This document shows, one piece after another, positions 1 to 64,000 of a DNA stretch of 64,000 bases. Every line of letters begins with the position of its first letter. Within the stretch, counting starts at the first letter, position 1. The notes below the pieces were generated by a model. It had not been told where the DNA came from. It saw nothing but the letters and a program-made list of their open reading frames with translations, and did not search any database. This DNA is from Panagrolaimus kolymaensis. Its lineage: Eukaryota > Nematoda > Chromadorea > Rhabditida > Panagrolaimidae. A program made the translations under genes and the position numbers. The stretch spans positions 3,224,001 through 3,288,000 of the forward strand of contig JAJQJQ010000013.1 of NCBI GenBank assembly GCA_028622995.1. Direction: 5' to 3'.

Positions 1-120
1 TCGCTCTTCCAACCTTTGTTTGTCAATATTAAAAGTCATTCGCTTTAATCTTATTTGCTCAGTTTTTGAATTCAGTTCAGTGAGTTTTTTGAAAATAGCT
101 TCTTGTTATTTAGGTTGAGT

Positions 121-1951
121 ATGGCTACTTCTATTACGTTTAAAAATGTAAGATAATTTTCTCTTTTTTTTATGTAATTCAAATTTTTTAAAAATTTTTT
201 TTGTAGGGAAATTCTTTTGAAATTGATTGGAAAATTGATAAAATGTTATTTTTTGGAAATAAAACGATCTTGTCTGATTCGTTCATGATAGAGGGATTAA
301 AAAATGGTCAAGGGTATTTGAAATGTGCATTTGGATCTTATGCAATAATCATCTCTTTGGAAGTAGGTAAAGATGACAGCGTGGACTATGAAATTTTGTG
401 CAAGATTTATAATTTTAAAAGCCATGATTATTTTCGTAGTAAGTTTTTGAAAATTTTTATTGATTCAAAAGCATAAACTTTCTAATATATATAATGAGAG
501 AAATTTAATTTTAAAAAAATTTAAAAAATTTCTACCTCGGGATCAGAACTGTCGTCGATGTAACTAAATTCTTCGATTTTCTATTTCGAAGCGTCGAATC
601 GAAATCAAAAATCGATGCATCGATGTATCGAAATTCGACAGCTCTGCTCGGAACACACTTGCTTCACTTCATCAAGGGAAATTTTCAAAAAGTTTTTTTC
701 GTCCATAAAGATTGTTTACCCATGAATTTTTATAAATATTTCGATGAGTTTTTGTTAGAATCTATGACATGAGATCTTTTTGGAAGCTGAGATTTTTTGT
801 ATATGCGCTAATAATTTGACGCTCTATCCGATAGATAGATAGTATAATGTGTTTAACGGAAGGAGACAATAGTTGGGGTAAACGAAGCAAAAAACAACGT
901 TTTATGCTACTTCGAAGAATTTTTTCAAAACAGAAACTTACTTTAAAAATTACACATATGAATTTTGCATGAAAAATTGCATATCATATTCTTTATTAAA
1001 AGAAATAAAATGCTAGAAAAAAGCTAACAAGAAAATATAGCTAAATTGCGCACTTTTTAATTTTTACTTTCATGTCATGGATATTTTAAGTTTATGTTTT
1101 TTTCTTGTGCAACACTTATTCATTAGAGATGAAAAGTCTTAATGTATATGTAATCCTTGTATTTTTTAAGAAATTAACGGTAATCTCAAACAAACTGGAT
1201 CGATCAGACTTCTTTATATCGACACAGCTGAACTTCAAGATAGTTCTAAAGGTTATTTAATTCATGATGTACTTCATGTAGAAGTTGTTGGAAGCTTCAC
1301 TCGCCAAACCAAACCATTGTTTAATGATGCAGCGAGTTGGGGAACTCGATTATTTAAAAATTTTGTTGATAAAAATTTTGAGTTTAAAGCTGCTGAAAAA
1401 ACCATCAAGGTGTGTATCTTTTGTTCTTTGATTTATTAGTAATTATAAAAAAATTAAAAATTTTAGATTCACAAGCTTATGATTTCGGCTGAATCAACAG
1501 TTTTGAATAATTTGTTCCAAAATGCAAGTGGAAATCATTTGGATTTCCCTGAATTCAAATTTGATACTATAAAAGCAGCGGTTGATTATTGTTATGCTCA
1601 AGATATTTCAAGCTTCTTTGAAAATAATGATGAAAACGCCATCCAACTTTTAACTTTTGCAGATAAATATGATTTTCAAACTTTAAAAGTTTGTTGCTTT
1701 TTATTTAAAATTTTTAGCCCTTTATTTTTTAGCCAAAGCTAGAAAATTATCTCTGTAAAAAAATTACTGCCGGAAATGTTGGAAATATGGTTAAAGCTGC
1801 AAATAAAACAAATGCAAAACTTCTTTGGCAAGCTTGTGTAAACTTTGTTCGAAAATTGCTCAATAATAATTCCGGTGGCCCAATTATGGATATTTCAACT
1901 TTTGATGGTCAATTTCTTAAAGAAATCCTTCAACAATCATTAAAACCATAA
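121..1951 (+). CDS. MATH-BTB domain protein, 4 introns
   Basis: Exons 121-147, 207-438, 1171-1409, 1467-1688 and 1733-1951 join in frame. The N-terminal half looks like a divergent MATH domain, including a late strand reading YLIHDVLHVEVVGSF. The middle is BTB/POZ-like (KNFVDKNFEFKAAEKTIKIH, then FADKYDFQTLK). The C-terminal part (PKLENYLCKKITAGNVGNM...) matches the helices that follow BTB in this family. MATH-BTB proteins are usually substrate adaptors for CUL3 ubiquitin ligases, binding substrate through MATH and CUL3 through BTB; the family is greatly expanded in nematodes. That role is inferred from the family. The ATG at 121 is chosen because it opens the MATH frame; the 5' side runs close to the window edge, so an upstream exon cannot be excluded. 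Intron 2 (732 bp) holds a MITE. Confidence 0.8.
544..646. mobile_element. hAT-like MITE, 103 bp, in BTB gene intron
   Basis: Terminal inverted repeats CAGAACTGTCG and CGACAGCTCTG bound a TCGA-rich core. The flanking octamers CTCGGGAT (536-543) and CTCGGAAC (647-654) agree at 6 of 8 bases, consistent with an aged 8-bp target duplication. No coding capacity. Confidence 0.55.
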
Positions 1952-3158
1952 AAAATAATATTGCTTTTATTATTGCAAAATTTAATTTTTTCATTTGAGT
2001 TTTTTTATTGTGTCTTTCGAGTTTTTTTTCTGTACTGATTTTTCCTTCTTACATTTAATTATTTGTATAAAATTTAGCATGCACATAATCAGCATATTTA
2101 TCTTTTTCTTATATTGTTATAAAGATTGAAAGTTGGACATTACCTTTTTAATGTCACTCAAACCATCAATAAATATGAATAAAATCACCTTTTTTTCTAC
2201 GAAAGTTCAAACATGCTCTTTTTTTAGAATAATTATTTTTAATTTTTAAGCACCAAACTTCAAAAAAAAGAGAACCAAAATATTTAAACAAAAGAAGAAC
2301 AAACAAAAGTGTTAAAATAATTAACAATTAACAATATGCTTTTAAAAAAAAGCAACGTTTTCGTAGTTTGAAAAAAAGGAGACCAAGGCAGAAGAAAGAA
2401 AAATGTAGCAAAAAAAGTTTCAATGAATAACTTTGAAAATATGAAAAAAACTAACGATGAACAATCTTATTTTATTTTTTTTCTTCGAAAAAAGCTTTTC
2501 TTTGTTTCTTTTTAAAAAGCATGTCTTTCTTTTAGTTTTTGCAACAACAAAAAAGCAAGGTGTTTTTGAGAATTGATTTTATATGTAAAATTCGAGCAAC
2601 TAATTCTTATTTCTCGTCCCACGAAAAAAATAATAAAAAAAACCCAGAAAATCATAACCCTGAAATTTGGAAAAACGTTAACTTAACTTCCAAGGTCAAA
2701 ATAGTAAATTAAAGAGAGATAAATATAACAAAAATAACAGCGCAAATCCAACCATAAATGGTGGAATTTTCTTGAATTACTAACTATTTTTCTTTATAAA
2801 AACAATCTGATCTTAAACTCCCAAAATCTTTGAAGCATTGTTCGGGGCAATCAAATTCATGCTTTGGTCATTTCTTGGAAAATATTATATACATTTAGAT
2901 GATGTGTGTTATGTTATAAATGCACTTAACTACAATTAAAATTTTGTAAAATTAAAATGATCTCTGAAATAATTACCACTTTCACATAACACTCTACCTT
3001 GAAATTTATTTCCTTTAATTAAGGCTACAAATAATTACATAATAACATTTTTTAAATTAATTAATTTAACAAAATAGTAACTTTGTACTTAAAACATTTA
3101 AATAGCAAACAAAAAAGTTTGTTAAAACTACTTTTTTCATTTTAATAAAAAAATAATT
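1952..3158. other. intergenic, AT-rich
   Basis: Stop codons occur in all frames. Poly-A and poly-T runs dominate. I see no gene, repeat or RNA structure here. Confidence 0.6.
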
Positions 3159-4073
3159 ATGGTAGAACCTTTGGTTTGTATTATTTTTTCTTGGCATATT
3201 ATATGTTTATTTTTATCAATGTTAATTCTTTATTATTCAATGAATGTGTTATTTCGACGGCATCTTTTCTCGGAACACATGTCACCAACAATGTATTTTG
3301 CATTTGTGTATACTTTTATTTTTGGCTTTATATCATTAATTTATTATCCATATATGCTTATTTTTTGGAGCTTCGATGAAGTAAAGTACGATGCTAGAGT
3401 GTTATTTTTACTTGGAATAATACCAATTACTATGTCAATTTTCCATCAATTAATAGAATTTTTTCTTTGCCTCGAAAGAAGCATAATAATTATTTTTGGT
3501 TTTCGTTATACAAAAAAAGTTCATCAAAAAATATTTTTATTTTCGGCAGTTTTTATTGCATTATTTTTAATTGCTTCTTCAATTATTGGAGGATTCAAAG
3601 ATTACCCAAAGAGTTCAGTAACTAACTGCAGATCTGCGGGATGTATGATTCGTAACATTTCAGCTACCCTATATTTTAAAGTAATATTATCAAGTTTATG
3701 TTTGAGTGCTGCATTATGTCTGGCTTTACTCTTAAAGTATAAATTCTCTTCTGTGATAACTAATAATCAACATTCTAAAAAGATTAACCGAACCGTGCTC
3801 AAAATTATTATCATAACAGTTTCAAACGAAATTATTCCATTTATATTTATGCAAATATTTTTAAGGGTATTTTATTCTTTCATAAATTTTATGCATATAT
3901 AAAATTTTTAGGTAACTAATACAAACCCAAATAATTTAGTTTCATATAGTTCAACTTTATCTGCGATAACCATGGCAATTTCAAGTGGAATGTATTATCG
4001 AATATTTAAAAAAGTTCCACAATTTTCGATTAAAATAACTCAAAATCCAAATTTAAATCATCAAACTGAATAA
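3159..4073 (+). CDS. nematode 7TM chemoreceptor, family not assigned
   Basis: Two exons (3159-3866 and 3912-4073) give about 289 aa with seven hydrophobic segments. After TM3 comes a DRY-like stretch (CLERSIIIIFGFRY). A Cys pair lies in the second extracellular loop (TNCRSAGC). The tail after TM7 is polar (YYRIFKKVPQ). The small intron (45 bp, GTATTT...TTTTAG) sits just before TM7; without it the frame ends early inside the TM6-TM7 loop. It is most likely a G-protein-coupled chemosensory receptor of ciliated neurons. It shares no obvious sequence with the Srg-like, Sre-like or Srh-like genes nearby, so the subfamily is left open. Confidence 0.75.
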
Positions 4074-4547
4074 AATAATGTTTAATAATTTTTGCTTTTT
4101 TGTGCCATTGTCATCAGCGCTCGCTTTCTCGGTCACAAGGCTATAGCAGGCTTATTTAATAACGGCTAGAAGGTTTAAAAATTTTAGTAAAAGAATAAAA
4201 AAAATATTGTAGTTTAATTAAAAGGTGTAATTAAAAAAAAAGAAATTGGCGACGATAAAGTGAAGTAAATTACAACATACTAAGTATTTAAACTTTTGTG
4301 CTTCTTCTAGTTTCAAGAACAAAATAAAAAATGTATTTCGACGAAATAATTAGTTACTTACTGCTCAAATCTTACTCAACTATAAAAAAAAAGTATTATT
4401 TTAATAACAAATTCATTAGGTTAATTAATTTCTTTGAGTAATTAAAAATGGACATTAAAGTTCGGCAAAAATTGTATAATTACTATAAAAACAAATGGAA
4501 ACGGGCATTAAGGTTTTGTCTTATTTGTTTATAAAATTAACAAAAGC

Positions 4548-5574
4548 ATGGTGGAGATTTATATTGTAGAAATAATTAGGCTTGCGTCAAACATAGCTTC
4601 TTACATTTCACGAGGCTTAGAGCTATCGGTAGTTATATTTTTAACATTCCAATATTTTAAATCTAAGACTTATTATAATTCTGCTTATTTCTTAATTTTG
4701 AATACTGGATATATTGCTGATCTATTATTATTTATTAGCGGGATTATACCTTTTTATTATGAATTAGGGAGATATATCGGGCTTCTTCAGAATTGGCACT
4801 TAGCATATTTCTTAACAATTTGGAATGCGATTTTATGTTTGAATCGATGTACGGCATTGGTCTTTCCATTGAAGCATGATAAGGTAAGAAAATTTATAAT
4901 CAAAAGATTGAGTTTCGAAAATTTTAAATTTTCAGATATGGACACCATTTTCAATGTTTTTTGTCGTTCCATTTATGCTTCTCTTTCCTTTTGTTATAGA
5001 TGGATATCAATTTTTGGGAAATTTTACTTGCGCGGTTCAAAATTTTCAACCATGTTCATCTTTTCGACGCGATTATTATATGAAAGGAGCCATAGTTAAT
5101 GTTATTTTTAGCATCGCTCTAATGGCAATTATAACATTTTGCATGTATCGATCAAGCAAAGGTAAAACAGCACAAAATAATTCGCTTCATGCCAAAATTG
5201 AACGTCGATTAATTTACCAAGCAATTTTTTCATCCATTTTTCAATTGATTTATTTTATTTCAAAATACATTTCAGCCACTATTAATTCTTATAACGATGC
5301 ATTAATGCTTGCTTATCTCTCATATTTTATGTATCACCTTCAACATTTCGTTGTTATTGTTACTCATTTCATTTTTAGTCCATTATTTAAAAAAGCTTTT
5401 CTAAATTTTTATCATTTAAAATTTTTACAAAAAAAGATAATATTATTACTATTACCAATGTCATTAACTTTTAATATATTACACCCCTTCTTTGAAAGCT
5501 TATGCATATTTGATGTTATGTGTGATGTTTTTAACCCAAGCCATTATTACTCTGATTGTTTGTCCAATTATTAA
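4548..5574 (+). CDS. Srg-like 7TM chemoreceptor, copy 1
   Basis: Exons 4548-4883 and 4936-5574 give 324 aa. The TM3 end reads LNRCTALVFPLKHDK-IW, very like the NR...FP...K-W signature of the nematode Srg family. The 52-bp intron splits it between K and IW. The C-terminal segment (HFIFSPLFKKAFLNFYHL) closes TM7. It has strong identity with the gene at 6020 over the whole length, with the intron at the same codon and even similar intron sequence, so the pair is a tandem duplication. The tail after LKFLQK is longer than and unrelated to that of the paralog, which suggests that one C-terminus has drifted. Predicted role: sensory GPCR. Confidence 0.82.
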
Positions 5575-6019
5575 ATATTTTAAAATAAACGCATGTATAA
5601 ATTATTTACATACATATAAAATAACTTTTCAACAAAGATATTAGGCATAAACTTTTAAACTTATTCAAACACTTATAAACAACACAAAACCCATGAAAAA
5701 TGATTTTTTCCTTGTTTTAGTTCGCTAAACACATGCGGCGACATTCACACTTTTTGGAAGTAAAAAAGTCCCAAACCGACTGTTCAACTCGCTCTGGAAT
5801 TTTTGTGGAGACACCCACCCAGTACAACAGTACAAAAGATTAAATTTCGAATTTTAGGTTCTCACCTCTAAACAAAAGCGGTTCTATTTATTAATAATAA
5901 AATTTTTTAAATAATTAAAAGTACGCTGTAGTTAAGTTCTTTGCGCTAAAGCACATTAATAAACAAAACAAAAAACACTACACTGTAAATTGAACATTTA
6001 TTTTTTTCACTTTTAAATC

Positions 6020-6983
6020 ATGGTCGACCCTTCAATTTTGGAAATATTCAAAAACACTGATAAAGTTGTATCGTACTGTACACGAGGCATGGAATTATTT
6101 GTTGTCATATTTTTAACTATTCATTTTTTTAAATCTAAAACTTTTTATAATTCTGCTTATTTTGTGATTTTAAATATTGGATATATAACTGATTTGTTCA
6201 GATTTATTACTGAAAATTTTCCTTTTGATAGTTTATTTAATGATGGTGCAGTTATTTATAAATACACTCAAGTTATTCATAGTTGGCATAACACCTATTT
6301 TATTACAATTTGGAATGCAATTTTATGCTTAAATCGATGCACGGCTTTGGCCTTTTCATTAAAGCATGATAAGGTAAGAAAATTTTTAATCAAAAGAAGA
6401 GCTTTGAAAAAGTTTAAGTTTTTAGATCTGGACTTCATTTGCTATGTTCTTTATAATCCCTTTTATGCTTTTATTTCCATTGATCATCGATGGATATACA
6501 TTTTTAAATTTTCCTTACTGTGTTATAAATTTCGAAGCATGTTTATCATTTCGTCACGATTATTATATGAAAGGAACCATAGTTAATGTTATTTTTAGCA
6601 TCGCGCTAATGTTAATTATTTCATTTTGCATGTATCAGTCTCGAAACGAAAATGCTCAAACTCATACACTTCATGTCAAAATTGAACGTCGCTTAATTTA
6701 TCAAGCAATTTTTTCATCCATTTTTCAATTACTCTATTTTATTTTAAGATTCGTTTCATCCATTAAGTCTATGGAGAAGGAAGTTTATTTGTTTGTTTAC
6801 CTCTCCGCTATCACTTATAATCTTCAACATTTTGTTGTTTTGATTACACATTTTATTTTTAGTCCATTGTTTAAACAAGCCTTTCTTAATTTTTATCATT
6901 TGAATTCCTTAAATCGAAGTAGGATTACATTTCTCTCCAAAACTACTGGACTCAAAACTTCTAATCCCAAAATTAACATATAA
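6020..6983 (+). CDS. Srg-like 7TM chemoreceptor, copy 2
   Basis: Exons 6020-6373 and 6426-6983 give 303 aa. It is the tandem paralog of the gene at 4548: same NRCTAL...LKHDK-IW signature, same intron position between K and IW, same TM5 region (DYYMKG.IVNVIFSIALM) and the same FSPLFKQAFLNFYHL end. The second residue of the FP pair is replaced (LAFSLKH). A short fragment of a third copy lies at 39566. The upstream sequences of the two intact genes are not alike, so their expression may differ. Confidence 0.82.
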
Positions 6984-7249
6984 ATTTATTAAATTGTTGT
7001 GAAGAGGAAAATAAATCTGTAAAGTATTTGATAAAAAGCAAGCAAAAATTCCTTATAAAAAGGGTTATTTTTAAAAAATGTTCAAACAAACAATGCATAA
7101 TCAAATTTTTTCAAATAGGGGTCAACAAAAAAATTCTTCGATTTGGCTGTAACTCTCAATATATAGTAAAAGTCAGAAGTTTTCGAACATATATTTTTAA
7201 AATAGTTTACTGTAATTAGCTATATGAAAGTGTTAGCTCCTATTATTTT

Positions 7250-8200
7250 GGCTGATATACCGTTTTGGTAAGAGGCATTTTTTGTGTGGCTAAAAACCAT
7301 TTTTTGATATCAACTTTACTTAATGATTTTAACAAACAAAAAATTGTGATTGGTCAACGATTTTTGGCTGCTTATGTATACATTGTCGAGTTTAAAGATA
7401 TCTAAAAATGATGAGCCTGGAATTGATATATGCAGTAATACATATGTTTAACATAACCTCTTGAACTTAAAACTCATAGAAACTTTAAACTAGGATTTTT
7501 TATGTTCTAATAGTTTATTTTACTTCCATATTTTTTTTACTTTTATTTTTTCTTACGGTAAGAAAGTTTTTATCTACAATTTTGAAGTTTTTTCAATTTT
7601 TGTATATTGAAACTAATTATTTCCATTTAAAGGCTTTTAAACATTTGAACTTGAAGCCTCACATTTTTCAATTCCTGTTCTTATTTCTATTTAATCCTCA
7701 TCGTAATTCGAAAAATCCTTTTTTGTATGTTATTTTCCATTACCTATATTGCCCACAAAAGTTTTTTTATTTTTAAACAACACGTAACTACGTTTTTTGT
7801 TTTTGTTTAGCTTGAGAGTCAATAAGGAGGCGTTGAGCTTTTTGTTTCCCAAATTAAAAAAAATATACATATAACTTTTCCAAGTATCAATTATATGAAT
7901 AAATTAAAAAAGAAGGGATACAAAACATACTTTAAATAAAAATAATTTAAATTTTTTAATAATGATTGACACATAAATAATGGATAGATTAAAATACTCT
8001 TCTTATATAGCATCGTACAGTTGTAGAAAATATGAGTTAGCGAATGGCATCGAATTTTTTATTCTCCAACAGCAAAGTACGCCATGCAAGATGTCAAGCG
8101 GCTATTTTGGCTTTGTATGCCTTTTATGTAAGAAAATGCTTATTTCAATCTACAAATTATAGCAAATGTTTTTCACACGAATGACCTTATTTTCATGTCC
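7250..8200. repeat. duplicated non-coding segment, copy 1
   Basis: About 950 bp that aligns collinearly with 38447-39340. Shared landmarks are GCTGATATACC, TATACATTG..GAGT, TTCTTGAACTTAAA, CATTTGAACTTGAAGCC and TGTTTTTCACACGAAYGACC. Similarity stops at 8200, exactly where the 171-bp tandem repeat begins. No reading frame is conserved between copies, so it is treated as non-coding. Confidence 0.7.
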
Positions 8201-8671
8201 ATTATTACCGAAAGGAAGAATAAGAGGAGATTTATTTAAATAAAATAAAGACAATTTATCTTGACATCTTTCAAGACCCAAAAAATAAATCACAAAGAAA
8301 ATTGGAAGAACTTTGCATTTTGGTTTTTAAAAAAGAATTTTAATTATTTTCTGTTTTTAAAAATTCCATTCATTATTACCGAAAAGAAGAATAAGAGGAG
8401 ATTTATTTAAATAAAATAAAGACAATTTATCTTGACATCTTTCAAGACCCAAAAAATAAATCACAAAGAAAATTGGAAGAACTTTGCATTTTGGTTTTTA
8501 AAAAAGAATTTTAATTATTTTCTGTTTTTAAAAATTCCATTCATTATTACCGAAAAGAAGAATAAGAGGAGATTTATTTAAATAAAATAAAGACAATTTA
8601 GCTTGACATCTTTCAAGACCCAAAAAATAAATCACAAAGAAAATTGGAAGAACTTTGCATTTTGGTTTTCT
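8201..8671. repeat. 171-bp tandem repeat, about 2.75 copies
   Basis: Units start at 8201, 8372 and 8543 with ATTATTACCGAAA; spacing is exactly 171 bp. The units are nearly identical, so the array is young. The last unit is cut after TTTGCATTTTGG. An ORF on the minus strand through the last unit is incidental. Confidence 0.9.
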
Positions 8672-8836
8672 TTTTTTTTTTGTCTTCCATATATATACTT
8701 CTTTGTCACATTTTAACCCAAAAATATCCAAATCTGTTTGCAAGAAATTTCTATTTTTTAAGGCATTAAATTATAAAACTTCTATTTTTGTGTAAATATC
8801 CACTTCTATTTTAAAAATCTAATAACATTTTTATTT

Positions 8837-9031
8837 TATAATGTAAAGGTGTTAATTCAAAAGTTTCTTAGAATAATTTTTTACATATATTTATCTTTTC
8901 AAAATTTAATTTTCAAAGAGTTGGTTTTTCTGAACGCAAAAATTTTAAAATTTGTTTTTAAAATTCTACACAGACAAATATATGTAAAAAATTATTCTAA
9001 GAAACTTTTGAATTACCACATTTACATTATA
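8837..9031. mobile_element. palindromic MITE, about 195 bp
   Basis: Left arm 8837-8893 and right arm 8975-9031 are near-perfect inverted repeats of about 57 bp, both containing AAAAGTTTCTTAGAATAATT (right arm as reverse complement). The ends read TATAATGTAAA and TTTACATTATA, compatible with a TA target duplication as in mariner-type MITEs. The centre is AT-rich and non-coding. Confidence 0.6.
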
Positions 9032-9549
9032 CTTATATAAAAAAATACTTTTCCTTAGAAAACATGATTTCAGAATTCACACCAATCTTGGCATTGCTTG
9101 GCATCAGAAAAAGGTCGTTTGTAAAAAAAAGCTGTTCCGGCACGTTTATAGAGGAGATTCAGAGCTACATTTTGTTTGTTGATATATTTCAGCGCTTTAT
9201 ATTGAAAAATTGAATGGATGCAAAAAATTTTTTTTAATTTTAAGAAAAATGACATTGAAAAATTACTAACAACCAAAAAATTCTAAAATGATGGAACAAC
9301 AACAAAAGCAGCTGTGGTCGTTATCTTACTTTTCTCTTCTTAGAAATAAAAAAAACAAACAAAATGCCGCAGCTGCAGCTGTCGCCGTTCATCATTTCAA
9401 AGACCAAGGGTCAGAGAAAAAAAAACATCCCTCCAGTTTTTATTCAAGTTTATTTTTGCATTGGTTGTTGGTTGGCCGCCATTTTTTTTAAATTTGGATT
9501 TCTTTTTTTGTTGTTGCATTAATTCTGATTTTAATTTAATCAAGCTATT

Positions 9550-10681
9550 ATGAAATTATTATTTATTCTTTGTTTAATTTCCCTTTTCACCTTTGGTTTG
9601 ACGGGTCTTAGCAGCGGAGTAAAATATTTACTTACATTCAATATTGCCTTAAAGCATATAACTCGTTATTTTGAACGTCATCCAAATGCTATCAATCGTA
9701 ATAATCAAAATCAAGAATGGACGGAATCTCAAGAAGCATTTCGAAAATATCTTAATGGATTGATGCCCAAAATTCGAAACCTTTCAAATAATAATCAAAC
9801 CACTGATGATGATGAACTTGGACGTAATTTTTTTTTGTTGGGTTAGCTTTATTAAACTAATTCCTGCTTCTTTCTTTTTTTAGTTTTGGAAGACCTTTTT
9901 CCGGTGACTTTTATTGTTCAAAACGAGAAAATTTCTTTTGACCTCAAAAATTATCTCCCTGAAATTTTATTTCCTGCCATTGCAAAAGTTGCTGAAAAAT
10001 CTTATCTTGACCATTTTTGCATTGAAGGTTAATTTTTAATTATTTTTTTGCCAATTATATTTATTGTTATTATATATTTTTTTAAATTTTAGATTTTGGA
10101 ATTAGTCATTATTTTTATCCAAATGATGAAAGTATTGTTTTATTGCTTCCCTTTATTATCGATAATCGAAATTCAACGATCAATATTTATTTTCGATGCT
10201 CTTTAAATCTGGTTTCCCATCTTACAATTGCCAAAATTCGAAATTTTGCCAATTGGGAATCAACTGATGATTATGAAATTCATGGTAAATTTGAAAGGTT
10301 AGATTTAATTAGCTAATTCAAATCTTTTTTAAGATCTAAAAGATTTTTTTCCTGTAACTTTCACGTTTTACGGCCAAACCTTAACTTTACCACTAAGCAA
10401 TTATCTTCCTGAAACATTATTTCCTGCAATTGGGAAGGCTCTCGAAAGACCAAATCTTGATCATTTCTGTATTAAAGGTTAATTTTTAGATTAAATTTTG
10501 TTTCTTTGAAGACTGATGATTGTAATAATTCTTTCTCATTTTTTTAGTTGCCAGCAATAGTTATGCAGTAACCAAAAATGATGAAAGTTTATCCATGTTA
10601 TTACAATTTTTAATCAATCGAAATCAAAGCTCAATTGAAATTTTGCTCTGCCCTTTGGACCTTAATCCGCCAATGCAATAA
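9550..10681 (+). CDS. secreted protein with duplicated two-exon module
   Basis: Five exons (9550-9823, 9884-10027, 10093-10284, 10334-10477, 10548-10681) join to 295 aa. It begins with a hydrophobic signal peptide (MKLLFILCLISLFTFGLTG) and has no later membrane span, so it is probably secreted. Exons 2 and 4 are both 144 nt and clearly homologous: EDLFPVTF / KDFFPVTF, then NYLPEILFPAI / NYLPETLFPAI, then LDHFCIE / LDHFCIK. Exons 3 and 5 also resemble each other around NDES.V-LLPFII / NDESLSMLLQFLI. All four introns are phase 1, so each module is a symmetric unit that can be copied without frame loss. I do not recognise the family and assign no function. Confidence 0.75.
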
Positions 10682-11183
10682 ATCAAGAACTTTGTGTATT
10701 ATGAATTGAGTTAAAACAACTTGCGTTGATTTATTTAAATTTTGCTTTTTCTCGTTTCTTTTTTTGGTTTTTTTGATGCGCTTGAAGATTTACATTGATA
10801 CACAAAAAAAATTGTTTCGTGTTTTCAAAGCTTGTTTTTAAAATAAAAATCAATCAAAGTTTCTCATGAGTGACGCTATGTATAAAAAAAACAAACACTT
10901 CCGTAAATTTGTTAAAGGATTAACAAAAACAACAACTTTTTTTGTTATCTCACCTTTGAAGCTTTTTGTTTTTAAAAATAAGAAAGAAGCAAAAATGCTT
11001 GACATAGGTGGCGGCGTTTTAAAGAAAAGAAACAAAAATCCACCACTCGAAATTTTATTTTATTTATTTTTGCATTTGTTTCACCGCCATTTTTTTAACT
11101 TAGTTTTCTTTTCTTTTTCTTTTTTGCATCGATCGACAACTTTGAAAATCATTAACATTTTATTTTTTCAACTTTTTGCTCAA

Positions 11184-11550
11184 ATGAATTTTATTCTTGC
11201 CATTTTTTGTTTTCCATTATTACCATTGACCCTTCTTTAACCCATTTTACTGTGATGACTTCTTTACGTACTTCGAGAGCCGCCATGCACGCGTTTGATC
11301 GTCGTAATCATCATCACAATCAAGCTAATCCAATGAAAACAAAAAAATATTCAACAAAACATTTAAAAAAAAAGAAGCTTGAAGAGCTATAGCTTAAATT
11401 GGAGATTATGTATGCCAAAACTCAAACAACCATCATCGATGGTAATGAAAAATTCAAGGTAATATTTAAGCGGGTAAGCAGCGTCCATTAACTAATTCCT
11501 TTTTTTCTTTTTTTTAGATTGACAATAAGTTTCGTAATAACTTTTAATTT
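11184..11550 (+). pseudogene. possible decayed small secreted-protein gene
   Basis: ATG at 11184 opens a signal-peptide-like stretch (MNFILAIFCFPLLPLTLL) that stops after 18 residues. A different frame then runs through RTSRAAMHAFDRRNHHHN... to a TAG at 11390-11392, and the same frame continues KLEIMYAKTQTTIIDGNEKF to a plausible donor at 11460. The DNA just upstream (11050-11090) resembles the DNA upstream of the 9550 gene (a TTTATTTTTGCAT..GCCGCCATTTTTT block). One frameshift and one stop would have to be explained, so a broken copy is more likely than a working gene. No family recognised. Confidence 0.2.
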
Positions 11551-12307
11551 TTATTCCCAGAATGATTATCCATGTTTTCAATTTAAATTAGACACGGTTT
11601 TGTTTATATATTTCGAAAAAATATTTCTCTACATGCATCAAAAACAAATTGTTTTAAAGTGGAACGAACCTTGCGATGGAATACCAAAAAAGTGAATGTT
11701 TATTATATGACTCAAGTTCTATGATCAGGTATTAAATAAAACTAAACCTTTTTTTGTTTTTTATGTTTATAAAAATTTTCTTTTCAAATATTGGATACGA
11801 TGATTAATTTGGGAAAGGACTATTTAAATATCTTTGAAATAATTTTAAACATAGCTTTCCTTTTTTGTTTCTAAAAAAGGTTTAAATATTAAAAAGAACA
11901 CATTTTTTTTATAATGAAAACCAATGCAAATTTATTTCTTTTCAGCTGATATTTTTTTTATTTTTTTAATGTTGTAAAATTCTAAGAAGAATAAAAAAAT
12001 AGTAACTAAAATATTAAAAAATAAAAAGAGCAAACCGAAGAAAAGTGTAAAACCAGGATGCTTTAAAAAGCAGCATTTTTCGTAGTTTTTTGAAAAAGAA
12101 AAATTGAGTAAAGCAGAAGAAAAATAAAAGGCTCCGAAAAAAAGTTTCAATGAATAACATTTTAAAATGAAAAAAAATAATGATACATCGTTGTTTTTAT
12201 TATTATGAAAAAAACTTTTTTCTCCTTATTTTAAAGCACATCTTTCTCTCAGTTGTTTTTAAAAATGAAAATTTTTTATAACAAAAGTATCGCCAACATT
12301 TAGATAA

Positions 12308-13675
12308 TTATTTATTCCAATTATTTTGAAGTTGTTTAAAATATATTTCTTTTTCTTCTTCCGCATTAAAATTCATTCGCTTTCCAGTATGAGTAAATAA
12401 TTGTTTACTCAACGAATTTCGGGTTGAGGTGTCATTTTGGCCAACAGGGGTTACTTTTAATGCAGACATAAACATTCTAAATATTTTTTTTAATAAATTA
12501 GATGTCAACTATCAATGCAGGGATGATTTTGCAAAAAATGCAAAACCCTTACCTTTTAAAATTATGAAACCATAAAGGATTGGAAAATATTGCAGCCAAA
12601 GCCACACAGTAACCATAAAAAGTAACACAAATATGAAAAAAGTTATACGCAAATCTTCGAAGTAAATCTGTTTGAAAATATTGTGCCGCCAAAATAAGAA
12701 AACCAAGAAAAATATTTAAGAAAAATACCAATGTCGCTACTCGATTAATAATATGCGTGGTTTTAATATTTTCTTGAATTTGGAATCTTTCCGAAAGTGA
12801 ATATCTTTGTGGATCCATTAAAGATGTTTTAAAACATTTTTTATTTATTTTTTCTAACAAAAATAATGAAATGCTAGTTACAATAGTTCCAAATATCAAA
12901 AATCCTGCTACCATTACTAACGTAATTATTCCTAGAAAAAAAAATTGGAATAAAAGTTGCGAAGAAAAAAAATACTGACCACTATAAACTCCAAAAGTTC
13001 CAACAAACCCCGCAAAGATTTGATAACCTAAACAAACACCAAATAATTTATTGGATACAGTAGTTTCATAAGTTTTCAAATTTTTTGTGGCATAATATCT
13101 TTCAAATACCACCGTACTAGCAGTGGCAATAAGGGCAATCAAAAAAAATAATCTAATAATTCCAAGTGTAGTTAAAATTCCCGTACCACTGATTAATATA
13201 TAATTCGATGAAACATTATAAAAAGCTGAAAAAAATTAAAAAACGGTAATAACAAAATAAACTTTATTATCTTGAATAAAAAAATTTTAGAAGTTAAATC
13301 TAGAAATTTTTCTTCTTTTTTTCCGGAAAGTTTAATGAAAAAATTGCAAAAAAATAATGTTGAAAAAACTAATGGAAAAACAAGAAAAGATTTACGTGCC
13401 AAGACCTATACCAACAATAAAAAAGTTTGCTTACCTATATCATCTTGTTGATCTAATGAAGTTATTTCAAAAATAGCAATAACTAATCGCATAAATTGAG
13501 CAATGAAATAATAAATAATTGTAACTTTAATTAATCTCAAAAAATTTGTATGAAATATTGGATATTTTACTATAATATAAAATGCTAAACTGCACATAAC
13601 ATAAATAGACAAATTTATAACGATTTCAAATATCGTTAATCCATGAAATATGTAAGCTGTCATTTCGGCATTCAT
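12308..13675 (-). CDS. Sre-like 7TM chemoreceptor 1
   Basis: Four exons on the minus strand: 13675-13435, 13225-12980, 12931-12553, 12476-12308; intron phases 1, 1 and 2; 344 aa. Key segments: VKYPIFHTNFLRLIK after TM1, ERYYATKNLKTYE after TM3, the long conserved loop SLMDPQRYSLSERFQIQENI before TM6, and NPLWFHNFKR at the TM7 end. The ER..A....YE and SLSERFQ..EN signatures point to the Sre family of nematode chemoreceptors; a related family such as Srab is possible. The start is supported by an acceptor-like TTTTTCTAG 3 nt before ATG. It is the diverged, inverted member of the three-gene group and has a CACCTG E-box about 476 bp upstream. Confidence 0.85.
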
Positions 13676-14150
13676 AACCTAGAAAAATTAAATTAAATAA
13701 TTACAAAAATGTGAGAAAAAGAAAATCAGAAAATTAAAAAATCGCGGATATCGTTTTAAAAGGAAAAAAATACAAGAATCTATGCCAAATTTTTTACATT
13801 CAAAGAACAAAGAATCAAAGATGCAACAATTTTGCGTTTAACAAAAAATATTTTTTTACTTTTTGCATCTAATTTTTTATTTTTTTGTTGAAAATTTGAA
13901 AAAGCAAAACTTTAAAAAAACAAAGCATGAAGAATAATTAACTCTATATTTTATTTTCTAAAACTAAACTAATTATTAAGTTAATTTAATAAAACTAGCA
14001 ATAAAAATTTAATTCTTCCCATAAACAAAGTTAAAGCTTTTAAAACTACACTTATTTTTTCTTTAAAAATTATCAAAAGCAAATACGCAAACATATAACC
14101 ATAAAACTTTGGCAAAAGTACTTTCTGTTTTTACCAGCGTCGGCGAAAAA

Positions 14151-14156
14151 CAGGTG
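14151..14156 (-). promoter_or_regulatory. E-box upstream of Sre-like gene 1
   Basis: Reads TTACACCTGTTTT on the minus strand, 476 bp before the ATG at 13675. Distance and core match the E-boxes of the two sister genes (458 and 522 bp). Confidence 0.45.
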
Positions 14157-15315
14157 TAAATTTAAATGTTAAAGCCAAAAAAGTTTTTTGGATTTACGTA
14201 AAAGCTTTTTTTAATTTTCTTTTTGATTTTTAATTTGGTTTTCAGTTTTTTTCATTTTTTGATAAAATTTTTATCTTAGTTTAAAAATTAATTAAGTTAT
14301 TTTAAAACAAAGAAAAGAAAAACAAAAAAACTAATATCATAGATAGTTTTTTTTAAAAGCAACTAAAAATAAACAATCTTTAATTATTATTTTTAAATTA
14401 TTTTCGCTATTAAAATATTGAATCTTCTGAAGCATAAATAAAAGAAAACAAAAGCATAAATTAATGAACACAATAACAAAATTTAAAATTACTTTTAAAA
14501 GATATATTAAAAAAAGACTTTCGAGAAATTATCAGAAAAAAGCTTTAAAAAGAATAAAAGTTTTTTTTCTTTGCAAATTGGACAACCAAATTAATTAAAC
14601 TTTTAACTTTATTCGATAAAAGTTGTTTTTCTGTCAAAAAACAAAAACTATATTCTTTTTTCTTTATAATTCGCATATTTATTAATTAATATTATTTAGA
14701 AATCACAAAAAAAATAAAGAAAAATTTAATAAATTCTGATGCACGTTTGTGAATAAAACCAAGCATATCAAATCTCAACTTTGTTAAGTGTGTTTTTGTT
14801 AAAAAAGGTGCTTGTTGCTGGTCAAAGCTTAACATAATTAAATTTAATGGAAAAAAAAAATTAATTTATAGAAATAGTGAACCAGCAAAATTTTTTTTTA
14901 GATAAACAAATTTTTTTTATGACACTTATTTATTGATAGCCAACTTTTATTTTAAATGGAATAATTAAATTTAATTTTACAACCGCCTCGAAAAATTGTT
15001 TTTTCTTTCTTTCTTGTTTCTATTAGGTGGGGATTAAAAGATAATTTGCAAGGAAATGAATTATTCATAAACATATATACTTTTGTTTAAAATTACACCT
15101 TTTTTTCATTTCCTTTCCTTGCCTCGCCTCTTTTAATGTTCTTTTGTTAAAGTAACTAACCGGCAATTATTTTTTTTTCAAACCTCCACAAAAATATTAA
15201 CAACAAAAAATTGGGGACAAAAAATTAAGAAATAAAAAATCAATAAGAAAATTAATAAACTTTTTTTTAACATAAATCTGAAAAACACCTTATGGCAATA
15301 TTAATTTTATATTTT

Positions 15316-15321
15316 CACCTG
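15316..15321 (+). promoter_or_regulatory. E-box upstream of Sre-like gene 2
   Basis: TTTTCACCTGTTTTTTTTT, 522 bp before the ATG at 15838. It fits the extended chemosensory E-box form WWYCACSTGYY known from C. elegans chemoreceptor promoters. Confidence 0.55.
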
Positions 15322-15837
15322 TTTTTTTTTCAATAACACCAGCAGAAATTTTGTTGAAAAAGATTTATGACTTTTTGTTCGCTCAAATTTTTTCTTTGGT
15401 TTAATATTTTTGAAATATTTGACAGTCTAGGTGACAGGTTGCCATGTTAAAATATACCATGTTTTCCAATAAGTTTGCCACTGATTGTTTTATGGGTGTA
15501 AAATTATAGGGTCACATCCAAAATTTTTTTTTAAAAAGTACTTGAAGATTCATTTTCCTTAAATTTGTAGTCATAAAAAATATAAAATGTCAAAACATGT
15601 TTTGTTATGCGCAAGACTATCTTCTAATTTCTTTCATCACTTTTATGGCCTAAGAATAAAAAAATTTTGTTTTTAAATTTGGACGTTTTTCACCTCCTCA
15701 TTTACCCTTTGAAGAGGATTTCGTTGTCATTATAAACATTTTTTGTTCTAAAATTAAAAATCGATGTTTTTTTGATTTATCCATTATTTTTTAATGTTAA
15801 ATTCTCAGAGATTTTTAAATTTTTAATTTCAGAGTCA

Positions 15838-17338
15838 ATGGACCCTGCCACAACAGCCACAATATTCCATGGATTAACAATATTCGAAATAGTTATAAAT
15901 ATTTCACTTTATATTATGGGAAGCTTAAGTTTTTATATAATAGTAAAATATCCTATATTTCATACAAATTTTATGAGATTAATTAAATGCATCATAATTC
16001 ATTATTTTATCGCCCAATTTATGCGACTTATAATAGCTTTTTATGAAGTTACTGCGGAGCAAGATATGGGTATGTTTTTTTTCTCGAGTTCTTGCTAAAA
16101 AAACTTGCTATCGTTTATTAACAAACTTTCATTTAAATATTTTTTAAATTTTCCATTCAATCCCGTCAAATTTATTTTATGTTCAGTATTTTTCAGAATT
16201 TTATAATGTATCATCAAATTATATATTAATTAGTGGAACGGGTGTTTTAACAGCTCTTGGAACTATTCGATTATTTTGTTTGGCTGGAGTTTATGCTACG
16301 ACTGGCACAGTGGCTTTAGAAAGAGCATATGCAACTATTAATTTAAAAACTTATGAAACTACAGTGTCTAATAAATTATTCGGTGCATGTATTGGTTATC
16401 AATTATTTCTTGGTTGTATTGGAACTTTTGGGGTTTATAGTGGTGAGTCACATGCTTCACTAATGTTGATAAAAAAAAGTTGTGATTTATTAATTCTACA
16501 AATTTAGTTACAAAAAAATTTTATACAATTTTTTTCATTTAGATGCATTTTTTGACAAAACTTAAAAAAACATAAATACACAAACTTTTGTTCGATTTTT
16601 CATAAATTGTTTCTAGGAATAATAACGTTAGTGATGGCAGCTATATTTATGATGCTTGGAACCATAATCATTTGTATAATACTTTGGTGGTTAGAAAAAA
16701 TAAATAAAAAATGTTTTAAAACTTCGTTAATGGATCCTCAAAGATATTCTTTGTCGGAAAGATTTCAAATTCAAGAAAATATTAAAACCACGCATATAAT
16801 TAATCGAGTTGCAACAATGGTATTTTTCTTAAATATTTTTGTAGCGTCTCTGATTTTAGCCGCACAATATTTTCAAACTGATTTACTTCGAAGATTTGCA
16901 TATAATTTTTTTCATATTTGCGTCATTTTTTACGGTTATTGTCTAGTGCTAGTGGGACTTTCTGCTAACCCTTTATGGATTCATAATTTTACCAGGTATT
17001 TCTTAGTTTATTTTCTATCATGTTTCCTAGTCTTTTCATTGTAAAACAAAATCAAATAGTCTCTGAAATAAATAACAAAAAAATTAATTCTTAAAAATAC
17101 TTTGCATTTTTTGATGAAAAAAACAAGAATGAACAAAAAAAACTTTTATCTTAATTCTCATTATTTTAGAATATTTATAACCGCGATAAAAGTAGCACCC
17201 GTGGGATTAAATGAAGCTCAAAAAAGGATTTCTTTGAGTAAACAACTTTTAACTCATAATGGAAAACAAATGGTTTTTACGGCCGACGAAGAAAAAGAAA
17301 TATATTTTGATCAACTTAATAATCGATGGAATAAATGA
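15838..17338 (+). CDS. Sre-like 7TM chemoreceptor 2
   Basis: Exons 15838-16069, 16197-16442, 16617-16995, 17170-17338; 341 aa; exons 2-4 have the same lengths (246, 379, 169) and phases as in both sister genes. Signatures: VKYPIFHTNFMRLIK, ERAYATINLKTYE, SLMDPQRYSLSERFQIQENI, NPLWIHNFTR. An acceptor-like TTTTAATTTCAG lies 5 nt before the ATG, which suggests trans-splicing and sets the start. A 174-nt block of exon 2 (16244-16417) is identical to the neighbour at 18954-19127. Expected to be a sensory-neuron GPCR. Confidence 0.87.
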
Positions 17339-18459
17339 ATGACTAAAATGCATGAACTTGTTGATGTTTGTTTACTTACCGAAAATTGTTATTGACTTTA
17401 TTATTATTTAATTTTTTAAAACGTTTTAAAAAATAAATTGCACTTTTATGCTTCCCTCACTCATGTTCCTATTGCATATTTCCAAGAAAAAAAAAGAAGT
17501 TTAACGTGGCCTAATATTATTTCTCTTTTAGTAAACGTTTTGAATTTTCCGTCAAAAGTACCTAACAATTATGTCATTACTTTTTTTACGTTTAAAAATA
17601 CCGAAATGACTTGGGTTGCGACTCCATCAAAAAACAGCCCCTGCGACAAATTGTTTACAATGTTTACTAACATCTTACTATTTTACGTTCTATCTTTATT
17701 GTGTCGTCGAGTTGTTGGCTCCAATAAAGTCTATTTCTATTATTATTTTTTTATCTTTCTCGTTAATAGAATAAACTCTAGCACCCAAAATTGATCCCAG
17801 AATCGGGATCTCCACATATTTTTACATACTATGACCAAGAAATATCAACAAAAAAAAACACGGGGGCACAAGAAAACCTCCAAATTTTTTTTTAGCAAAG
17901 ACAATAACTAAAAAAATAATAAAACAATATTAAATTTATAAAAAATTTTTTTTATATAAATCTTAAAAAATTAATTATTTCCATACATTTTTTAATATTT
18001 TCACCTGTTTTTTATTTTAGCAGCAGCAGCAAATTCCAAATTTTTTATTCATCGAAAGTTTTAAGCCATGACTTTATTTGTACGGCCTTTTTTTATTTGG
18101 TTTTAATTTTTCAAATAAGTAACTGTTTTAGTGGTACCTGGCTTTATATGTGAATAGTTGTTAATACCAAACGTTGGTTAAATTATCGAAAATTATTGTG
18201 GTATATCCATGACTTTTTCTTTTTACTGTTAGGTGACACATTATATTTATAAAATTTATAGCCATAGAAAAAATTAAATAGAATAAAAACATATTTTTTT
18301 AGAGTAAACTTCTAAAAAAAATTCGTGATTTTTATGCTTATCGATTCTCAAAACGTTGAGGATTTAGTTGTTATTTTTACGCTTTTTTACTTAAAAATTT
18401 TTTTTGCTGCAAATTTTCTCAGTTTTTTGTAACTTTTATAAAGGTTTTCTTCAGTGCCA
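17339..18459. other. intergenic between Sre-like genes 2 and 3
   Basis: The first 120 bp (GAATAAATGAATGACTAAAA.. onward) recur at 20537-20690. The rest is AT-rich with one E-box at 18002. An ORF at 17438-17794 has no receptor-like or other recognisable features. Confidence 0.55.
18002..18007 (+). promoter_or_regulatory. E-box upstream of Sre-like gene 3
   Basis: TTTTCACCTGTTTTTTATT, 458 bp before the ATG at 18460. The context around it (CACCTG, T-run, then CAGCAG) also resembles the 15316 site. Confidence 0.55.
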
Positions 18460-20008
18460 ATGAACGCCGCCACCGCAGCCTCTATATTTTATGGATTAAC
18501 GATATTTGAAATTGTAATAAATATTTTTATCTATATTATATGCAGCCTAACTTTTTATATAGTTGTTAAATATCCAATATTTCATACAAATTTTTTGAGA
18601 TTAATTAAATGCATAATTATTCATTATTTTATTGCTCAATTTATGCGATTAGTTATTGCTTTTTATGAAGTTACAGCCGATGAGCAAGAAATAGGTAAGC
18701 TTTTATGAGTTATCTACACAAAAATTTGTTATCGGTTTTTACTCTTTTTATCATTTATTTTTATATATTTTTAAATAATTTCTAAAATAATAATGACAAA
18801 GTTTTTGTGATAATCCTTTTCAACCATTTTTCATTTTTTGGCATTATTTAACAGAAACCAAAAAATTTTATTGAAAGGTTATTTGTTTTCTTTTTTTTCT
18901 TTCCAGAATTCTATAATGTTTCATCAAATTATATATTAATTAGCGGCACAGGAGTTTTAACAGCTCTTGGAACTATTCGATTATTTTGTTTGGCTGGAGT
19001 TTATGCTACGACTGGCACAGTGGCTTTAGAAAGAGCATATGCAACTATTAATTTAAAAACTTATGAAACTACAGTGTCTAATAAATTATTCGGTGCATGT
19101 ATTGGTTATCAATTATTTCTTGGTTGTTTTGGAACTTTTGGAATTTATAATGGTGAGTATTAGCTTTTCCCACTTTAAATCCGTTTTTCTTGAACAATCT
19201 TTTATTGAAATGGCCTGCTTTTTCATTTGTGTACACTTTGCAAAAATTGAAACACTTAGAATCCAATTTAATGCAAATTTCTATCATTTTTTTTAGGAAA
19301 AATAACCTTGGTGATGGTAGCGGGATTTATGATATTCACTACAATATTAATTTGTCCAATGCTTTGGTGGCTGGAGAAATTTAATAAAAAATGTTACAAA
19401 ACTTCGTTAATGGATCCACAAAGATATTCTTTATCGGAAAGATTTCAAATTCAAGAAAATATTAAAACCACGCATATAATTAATCGAGTCGCAACTATGA
19501 TATTTTTCTTAAACATTTTTGTAGCGTCTCTGATTTTAGCCGCCCAATATTTTCAAACAGATTTACTTCGAAGATGTGCATATAGTTTTTTTCATATCTG
19601 TGTTACTTTTTATGGTTATTCCGTAGCCCTCGTTGCACTTTCTGCCAATCCTTTATGGATTCATAATTTTACAAGGTAAGAAAAGATTTTTTCATTTTAT
19701 TTCCCAGCTAGTTTTCTTGCTTTTTCGTTGTTGAACAAAAAGAAATTGTTAGTGAAGTAGCAAAAAAATTAATTCTTAGAAATCCTCTGCACAACAAAAA
19801 AACGAGAATTAACTTTGATCGTTATTTATATTTTTTCAGAATATTTATATCTGCAATAAAAGTAACACCTGTTGGATTAAATGAAGCTCAAAAACGAATT
19901 TCTTTGAGTAAACATCTCCTCACCTATAGTGGAAAACAAATGGTTTTTACGGCCGACGAAGAAAAAGAAATATATTTTAATCAACTTAATAATCGATGGA
20001 ATAAATAA
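18460..20008 (+). CDS. Sre-like 7TM chemoreceptor 3
   Basis: Exons 18460-18694, 18907-19152, 19297-19675, 19840-20008; 342 aa. Closest relative is the gene at 15838: exons 2 and 3 are near identical while exon 1 and the introns have clearly diverged. An acceptor-like TTTTCTTCAG ends 6 nt before the ATG. It carries ERAYATINLKTYE and SLSERFQIQENI. Exon 3 has small TM5 changes relative to its sister (LVMVAGFMIFTTILI against LVMAAIFMMLGTIII), so ligand-facing parts differ while the cytoplasmic loops stay fixed. Confidence 0.87.
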
Positions 20009-20536
20009 ACTTAAAATTTTTGTAAACAAGGTTTAAATAAATTTTTTAATGTCGTTCTTTTAACTTTTATTAAAAGAAAGAATAATAGAAATAGTTTAGA
20101 AAGTTAGTTAAAAATTATCCTTCTTTATTTACGCATTAATTATTGCTATTTTAATTTCTTAAAATCTAGAGTCCGATTCTCTCACTTCGTCAGTAAAGAA
20201 TAAAATGTAATTTTCAAACAATATTTCAACTTCTTTTTTCTGAAACATTCAGCTATAAATTTTGCGATTTTCCTAAAATCGCATATTTTTTTATCATATG
20301 CGGTTTACAAACTCGAAGGAATTCTTATTTCTTAAAAATCTTTATAAATATTTTAATAAAATAAAATAAAAATAAAAAGAGAAAAAAAGCATTATTAAAA
20401 ATCCAAGCACTATAAAATTCTTTCTATATAAAAAAGCTTTTACTAATCAAAAATTTTGCATTTTTTACGGGTTTTATCATGTTTCTATGCCTTTTTAACC
20501 TTAATTATGATTTTTTTTTAAAATGAATAAAACACC

Positions 20537-20690
20537 GGAATAAATGAATGACTAAAAGGCTTGAATTTGTTTATGTTTGTTTACTTATCGAAAATTTTTT
20601 TTGATCTATTATTTAATTTTTAACTTTTAAAAAAATAAAATGCGAAAATTATACTTCCCTCATTCTCCATAATATACATGCCACAAATAT
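20537..20690. repeat. second copy of the 3' flank of an Sre-like gene
   Basis: Collinear with 17331-17470, including the last bases of the coding region (GGAATAAATGA). It marks where an earlier receptor copy ended, or where an insertion separated the 18460 gene from its original flank. Confidence 0.55.
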
Positions 20691-21007
20691 AAAATAAAAT
20701 TAACTCTTGAAATTGAGAAAGAAGAGAAAATCTCAAAACGAGCAAATCATTCTTTGCAAAAACATTGTTTTAATTTGCGCCTGTTTTAATTCCTTTCATC
20801 TTTTTTTTGTTGTTAAAAGGCTTAAACGTCATAGAATAAAAAATTTCGCGAACCTTTCAAAAAAAAAAAAAAGCGATATTAGCAATTTATATTCTAAAAC
20901 ATGACTTTTTTTAATTAAAATTGCTTTGAAACGTTTTTTCCCTAAGACTTCAAAGTAAACAACTTCACATTTAAAGGAGCATAAAAAATTTTAAAAGTAT
21001 GATATTT

Positions 21008-21013
21008 CACCTG
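21008..21013 (+). promoter_or_regulatory. E-box upstream of interrupted Srh-like gene
   Basis: ATATTTCACCTGCTTTTTT, 116 bp before the ATG at 21124; the intact paralog at 46034 has the same element at 118 bp. Confidence 0.6.
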
Positions 21014-21123
21014 CTTTTTTAGAATTTTTTAAACACTACAATAATATTGTTTAATTTATTTCTCTTAAGAAAATTCAAGACTTTAATTCATATATCACTA
21101 TTAAAAAGAAATAATCTTTAAAT

Positions 21124-21636
21124 ATGTCAGTAGAAAAAACGGAAATAATTTATAAATTTAATGTTAGTGAAATTTACGATGAAAAATTTGCTTCAAATTA
21201 TTCATTTTTTTGTCATATTCTTTCTATAATAAGTTTATTTTTTGCATTTTTATTATTAATGATAGTTATTTTAAAAACTCCAAATCCAATGAAAAAAATA
21301 AAATTTTATTTAATTAATTATTTATTTGGTGCTATATTAATTCATATAGTGTTGTTTTTAAATCCTCCTATGATTTTATTACATCCATTATTTTTTATAC
21401 ATTCACAAGGAATAAGTAAAAATATGGATTCAACTTTACTATTTTTTATATATTCGTTTATTATATTTGGAGCTCTCATGACTTTAGATTCATCTAGTGC
21501 CATGTTATTTGAGCGGTATTATGCATTAAAAGTAAATGGAAATTCTAAAATTCCTATGTATTTGTTTGGATTTTTGTTTATCACAAACTTATGTATTCTA
21601 ATATTTTTGTTTTTTATTGCTTTTAATAAATCTTTA
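21124..21636 (+). pseudogene. Srh-like chemoreceptor, 5' half of a gene split by Helitrons
   Basis: 171 intact codons: extracellular start, TM1, the KTPNPMKKIKFYLI loop typical of Srh-type receptors, TM2-TM4 and ERYYALKVNGNSKIP after TM3. The frame breaks at ...FNKSL where element DNA starts with CAAGCGCATGG. The missing half is at 33153, in the same frame, beginning YDTVAIPPEN. With the 11,516-bp block removed the ORF is 367 codons without a stop, close to the 362-aa paralog at 46034. Unlike that paralog it has no intron in TM5. As assembled it can only give a truncated protein ending QAHGAHLRWSLTHLL. Both halves are undamaged, so the insertion is recent and an uninterrupted allele may exist. 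Confidence 0.88.
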
Positions 21637-22171
21637 CAAGCGCATGGGGCCCACCTTCGGTGGTCCCTCACCCATTTGTTATGAACATACAAACACTTTT
21701 CGAAAACTTTTACACGATTCTATTGGGACTTAGCCACCACCGCAAGCTTGGCTTCATAACGATACGTTAACGTTGCGTTTTTCGATTTGAATTTTCGGGC
21801 AGTTTTCATATTCCTAAACTACCTCGGGAGCACCATCACTTCATCAACCCTAACCACTCTCTTTCATATTTTAATACATAAAAACATCTCGAAAAGAACA
21901 TATTCCGTTCCAAAAACAAAAGAAAAAAGCGCGCGCTTTCCTTTTCAACACATGCAAAGAGAAACATTCGCGTCGAGAATTTTTTCGATTATGCAAATTT
22001 AAAATGCATGTCCTGATCGACCATTTCGTTTCCGATAAACGAAATTCACATATTCGTAATCAGCGTGAAAAACTGCATAGGACGTGCTAGACACATTTCC
22101 ATTTGCAAGGGGCCACCAAATCGACAAACAAACAAACAAACAGACATACATTCTCGCTTTATATAGGTAGA
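21637..22171 (-). mobile_element. non-autonomous Helitron C, 535 bp
   Basis: On the minus strand it starts TCTACCTATATAAAG, runs through the GTCTGTTTGTTTG tract typical of Helitron 5' ends, and finishes with a GC-rich hairpin (21646-21667, stem GGGACCACC / GGTGGGCCC) about 8 nt before the 3' terminus CTTG. Its 5' terminus touches the CTTG end of element B with no spacer. Its 3' end differs from those of A and B in hairpin sequence (CATGCG before CTTG), so it is a related but distinct subfamily. No ORF. Confidence 0.78.
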
Positions 22172-22506
22172 CAAGATATAAGAAGGGGCCTGCCTACGGC
22201 AGTCCCCACAACTAACATTTATTCAATTTTACAATAACACAAAGTACTCTTCAGCTCACATTCTTTAAAAATCATTTTCTGTCAATGTTAAACTCTTTTT
22301 CTCATAGTTAAATATGAGCAAAAATACTACTACTGCTAACACTCATCATACCTAAAAACAAATTAAGGTTTTAAAAAATTTCAGAAACACGTATATTTAT
22401 TCATTCTAATATGATACAACAAAACAATGCAAAAAGAAAGAAAAACAATTAAAAAAGAGCATACAAAGTATAAAAAAGCTAACAAAAAATGAGAAGAAAA
22501 AAAGCA

Positions 22507-23994
22507 TCAACGGCCAACAAAAGGAATTTCTTCGGCATCCAAAGAATCATCGACTTCTTCACTTTCATCGAGCAAAATTGGATCTTCATTGAAACATTCA
22601 ATTGTGAATAATTCATTAGTGGCTGATTCTCCATCAATACTTGGAATAGGCTTCTTGAATCCAGCGCAGAATCTTAGCATTTTGATGCATTTTCCATCAG
22701 CATATTTTCCATCTTTTTTGCCTTTGAAGATTAACCGACACTTTAACTTTCCATCAGTACAGTTACAGACATATTTATTGAGGCTTCCATAAAAGACAGG
22801 AGCCATAAGTTCCACGACCATGTTCCCTAAAACATAACTAATAATAAAATGAATAGAACAGTAAAACTCACGATAATGTTTGATTCTGTTTTTGCCATTT
22901 TTGTAAAGGTAATCTAGAGAGAGATGATATTTTTCACCATCGTAATCAGGACCAATCTTTTCCTCAACAACAAAAAAAGAAGTGTTGCTGTTCATCTTTA
23001 ACTTGAAGTCTTTTATATCCACACCAGGACGTTTGAATGAGTTCGAATCTCTTGTGACTCTTTGGAAAGCAACCCAGCAAGGATACTGAAAACGTTTAAG
23101 ATTAGTAGTAGCAACATGTAATCAAAAAAAACTTACATATCTAGTTTCGGTACACATTTTACTAAATTCTTCGGCCTTGGAGCCCCATACTGATCCTTCG
23201 AACACTTTCATATTTTTATCACGAAGCAGAACATTCATCACTGGTTCAAGTTTGCCATACGAGCCTTTTACGCGCTTTGGAGCTTCAGGTAAAGAATCCA
23301 GTTGAAATATAAACGTCCTAAAAATAGGTCATATTAATCAAGAGTAAGCAAAAAAAACTTGCTTATCGAGATCTTCTGGTTTTACATCTTGTAAAACATT
23401 TAATTCGTCGAACGCTTCTGCTTGCCTCTTTCGTCTGCCACCAGGAATTTTTACTTTCAATGTAAGATTTGATTCCATTTGAATGCCATAATCGGAAAGA
23501 ATTCGTCCATCTTCAAGTTGTTTGTCTAAAAAAACAAAACAAACATTAACATATTCGTTGTGAGAAGAAAACATACCTGCAAAGATGAGACGTTGTTGAT
23601 CTGGAGGAATACCTTCTTTATCCTGGATTTTCTGTTTGATGTTTTCGATGCTGTCGCCTGCTTCTACTTCCAAGGTGATGGTTTTACCAGTGAGCGTCTT
23701 GACGAAGATCTGCATGACACCACGAAGACGAAGGACCAAGTGAAGAGTTGATTCTTTCTGGATGTTGTAGTCGGACAATGTTCGGCCATCTTCGAGTTCT
23801 TTATCTGAAAATAACAATAAAAAGTAATAAGAATGCAAGAAAAAATAGTTAAACTTACCACCAAAGCTTAAGTGCTGATCTGGAGGGATTCCTTCTTTAT
23901 CTTGAATCTTAGCCTTGACGTTTTCGATTGTGTCGCCGGCTTCAACTTCCAGAGTGATAGTCTTATCAGTGAGCGTCTTGACGAAGATTTGCAT
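22507..23994 (-). CDS. di-ubiquitin fused to RPA-like OB-fold protein, Helitron-borne
   Basis: Six exons: 23994-23859, 23804-23577, 23525-23363, 23317-23137, 23085-22872, 22826-22507; 413 aa; all phases agree. Residues 1-75 are a divergent ubiquitin ([20 protein letters not shown]...LRLRGV) with Gly76 changed to Val, Ile44 changed to Ser, and one residue missing near 41-42. The second ubiquitin is better kept ([17 protein letters not shown]) but has Gly47 to Asp; it ends IPGG followed by RRKRQ, so a deubiquitinase could cut here but not between the units. The C-terminal part ([21 protein letters not shown], later FVVEEKIG) resembles the ssDNA-binding OB folds of RPA70. Intron 3 needs a GC donor (AA|GCAAGT). 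An acceptor-like ATTTTTAG lies 10 nt before the ATG. Plausible role: ssDNA binding during rolling-circle transposition, made as a ubiquitin fusion; the function is inferred. Confidence 0.72.
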
Positions 23995-24097
23995 AATGTA
24001 CAGTCTAAAAATGTGAAAGATATTATGGTAATTTCCTCAACAAAAAAATCAACAAAAACACGCAAATAAACACACAACACATGGAAGCTTATTCCAT

Positions 24098-24295
24098 CTA
24101 ATTTAGAAGACGACCAACTTTATTACACAAAAAATGAAGCAAATGACGAAAAAACAACTGCAAATATTCCATAGAAGAAGAAGATGCTTCGAAGGCATGT
24201 TTAATCCTCACTTCTTTTATGGCCCTTTGAAACGACAATGAAGAACCGCCAAAAATTGTTAATCGTGCTATGAAATTCAATAGCTTTAGCGCCAT
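24098..24295 (-). other. gap between fusion gene and phosphatase remnant
   Basis: A short open frame (MALKLLNFIARLTIFGGS...) occurs here but shows no family match, repeat or splice context that I can support. Most likely spacer. Confidence 0.25.
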
Positions 24296-24479
24296 TTTTT
24301 GTTTGAAAATAATGTTATATGACCGAAAAACTAAATCAACATGAAAGCCACCTTCAATAACATAAAACTATTAAACTATCACTTCATCGAATAAATAGGC
24401 AACATTCAAATTCATTTGTTAAAACTATGCTTCTAAAAACAACACTTTACGATACAATCATTTATAACAATAATTTATT

Positions 24480-25545
24480 TTTACAAAAAACAAACAAAAA
24501 CAATAATTTGGTGCTGAAAATACAGTACATAAAAGTTTATCACAATAAAATAAATATCCATTTCGGCATACTTCATGAGATCGAACGATCATAACAATAT
24601 TGAATTGACGGTTAAATTCTTCAACTGACTCCGTTCCAAACATCCACAATGCATTTCTTAGTTGATTGAATTGCCAGCTACAACATGCATCAGTTCCAAA
24701 AGCGGGATCAGACCACATTAAATCCAATGCAATACCAGTATCACATTCAGCATGAGTTCGAAGCTTCCTAAAAATGAAACAAAAAAGTTAACAATACATA
24801 CAAATAGTTCACAAAAAAGAAAAGTTCAATCAGAAAAAATCAATAAAAATTTGAGCAATAAATCAGAAATTTAGGCGATAAATGATAGACAAATAAATTC
24901 GTTTGTTTTTAGCAATGTAACTCGCCTTTAGTTTATAAAATGATTGCATTCCTTTGATATCAGGAGAAATTCAACAATGCATACAAATGCTTCTTTCATC
25001 AACCATACAACATAATGGCATTTCATTAAAAACCATTTGAGATTTCTTCCATAATTGTGTACCATATGATCGTCGGCATTCTTCATAAATCCCATATAAT
25101 CGATTCATTTTAGCACATTCATGATTCTCACGTAAAATTTGAACATATGGTGGATATAGTAACTTATAACAAAATAATAACATTAAAATTTCAATTTGAT
25201 GTTCTTCCACGATCACAATAATTTCCAAGAAAGATATAAGTTTTCGGTGGTTCATCAACTTTATCATTGTATCGAAGTTAATCAGCAAATTGAACATGAG
25301 TATCACCAAATATTACGTCGGGTGCTGATATATGAATGAATGGACGAGCTTGATGAAGGTAACACATCTGAAAGCAATAAAAAAATGAGTATAAAACATA
25401 AAAGCAGGAAAACAAATAAACTTACAGAATCAAGAATAACATAAACTTCAACTTCAGAAAATCCATCGATTGTTAGATATTTGCGTAAACGATGAAACAT
25501 ATGATTAGCTAAAACACGAAAAATAAAAATAAAATATAATTGCAC
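24480..25545 (-). pseudogene. decayed PP1-type Ser/Thr phosphatase copy inside Helitron B
   Basis: Pieces in the right order on the minus strand: SEVEVYVILDS, an intron (GTAAGTTT...TTTCAG), HISAPDVIFGDTHVQFAD, PPKTYIFLGNYCDRGRTS, ILRENHECAKMNRLYGIYEE, then KLRTHAECDTGIALDLMWSDP and VMIVRSHEVCRNGYLF..FSAPNYC. They match the PP1/PP2A core (GDxHGQ, GDYVDRG, GNHE, SAPNYC). Two metal-site motifs are altered (GDYVDRG to GNYCDRG; GNHE to ENHE). A TGA stop follows FAD, a frameshift follows CDRGRTS, and another stop follows MCMHC. The normal HGG motif after the central block is lost. It is a captured host gene that no longer encodes an enzyme. Confidence 0.8.
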
Positions 25546-25559
25546 GACGCTAAGCTAAC

Positions 25560-26017
25560 AAACAGCAAAAAATCACGAATAACAAACAACGCAACAAAAA
25601 AAAGTGAACAAAATCATATGAAAATCTAAAATGAAAGCTATTACAATCACTCGCTTTAAGAAAAAAATACATCAAAACAAACCTCTCAATGCAAAAAAAT
25701 TGGTAAAATTCTTGTCAAACTTATTCATTTGCATAATTTTTTCGCGTTGCAACTTTCGCAAAAATAAAGCTCAATGTAATCTTTTATCATGTTTTATTAT
25801 GATTTACATATGCTTAGAATGTATTACATTAGCTCCATTTCGTGTCCTTTAAAACGAAAAATACAAAAACCATTGCCAAGTATTTGTTAGTTGAACATCA
25901 AATGTCAACATTAAGCTCTCTTACCACGTCACGGTTCTTAGCATTTAAGAGAGTAAAGGTTTTTTTACGGGAAACCAATGAAAAACCCCAAGGTTGACAT
26001 TAATGCCACTCATATGA
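25560..26017. other. 3' flank of the Rep-helicase gene
   Basis: AT-rich, separates the Rep-helicase stop from the phosphatase remnant. No supported gene. Confidence 0.5.
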
Positions 26018-29000
26018 TTAACTTTCGTCATCACCTTCATTTGTTGGTCGTTGATCGACATCCATTTGCACATTTTGATTCCAACTTGGATACAAATCGG
26101 GATCAACATCATTGAAATCTTGATGGTCATTCCATTCATCAAAAATTTCTCCTTCATGATTTCCTGATAAATCTTCATTAACATTTGGTAAACCACCAAT
26201 GTTTTCATTTTCGTCTTCTTGAGCTGGTGGTTCTTCATCAACATCCATTTGCTCATCATTCGCATTCCAATTCGGATTCAAATCGGCATATGTCGGTGCA
26301 TCAGGTTGCATTGCTGCAACCGGATCAGATTCTAAAAGTTCTCCATAAACAATGTTACGCGAGCAATTTACATCATCTGGATGCAACTTAATACGAAGTC
26401 TGTCCCAAGCACGAGTGCGAGATACAGCAACATACAAATGTCCATGGGTAAAGATACCATCACTAATATCAATTCCAATTTGATCGAATGTTTGACCTTG
26501 TGATTTGTTGATGGTCACTGCAAACGCTGGTCTCACAGGAAACTGTGTTCGATAAACTTTAAAAACACTCGAATCATCCAAAAGTGTAATTCTTGGAATC
26601 ATCACCAAATTATCGCTATCATCTGAACGATTAGTCAACCTTTCAGCAATAATTAAATTGCGCTCAAGTTTCTTAACCAACAAACGAGTACCATTGCATA
26701 ATCCTTCTCGAATACTTAAATTACGCATAAGCATAATTACAGTATTTTCTCGAAGACGTAAACGATATGCTGGAAAACCAGCCGGTTTCATCGATTCAAA
26801 ATGTTCAGAAGAATATTCAATAGCATTTTCTTCAACTCGATCAACTGCATGATAAACTTTTTCCGTATTTGGATCAAGTAAATCCATAACCTTTTCATTG
26901 TATTCATCAACTTTTGAGTTCGTTGTTGAAAGAATAGCACGCTTAATCAAATCATGATAATTGCCAGAAGCAATAGCATCTCGAAAAACATGTTCAACTA
27001 AATCGCCATCAGTAATACATTCTACTGGCAAATTTACTTTTCCATTAGGTCCATTGGAACTTCCATTACCAATAGCTAAAATTGCTTCAGCAAAGCCATC
27101 ACCACTATCATCAGCTCTTTCATTTCTAAACAAACGAAATTGGTTAGAAGAAAAATGCATCCAAAGTGGACTCGATTTAACGCTTGTTCGAATAACATCA
27201 TTGCGAGTACCATTGATGACCACTGGTCCTAATTGGCGAAAATCTCCACCACAAATAATAACTTTTCCTCCAAAAGGAAGATCGTTATTCATAATTTCAC
27301 GAAGTTTTTCATCAATTGCTTCTAATGCTCGACGAGGAGCCATAGGAGTTTCATCCCAAATGAATACTTTGGTTTTCTTTATCGCTTCTCCAAGTGCATC
27401 TCGAGGAGTTACACCTGAACTGCTTTCATCAGTGAATGGAAAATCAAGCTTAAAAACGTTGTGGACTGTTCGTCCCATTTCATACAATGAAGCTGCAATG
27501 CCACTCCATGACATAACGATAACTGTATTGCCAGAAGCAATCAAATTAGAAATAATGCAATTGAAAAGATAAGTCTTCCCTGATCCACCTGGTCCATCAA
27601 CATAGAAACAGGCAGCAGAATTATCAGGCGTATTAACTCTACCCATAATTGCCTCAAACGCTTGAGCTTGTTCGGGATTCAAATTTCCCCTCATTTCATC
27701 ACCACGAAGTCGATGAACTGCAATATCGATAGTTTCTTCTTCGATTCCAACAATCTCTGCAATCATTTGAAGAATAGGATAATCTTCCAATGAACGTTCC
27801 ATGTTGATAATTAACCTCAACGTTTGTCGCCAAGCCAAATGTTCAGCAAGGTCCATATCGCCGTGGTGACTTCGAAGAAGATCCGCAGTCAACTGATATC
27901 GAAATTGGTTCCATAACCACAAAGGCGCTTCCACATCACAATGTGCTACAATTCGAGCAAAAAGTCGACGAAGTTCTCGTGGCAAATTATGATATGTGCC
28001 TTCTTCTAATGCATCATAAAAAATTTGATCAGATTCAACTAATCCTCGAGCAACACATGCTTCACGAAAAGTGTCATAAACTCTTTCACGATCAAATGGA
28101 TCACGACGTAAATCCTCAAAACCTTGCGGTCCAGTAACAATTGATAACAATTTGCGAAGATAAAACAATTCAGTGTTTTTCGGATTAACGGCATACATCC
28201 TTGGGCATTTAGGCTTCGAAGTTTTACATCGAGGATGCCATTCGTGCTTCTTTGCATCCCATGTGAAATGGTGACAAAGCTCAACATACGTAAGATTGCG
28301 ATTATTTCCAGTAGGAAACTTTTCATTCAAGTCAAAAAATGCTAATAATTTAGATTTTTTCATTTGCGCAGAAATCATTTCATCCAAAGAAGGATCTTCA
28401 GCTAAAGTGATCGTTTGTTGTTCAGGTAAATGAACCTGCAAACGTTCAACGCTTTCACTCGAAAAATGCATGTCAAACTTTAAAAGTCTCCAACATGCTT
28501 CATGAGCGCATAAATAACGTGCATCAAGGAAACATTGAATTTCATCATAATCAACTTGTCCATTGCTGATCTCAATATTAATCCTACTTGGACCTTTAAA
28601 AAGATATTTGAATAAATAATTCACTGTTCCCAAACTATGAACAACTTCAACGTTGATATGACAACGAAAACGTTTGAGCAAATATGCATTGTATGGAACA
28701 ACGGATCGATTATCAACCGTAAAAGGTCGACCTTTAAAATTAATAGTTGCAGTTCTTCCATCATTTGGTCGTCGATAAGTTGGATAATTATTTTCATCCA
28801 AACTTGTCTCATCACAAAATGCTCGTGGAAAACGCCTCTTACATCTACCATCCTGCATACACATTGCATTAGGATCATATTCGCCACATGGCCGATGTAA
28901 CAAATTCTTCACCACTAAATCATATAGTTCTTTATCTTCAACTTCATTTGGAATTTGAGCAGAAATGAAGCGATCAATTTTGTTGGGATCATTCCAACCT

Positions 29001-31282
29001 TCTTCAAGCCACCACAAACTATGAATATGCGGTAAACCACGCTTTTGGAATTCAACAACATAAAGAAAAGCCTTTACTTTGCCAAAAATTCCACTCTTCA
29101 TTTCTTTTACAAATTGTTTAACATGATAATTAAACACAATATCAACAACATCAGGTCGATCAAAAGCTTTTTGATTCTCAAACAACTCATTTGTAATGTC
29201 CGGATGATCGGGATTACACGTTTTCGTAATAAACAAATTAGGCTTTCCATGTTTTTGAGCCGTCGCCATAGCATCATGCATAAACTCAGCTTGACTGCGA
29301 GGTCCCATCGTATAACTTGATGGAAGAATAATCTTTTTTCCTGGTAAAGCATTATTATCTTCCGCAACATTTCGAATATAGTCTGAAAGACCCGTATAAC
29401 TATCAACTCTAAACTTCCTTTGATTGTTTCTCAAAAACTTCATTCGTTCATTATCCACAATGGAAAACGACCAAACCAAATACTTACTTAACAATTTGCC
29501 TCCATGAAGAATGGGATTAAATGGTTCATTATCATTTTCTGGTCGATGAGCCAGCTTATACAAATAATACTGCAATGGAGTAATTTTTCCACCTTCGTTA
29601 GTGTATGGATTTTTTCGTCTTTCATAATGCCAAAAATCTCCAGTACCAAGAGGATTAAACAACACGAACGTTAACGGTTCCATGTGTTTCGAATAACGTG
29701 AGATTCTTTCAGCCATAATTGGCTCATTATCAGAATAGCGTTTGCGTTGAACTTGAATATCATTCCAAGGAATGTCTCCATTTTCGTCACAAATATAAAT
29801 TCCTGCAACTTCATTCGAAACTGTTGGCAATGCATAAACATCACTCGTATTATTCGTTGTCTTTTTGAAGAGAATTTTGCATACTTTTGGTACACGTCCT
29901 TCAGCTTCCGCTAACAATCTTTCTTCATCTTCAATTTCATGAAGCATGCGATAAATTTGTGCATATTGATTAGCGTTAGCCAATAAATTGTGCAAAAACT
30001 CAAAAATTCGTTGTTCACAATCTGCAGCAAAAGGAGCTTGGCAGCGGTATTCAATTGCATCATTTGTTTCAATGATCCATAATTGTCCAAAAGCTGGTCG
30101 TTGTCCAGGCAATGGATCCGTATATCGAGGTAACACATGCATAATTTCACCATGAGTTCGATAATGAAACACTCCAGGCAATTGACGAATTTCACCTTTA
30201 GTATAAGCAAAGCTTACACTCGTATTATACTTGTTAATCTTCTCATGGAATGGCCGCCAATCGGTTCCTTCTTCACGCTTTAATAACTTCTTCAATTCTT
30301 CTGGAAAATTTGGTTCAAAATCAATTTTGACTCTTCCCAAATTACAACAACTATCATAAGTTCCTTCAGAACTTCGAGGTTCACATGAATAATGTAATGC
30401 ACCACAAAACGTACACTCAACATTCCTTTCACATAAACTAAACATTTCAGTATCACCATCTTCAGCTCGAAATTCATTTGGTGGATTTTCTTGCCGCCGA
30501 TGATAATCGTTTCGTAAATTCGCATAACGTAATTCTCGCACTCCAGCGGTTTCATTATCTCTTACATTTGCATGATTTACACGATCAGCTTCCATACGAG
30601 CTTCACGTTGCTCCTCTGTTTCTTCTTCGCGCATTGAAGCTTGAATAATTCGTTGAGATTCCAACCTTGCTTCACGTTGTTCATCAGTCTCATTATCTCT
30701 CATATCTGCATGAAGCAAACGATCAGCATTTAAACGTGCTTCACGTTGTTCTTCACTTTCATTTTCTCTTACGGCGTTATGATGTAAACGATCAGCTTCC
30801 AAACGAGATTCACGTTGATCATCTGTTTCATTATCTCGATTCATTCGACGAAGTTCACGAGCTTCGGTCAATCTTCGTTCACGGTCTGCAGCAGTTTCCT
30901 GTTGCCTCAATTCTCTTCTTCTTGCTCGAGATCTTTCAAGCTCAGCAAGTTTTTCCTCATCGGTTTGGCGTTGCCGCTGCCACCTCATTCTGCGTTTTTT
31001 ATCGCCAACTCTTATTTTCATTCGACGACAATATTCAGCCCAGGTTTCTTGAGCCGCTGCTGCAAGTTGAACTTCTTCATTGGGAATAAGTTCCTGACTT
31101 TCGATGATATTAACATCAATCATGGCACCTAATAAAATAGGCTCATTTTCATCTCCAGCTCCAACATCAACTTCCATTGGCTCTGAATTATCGATTTCAA
31201 CCCGAAGGTTGCGAGGTGCCCGAAGGCCGTAAAACTCATCACTCTCTCCAACAGCAGCAGAAAAGCTACTACTATCAGACAT
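26018..31282 (-). CDS. Helitron Rep-helicase (HUH nuclease + PIF1-type helicase), 1754 aa
   Basis: One uninterrupted reading frame. Residues about 85-270 are charged, predicted coiled coil, built from repeated units such as NETDEQREARLEADRL. A Cys-rich finger (CERNVECTFCGALHYSC...CCNLG) lies near residue 285. The Helitron_like_N region follows; the HUH motif of the Rep nuclease is GLPHIHSLWW near residue 752, and the two catalytic-type tyrosines are in NYLFKYLFKG near 890. The PIF1 helicase begins with Walker A DGPGGSGKTYLF near 1234, then IWDETPMAPRRALE (Walker B), GGDFRQLGPVV, INKSQGQTFDQIG and YVAVSRTRAWDRL. The enzyme nicks one strand at the element ends, holds the DNA through tyrosine, and unwinds it for rolling-circle transfer. 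The C-terminal 120 residues are acidic and low in complexity. All key residues are present, so it may be active. Confidence 0.95.
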   Translation of the reverse strand: MSDSSSFSAAVGESDEFYGLRAPRNLRVEIDNSEPMEVDVGAGDENEPILLGAMIDVNIIESQELIPNEEVQLAAAAQETWAEYCRRMKIRVGDKKRRMRWQRQRQTDEEKLAELERSRARRRELRQQETAADRERRLTEARELRRMNRDNETDDQRESRLEADRLHHNAVRENESEEQREARLNADRLLHADMRDNETDEQREARLESQRIIQASMREEETEEQREARMEADRVNHANVRDNETAGVRELRYANLRNDYHRRQENPPNEFRAEDGDTEMFSLCERNVECTFCGALHYSCEPRSSEGTYDSCCNLGRVKIDFEPNFPEELKKLLKREEGTDWRPFHEKINKYNTSVSFAYTKGEIRQLPGVFHYRTHGEIMHVLPRYTDPLPGQRPAFGQLWIIETNDAIEYRCQAPFAADCEQRIFEFLHNLLANANQYAQIYRMLHEIEDEERLLAEAEGRVPKVCKILFKKTTNNTSDVYALPTVSNEVAGIYICDENGDIPWNDIQVQRKRYSDNEPIMAERISRYSKHMEPLTFVLFNPLGTGDFWHYERRKNPYTNEGGKITPLQYYLYKLAHRPENDNEPFNPILHGGKLLSKYLVWSFSIVDNERMKFLRNNQRKFRVDSYTGLSDYIRNVAEDNNALPGKKIILPSSYTMGPRSQAEFMHDAMATAQKHGKPNLFITKTCNPDHPDITNELFENQKAFDRPDVVDIVFNYHVKQFVKEMKSGIFGKVKAFLYVVEFQKRGLPHIHSLWWLEEGWNDPNKIDRFISAQIPNEVEDKELYDLVVKNLLHRPCGEYDPNAMCMQDGRCKRRFPRAFCDETSLDENNYPTYRRPNDGRTATINFKGRPFTVDNRSVVPYNAYLLKRFRCHINVEVVHSLGTVNYLFKYLFKGPSRINIEISNGQVDYDEIQCFLDARYLCAHEACWRLLKFDMHFSSESVERLQVHLPEQQTITLAEDPSLDEMISAQMKKSKLLAFFDLNEKFPTGNNRNLTYVELCHHFTWDAKKHEWHPRCKTSKPKCPRMYAVNPKNTELFYLRKLLSIVTGPQGFEDLRRDPFDRERVYDTFREACVARGLVESDQIFYDALEEGTYHNLPRELRRLFARIVAHCDVEAPLWLWNQFRYQLTADLLRSHHGDMDLAEHLAWRQTLRLIINMERSLEDYPILQMIAEIVGIEEETIDIAVHRLRGDEMRGNLNPEQAQAFEAIMGRVNTPDNSAACFYVDGPGGSGKTYLFNCIISNLIASGNTVIVMSWSGIAASLYEMGRTVHNVFKLDFPFTDESSSGVTPRDALGEAIKKTKVFIWDETPMAPRRALEAIDEKLREIMNNDLPFGGKVIICGGDFRQLGPVVINGTRNDVIRTSVKSSPLWMHFSSNQFRLFRNERADDSGDGFAEAILAIGNGSSNGPNGKVNLPVECITDGDLVEHVFRDAIASGNYHDLIKRAILSTTNSKVDEYNEKVMDLLDPNTEKVYHAVDRVEENAIEYSSEHFESMKPAGFPAYRLRLRENTVIMLMRNLSIREGLCNGTRLLVKKLERNLIIAERLTNRSDDSDNLVMIPRITLLDDSSVFKVYRTQFPVRPAFAVTINKSQGQTFDQIGIDISDGIFTHGHLYVAVSRTRAWDRLRIKLHPDDVNCSRNIVYGELLESDPVAAMQPDAPTYADLNPNWNANDEQMDVDEEPPAQEDENENIGGLPNVNEDLSGNHEGEIFDEWNDHQDFNDVDPDLYPSWNQNVQMDVDQRPTNEGDDES

Positions 31283-32377
31283 CGCACAAAACGCAAATGA
31301 AGTTTTTCAAAAAAACTACAAAAAAATATCTCTTTAATCAATCAAACTATTAACCAAGAGCGGAATCAATAGATGAACAAAAAACAGTAGTGAAAGCGCA
31401 GAGTAGCCTGAAAAACAACAACGTTGGAAAATTTTATAAAAAACAAAGCTAATAATAACAAAACATTAGCACGGGCGATAGTAGCAAGCGATCAAGAAAG
31501 AAAAAGTAATTACAATAATCATTAACGCAACTTGGTAATAAAAAAAAACGCGACAAAAAATATATACAAATTTTAAATATTATTTCTCAATAAAAAACAC
31601 AACCATCTTCTGCATTAGAAAAAAACAGGTAATGAACAAAAACAACGAAAGCATATTGCGCTTTTCTATCAAAAGCTTCCAAGGCAAGCTTGAGTTTCAA
31701 TCAAGCAAAAAGGCGATTGCATTTAATAAAATAATGAACTTCATTCCATGTTGGCTCACCATTTCCTCATAAAATTACTGCAATTATTACAATGTTCAAA
31801 TTCATAACACTTTTGCTATATAAATTTACAAAAATTAATATCATTACCAAATTACAACACGCTATTTCAAGATTTACTTATTTTCCCATATCCAATTTTC
31901 TTATTAAAAAACTACAGATAAATCTTTTTATTTTACTCCATCATTCACTCACTCTCAATCCTCATTTAAACAAAAAACACAAAATATTAAACAATTTCAT
32001 TTTAAAGCCATCCAGCATTTCAATACACAATACATCCATGCACCACCAAATCCACCAAATAAGCATTTTTTCAAAAACCACAATAAAAAAAATCAAGCAA
32101 CGAAATCTTCTTCAAAAAGAAAACGAAAAATAGCGCTCTTTTTCTCTTTCATCAAACACAAAGAGAAACATTCGCGTTAAAACTTTTTTCATTATGCAAA
32201 TATGCAAATTTTCAAACCTCAATATCATATACATATCTCTTTAGCCGACGCTCGAGACCCACATTTTCGGAATCAGCATACAAAACTACATCGGACTGTA
32301 CAATCACATTTCAAAAAAACAGGGAACAACCCACAGACAGACAAACAGACATAGTCAATTCAATTTATAAGGGTAGA
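31283..32377. other. 5' leader of Helitron B
   Basis: Non-coding, AT-rich. The outer 550 bp (about 31950-32377) align with the right half of element A: shared ATGCACCACCAAAT, ACACAAAGAGAAACATTCGCG, TCTCTTTAGCCGA and the GACAGACAAACAGACATAG tract. A 113-aa ORF at 31792-32133 has no recognisable content. Confidence 0.7.
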
Positions 32378-33152
32378 CAAGATATAAGAAGGGGCCTGCC
32401 TACGGCAGTCCCCACACTTTACATTTATTCTATTTTACAATTACACATAGGGCCCTTCGGGCCCTCATCTCGTCTTCCAGCTTCCATCCCCTGCGGGAGG
32501 TCTACCTTCGGCATCCCTCTTAATTTTACATTAGATCATTTCAAATTTACAAAATGGCCCTTCGGGCCACACAACCCATATCCAAGCTCCATCCCATGCT
32601 TTTACCGTTTCAAATTCAATTTCATTACTGCGATTAAGCACCACAGGCCCTTCGGGCCTCATCTTACGGTCCCTATGAACACATCGAGGTTCATCTCGAC
32701 ATTCATTTTAAATTTTACTTAGGCCCTGCGGGCCTCATTTCCCATTTTCATCTTCCAAAATCGATCCTTATTTAAAAAAATACACAAAAATAACATTTTC
32801 ATTAAACATCCTCCAGCACCTCCACACATACATGCACCACCAAATTCACCAAATATCATTCTTTCAAAATCACAATAAAAAATCACACAACGAAATTCAC
32901 CTTCAAAAAGCAAACGACAAAGAGCTCCCTTTCATCAAACACAAAGAGAAACATTCGCGTTAAAACCTTTTTCAATATGCAAATTTTCAAACCTCAATAT
33001 CATATGCATATCTCTTTAGCCGAAGCTCGAGACCCACATTTTTGGAATCAGCATCAAAAACTACATCGGACTGTCCAAACACATTTCAAAAAAACAGGGA
33101 ACAACCCACAGACAGACAAACAGACATAGTCAATTCAATTTATAAAGGTAGA
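32378..33152 (-). mobile_element. non-autonomous Helitron A, 775 bp
   Basis: Minus strand from TCTACCTTTATAAATTG (33152) to a hairpin (32391-32413) and TTCTTATATCTTG (32378). The 5' 400 bp and the 3' hairpin match element B closely, so it looks like an internal-deletion derivative of B. It adds several short GC hairpins (see 32450-32735). Its 3' end joins the 5' end of B directly. No coding capacity. Confidence 0.82.
32450..32735. repeat. series of four GGCCC..GGGCC mini-hairpins
   Basis: Perfect short palindromes at 32450-32464 (GGGCCCTTCGGGCCC), 32557-32569 (GGCCCTTCGGGCC), 32645-32659 (AGGCCCTTCGGGCCT) and 32721-32735 (AGGCCCTGCGGGCCT), spaced 76-107 bp. The stems have 5-6 GC pairs with a TTCG- or TGCG-type loop and stand out in otherwise AT-rich DNA. 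They resemble Helitron 3' terminal hairpins. Confidence 0.7.
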
Positions 33153-33740
33153 TATGACACTGTTGCGATTCCACCTGAAAATGTTATATCATACATTTCG
33201 AATTATTTGCCTGGTCTTGAAACGAAGATAAATGTTAAAAATTTGATTGTATCAAGAAGTGTTGACTACAAAAATTTTCCATTTTTTGTATACATTGTAG
33301 CTACAATAATTCTATTTCGTTTTATCATTATTGGTTGCGGAATTTTTCTTAATTTTTATATTTCATTAAAACTTCAAAATCAAAATCATTTATCATCCAA
33401 TTCACTTAAATTAAATGAAATGTTACGTCGAATGTTATTAATTCAATTTTCTGGATATTTATTTTGTTATTTAGTACCTCTTATTTTTTTGGTATACGTA
33501 TATTTATTTATTGTAGAACCAACTATGCTTGTGAATTATTGTATTTTTCTTATCGGTTGTTCAGAATTATATGATATTATTTTGACTGGGCTTTTTATAA
33601 AACCCTATCGAAATGCTTTGTTTTATCCTTTCTTGTTGTTTGCAAAAAAATTAGCTTATAAAAAACCTCGAGAACCAATGATAGCAAAAATAAGCCCTAA
33701 TTTATCTGCAGCAATTTCATATAGTTCTTTTAAAGGTTAA
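33153..33740 (+). pseudogene. Srh-like chemoreceptor, 3' half of the split gene
   Basis: 195 codons plus stop, in frame with the half that ends at 21636. Begins YDTVAIPPENVISYISNYLP, then TM5, the intracellular loop with NEMLRRMLLIQFSGY, TM6, TM7 and ELYDIILTGLFIKPYRNAL, the KPYR tail motif of Srh/Sri-type receptors. It aligns along its length with 46642-47276. It has no promoter or start codon of its own in this position; an upstream in-frame ATG at 33042 lies inside Helitron A and is fortuitous. Confidence 0.88.
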
Positions 33741-35068
33741 TATTATATTTAATGATTACATAAGTTAAATATCGTTATTTTCATAAATTTCTGTAAGTAT
33801 GGCATGCAAATTTTCTTTATTTTTTATTCCCTGCTTTTTTATTGTTGTTATTTTTCTAATAAATTTTTTGTATGTACATTTACATGAAATAATTTTATAG
33901 AGATTTTCAAAGAGTTTTGAAAAATCCAAATCAAAGAGACTTTTTAAAAATGATTGAGATTGTAAAAGAAAGAAAAACGAGCAAAAATGAGAAAAATGAG
34001 TAAAATTTTCCCATGAAGACATTGTTAACCATTGTAGACAATAAATATGAATAACAATGACCTTCTTCTTTATCAGTGACACCATTTTTACTTTTCAAAA
34101 AAACATTAAGAAACAAGCATCAATGAGTCATACAAAACCTTTCTATTTGATGATGATGCCATAATGCGATTATATTGATTGGATTTTTTCGTTTATTGGT
34201 TGACCTTAAAAAATATTTAAAGCAAAGCATAAACAAAGCCTTTGAGATAAATTTATTTTATTGATTGCACGAAGAAAAAAAATTCAATTACGGCTGCATT
34301 GTCGCCGCGTCATCATCACGACTATCCAGATTTTATCAAATAAGCTTTCAAAAAAATAAGAGAACATTCGAAAAGCATTTTTATTATTCAATTCTAACAT
34401 TTTTTTAAATGTAACTGCCGGTCGACCAACCAACGGCGGCGCTAATAAATATATATATCAATTTTTTTTTATTTCTCGTAATGCATAAAAAAACACTCAT
34501 GAACCATTCTTTTTTTGTTAATCGCGTCTTCGGTTCTATTTAAAAAAAGGAGTTTTTTTTGCTGACAATCTTTTTTTGGAAGAAAGAGTAAAAGCAATGG
34601 CTTTAATAAATTTATTAAATCCATATTAATCATGCATCATCCCATTGATTTTGAAATATGGGTGCGCACTAACCTTTTTTTGTTTATTGTTATGGTTGCT
34701 TCTATTTTTTTCCAATAATGTGATTACTGGTCATCTTTTTTCCTGGCTGTGGTGGCGTGTGTATGGGTTGTGTGTCATCTTTTCTTCTTTTTTTGTTTAT
34801 CTATAAACTCGTTGTTCGTTATCAGCGCAGCGTTTTAATTGAGACGACAACATTTTTTTTCGGTCGATGTTTTTTTGCGTTTATTCTGCTTATTTGATTT
34901 TCATTCATAGCAACAAAAAAAACTGGGTGATTTAAAAAATTCTGCGCTTTTTTTTAGTTAAATAATTAACATTTTTTTCTTCACTAAAATATTTATAAAT
35001 AATCTTTTTTGTTTTTAAGATTTTTTTTGTTGCGTTAATTTCTAAAGAAAAAAACGCTGGTGAAAAAA
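33741..35068. other. intergenic upstream of the dynamin-like gene
   Basis: AT-rich with T-runs. Short minus-strand ORFs at 33765-34116 lack features. Nothing else supported. Confidence 0.55.
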
Positions 35069-38000
35069 ATGGATTCATTAATATCAGTTATTAGTGAACT
35101 TCGAGAAATTAATTCCATTATTGGAAGAGGTAAAATTGAATTACCTCAAATTGTTACTGTTGGATCACAAGTAAGTTCAAAGCTTCAAAATTGGGCGTCG
35201 CCTTCTATTTTAATAAACTCAAATTTTAACTTCTCTGAATTACAAACTTTGAAATTTCTAACTATTCTGTAATTTTTTGAATATATAACTAAAATAAATA
35301 ACTTTTTTTAGTCGTCTGGCAAAAGCTCGGTCCTCGAAAGCATAGTTGGATGGGATTTTCTTCCACGTGGTAATGGCATTGTCACTCGTCGACCACTAGT
35401 TTTAAATTTGGTAACTGTTCGTGACGATGATCCAAGACGAAAGCAATTACAAATGGATGGAGATTGGGCGACATTTTCGCATATGCCGGGTCAAATTTTT
35501 ACTGACTTTGAAAAAGTTCGAAAAGAAATTGAAAAGGATACTATCAAAGTAGCAGGCGATAACAAAGTAAGAATATATCCAAATTTTGTAGAAAATTATA
35601 AATTTTTTAATTTCAGGACATTTCTGAAACTCCCATAAATTTGACAATTTATTCTGAAAAAGTTATTGATTTATCATTGGTGGATTTACCAGGATCCATT
35701 AGATTGACTTTACCAAATCAATCTGTAACCATTAAAGTAAGTTTTTTAGCGACTTGAAAACTTTCATTTTACCTTCCATTAATTTGAATATATATTTTTA
35801 GCAAGACATCGAAAAAATAATTGATCATTACCTCAAAAGCCCAAAATCTCTCATTCTTGCTGTAACCCCAGCAAACGCGGATATTTCCACCTCGGATGCT
35901 TTATATTATGCAAAAAAGTATGATCCTGAAGGAAAAAGAACCCTTTGTGTTTTAACTAAAATTGATATCATGGATCGTGGAACGGATGCATATGAAATGC
36001 TCACGGGTAAAACCATTCCAGTTAAACTTGGAATTATTGGAGTTCTCAATCGATCTCAAGAAGAAATAAATAATAATAAAAGTATTGAAGAATGTCAAGG
36101 AAATGAAGAAATGTTTTTTCGAACTAATTATCCTTCAATCGCAGCAAAAAATGGAAGAAAATATTTAACTACGCAACTTAATAAAGTAAGTTCAATGGAT
36201 TAAATCGCCACAAAAAAATTAATTCAAAAAATACTGTTTAAAAAAAATTTTGGTTGTAAAAGCCTTAAATTTTTTTGATTTTTTTTTCTTACCAAAATAG
36301 AGTGAATTTAATTTCTAAGTAGTCAAAGGAAATAAAAAATATATGAGAAAGAAAAAAATTTCTTGGTTGATATGCCAGAATTATTCTTTATTTTAAAACG
36401 ATGGACAATCTTTTTTTTTGGACAAAAGTAACTTTATAAAAATCAAATAATTTATTGGCAAAATTTGGCTATTTTTATTTGCTAAAACATAAAATTTTAG
36501 TTATTGATAAATCACATAGCTGAAAACCTTCCCGGGTTGAGAGATGCCATTGATAATATGACTATTGAGCAACGAACAATTTTGGATGATCTCGGAGATG
36601 CTCCACCCGAAGATGAATCGTCAAAACAAACAACAAATAAAGTAATTCGAAATTTTACGGAATTATTCAAAAATTTACTTGATGGAAATCAAGATAATAT
36701 TGAAACCGATAAAATGTAAGCATTTATTTTTGGTGGAAAAAAAATATATAAAAATGGATAATTTAAGAGTTGGTGGTGCAATGATAAATATGGCTTTTCG
36801 AGAATTTGGAAGCTTTAAAGAAATTAAACCTGATGATGGTTTAACTCAAGAAGTTGTCATCAATGCAATGAGAAATGCTCATGTAAGTTTGTTGAATAGT
36901 TATGAGACTGAACACTTTTTTGCACAAAAAAATTGTTTTAGCACTAAAAACTACAAAGATAAATAATTTTTTGGTTATCTTTTTTTAAGTTTAAAGATTC
37001 TTATAAAAAAAATAAACTTTTTCTGCATTTTTAGCGCAGATTTTAAAACTAAATAGCTTTTGTAAAATTTTGGCGCCAAAAATATTTAAAAAAATTAAAT
37101 TTATTGAGAAATGTCTTTTAGTTTGAGCTTTTTTATGTTATGGTATGCCCAATAATAATACTCCTTCCATTTTTAAGGGTACTCGAGTTCCCATGTTCAT
37201 TCCAGAACATTGCTTTATTCAACTTTCTAAACGTCAAATCCGTCGATTAAAAGATCCAAGCATTGCATTTGTGGATACCATCAAAAACTTATTACTCGAA
37301 ATTGTGGATTATTGCACTTCCAAAATAATTGAAAATGAAAAGAATCGTTTCCCGAGACTTTATAAACGAATTAACAAAGTCGCATGTGATACAGTAAATT
37401 TGAGACTTTCGCCAACAAAAACATTTGTTGAAAAAATTGTTGATATGCAAATTAATTATATTAATATTCGACATCCTGAATTTGATTTTGATCGATTATT
37501 GAATGAAGCAAATAACCAAACACTTTGGGCTTCACCGACTTCACTTCCTGAAAATTCGCCTCCAGATGATTCAAGAAGCCGAACCAATACAGCTGCTTCA
37601 GCTCCTCTCGCCCAGCCTCTTTCATTTGTTTTTGAAAATGGTAAAGATAGCGATATCGAAGATTTCCTTCCCCCACCTCCTCCAAGAAGAGGAGGAGGGA
37701 ATAACTGGGAAGAAAAGAAAGAAAAACCAATTTCAACCCCGCCGCTTCAACAACAACAACTAAAACAACCAAATCATTTATATGCACCCGATCAAATTGA
37801 ATTGGATCAATGTAAAAAATTACGTAAGTTTGCTTGATTATTCAAATTTTTTAAAGTTAAATATTTCAAAAAATTTCCATAGGTAAAAACTAACTAAAAT
37901 TTCTGAGAAAATTTTTTATTTAATTATTATTTAAAATTTTTGGCCCTGGCACGAAAAGTCCTAATCATGGTTTTGAAATGAAATATTTTAACAAAAAATT

Positions 38001-38314
38001 TCATTATGACGGAATAATTATGCTAATTTATTTTTTCATTTTTAGAGAGCTATGTAATTCAATATTACAAAATTGTATGTAATTCATTGCAATATATGCT
38101 TCCAAAAGCAATTATGATGGAATTAGTCAATCATATCAAAGATAATCTTTCTGAAGAATTAGAAAAACATATTTCTGCTTTGGACAATGTTGTTAAAGAA
38201 CTTACAAGAGAAAGTGAAGCCATCACAGAAAAGCGAAAACAAACCCTTTTGAAAATTGAAGAATTAGAAAAGGCTAAAGCTCTCCTTCAAAATATTACTG
38301 AAGTGGATTTTTAA
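35069..38314 (+). CDS. drp-1: dynamin-related GTPase, DRP-1-like (organelle fission)
   Basis: Eight exons (35069-35170, 35312-35566, 35617-35736, 35802-36185, 36501-36715, 36768-36882, 37178-37823, 38046-38314) give 701 aa, close to the roughly 710 aa of DRP-1. GTPase motifs: G1 [13 protein letters not shown], switch [12 protein letters not shown]3 VDLPG, G4 [14 protein letters not shown]5 GVLNRSQ. The stalk follows ([16 protein letters not shown]..., then [22 protein letters not shown]). The GED closes the protein ([24 protein letters not shown]...). The variable segment between stalk and GED carries [16 protein letters not shown]-1 assembles on mitochondria and peroxisomes and drives scission. 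It is diverged from animal DRP1 after G3 ([12 protein letters not shown]), so a fast-evolving paralog is possible. Intron 5 is 52 bp and its acceptor is TTTAAG. Confidence 0.85.
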
Positions 38315-38446
38315 AAAGTGAATTACTTAAAATAGAATTGTTACTTTGTACCTTTTTTAAACTCACATTTTGATGAGCTTTTGCAACAAAAAAAATTGAT
38401 AGTTTTTATTAAATTTTTATTTGTTTCATATTTTTAATAAATTTCT

Positions 38447-39340
38447 GCTGATATACCATACCGTCTTGAAAAGATAAATTTTTTGATAAAAAAGAAATTT
38501 AAAGTCTACATTATTCAACGATTTAAAAAATAATTGTGATTGTTGCAGGAGGATTTTTGTTCGTTTTTGTATACATTGCTGAGTATATCTAAAAATGAAG
38601 AATCTGGAGGCGATGTATACAGTAATATATCTACCACAACTTCTTGAACTTAAAAACCCATAGTAAATTTAAACTAAGATTTTTGTATTCTAATAATTTT
38701 TTTATTATTTCCTTATCTATTCTTATTTTTTTTTTCTTACACTAAGAAAGTTTTAATTTACAATTTTGTAGTTATTTAATTTTATATAAATTGAAAAGAA
38801 TTGTTTCTTTTTCATTTAAAGGATTTTAAACATTTGAACTTGAAGCCCAACTTTTTCCAATTCATGGTGTGTGTTATTTCTATATAATCCCACTAATAAT
38901 TCTAAGAAAACAAACTTTTTTTGTATGTTCTTTTCCAATATTATCATAGCCCAATTAAGTTTTTTAATTTTCGAAACTAAAAGTAACTACGTTTTATTGT
39001 TTTGCTTGAGAAACTCTAAGGAAGCGATTAGATTTTTGGTTTCCAAATTTAAAGAAAAGCAAATCTTTTCCAAGTATCGACGACATGCATAATAAAAAAA
39101 ACAGGGATACAAAACACTTTTAGCTGAAAATAATTTTCTTTTTTTACTTATGAAATGCCCATAAATAATGGGTGTATTAAATATTGTATTTAGCTTCGTA
39201 GAGTTGTCGAGAATTTGAATTCAGAAAAAACAGGGTTTGAAGGAAATGAAACGGATATGATTGATTCTTGGGGTTTAGAGATTTCTACAAATTATAGAAA
39301 ATGTTTTTCACACGAACGACCTAATTTTCTTGTTTATTCT
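38447..39340. repeat. duplicated non-coding segment, copy 2
   Basis: Collinear, diverged copy of 7250-8200, same orientation. It lies between the dynamin-like gene and a receptor fragment, whereas copy 1 lies just downstream of a full Srg-like gene. No conserved ORF. Confidence 0.7.
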
Positions 39341-39565
39341 AGTACAGTTTTTAGACAACATGTGAAAATAAAACAAATTAAAAATATAATAAACTGTAGT
39401 AATTAATTACTAAAAGTACGCTTCTTAAGCTTTAACCTTTTATAGTATTTTAAATAAAAAACTTTAGTATTATTAATTACATTTAAGCTTAACTTAATTT
39501 TATAATAAAAAAAATGATCTAAAAAAGCAATTTTTTTTTCATTTATAAATTTATACTTATAAAAT

Positions 39566-39730
39566 ATGGTTAATCCACCAATTGCGGACATCTTTTATCA
39601 AGTTTCTCGAGGTTGTTCCTATTGTTCACGAGGGATGGAGCTATTTGTTGTCATATTTTTGACATTTCAATATTTCAAACCTAAAACTTGTTATAATTCT
39701 GCTTACTTTGTAATTTTAAATATTGGATAC
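39566..39730 (+). pseudogene. Srg-like receptor fragment (N-terminus only)
   Basis: 55 codons homologous to the start of the 6020 gene: MVNPPIADIFYQ..., CSRGMELFVVIFLTFQYFK, then NSAYFVILNIGY. After GY the similarity ends abruptly and the frame stops at 39817 in unrelated AT-rich DNA. The TM3 signature and all later segments are absent. It is a truncated third copy carried with the duplicated segment at 38447. Confidence 0.8.
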
Positions 39731-39817
39731 AAATATGTTATTGAAAAAAATAGAGTCCCTCAAAAAATAAATTCAAAAGAATATGTGTTTTCCTATATTT
39801 CGGAAAGAATAACTTAA

Positions 39818-40324
39818 GATTTTTTTAAAAACAACATATGTATACATTTCTCCAAATATACGATTTAATTAGATTTGAGAAACAAAAAAAAAGACTTAGT
39901 TTCAAGATTAACAACCTCACTTATTGATAATTAACAAATTAAATAATGTGGCTTGGGTTAGCTAAAAACATGGTAAAGACAAATATATTAGAATAAATTT
40001 TTGGAGAAAAAATTTGCAAAAACCGATTGTTGTTTGGTTGAAAAGAAAAAAAAGAAAAATAAATAATTATATTGGGGCTCTCACTTAACTCAAATTTGAG
40101 ATTACGCCATGTTTTTACGTGGACTCCCACCTAACTAAAATTTGAGCTTACGATATGTTTTACCTCCAACCGCGAAACTTCATTGTCATTCCATTTCTAA
40201 ATTTTTTGTAAATTTTACCAAGCTTTTCAAAGCTTTTTTCGAAGTTTTTTGTATTTTTTTAATGTTTTCATTAACTTTCAAAATCTTTCGAAATCGACTT
40301 GAAAATGTACGTTCCGCTAGGGAA
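39818..40324. other. intergenic, with small tandem repeat
   Basis: AT-rich; two diverged 46-bp copies at 40075-40166, otherwise nothing. Confidence 0.5.
40075..40166. repeat. 46-bp tandem duplication
   Basis: CTCTCACTTAACTCAAATTT is repeated as CTCCCACCTAACTAAAATTT 46 bp later, each followed by GAGMTTACGMYATGTTTT. Confidence 0.55.
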
Positions 40325-40590
40325 CAGGCCTCTTCCTTCGGCCCTAGGCCCTAGGCCGGCCCGGCCCGCGGGCCGGCCTAGGGCCGAAGTTTGACGGGCC
40401 AAGGCCGGCCGGGCCGAACATTTTCAAGAAAATAAAAAAAAACCAAAGGGGATACCAAGGCAAAAAAAAATAGGCCCGCGGGCCGGCCCAGGGCCGGGCC
40501 GGGCTGGGCCCATATTTGAATGGGCCAGGCCGGGCCGGGCCCAAGATAGGCGGGCCGGGCCGGCAAAACCCGGCCCGTGAAAGAGGCCTG
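40325..40590. mobile_element. GC-rich hAT-type MITE, copy 1 (266 bp)
   Basis: Terminal inverted repeats CAGGCCTCTTCC and GAAAGAGGCCTG, with a perfect 8-bp target duplication CTAGGGAA at 40317-40324 and 40591-40598. The body is GGCC/CCGG-rich with a short AT-rich middle containing ATACCAAGGCAAAAAAAA, shared with the copy at 58015. The 8-bp duplication and CAGG ends fit the hAT superfamily. ORFs across it are composition artefacts. Confidence 0.85.
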
Positions 40591-40886
40591 CTAGGGAATC
40601 AAATTTGGTTTTTTACGTGAGAAACTACAGCTTGCGTCACAGCTGTTTTTTTACGAAAAGCTTTTTATTAAATTCTGTTTATGGTTTTTTGAATTATCTG
40701 TAGCCATCTTGAACTTTATGACTACAGATAAAAACTCTTTTCTTTTTTGTGTATTATTTGATCTTTATTTTTAAACCCCCTGTATAATTGCTTTTTAAAA
40801 TTATTAAACAAATTTCATTTGCACTCTTCTTTCACATCTTTATAACTGTCTATTAAAGAAAGTGCAAGATTTGATAAATGAAAAGG

Positions 40887-41549
40887 CTAGAGGTTGTGTA
40901 GTCATAAAAAAGGCCAAAAGGACAGACTCAACTCCCTATCAGACGAACATACTGCTTGGTTTCTTTTAGATTATATTTTAAAAAAGAGCCACGGCTGCGA
41001 TAAGCGACATGCATGAAAGTCATTTGGAAGTGAAGGTTTTTCTGTTCCAAACGTTATTGATTTTTTTTCTCAAAGGCGATGCTAGAAAAGAATATGAAAA
41101 TAAGTTGAACCCCTTTGCTTTTAATTGATTTCATAAGAGTGAATACAAAGAATCCAACTTTATTAGAACTTTTTCTAAAATTTAAACAAAAAATTCGATA
41201 AAATTTTTTTTATGTAATACACCGTTAAGGGCTATGAAAAGTTTCCAGCAAATTTATTTTTAATTTTATTTATGGATTGAAATAAAACTTAAATATTTAA
41301 ATTAAATTAAATTAAAAGCAAAGGGGTTCAACTTATTTTCATATTCTTTTCTAGCATCGCCTTTGAGAAAAAAAATCAATAACGTTTGGAACAGAAAAAC
41401 CTTCACTTCCAAATGACTTTCATGCATGTCGCTTATCGCAGCCGTGGCTCTTTTTTAAAATATAATCTAAAAGAAACCAAGCAGTATGTTCGTCTGATAG
41501 GGAGTTGAGTCTGTCCTTTTGGCCTTTTTTATGACTACACAACCTCTAG
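40887..41549. mobile_element. foldback element with 239-bp near-perfect arms
   Basis: Left arm 40887-41125 begins CTAGAGGTTGTGTAGTCATA; right arm 41311-41549 ends with its complement. The arms look nearly identical. The 185-bp centre is AT-rich and non-coding. Outer ends are CTAG palindromes; the target duplication is not clear. Confidence 0.8.
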
Positions 41550-42420
41550 AAAAAATAAATTTTCCGAAAAAAAATAACGTATAATTACCTTATCTTTTTT
41601 GACCCCTTCCTCCCCCTCCCTCCAAAAAATTCCCTGCCCTTTCTCGAGGTATGGCTGCTCAACAACCAATATTTTGGAGAAATCGTTTCTCAGCGAGTGA
41701 ATCAAGGATGACTCAAATAGTTCCAATTTAAAATCGTTATTGAATAAAATGGTTTAATCTTAACAAATTTTTTATTTAATGCATTATTTATCATTTTATG
41801 TTTTTAAACTGTGTAATTTAATTAAAAAAGTAAAATAATTTAAAGAAATTTTTTTGTTTGTTTAAAATATTTGAAAACCATAATTCTATTCTATATTTTT
41901 TTTAAGCTTCTTACAAAAAAATCATAGAAAAAACAGATACACAAAAAAAGGGTGAGAATCAAATCAATAAAAAGAATAAAATAAAATATTATATTTATTA
42001 ATATATGTTGTGTCTGCAATTTTGTTACAAACTATAACTTTTTTTTAAGTCCGCTAGTTCAATTAAAATCACCACATTTAAAAAGAAAAACTTCCAAAAA
42101 TTAGGAAAAAAAAAGTATTTTTAGAGATTAGTTTGCTGCAAGCATAAATTTATCGAAACGAAACACTTTCACTAATTTAATTGGTAAACATTTTGCATGA
42201 CGCGTTGGGATTAGTTGTTCCATTTTTCTTTTTTTTTGTGTTTAGCAAAGGAAAGGAAAGTGAGAGTGAGGGATTTATAACTCTTTTAGAAATTGGTGGT
42301 AGATGGTAGTTATTTTACTTTCTCGGGTTAAACGAACAAAAAAAATTTGTTTATAAAATACGTGAGATTTTTAATAGAAAAAAAATTGTCTGCAAAATAA
42401 TTTATTTTATTTTGTTAAAA
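41550..42420. other. intergenic upstream of the transporter gene
   Basis: AT-rich. No gene, repeat or RNA seen. Confidence 0.55.
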
Positions 42421-44879
42421 ATGTTGGTAAATGAAAATAGTAGCTCTAGCTCTAAAACTTCCACATCAATATTATTAACATCGTCATCGATACAAGAACT
42501 TTCACCCACTCCAAAACGAATAATTATTAAATTATTTTTGATTGGAAGTGTCTTAACTTGTACATCCAATTGCTTTAGTTCCTATGCTCATGCAGCATTA
42601 AATGGAGCTGTGATTGAAGTGGACCATTTTATTAATATTAGTTATGCTAGACGTGGAGCTAATTTATCTGAAAATCAAGTTCGAATTTTACGTGATGTTT
42701 TGATGAGTTCATGGTATGCAGGACAAATACCTGGAGGATTATTTTCCCCTCTTATTACAGATCGATGGGGAAGGAAAGGTAATGATGATTTTTCTTTTCT
42801 TTTATTCGAGTTAAAGGGTGTCTCTCAGAGCAAAATAGGAAAGTCCTTAGGACGGTTCCTTTTGTTTTTTTCGAAACTTTTAGAAAATGATTTTGCACGG
42901 AAAAAGGCATTTTAATGCTAGAAACACCTTCAGTAAGGAAAAAATTTTTCTAGATTGTTGAGAGAGTCCCTTTAATGTTGCATGGAAATAGCTTATTTAA
43001 TGTCAAACAGTAGTTCCGGGATTCTTTTAAATGTTAAAAAAATTTGTTCTGCCATTATCCACAAGCTTCACCACTTATCCGCATATAAAGCAACGAACTT
43101 TTTTACTTTTCTTTATGGCGGATATTTTTTCTCGAGTGCCCTAGTAAAATCAAAATAGACTTTATACATCTCTTTTAAAATATCTCTTTTATTCCACATA
43201 AATAGTGTTGGATCATGCGGGGAATTAAAGCACCAGAATAGTTTTTTTTGAACGTTATAAGCCAGATTAATACGTTTTTAGGGGCTTATCTACTTGCAAC
43301 TGGAATGATGACAATTGCAATGGCAATTCAATCCACTGCAATAATAATAAAATTACCTGAAATGCTTATGTTTGGAAGGTTGATGGCTTCATTGTTTTCA
43401 CCTATGAGTGACGCAGTGGCAATTATGTATCTTCAAGAAATATCTCCTCGAAAACTTCGAGGTGTTCTTAGTTCATTGTTTAATACTGGGTATGCGGCTA
43501 TGGCATTGATAGGAATAATTTTAGGAATGGATGGAATTTTTGGTAAAAATTTAGTTATTTTATTGTCTATTCCTATCATACCTGGATGCCTAGCATTTTT
43601 TTTTTTATTATGGTTACCAGAAACTCCAAAATTTTTAATGATTTCTACGTAAGTTGTTTACTTGCTTGCTTAAATTGTCGATCTTTTTAACTTTTTTTAA
43701 AAAGTTTCGAAAAAAAGTCTAAACTTTTCGAAATAAAATTGATTCGCAAACCAATCAAAAAAAATTCTTACAAGGTTGAGAGACATTTTTTTTTTTAAAT
43801 TTTGTTTTGGTTTCGGATTTTTTTTCCAATTATTTTTTTCAAAAAAAAAAAATAAATCTTTAAAATAAAGAAAAAAATGTGAACACTTTAATTTTTTTTT
43901 GCTTCTTTCAAAAAATTCATGAATCAATAAAAATTAATTTTTTTATTAAAACTTTTTTCTTTTTTTCAGCGGAAATCAAAAAAAGGCATTAAAATCATTA
44001 GAATTTTATCAAGGTATAAAAATTGAAAATCATTTAATTTTGGATGAATATATTCGTGAAGCTAAAACTGATCAAGATGATAATGATGGGGATGGAAGTG
44101 GAACAATGCTGGATTTATTTAAAATTTCTTATCTTCGCAAAGCTTTAATTTTATCTTACGGTGTATTTGCTTTGAGTATGGCTTTCTATGCAGCCATTCT
44201 TCAATCATCTACATATTTTTTCTTATTTATCAAACTTCCACAGTAAGCTTTTCACTTTTTAATAATTTTTTTTATATTATGAAACGAAATTTTTTTTATA
44301 GTCATTTTTCCCAAATTTTATCCACTCTATTAATGGTAACATTTTTGCTTTCCTCTTTTATTGCAAGTATTTTGATAAAAAAATTTGGACGTCGACCATT
44401 AATATTATTTTTTGGAATTGGATCCATAATATGTTTATGTATTTTTGTTTTGGGTGCATCAATAATAAATATATTTCCATTTTTTAAATATATTGCCCTT
44501 ATTGGATTGATGGGATATGTATTATGTTTTGGTTTAGCTATAGGACCGATTGCATGGTTTATTCCAGCTGAATTGGTTCCACTTCGATATCGAGCAAGTA
44601 TGATTTGTTTTTGTCAAGCCATTTGTAGTGTAACTATTGTAGCAACAAGCTTTTTAACTATTCCACTTTTTGATGTAAGCTTTTTCATACACTTTTTTTT
44701 TATAAATTTTATGCTAATTTTTGTTGTTTTAGTTAATTGGAGCATACACCTTCATTCCTTTATTTATCATTCCTTCAACTCTTATTATTATTTATCTTTA
44801 TTTTGTTTTACCTGAAACAAAAGGACGTGAAATACATGAAATTGTTATGGATTTGAAATCTTCTCGATCAAAATTATAA
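42421..44879 (+). CDS. SLC2/GLUT-like major facilitator transporter
   Basis: Five exons (42421-42778, 43282-43648, 43970-44242, 44302-44674, 44733-44879) with matching phases give 505 aa, the usual SLC2 length. Family signatures: DRWGRK after TM2, the TM4-TM5 loop [24 protein letters not shown] after TM6, KKFGRRPLI after TM8, [20 protein letters not shown] at TM10, and LPETKGRE after TM12. GLUT-type carriers move hexoses or related polyols down their gradient through the plasma membrane. The QLS and GPIPWF details are not fully canonical (GPIAWF), so the substrate is uncertain. The N-terminus is Ser/Thr-rich (SSSSKTSTS). Intron 1 is 503 bp. ATG 42421 is the first in-frame ATG. Confidence 0.85.
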
Positions 44880-46033
44880 TTTACTTTTTTTAAGAAAAAA
44901 AATGTTATACAATTTGTTTGAGTAAAATTTATTACTGTAATTGTATGGTAGAGGAATCATTCCAAAATGACGCGTTGCATGAAATGGGTTTTTTCCTTAA
45001 TTAAATATATGTAAATATAATGCATTGTAATTAGTAATAAAAAAGTGAAATATGAATGTTCAAATGAAGGATGGAAAAATTCACGCATCAAAAAGATTCC
45101 ATTTTAAAGCGTTTAATTTTCGTAAATTTTTCACTTGAAAACTCTTAAAAAGACAGACACAAATTTAAAAAAGCTAATGAAAGGGCTCTCAAACATGTAA
45201 TAATTTTCAAACTTTCAAACTTAAATAGCACCAACGACATCATTAAAATCTCAAGAAGCCTTTATGGCCACAAAAAAAAGTAAAGTACAAACATCCAAAA
45301 GTTTTGAATTTAACACATTTGTTTTAATACTCCGTTTCGTGTGTCGTAGACGACGGCTATGGTCGACGCTTACTTGGAAAAGAGTTTGAGACACAAGAAT
45401 AAAAAATAAGTAATAACATGTTTTCTTAATATTTATAAACTTAGAATTGTTTGTCAAAATTTCAACATTTTATTTTTAAGTTTTATTACTAAGCCGCCAG
45501 TTTATTTATCAATGTTTTTGTATTCGTTTTATGTTTATCACCTGTAAAACATTACTTTCTCTTATTATTTTTTTTCATTTAAAAAATTTTTTTAATACGG
45601 TGAACTAAATCAAACATCTCCTTTTCTTATAGTCAAAAATGACAAAAACCCATTATTATTTTTTTTGAAACAAGACAGTCAGTTAAAAATATTTTATTAT
45701 TGAAGTTTAATTCTACATGGGCAGATGTGTCTATCATCTACCTCCAAATTCAAGCTTTCCTAGGCCACACCTTAAACTTTATTAAAATACTCAAATATTC
45801 AAAGGTTTTAGTGCCACAATCTTTTTTTTCCAATTAATATGCAAAAAAATTAACACCACTTTATTGAACAAAATATACCACTAAAAAACGCCAATAAATA
45901 GTAAATAAAAAAATTCACCTGTTTTTATCTTTTCATGTTAAAAATATTTACTTAAAAAAAGTTTTTATTAAACTTTTGGCAAAGTTTATTATTGTTACTT
46001 TTTAAATTTGTTGGAAAATAGTAAGAAATAAGT
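44880..46033. other. intergenic upstream of Srh-like gene
   Basis: AT-rich. Contains two CACCTG E-boxes (45539 and 45916). No gene seen. Confidence 0.55.
45916..45921 (+). promoter_or_regulatory. E-box upstream of intact Srh-like gene
   Basis: AAATTCACCTGTTTTTATC, 118 bp before the ATG at 46034. A second CACCTG is at 45539-45544. The near-equal distance in the split paralog (116 bp) supports function. Confidence 0.6.
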
Positions 46034-47276
46034 ATGTCGGAAACCAAAAAATTTAATGCAAGTCAAATATTTGATGAAAATTTTGTGAATAATTATGCCT
46101 TTACTTGCGATGTCCTCTCCATAATCACTTTATTTGCTGCTTTTATTTTATTAACAATAATTATTTTTAAAACTCCAAAATCAATGAAAAGAATAAAATT
46201 TTATTTAATAATAAATATTGGATCTTCAATATTATTACAAATTATAATATTTATAAATCCACCAATTGTATTACATCCATTTTTATATGTTTATTCGCCA
46301 GGAATTAGCCGGTATTTTAGCTCAACTTTTCGATTTTTGCTATATCCATTTGCTTTATTTTTTGTCTTCATGACTCTGGATTGTATGATATGTATAATTT
46401 GGGAAAGATATTATGCATTAAAAGCCAAATCAAATTCTAATATTCCATTGTATTTGTTTGGTTTTTTAATATTTAGTAATGTTATTGGTAGGTTTTTTAT
46501 TGGCATGTTTCGGGATAAAAAATCTAAAATCCAAATGTGTAACTCCTTAATGAATGTATATCTAATTTTGAGAGGCTAAAAATGCTTACACTTTTGAAGC
46601 ATTTTTTTGCATAACCACACTAATAAAACCCATATTTATAGGTTTAATTATATTAATTTTAATTATGTCAATTCCTTGTTTATTTAATTCTCTTTTTGTT
46701 AGTTCTGAAGATATCTATGATTATATTTCTAATGAGATTTTTGGTCTCGAAAAGAAAATAGATTTACAAACATTAATAATTTTTAGAAATAATTTATCAT
46801 CAAAAAATTCAATCCCTTTATATATGTTATTTTTTGGTTTATTGGCAATTTTACGTGTTTTTTTAGTTATTCTCGGAATTTCATTTAACTTTTTTATTTC
46901 AAAAACAATTCAATCTAAAATACATTTATCAAGTAGCACTTCAAAAAAGAATGATATGTATCGAAGAATTTTATATATACAATTTTCGGGTTTTACATTC
47001 TTTTTAACTATACCCGGTTGTTTTATAATATCAACATTTTATTTGGTTCATAAGCCATTGTTATATGGAAACTATTCGATGATTGTAGTATTTTCTTTTG
47101 AATTATATGATATTATATTAAGTGGAATTTTAATTAAACCATATCGAAAAGTTTTATTTTCACCCTTTTATTTTGTGAAATTTCGTTTATTTAAGTTTTT
47201 GAGAAACTTTTTAGTTGTTGAGCAGCATACAAGAGTGACTCCAATTGTTCCATTGATGCAAAAACGACGGTATTGA
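46034..47276 (+). CDS. Srh-like 7TM chemoreceptor, intact
   Basis: Exons 46034-46487 and 46642-47276 (phase 1 junction) give 362 aa. Signatures: FKTPKSMKRIKFYLI between TM1 and TM2, WERYYALKAKSNSNIP after TM3, MYRRILYIQFSGF before TM6, and ELYDIILSGILIKPYRKVL after TM7. These match the Srh/Sri group of nematode chemoreceptors (KTPK..K and KPYR). Its closest relative here is the Helitron-split gene 21124...33740, which lacks the intron found in TM5 of this gene. The last 40 residues are basic and cytoplasmic. Likely a sensory-neuron GPCR with promoter E-box control. Confidence 0.85.
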
Positions 47277-47774
47277 CGCTCGTTTATTTTTAACTAAATA
47301 AAACTAAAAAGTTTCTAGAAATCAATAAACTATTAGAATCATAATCCGTTTTCTTTATTCAAAAGCTTTTCATAATAAAAATTTTAAATAAACATGCAAA
47401 AAGAAGTGACACAAAAACAAAAAATTAAATTAATAAAGAAATTGCAGCAAAAAACAAAAAAAAAATACTCAAAAATATACTTAGATTTTTTTCTGTATTT
47501 ACATAAAAACCACGTATTATTATTTAAATTTTAATAAAAAAATATTGTAATAAAAAAAGCAAAAATTTAAAATGTTTTGTTTAACTTTTTTCAGCCTCAT
47601 TCTGCTTGCACCGAGGTTGAAAAAGTACATACAAAAAAACACAATTAAAAAGATCATAATTGAAAGACCTGCTGTCATAAATTTTTTTGTTACATAAAGT
47701 AAGAGAAAAATATAATTCAAAAAATAAGCAACAAATAAAAAAATATTAAATTTGAATGAATTATTAAAATTTTT
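47277..47774. other. intergenic between convergent genes
   Basis: AT-rich 3' regions of the Srh-like and TRH-receptor-like genes. No gene. Confidence 0.5.
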
Positions 47775-50699
47775 TTAAGAAACATTGGATACAACTCCAT
47801 CATCTTCAGATAGCACCAAAATTCGGGTATCGCCATTTCGATATTCTTTCATAATTGAATGTTTGTTGCTTTCTCCTGCAAAGAAAAAAATAATTTAAGT
47901 TAGATTTAAAAAAATGTTGAAAGAAAAGTTTCAGCAAGAAGTTTTAAAGATTGAAAGTTAATGCAACGAAAACTGAGGATATAAGAATTTAGAAGGTCTT
48001 GACACGAAAATTGACGGGGTTAAAGCACTTAGAAGCCAAAAGATTTATTTAATTCAAAATTTCTTTTGAAAATTTTCACTAACCAAGAAACGTAAAAAAA
48101 TAATTCCTGAAATCTCGAAATGTATATTACCTTAGTTCGAATGGTCCTATCAGGATAACTGTAAAAAACAAAGTGTTTTATGTTTATGTTTTTGGTTTTG
48201 GTTAACTTTTATCAATTCTTATTTTATAAAATTATGGATAATTTGCCAAAAGTCTATACTTTTGAGATAAAAAAATTGTTACTTACTTGGAACAAAAATG
48301 GGTGAAGATTTTTTATCTCCAAGTAATTTCCTGAATGCATTCCTAAATCGTGCTGACATAACATTATATAAAACTGGATTAATAGCACAATTAATAAATA
48401 TAAGAGTTTTAGCAAAAAATATATATGCATCATTATTTAATTTTGATTTAGATTCCGCAAATGAATTATATGTGACCATAGCTCGATAAGGCAACCAGCA
48501 AACAGCAAAAATAACGACAACGATGAGTAACATTTTAATTACTTGCATTTTCCCTCTTGTTGAAGAACGTTTTCCACCATTAATAAAATATTCACGTGGA
48601 GCTGTCATATTTGGTGAAGTGAGGGTTACTTGAGTTTCAAGGGGACTTGAGTGGTGTTCTGAAAAAAAAAACATGGATGTCAAAAGTTAGAAGATTTATA
48701 AATTTTTCTGTTTGAATTTTTTCTTTTACAAATTTTTGATTTTTAGAGATTTATAATTTAGTTTAAAAATGCTACTATAAAAATTTTGTTGAAAAACTCA
48801 AAAAAAGTTTCGTGGTTAGAACCCTTTGTAAATTATAATGGAATCTTACCGCGATAATAATTTTTTTTGTTTTTAACATTTCCAATCTTTTTAAAGTTAG
48901 TTTTGAAAGTTTTTCAAGCTAAAATTTTATTCAAAAAGTTGGAAATAGAATTTTTTGTTTTGAATCTCTGTGTAAAACTTTTTTAGATTCTTTCCGCGAA
49001 AAAGCTTTAATTCCTTTTCAAAACCAAAATTTTGTGAAAAATTTGACATTTTTAACTAACCTTTTTTGCTCTCAGCTCGAATAATACTCTTCTGTAAGCT
49101 TGATTTTTCTCCACTTTTCATTGAACTTTTACTCAAAGTGTATGTAATTTTTCCATAAATTAAGATATTTAAAATCATGGGAACACAATAAAACATTCCA
49201 AGATCGGTGAAATAAAGTAATTTATATGTCCAATTATCTCGAGCCAATTTAAATGTACAAATTTCACCATTTTTGATTGGAGTCAATTGAGCCAAATACA
49301 ACCATGGAGAATTGTAGAAGAATGAAAAAATCCAAATTCCCAATATAATTATTTTTGCTCGTTTTACTGTGCAAATATATCTGAAAAATAAAATATAAAA
49401 CAAAAATGTTAACAAAATTTTTATTTGGTTTATCAATTTAGCAAAATGCTGGCCCCTCGAATAAATATTTTCTTTCAAATTTTTTTTATTGATTTTAACC
49501 CCAAAAATAAGCAACAACAACTTTGCTCCGTTATTTTTCTTTCGTAACTCAACGTCATGATGGACCGGAACTAAACTAATCTAAATAAAACAAACAAATG
49601 GCTTCAACTTGACTTTGGCTTTATTTGGGTCAAATTTCACGTTAGCATTTTTCTTTTTCTTTTGTGTAGGCTTGCTTTTTCTTTGCCATTGTTATTAAAC
49701 TTGATCCTCTGTTTCCATGCTCCATAGCCATGGTTTTTTACGTTTAAAATGAAAAAGAAAGAAGAAATTAAAGCAAGCGTAAGATAAAGATTTTTTTCTC
49801 TATTTTGGCAAAAGTGAATGGATATGGTGCCATTCTTCCCAAAGGCACCGATAATTTTGGTTTGGTCGGGAAAGTTTCTTGCCAAAAAAAGAAATTTATC
49901 AAAATTTCATGTATAGATCAAAAAGAATTAGAAAGTTTTATTCATGGAATATTTTTTGCCTGTGTCTAGCTTAAAACAAACACCGGGGATTCTAAACATG
50001 AAAATGTTTTTCTTTTAAGTTTAAAATTGGAACTGATAAGATTTTTTTGGAGTAAAACATTTTTTTAAAAACATGCAAATTTACAAACCTTGCTCTCAAT
50101 GGATAACAAATACCAATAAATCTTTCTATGGTGAAAGCCGTAATAGACAACGACGAGGTATTTATCGCTAAATATGGAACATATGTAAATACTCCACAAC
50201 CCAGCGGCCCAAATATATATGTTGTCGCAGTCACATGTAAATATGAAATTTCCGTTGGCGAAGTTGCAAGAAAAAATAAACAATCGGATACCGCAAGGGA
50301 AACCAAATAACAATTTGTTGGAGTACGCATTCCAGGAACTTTAAATACAACTAATACAACTAAAATATTTCCCAAAATTCCAATAATACTTAGTAAAGAA
50401 AATATTAAAGTCATTATTATTCTTATATCCATTGGCCAATATTCATCATCATCAGCCCCAATAATTCCGCCTGAACCAACAATGCCCATTCCATCGGAGG
50501 CAGCTATTATCGAAGTGGAATTAGCTATTTGATTTTGTTGTTCTTGTTGAAGCATAAAATTTTCTGTTATTTCTGAACATCGTTGTTCTAACATAGTTAT
50601 ATTAAAACCCATTTTAGATAATTCTGTTGCAAATGTGGAAGGATTTGAAACTAGCGCATCGCATAAACGCTTTAAATCTTGTAAAGAAGCGTTGGTCAT
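47775..50699 (-). CDS. trhr-1: TRH-receptor-like neuropeptide GPCR
   Basis: Minus-strand exons 50699-50089, 49380-49061, 48658-48287, 47875-47775, phases consistent, 467 aa. It is a class A rhodopsin-type receptor: GNILVVLVVFK (TM1), LVSLAVSDCLFF (TM2), ERFIGICYPLRARYICTVKRAK after TM3, CWLPYRAMVTYNSF (TM6), NCAINPVLYNVMSARFRNAFRKL (TM7 and helix 8). The YICT..RAK and CW.PYR...NSF blocks are characteristic of TRH receptors, including nematode TRHR-1. The extracellular N-terminus of about 110 aa carries NxS/T sites. An acceptor-like TTTTTCAG 2 nt before the ATG suggests trans-splicing. The DRY motif reads ERF. The fourth exon gives the tail RESNKHSIMKEYRNGDTRIL...; a possible 28-nt cassette near 48160 would change it. 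Confidence 0.83.
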
Positions 50700-52324
50700 T
50701 TCTGAAAAATTTTTTAGTTGGTAAAAAGTTTTAAAAAAATATCCCATTAAAAAATAATTATTTGTGGATGGCAAAAGAGAGCAAAAAGTAAAAAATACGA
50801 AAAACAAGGGCAATGATGGCAACAAAAAAAAAATGGAAATAATTAGCACAATTTTAGAAGTCAAAGAAAAAAGATTAAAAATACATATATAAGGGTTTTT
50901 TTTATTTTTTTCGTTTTCGTATGTATGTTTTTTTTTTGCAGAAATAAAAAAAGAAAGAAACATTGCAGGAAAGGAAAAAAATATATTTAAGAAGCTTTTA
51001 AGATTCTTGGTTGGAGATATAATTGCGTGTGGCGGTTGAGGATGATTAAAAATAAATATCCAAGAAAAAAAATATGTATACGCAAAACACAAATGAAAAG
51101 TAAAAAGTAAGAAAAAGGAACGAACAGAAATATATTTTTAAAGACGTCAAAACTAAGTACATTAAAGATCATGGATTTCTGGGAGTATTAGTAATGTTTA
51201 TTTTACGTACATATAAAAAAATACGGTAAAGCGATAAACGCAATAATGAATAATTAATACATATGTATAATCCTAAAGCAGAAAAAAATTTTTTTGAGTG
51301 ATGGATGTAATTTTTTTAGATGTTTTGATACATGAAAAAAGTGTTTTATGCCGAAAGGCTATAAAATATGGAATAGCTGCTTTCTTAAACTTTCTTTATA
51401 AAAGTGAATAATAAAAAGAAACAAAATTGTATGAATGAAAAAAATTCTAAACTTCATTAGCGGCATTTTTTCATAGAAATAATATTTTTGATTTTCTTTC
51501 GAGAGTAAAAAAATTATAAATTTTAAGAAATTCTCCTTAGGTTAGTCGCCGGATTTTGCTAGACAACAACAATGGCTATTTTTTTTTAAAAATAAAAATT
51601 TTCTATTCAAGAAAAAAAAATTTAACAATCAAAAAAAAGAAAGAAAAGGAAACTCTTGGCTGGCTGCGCATTTAGATTTTACGGTTTCCTTACTTTATTT
51701 CCCCCGTTCCTAGTATCTCCAAGCCTAATAATTTTAGAAAGTTAGCACGCCAACCTTTTTTTTTTGCATCAAAACAACGACAAAAAGTAATGACTCAAAG
51801 TGCAAAAAACAAAGCCGTTGTCCAACAAATAAATAAATGTGTCGGTTTGATATAAACAAACGAGAAAACGAGAAAGAGAGACAAAAAGTGAATAAATTAA
51901 ATAAACTTAAAATAAGCGAACTCTAAAACACTAAAAAAATGCGGCTTTGCAAAAGTGAGAAATTGTGAAAAATGAAAATAGCCCAAAAACAATGTCCCTC
52001 ACATGAAACAACAAAAAACAAAGATAGAGAACTTTGAAATTTGAAAATAAAAAAGTTTAATAAAATTTTAAATTCTTTATTTTCTTTCACACATTTTTAT
52101 TTTTCCGAAAACAGCGATAGAAAACAAAAAAACAGAATGCATCATTTTTTTCTCCATAAATTAAATTAGGTGGAGTAGACGACGACTTTCGCATTTGCTT
52201 TTTTTTTATAAATTTGTTTGTTTTTCACACTTTTAAATAGAAATCCATGAAAATAAAAGACAAGCCACCACATTATTTTTCATGGATGCCTCACACTCTA
52301 CAAAGTGGCCAGGAAACAAAGCGG
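50700..52324. other. intergenic upstream of neuropeptide receptor
   Basis: AT-rich. Long open frames upstream of the start (to 51092) are low in complexity and precede the acceptor site, so they are not counted as coding. No other feature supported. Confidence 0.5.
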
Positions 52325-54882
52325 ATATAAAACACGTTTTTTGAAAAAGTGGAGCTGGATTTGGCACAGGTTAGAAAGATTTCTTTTTCTACTATCGAAA
52401 CTTCATCCCTAGGGTCAATTTTGCCCAAAAATCACGAATTTTGACTCCATTTAGTCCGATGATATGTTTAATATGGAGATATGGTGACTTTCGCGTTAGG
52501 AGCCGAAATAATTTTTTAAGACCAATATATAAAAAAATTTCTTCTATTTTCGTTTTTTCCACATAAAGTTGAGTGTTTTTCGTATTGACAACAAAAATTG
52601 ATGTCCATATAAAACCCTCTATATCGATACATTAAAGTTAAAAATATGTAAAAATTTACATAAAAACACATTTATCTCGAAAACTATGGCTCTACTGGAA
52701 AGATTTTATTACATATTCGGATTCTCCATGGTTTTTTACCCCTAACGGTGAAAGCACCTAAAAAACATACAGTACCTTCGATTTACATTTGATTCACTAA
52801 AGGTGCAAAACCTCGATACACCAAATATCGAAAGTAATGAAAGTCATAAAAGAATACATCGAAATATATTAGTTTTGAAGAAAATGGACACCGTAATAAT
52901 TAAAATAAATATAATGGGAATTTTTGGTAAGAATACAATCAAATTTTATCATGTGGATGGCACCATATTAGCTCATCCACCATAACACCAAATATCGAGG
53001 TTAGCAAAAAAATGGAAATTTTTAACTTTGTTTTTAATTTTTGTTAGAATCAAGTGGTTTATAGGTTTTCAAGGTCACTGATCGCGAATTAGAACTCAGT
53101 TTTATTGTTTGAATGAGTAAAATAAAAGTTATAGTGTTACTCAAATATTCAAATTAATAAATCATTTTTTTTACCATTTGATTATTTTTGATTTATTATT
53201 ATTTTTATAATTGTTTGTTGTTTATGATGTTTATATTTACCTTATTTTTTCTTTTTATGAAACATAATTAAATTTATTTTTAAATTCTTAAGTTTGTTCT
53301 TTCTTTTTTATTTTGGGCGTAACAAAACATTTTTTAATTATCTATTAATGAAAGGAAAGAAGCTTTGGCTCAAATTGCTTCTGGTTTCACTTATGCTGAT
53401 GTATTGGAACATTTCCCACGGTTATCAGACCGAGCTTTTTCAGCTGCACGATCACTAGCACTGAGACGACTCAACAATAAGAGAGATGAACCTCGCAAAA
53501 ATATTGTTGTTCGTTACAACAATGCTGATATCACTTATTTCATTGAATTCATAACAAGGTAATGGTGATTTTTTCAATGAAAAAATTATTTGAATGTTTA
53601 TTTTTTAGCCCCGCTATCTCTAAAATGCTTCCATATGGATTGAGCAAAAATAAACTTTGTTTTCAGTAGACATTGAAGTAGAATTCGAAGATGAACCTCT
53701 AGCTTCTGATGAATTCGATGAAATTTATGAATGCGTAAGACAAGGCAATACTGCAGTTCCGGATAAAAATAGTGAAGGTGAATATGTTGATAATGATGAT
53801 GTTCATAATCTTTATGAAAGCGAAGAAGAGTAAATTTAGGTGCCACTAAAAATGTCGAACATTGATTTTTTATAATTTTTTTATTTTTTGTTGTCATAAA
53901 TTTTGTTATTATAATGAAAAATTGTGGATATTACATAATTTTGAATTTAAAATATTTCAATAAAAAGTAAGATAAAAATAAAAAAAAGTAACAAAAACTC
54001 TTTTTAAATCAAAAATAATCAAATGGTAAAAAAAATGATTTATTAATTTGAATATTTGAGTAACACTATAACTTTTATTTTACTCATTCAAACAATAAAA
54101 CTGAGTTCTAATTCGCGATCAGTGACCTTGAAAACCTATAAACCACTTGATTCTAACAAAAATTAAAAACAAAGTTAAAAATTTCCATTTTTTTGCTAAC
54201 CTCGATATTTGGTGTTATGGTGGATGAGCTAATATGGTGCCATCCACATGATAAAATTTGATTGTATTCTTACCAAAAATTCCCATTATATTTATTTTAA
54301 TTATTACGGTGTCCATTTTCTTCAAAACTAATATATTTCGATGTATTCTTTTATGACTTTCATTACTTTCGATATTTGGTGTATCGAGGTTTTGCACCTT
54401 TAGTGAATCAAATGTAAATCGAAGGTACTGTATGTTTTTTAGGTGCTTTCACCGTTAGGGGTAAAAAACCATGGAGAATCCGAATATGTAATAAAATCTT
54501 TCCAGTAGAGCCATAGTTTTCGAGATAAATGTGTTTTTATGTAAATTTTTACATATTTTTAACTTTAATGTATCGATATAGAGGGTTTTATATGGACATC
54601 AATTTTTGTTGTCAATACGAAAAACACTCAACTTTATGTGGAAAAAACGAAAATAGAAGAAATTTTTTTATATATTGGTCTTAAAAAATTATTTCGGGTC
54701 CTAACGCGAAAGTCACCATATCTCCATATTAAACATATCATCGGACTAAATGGAGTCAAAATTCGTGATTTTTGGGCAAAATTGACCCTAGGGATGAAGT
54801 TTCGATAGTAGAAAAAGAAATCTTTCTAACCTGTGCCAAATCCAGCCAAAAAAGCTTCACTTTCTCAGAAAACGTGTTATAA
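52325..54882. mobile_element. 2.56-kb element with about 870-bp inverted arms
   Basis: Left arm 52325-53195 and right arm 54006-54882 are inverted copies, nearly identical over long stretches; the 60-aa ORFs 52803-52985 (+) and 54215-54397 (-) are the same sequence in each arm. Arm ends differ by small indels near TGGATTTGGCAC. The 810-bp centre carries decayed coding sequence (53348-53833). Structure suggests a foldback or long-TIR DNA transposon; superfamily not assigned. Confidence 0.85.
53348..53833 (+). pseudogene. truncated element-encoded protein in the centre of the inverted repeat
   Basis: No ATG opens the frame ERKEALAQIASGFTYADVLE, followed by HFPRLSDRAFSAARSLALRR and an ADITYFIEFITR block ending at a donor-like AAG|GTAATG. 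After TTTTAG the frame reads PAISKMLPYGLSKNKL. An acidic tail (EVEFEDEPLASDEFDE...) ends at 53833, and a frame change is needed to reach it. The YADVL..FP.LS.R.F..AR..AL and YFI.FIT...LPYG pattern is like repetitive proteins encoded by nematode mobile elements; this is from memory of such families and is not proven. No catalytic triad is visible. Confidence 0.45.
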
Positions 54883-57800
54883 GGTCTCAATAAAATTGCT
54901 ATATTTTTTTGTTATTTATTTTTATTTTATTTTTTCGAGACTCTAATTCTTTTGTTATATAATAAAAAAAATGTATGTTTGATCTCTTACTCCTACTTTT
55001 GACATTTTATCTCTCATCATAAGATAATTACAGTAGATATTATCTAGAAGTCAAAGAGATTGATAAACAAAAAAATAATAAATATTATTTAAACAATAAA
55101 AAGCCCTTATTTATATGGAGTGTTTACGTGTATCTTTCCTTTTTTATTAAGAGGATTTAAAAGATGGGGGATTTGGGAAATTATAAAAATACCTTTGTTT
55201 TCCAAGAAAAATAAAGAAAAGAAAACACAAAATTAGGGGTCTCGAAAAGAAAAAAAGATTGAAAACCAAATATATTTTTGCTGAAAATGTAACAAAAATA
55301 ATAGCCAACGTTTTTTTTTCAGTGGGGGTTTAACAAAGTGCTCTTTTTTAAACAGCCTAGATATGTATGTGCCATCAATCACGTAAGTTTCAGCATTTCA
55401 CTTAAGCGGGAGCGTTGCAAACAAAAAAGGTCAAAAATAACAACGAAAAAAGGAAAGAAAAGAAACAAGGAATGTAAAATTAGCTTTATTTTACGGTGAA
55501 CACAATGAATGCATTGTCAAAATTTGTTTTACGTAGCTTCACTTAAAATACTTATTTACATTAAATAATGACAAGAAAAAAGAAGCAGAAAAGTTAAAAC
55601 ACAAAAATTAAGAGAAAAAATAAACTTTTCTTTAATCAAAATTTCTTAAAAAAATAAAAAGAAACTTCATCAATGAGAAAACTAAAAAGGTAAGTTTTTG
55701 GGTTTTTAGGAAATTCGAAAAATGGTTATTACTCCCTGACCAAAAAGTGGTCAGAAAAACAAGGAACCAAAAAAAAAATAATTTTATTAGAATCGAACAA
55801 AAAATGGAATAACCCAATAATTACAAGGAAAAATTTTTAAGAAAACACTGAACGAAACTCATATAGAAATAAATTAATTTAAAAAGTATGAGAAGAAGAA
55901 AAGACAAAGTTGATATTTAGACATCAAGTCCAACTTTGTATGTATGTAAATTATATTAATAATTTTTATCAATTTATTTTTTTATAACTCGGAAAAAATA
56001 AACATTTACTTAACTTTTTTTGTTTGTTATTGGAATCATAAGGTATAAAACTAAAAATAGTTTGGGAGAGTTTCAAACGAAAAAAACAAAACAAAGTAAA
56101 TTTGGTGGGCATAAAGAAATTTGCTTATGACTTCTATCTAGACTTACATGCTTGTGGGAAATAAACAGTTTTTTCCTTCCTTATTTTTGAATTTACTCAG
56201 AAACTAGAGTTCGCCCAAAAAAGATTAAACAAACAAAAAAGAGTTCGAACTTCGAAGCTGAAGCAGACAGAAAAATTTGAAAAAAAAAACAATTAAAATT
56301 TCTTTTTGTATCTAGAAAAGTCAAATCGTCAAAAAATCCTGAAAACCAAGTTTTTGGATATTAAAATCTCTGTAAACTCAAATCTCAAAAAATGAGATAA
56401 TCTTAAAAATTTTACTAACAAGAAATTTACTTTAAGTAAAAAAATTCTGGAAGCTAAAAACAACTTAACTGAATTTTTAACAAAGAAAAAAAAATCCTTT
56501 AAAAAGTTTGTAGTCTCAACTTTTAAGTAATTAGTTATTTTTATAAAATTTTTACGTATAAAAAATCACTTAACAAAAAATTCAAGCAACGAAAAACCGT
56601 TCCTTAAATACTTAACAAAACAAGTGTTTTGTAGCCTTCTAAAATACGCAAATGAGATAGATCTTCGGTTTAACAAATGACTAATAATTGTAAAGCATTT
56701 TTTCCACTTACTTGAAAATGACAAGAAAAAAAGAAAGTAGTCTTAAACTTATTTTTTGAAAGAAAGAATGTATTGCAATTTGCAAACAAAAGAATTATAA
56801 AAATATTATTTTTTTCTTTCTTCCGTGAAAAAAATTTGAGAAGTTAAGAAGGGAGAGGAAAAATTATAAAGCGTGACTAATTGTTAATAACTATGATGCT
56901 ATTTGCTTTTCTTTCCGACGAGTTTTTTGTCTAATTTCAAGAACTTTACAATTTTTTAAAGAATAATATTAAAAAATTATTTAAATTTTATCCTATAAAA
57001 AAATATTAAAATAATCTATTTTTTTAAGCATCAAATTTTTTTTATTTAAAGGTAAGTATTTTTTTGTTCCTTTAAATATAAAAATAGAATTAAAATAAAA
57101 AAAGTCTCATTGCATTCTTTTGCATTTTTTTTCTTTTTTGTTTTATTATATTTACTTAACAATTGAAATAATATCTTCTTTTACATGGGTGGATTACATA
57201 CATCATTTACATCTCTTTAAAAAAAGCTTAAGAATAGCTAGGGCGGATGGAAGATAAAAAAAAAGTGGACAAAGACAAAATTTAAAAAAATTAAGTTAAG
57301 TCAAAAATTAAAATAAGATCAATGCAGAGAAGAAAAAAATGCGAAGGTGGAAAGCAATCGAACAACAACAAACAAAAAAAAACAAAGGACAAATGGAAAA
57401 AAGTTTTATGAATTAGAAAAAATATTTCTATTTTAAAAATAAATTTTTTTTCCAGAAATTGATGAATAAAAAATTTTTTTATCTAAAATTCTTGGTTTTT
57501 CTAGAATTTCTGTTTCCAGCCACCAAAGATGGTTGTTTTTATTTTCGAAATTTTATTACATATTCATTCCATACAAAGTTTTTTGATGCCAATAAAAAAA
57601 GTTATATATGTACTAACACCAAATAAAAAAAAAATTGGATGTTGTTTAAAAAAAAGAGAAGTGAAAAACACTTATTGTTTTTAGTTGTTGTTCACACTTT
57701 CAAATATTCACGCATTACACTTTTTTGTTTTGTGCCAAAATTAGCTCCAATATAAAAAATGAAAACACTATTAACAACGACGACGCAAGAATTGCTAAAA

Positions 57801-58014
57801 AACATGTATTTTCTTTTGTTTTGAAATTTTTTTATTCCATTTTATAAAGAAATAAACTTTTTATTTTCTATCCTACACACACAAAAAAAGAACAATAGAA
57901 TGGCAGTTCTTAATAGCCAAAAAGTGTTCTTTTTTATTCTCTAGTTTCTTTGGTGTAAAAAGAAAAGAAAACCTCAAAAAATTATGGAAAAATTAGAAAT
58001 AAACGGGTCTCGAG
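54883..58014. other. gene-free AT-rich stretch
   Basis: 3.1 kb of A/T runs and short stops in every frame. No exon-like segment with splice sites, repeat or RNA fold seen. Confidence 0.5.
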
Positions 58015-58281
58015 CAGGCCTCTTCCTTCGGCCCGTCCAGCCCGGCCCGGCCCGGGCCGGGCCGACTTTTGGACGGGCCAGGCCGGGCCGAGGCCGACCA
58101 TTTTCTAAAAAAAGAAAAAAAATCAAAGGGAATACCAAGGCAAAAAAAAAAATTGACGGGCCGGCCCGCGGCCCGGCCCGGGCCGGGCCTAAACCAAAAG
58201 GGCCTCAGGCCGGGCCGGGCCGAAATCAAGACGGGCCGGGCCGGGCCAGGCCGGCAAAACCCGGCCCGTGGAAGAGGCCTA
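58015..58281. mobile_element. GC-rich hAT-type MITE, copy 2 (267 bp)
   Basis: Ends CAGGCCTCTTCC and GGAAGAGGCCTA; perfect 8-bp target duplication GTCTCGAG at 58007-58014 and 58282-58289. Same design as the copy at 40325, including the AT island with AATACCAAGGCAAAAAAAA and the closing GGCAAAACCCGGCCCGTG. Confidence 0.87.
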
Positions 58282-61200
58282 GTCTCGAGGAGAAAAAATG
58301 GGATTCTCAAAAAAATTCAACATCGAAAAAGTTAGTTCCACAGCGAAAACCATGAGCAAATTAAAAATGAATACAACTAAACCACAGTAATCTCCAATAA
58401 CAAAAGAACAAATTGGTAGTCTATAAAAGTCTTAGTAGCACGATTACAAATGTGAAAATCCCATATTCTCCTCCCAAGGATTTGCTCGTGGAAGACAAAA
58501 TGGAACTTTGTAAAAGTTTATAAAGCCTACACAAGTTATTACGTCAATGATAAAAGTAAAATACAAACAAAAAATCACAAAAAAACTTCACTTCTTTTTT
58601 TTATTTTCTTTTTTACTGTCAAATTTTTTTAGTGACCCAAGTAAGAGTACTTTTTTTCGTTTTAATGACAGGTTTGATTTTTTCTTTGACAATAAAAAAG
58701 TGAGTAAGAAAAAAGATTGATGAGAAACTATTTTTTTTATTTTTTTGTGGGTTTTAAGCTTTGTTTTAACTTCATTTTTTTTTTCATCCATCTCGTGTTG
58801 GATTTTTTTTATTGTTGTGAGAGTATGAGTGACTAAGTATATTCAATGACAAAGGAAGAAAAGAAAAATGGAAAAAATAGAGACGTAAACAAAAAAAACG
58901 CTTTAAATCGTGAGAAGTTTTAATTTTTTAATTAATTTTATAAAATAAAAAATAAATAAATAAGCGAAGAAATTTGGTAAAAAAGCAAAGTGGTAGAAGG
59001 GAAGAATAAAAAAACCGTAGTAAATTTGGCATTTTTCTATAGGTGTGCTATACAATGAATTATAGACGCCACATCATGTCAAAAACGTTGAGTAGGTGAA
59101 CAGAAAAAAATGAATAATTTAATTTGAATGAAACAAAAACTTTGGCTACAAAATCGTTGCAAGAAATTAATCCTAATTTTTTGTGTTTTTTGTGTAATTT
59201 GATAAACATTTAGAGAAGGCGAATTTCAAGGAAAAAGTTGAACCCCGCACTTCAAACTAAAACACAAGTTGAAAAGTTAAACTTTTGGATTTCAATTTTT
59301 GAAAAGAGTCTTCAAAAAATAGGCGAAATTGACTCTTCCATAATTGGTTCATTTTGAAATTTTGAAATTATAATTTTTCAAGAATTATAAAGTTGAAAAT
59401 CTTAACAAAAAATATGGTACCAAAATGTCTGAGTGACAAACCAGAATCAAAAAAGTAAATAAATAAAAAGTTTGCTTTTTTCCTCTCTTTATTTTATAAT
59501 TCATATTAAATCAGTGAGCTTGGTGGCTGTGTTTATTAGTGCAACAAACAAAAAAACTTATTCATTAATTTTTTGCGCGCTCTCTTTTTTTTATTTTCTA
59601 ATGTCAACATTCTCATAAAGAAAAGAGCTCACCCACATTTCTTTTTTTTTTATAATGAAGAGAAGACAAAAAAATAAATCTTCATTAAAATTTAAAAAAG
59701 AATAAAAAAGAGATTACAAGAAAGAAAGACAAAAAAAGTTTCAGGCTGCATGTCTCAAGTAAAGGTCACGTTGTTTCGTTACTTGTAGACTTTAGAAAGA
59801 AAAAAGAGAGGGAAATTATAAATAATAATAAAAAAATATGATTGTAAAAATGCGTGATATCCTCAAGGCGATGATGGTGGTGTCTGGGAAGTTGCAGGAA
59901 TATGAAAATGCGGGTTGAATAATATTAAAAATTGAAATACTCGAGACAAAGTTTATGGAAAGAGGGGCAACGTGCTGATGCTCGAATTTACAAAAATAAA
60001 TAAAAGACTAATTTACACTATTGCAACGGAAAAAAGCTCCTATGATCTTACCGTGAAAACAAAATCCATTTCCATCACGAAAAAAAAATATAGGTAATTT
60101 CGGGCTGCCTTTTGTAGCTTTTTAATTTTTTTTGAAAAGCATTCTCATTCCATTTCTAGATTCGTACGTATGCTCTTTTATGACTATACATACTTCTTTT
60201 CCCGCCAACAAAAAAACTTTGAATACTTTATAATTGAACCATTCCATAATTTTTCTATCCAATAAAAAAGCTTGACTGACTTTATGAGTAAGAAATGATG
60301 CACTTTTTAAAATACCAAAAATAAAATTTTTTCTAAGAAATTATCTCCCCATTTTTGTTTCTTCTTTTGATAGGAGTAAATATTGCCAATTAGAAAGAAT
60401 AAAAAAAAATGAAAAGAAAAAAGAATAGAAAGATAAGTGTTGAGACTGAATTTTTTTATTGATGCTTTGCTGCAGCATTAGCAGCAAAAAGCAAACTATA
60501 GGTTCATAACATAAAGAAAATTGTTGGTTGGTTTGCTTTTTTGCAAGAAAAAATGGTTTTATTAGTGGGATAATTGCAAGTTAGCTTTAATAAAAACATT
60601 GTAAACAGAGGAAAAGTGAAAAACAAAATAAACAAAAAAAGTGACTGCCAAAACAAAATAAAAAGCGATAAATAGCTATAGAAAAAAATGGTCCAGATGT
60701 TTAGAATCAAAAAAAAGAATAATCTGCTCCAAAAAAATAGTGTCGATATTTGAAACTTTATTTAAAGCTTATCCTTTTTCGGCTCTCATAACGAAAAATA
60801 AAAATTCAATACAATAGATCGAAGTTAATTAACAAATAAAATGAAGTAAAATAATTTGGTAAAAAAGCCAAAAAAATTTCAAAAATCGAAGGTTACTGTT
60901 TTTTTCAAGCTACCAAAATAACTTCAACAAGGGATAGTCTCTCAAAGAAATAAAAAATGCGAATACCTTACACATAAAAACATAGCTCATAAAACTATTA
61001 CTCTAATAAAAAATGGAAAAATAGAAAAGAAATAAAGATAAGAAGAAAGAGCCAAAAATTATAAAAAGGGAATGAAATGTATGTAATTAAAAAAAGTTTC
61101 AAAATTTTTTGAATAAACAAAGCATTTCCAATTCAAAATATTATTTTTTTGAATAAACAAAGCATTTCCAATTCAAAATATTATTTTTTTGCAGCAAAAA

Positions 61201-64000
61201 ATCTCGTTCTTGCGATTAAAGATTTTTATCTGTAGCTCGAGGGGTAATAGATATTTTGGGAGGTTTACTATCCCTAAAGCTATGAAACAAACAAAAAACA
61301 TAGCAAGCAAAATTATAGTTTTAATATATATTTTTCGCTATTAAATAAAAAAATAAATTTTCATTTATTAAGTGACACTTTAGACTAGACCGGAATTGCA
61401 AGGGATTTAAAGAAAAAAACAAAAATGGAAAAAAATAGTTGAAATCGTCTCAAGTAACTATGCCGCAAGGCATCCTTGTGCCGGTGGCATCTCCAATAAA
61501 ATGAAAGGAAAGAATAATCAAAAAAAAATTTAAATGACTCAAAGAAATAAAATAAAAATAAAGTAAGCAAAGGCAAAATGGAAAAATGGAAATTTGAACT
61601 AATTTTCCCTTAGGATTTTTTCTCATTGCATCGAATTAAATTCCACTTTGTTCTTTTTCTTCTTATTTTTTGTTGCTTTTCTTGAGAATCTGTTTTTTAA
61701 GATCTTTGTGAACCTTGAGATTGTTTTTTTCCTTTAAATTTTTCTTTTCTTGTGAAAAAAGCACTTTTTTTCTTTTTTTTGGCCCTTTAATTTAGATTAA
61801 CAATATTAAAATTCGAAAAGCAATGTATGAAAGTCCCTGAAACTTAACCTTCGTGAAATAAAAATTATTTCCTTCTGGCAGAAAAAATCCAAGGTAGACA
61901 GCTAGCGTCTCAAATTATATGTATTTGTTCCAAGACCAAAAAGCAAATAAATAAAAAAACATATTTTGTCCCAAAATAAAAAACATCAAAAAAATGGTTT
62001 CAAATTTATGTCTTTTTTTATTCCTAATTATGGCACTTCAAAAAATGCCAGTGTAGTAAGTATGTAATTTCATTTCCTTCCTCCACATACCTTGTGAGAA
62101 ACCAGAACCAAAAAAGCGCCTAAAATTTTCTTAAAATAAACGAAAGGCCAGCGATGGTTTAAAATTTCTTACTATTTTTAGAATAAAAAAACGCAAATTT
62201 GTTTGTTTTTTCAAAGAAAAAAGAAAGCAAAGCAATAAAAAACAATTAAATTTAATAAAAGAGATATGCTATGTCGTAAGTCATGAGTCTAACATAAATG
62301 TATAGACGAACAAAAACAGAAAGACAAATAGTTAAAATAAAAATTAGAGCGGAATAAAAATACTTCTAAATTGAGATTTAAGAAAGAAAGTTTGATGGTC
62401 CTAAACCGAAACAATTTTTAAAATTTAATCGGCGAAAGAAAATGTTTGAAGCTTTGATTCACAAAAAAATATATTAAAAAAATTTGACCCGGCGCTTTTT
62501 AAATTTAGTTAAAAATGGACCAAAATTTCCGAGCTGCTCTTTTTTTGAAAACAATAAAAATAAGGACGCTCAATTTCAAATACAGAAAAAAACAATGAAA
62601 TTTAGGACAATGAAATTCAAAAACACACCTTTTCTAGAAAAAAAGCTTTGTTGTTTATGCCAAAAGTTTGTTTTTGTGGATTAAAAAATGTGTGACCAAA
62701 TATTAAATATTAATTCACTTTAAGGCTCATAGATAAGTGGTCAATAAACGCTTTTATTGGGTTTTTTTGCAATGAAAAGCAATTTGCATATTTTTTTATT
62801 TTGCTTCTGCATGACCAAACCATTGGGACTGCAAGTTTAAAAAAACAATGATCGCAAATAATGGAAAAGAAAGACTGGAAAGGAAGCAGGTTTTTTAATA
62901 TATTCATAGCTTCTGAAAAAGTGGAGCATCCAAAAGTGAGTCAAATAAAAATTAAAAATAAACAACAAAAAAAGCATCATGAGCTTTCGAAAACGCTTAA
63001 AAGCAGTGGCGTTATCAAAAAACAAGCGACAGTAAAAGTTAAGAAAGAATCAATAAAATGATTTTTTGGTGTTTTTAAATTAAGAAGCTTTATGAAAGGT
63101 AAAAATACTCGAGTTAAAATAATTTTGAAGCTACCGAAGATAACAATGGATTTAATATTTACTAAAAAATGCAAAAATAAAAAATTTTAGCTGATTAAAA
63201 AAAGTTGTTTTATTATTTAATTCAAACTTACCACAAAATGTTGAAATTGTAAAAGTTTCGTGATAGGAATGTTTCATTAAAAAGAAAGACAACAAAAAGT
63301 ACAATAGATTATTTTAAGGAATATAAAACCAAAGTTTATGTAAGCATTTTATATGAATAGATCAAGACTAGCAACAACAACAAAAAAAATAATGGCCTTT
63401 TGACGCCTTTCATTTATGTTCATTATCACTTTTATATGTATACGTGCCTATCAAAGTCTTCTCTACTTTCTCTCCCAAAATAAACAAAAAATCAGTAATA
63501 AAAATTGGCAATAAAGAAATATCTATAACCCAATTAACCTTGTGTCCCTTTGGTCCCTTTTTCTTTCAAGTTGCCCCTATCGTGTTTAGATACACAAATA
63601 TTGTTTTTAAAGATGTGGACTCTCAAATGAATGGAAACCTGAGAATGGAGTCATAAAGGTGTCAAGAAAAAAGAAAAGATGATAAAAAGATAAATAATCG
63701 AATGCTTTTTTTATTAGCTTAAAAACTAATAAAAAAAATATAGAGAAGATAAACAAAAATCATGTGATTTTCTTTTTTTTTACTTGTGAGAAGTATGAAA
63801 AATTGAAAATCTTTTTAGAAAAGAAATATGAAATCAGAAAGACAGAAAAAAATAAAAATATATAACTCCAAGAATCTGCAGATCAAGGAAAAACTGTTAC
63901 AAAAAAATTAATGGTAGCACTGAACAAAAAATTATTTTCTAACCTCAAAAGTGACTGACTTCCTCGAAGGAAAGTTGAAATAAAAAAAAAGCATCACCAT
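58282..64000. other. gene-free AT-rich stretch
   Basis: 5.7 kb to the window edge. Apart from a 40-bp tandem duplication at 61111 I see no coding exon, repeat or RNA gene. It may be a large intergenic region or an intron of a gene lying beyond the edge. Confidence 0.45.
61111..61190. repeat. perfect 40-bp tandem duplication
   Basis: Two identical copies (61111-61150 and 61151-61190) beginning GAATAAACAAAGCATTTCC. Confidence 0.85.

Follow-up and report, generated by a model that had tools for sequence, protein, structure and literature searches.

Results

An Srh-type chemoreceptor gene of Panagrolaimus kolymaensis, located in the 64,000-nucleotide stretch of DNA that was analysed as a whole and is here called the window (C12:3224001-3288000), was found to be interrupted by three complete Helitron-type elements, A, B and C, which lie on the minus strand, joined head to tail, and fill positions 21637-33152 (Table 1). 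The same site without the insert is present elsewhere in this genome; 3' ends of the family that includes A and B lie, genome-wide, nearly always against the 5' end of another Helitron-like element, and single units of this family stand before different partners at different loci.

Structure of the inserted block

The block had been taken in the sequence-only reading for a single 11.5-kb Helitron. Such a one-element reading is ruled out by the internal CTTG|TCTACC joins, which separate three complete elements, each with TCTACC at the 5' end and CTTG at the 3' end after a GC-rich hairpin. The stem of the A and B hairpins ends 13 nt before the 3' end; the hairpin of unit C is weaker, 9 of 200 shuffles being as good. 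Besides its two longer genes, unit B contains a decayed remnant whose motifs we take to resemble those of a PP1-type Ser/Thr phosphatase.

Table 1 Features of the interrupted receptor gene and of the inserted elements (window coordinates).
Feature	Position	Strand	Remarks
Srh-type chemoreceptor gene, 5' half	21124..21636	+	171 aa, last residues FNKSL
Same gene, 3' half, same frame	33153..33740	+	195 aa then stop, starts YDTVAIPPEN
Unit A, non-autonomous, Helitron-type	32378..33152	-	775 bp; 5' TCTACCTTTATAA..., 3' hairpin type 1 ...CTTG
Unit A, 3' terminal hairpin and tail	32378..32413	-	fold z -4.84
Unit B, autonomous, Helitron-type	22172..32377	-	10,206 bp; 5' TCTACCCTTATAA..., 3' hairpin type 1 ...CTTG
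Unit B, 3' terminal hairpin and tail	22172..22207	-	fold z -5.02
Unit B, Rep-helicase frame	26018..31306	-	1762 aa between stops; earliest ATG at codon 9 (31282)
Unit B, decayed remnant	24500..25480	-	frame pieces; GDTHVQF, GNYCDRG and RENHEC in different frames
Unit B, predicted ubiquitin-fusion gene	22507..23994	-	413 aa, six exons, no internal stop
Ubiquitin-fusion exons	23994-23859, 23804-23577, 23525-23363, 23317-23137, 23085-22872, 22826-22507	-	
Unit C, non-autonomous, different family	21637..22171	-	535 bp; 5' TCTACCTATATAAAG..., 3' hairpin type 2 ...ATGCGCTTG
Unit C, 3' terminal hairpin and tail	21637..21670	-	fold z -1.81

Unit B encodes a Rep-helicase on the strand opposite to the receptor, as had been stated for the element genes. 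The frame matched the Pfam families Helitron_like_N (9.4e-49) and PIF1 (7.6e-49) and gave no match to an endonuclease or DUB family (Pfam, E 0.001). It displays HIH at residue 760, YLFKY at 897 and GPGGSGKT at 1238, which are the HUH motif, the tyrosine pair and the Walker A motif, respectively. Thus unit B has the Rep protein (HUH, two Tyr) and the Pif1-type helicase of a canonical Helitron. The 5' TC is also canonical, and copies with unlike flanks start at the identical base, while the hairpin that canonical Helitrons have some 11 nt from the 3' end is present in A and B and, in weaker form, in C. The 3' end departs from the canonical CTRR, all three units ending in CTTG; this ending was built into the genome-wide 3'-end patterns used below, from which the frequency of other endings is not derivable. 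A, B and C are accordingly classed as Helitron-type elements whose 3' end is non-canonical.

The closest named relatives of the Rep-helicase, from Panagrolaimus superbus (P0005, 64% identity) and Panagrolaimus sp. ES5 (P0007, 53%), belong to the same genus and are not near-identical, the comparison with these two being one of Rep-helicases alone. Within the genome, 965 Rep-helicase candidates were counted at first look and 27 of them were scored; among the latter, several scored equally and were free of internal stops, and one had two stops. Two equal-scoring frames occur in adjacent elements on contig C56. Equal scores of this kind point to recent activity.

The interrupted receptor gene and its insert-free copy

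With 21637-33152 removed, the two receptor halves give 367 codons including a single stop. The predicted in-frame continuation from FNKSL (21636) to YDTVAIPPEN (33153) was borne out by translation, the frame being kept with no base lost or duplicated. Matches to the Pfam family 7TM_GPCR_Srh (PF10318) are complementary in the two halves, covering profile positions 5-143 and 157-298 of 302, and both exceed the cut-off of 26.3 bits (42.8 and 39.1 bits). The joined frame had been described as aligned end to end with the gene at position 46034 of the window. The alignment exists in rough form, residues 1-156 being 51% and residues 171-331 being 39% identical, and is broken by a gap with the appearance of an intron of the 46034 gene. 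The possibility that the block is itself an intron of the receptor gene was ruled out by eye, as its edges lack GT..AG on the receptor strand, and no Rfam match was found within 21000-34000 of the window.

The published assembly of P. kolymaensis comprises 266 Mb in 856 contigs, 49 of them mitochondrial, and was built from HiFi reads of a triploid genome (PMC10374039); the searches reported here covered 265.8 Mb in 807 contigs. Part of the receptor 5' half used as query returned 13 matches in all, among them a single other close copy on contig C26 (97%), with the remaining 11 at most 81%. Most of the window aligns collinearly with C26:3204323-3261989; the aligned pieces have 83-96% identity and are interrupted by missing stretches. 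Across the join the gap-free alignment sets ..ATCTTTG^TATGAT.. of C26 against ..ATCTTTA^[insert]^TATGAC.. of the window. This uninterrupted version confirms that the two halves are one gene and that Helitron-type elements were inserted in it without change of the target site, no target-site duplication being seen in the alignment. As the block is absent from the syntenic C26 copy, it is a presence/absence difference within this genome.

The C26 receptor carries a one-base deletion that shifts the frame after about residue 239. A third syntenic region, on C13, matches window 34037-36192 at 84%. In the 1500 bases directly before that match the longest match is to window 19386-20457 (81%), although shorter matches of 84-86% link this left part to related receptor genes as well, both on C26 and at other positions of the window, so that its exact orthology is less sure. 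About 320 bases separate it from the counterpart of window 34037, and inside them 127 bases match the end portion of the C26 receptor at 68%. The receptor thus seems, from these alignments, to be mostly deleted on C13, and the gene was probably dispensable. With one copy frameshifted and another apparently mostly deleted, it is doubtful that the insertion newly destroyed an intact receptor gene.

Target site and age

The join had been proposed to fit an A^T target of Helitrons. A^T is indeed found in the window, but the insert-free C26 copy has G^T, and the host base before the 5' end of the outermost type-1 units (those with the hairpin type of A and B) in the extracted loci was A in 11 cases, T in 4 and G in 4 (n=19). 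The base after the 3' end was T in 100 of 100 type-1 cases among the matches listed and in 28 of 28 cases for type 2, the type of unit C. Strict A^T targeting therefore seems too narrow a description.

A recent date, also proposed, is supported for unit A alone. With gaps ignored, A differs from its nearest copies by 0.13% (C30:2477127) and 0.26% (C25:1017824). The Rep-helicase of B is 95% identical to the nearest of the 27 scored candidates, the last 428 bp of B are 92% identical to the nearest place, and C reaches 97.4% with its best match among the extracted loci.

Genome-wide placement of the type-1 family

Exact-pattern type-1 3' ends occur at 174 places, which are not independent because arrays, three pseudohaplotypes or homeologous contigs and segmental duplications repeat some of them; 161 of these ends directly abut a Helitron-like 5' end. 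By a looser rule, such a 5' end follows 94 of 100 type-1 ends among the matches listed. For type 2, whose exact pattern was found at 28 places, a Helitron-like 5' end comes next at one place, or at three by the looser rule. Neither chance nor a placement habit shared by every Helitron of this genome accounts for so large a contrast between the two types. Among the matches listed, the 5' ends that follow type-1 ends are of at least four kinds, TCTACC, TCCTACC, TCTTCC and TCCTCC, and the TCTACC kinds were observed with their own 3' ends, i.e. as elements.

The exact junction CTTG+TCTACCNTTATAAATTGAATTG is present at 49 places in the genome, and the 5' end TCTACCNTTATAAATTGAATTG (third-last letter C or T only) follows A, G or T at 98 places. 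The 5' ends of the unit C family stand behind CTTG in 44 of 71 places, and otherwise behind A (16), G (6) or T (5). The patterns for these 5' ends and for the type-1 and type-2 3' ends count exact matches, and because they close with the letter H, places with G at that position are omitted.

Composition of the arrays

From the extracted loci 62 complete type-1 units were obtained, or 58 after removal of four duplicate rows. As these loci were picked by the tandem junction or by similarity to the 3' end of B, plus one (L077), the units are uninformative on how frequent tandems are. Their mean distance, gaps being ignored, was 0.110 within and 0.123 between arrays, so that members of one array are barely nearer to each other than to units of other arrays. 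Within-array distances were slightly below chance, with 44 of 2000 label shuffles as low for 58 units (32 of 2000 for 62), and this suggests some local amplification or joint movement; for only 5 of the 58 units (7 of 62 before duplicate removal) was the nearest relative in the same array. An array at C2:9579585 contains eight units.

Copies of unit A on C12, C30 and C25 are all outermost, each before a different unit. Likewise, the units at C1:586822 and C1:11195873 are identical to one another, as are those at C22:1338386 and C25:1018599, with different downstream elements in both pairs. On these comparisons, unit A and the two pairs look like single-unit moves, and near-identical copies of A before different elements indicate that array growth is mostly due to independent insertion events at the 5' ends of elements already in place. 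Another case is found on C3 and C8, which have in common an element end and a 793-bp unit with 1 mismatch in 2896 bp compared; the comparison took in the parts read, without a base-by-base match of the 8 kb between them. Host flanks and following elements are unlike, and the two loci part at CTTG|TC, the TC being common to both. This dimer appears to have moved together, unless the same two units were inserted twice in one order.

It was also considered whether the youngest unit lies outermost, as expected if new units entered at the outer end alone, and this was not supported: outer units were not younger than inner ones (p = 0.40). Consequently either inner CTTG|TC joins apparently serve as targets as well, or the model lacks something. 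Loci L036 and L037, considered as a natural experiment on array growth, turned out to be merely a segmental duplication with a breakpoint.

The ubiquitin-fusion gene of unit B

The predicted six-exon gene appears intact, and its introns are of GT-AG type, except the third, which is GC-AG. The product would consist of one ubiquitin unit ending in RGV (not RGG), a second ending in IPGG, and a domain of 262 aa; the unspliced frame matched Pfam ubiquitin at 3.3e-45. Relatives on C57 (L048) and C3 (L052) have 82% and 52% identity in the fused domain, and the Gly-Gly expected before the fused part of a ubiquitin fusion is kept in the three copies, as IPGG, FPGG and LLGG. For the fused domain together with the end portion of ubiquitin, simple Nei-Gojobori counting gave dN/dS values of 0.157 for the window against L048, 0.236 for the window against L052 and 0.271 for L048 against L052, with high synonymous change (dS > 1) in the last two pairs. 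By these ratios, 0.16-0.27, the gene is under purifying selection.

The fused domain had no match in Pfam, PDB, NCBIfam or the protein collection. On C13, C29 and C1, weaker matches (40%) precede more distant Rep-helicase genes by about 1.1 kb on the upstream side, unlike in unit B, where the gene is downstream of the Rep-helicase. The C13 relative alone matched REPA_OB_2 of Pfam below the cut-off (E 0.077), and the L052 relative gave none. A four-sequence profile with the C13 relative placed human RPA70 first at E 0.11, short of significance, and RPA70 chains were three of its four weak matches (E 0.11-0.81); neither the window domain alone nor a three-sequence profile matched RPA in Pfam or PDB. 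A single-sequence structure model of one unspliced window frame was too poor for use (mean pLDDT 40.4). The domain is possibly RPA-like, to judge from these profile matches, and the ubiquitin part may aid expression or stability of the protein fused to it.

Discussion

The block was probably built stepwise. An element of the unit C family would have entered the exon of the receptor gene between X and T, and elements of the second family, B and then A, would have been inserted successively at the 5' T of the resident element. The result, read on the minus strand, is host-A-B-C-host, with CTTG|TC joins that are exact. The second family would behave in this way throughout the genome. The mechanism we infer is one in which Rep binds to the host-X^TC 5' terminus of an element already in place and nicks the DNA there, the nick then serving as acceptor for the incoming copy.

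It is unlikely that A, B and C entered the receptor jointly, as a composite that started at the 5' end of A and bypassed terminators up to the 3' end of C. The dimer common to C3 and C8 between different flanks points to joint movement, and composites with several termini have been described in maize (PMC3288121) and Fusarium (PMC5148889), but the near-identical copies of A on C30 and C25 precede different units, and a second A-B-C array was not seen among the extracted loci, which represent part of the genome. A rolling-circle concatemer of one element, very improbable here, would agree with the head-to-tail joins, with the closed circles described for Helitrons, with the eight-unit array and with the neighbouring frames on C56; a fresh concatemer would consist of identical units, however, and A, B and C are unlike in length and end type, while type-1 units of one array are 11% different on average. 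That two unrelated genes were misjoined in the assembly is scarcely credible, given the uninterrupted gene on C26, the syntenic order of both flanks and the HiFi reads behind the published assembly (PMC10374039).

Beyond the receptor locus, stepwise insertion might reflect a specialised Helitron lineage, a tentative idea that we regard as possible, if on balance doubtful. Its Rep would insert new copies where resident elements that start with TC, from several families, are nicked at the 5' terminus; copies would then accumulate on earlier insertions, and untouched host DNA would mostly be spared. Its autonomous element would also supply a single-strand binding protein of its own, made as a fusion to ubiquitin and released by deubiquitinases. 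Targeting of resident copies would let the transposon limit harm to its asexual host. Whether tandem Helitrons arise as concatemers or by consecutive insertion has, in the literature excerpted here, been argued from few cases; this genome offers more than 100 junctions, units that are nearly identical but differ in their neighbours, and another family with insertions mostly in host DNA, which makes a direct test possible.

Comparison with known systems

In the open-licence literature, no earlier report was found of Helitron arrays in Panagrolaimus, of the near-exclusive siting of one Helitron family at the 5' ends of others, or of a ubiquitin-fused Helitron gene; an earlier Panagrolaimus paper, in its excerpted text, merely names Helitrons among the repeats of another strain. 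Closed circles have already been published for Helitrons, and so have tandem arrangements, the latter in bat and plants. For head-to-tail Helitrons of maize, concatemer and consecutive insertion models were both discussed (PMC2267711). There, and in the bat elements cited in the same source, TC follows directly on the 3' end of another element with a G/T join, as it does here; the maize case, as excerpted, is one pair, compared with 161 of 174 type-1 ends and a second type as contrast in P. kolymaensis. Maize Helitrons also prefer sites near or inside other Helitrons and can have composite termini (PMC3288121), a bias shared with the present elements, which are placed with single-base precision at the 5' terminus. 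In Fusarium and Metarhizium, tandem and self-inserted Helitrons include three tandem copies, read as 5'-end insertion or as a rolling-circle product (PMC5148889), and in the text available differ from ours in being single cases with other termini.

With regard to accessory genes, Helitrons and Helentrons that encode RPA (PMC4067079, PMC4683698) resemble unit B in having a second gene, in our case maybe for a single-strand binding protein; in unit B the domain sits behind ubiquitin and its RPA match is below significance. Deubiquitinases encoded by Helitrons and Helentrons (PMC9741609) likewise give a rolling-circle transposon a ubiquitin-related accessory function, with the difference that DUB domains there form part of Helentron-type proteins, whereas in unit B ubiquitin itself is fused.

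Genes within and around the insertion

The ubiquitin-fusion gene consists of two ubiquitin units and a further domain in an unbroken reading frame, and no significant family match was obtained for the fused domain. The predicted gene is under purifying selection. The decayed phosphatase-like stretch is perhaps a captured host gene; phosphatase 2C-like fragments carried by maize Helitrons have been reported (PMC3288121).

The Srh paralogue has an intron-like gap close to the position of the insert in the split receptor gene. Further chemoreceptor-like frames (Srbc and Sre/Srab) occur at 3126-17044, which makes part of the window a cluster of chemoreceptor genes.

Location of features in the window and on other contigs (C) of the same genome
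Feature	Location	Strand	Remark
Ubiquitin-fusion gene (predicted)	window:22507-23994	-	within Helitron-type element
PP1-type phosphatase-like stretch	window:24500-25480	-	decayed
Srh receptor	window:46034-47276	+	paralogue of split gene
Two Rep-helicase frames	C56:1306540-1319978		one in each of two adjoining tandem elements
Helitron-type array (loci L019-L025, L060)	C2:9579585-9585891		eight units head-to-tail
Loci L036 and L037	C18:851346-861014		Helitron array in two copies

Helitron arrays on other contigs

The paired Rep-helicase frames scored equally. L036 and L037, 6.6 kb apart, share a host flank and are identical over 2066 bases, divergence beginning within the second unit. The C2 array, with units of 758-811 bp (n = 8), resembles a young satellite, here made of Helitrons.
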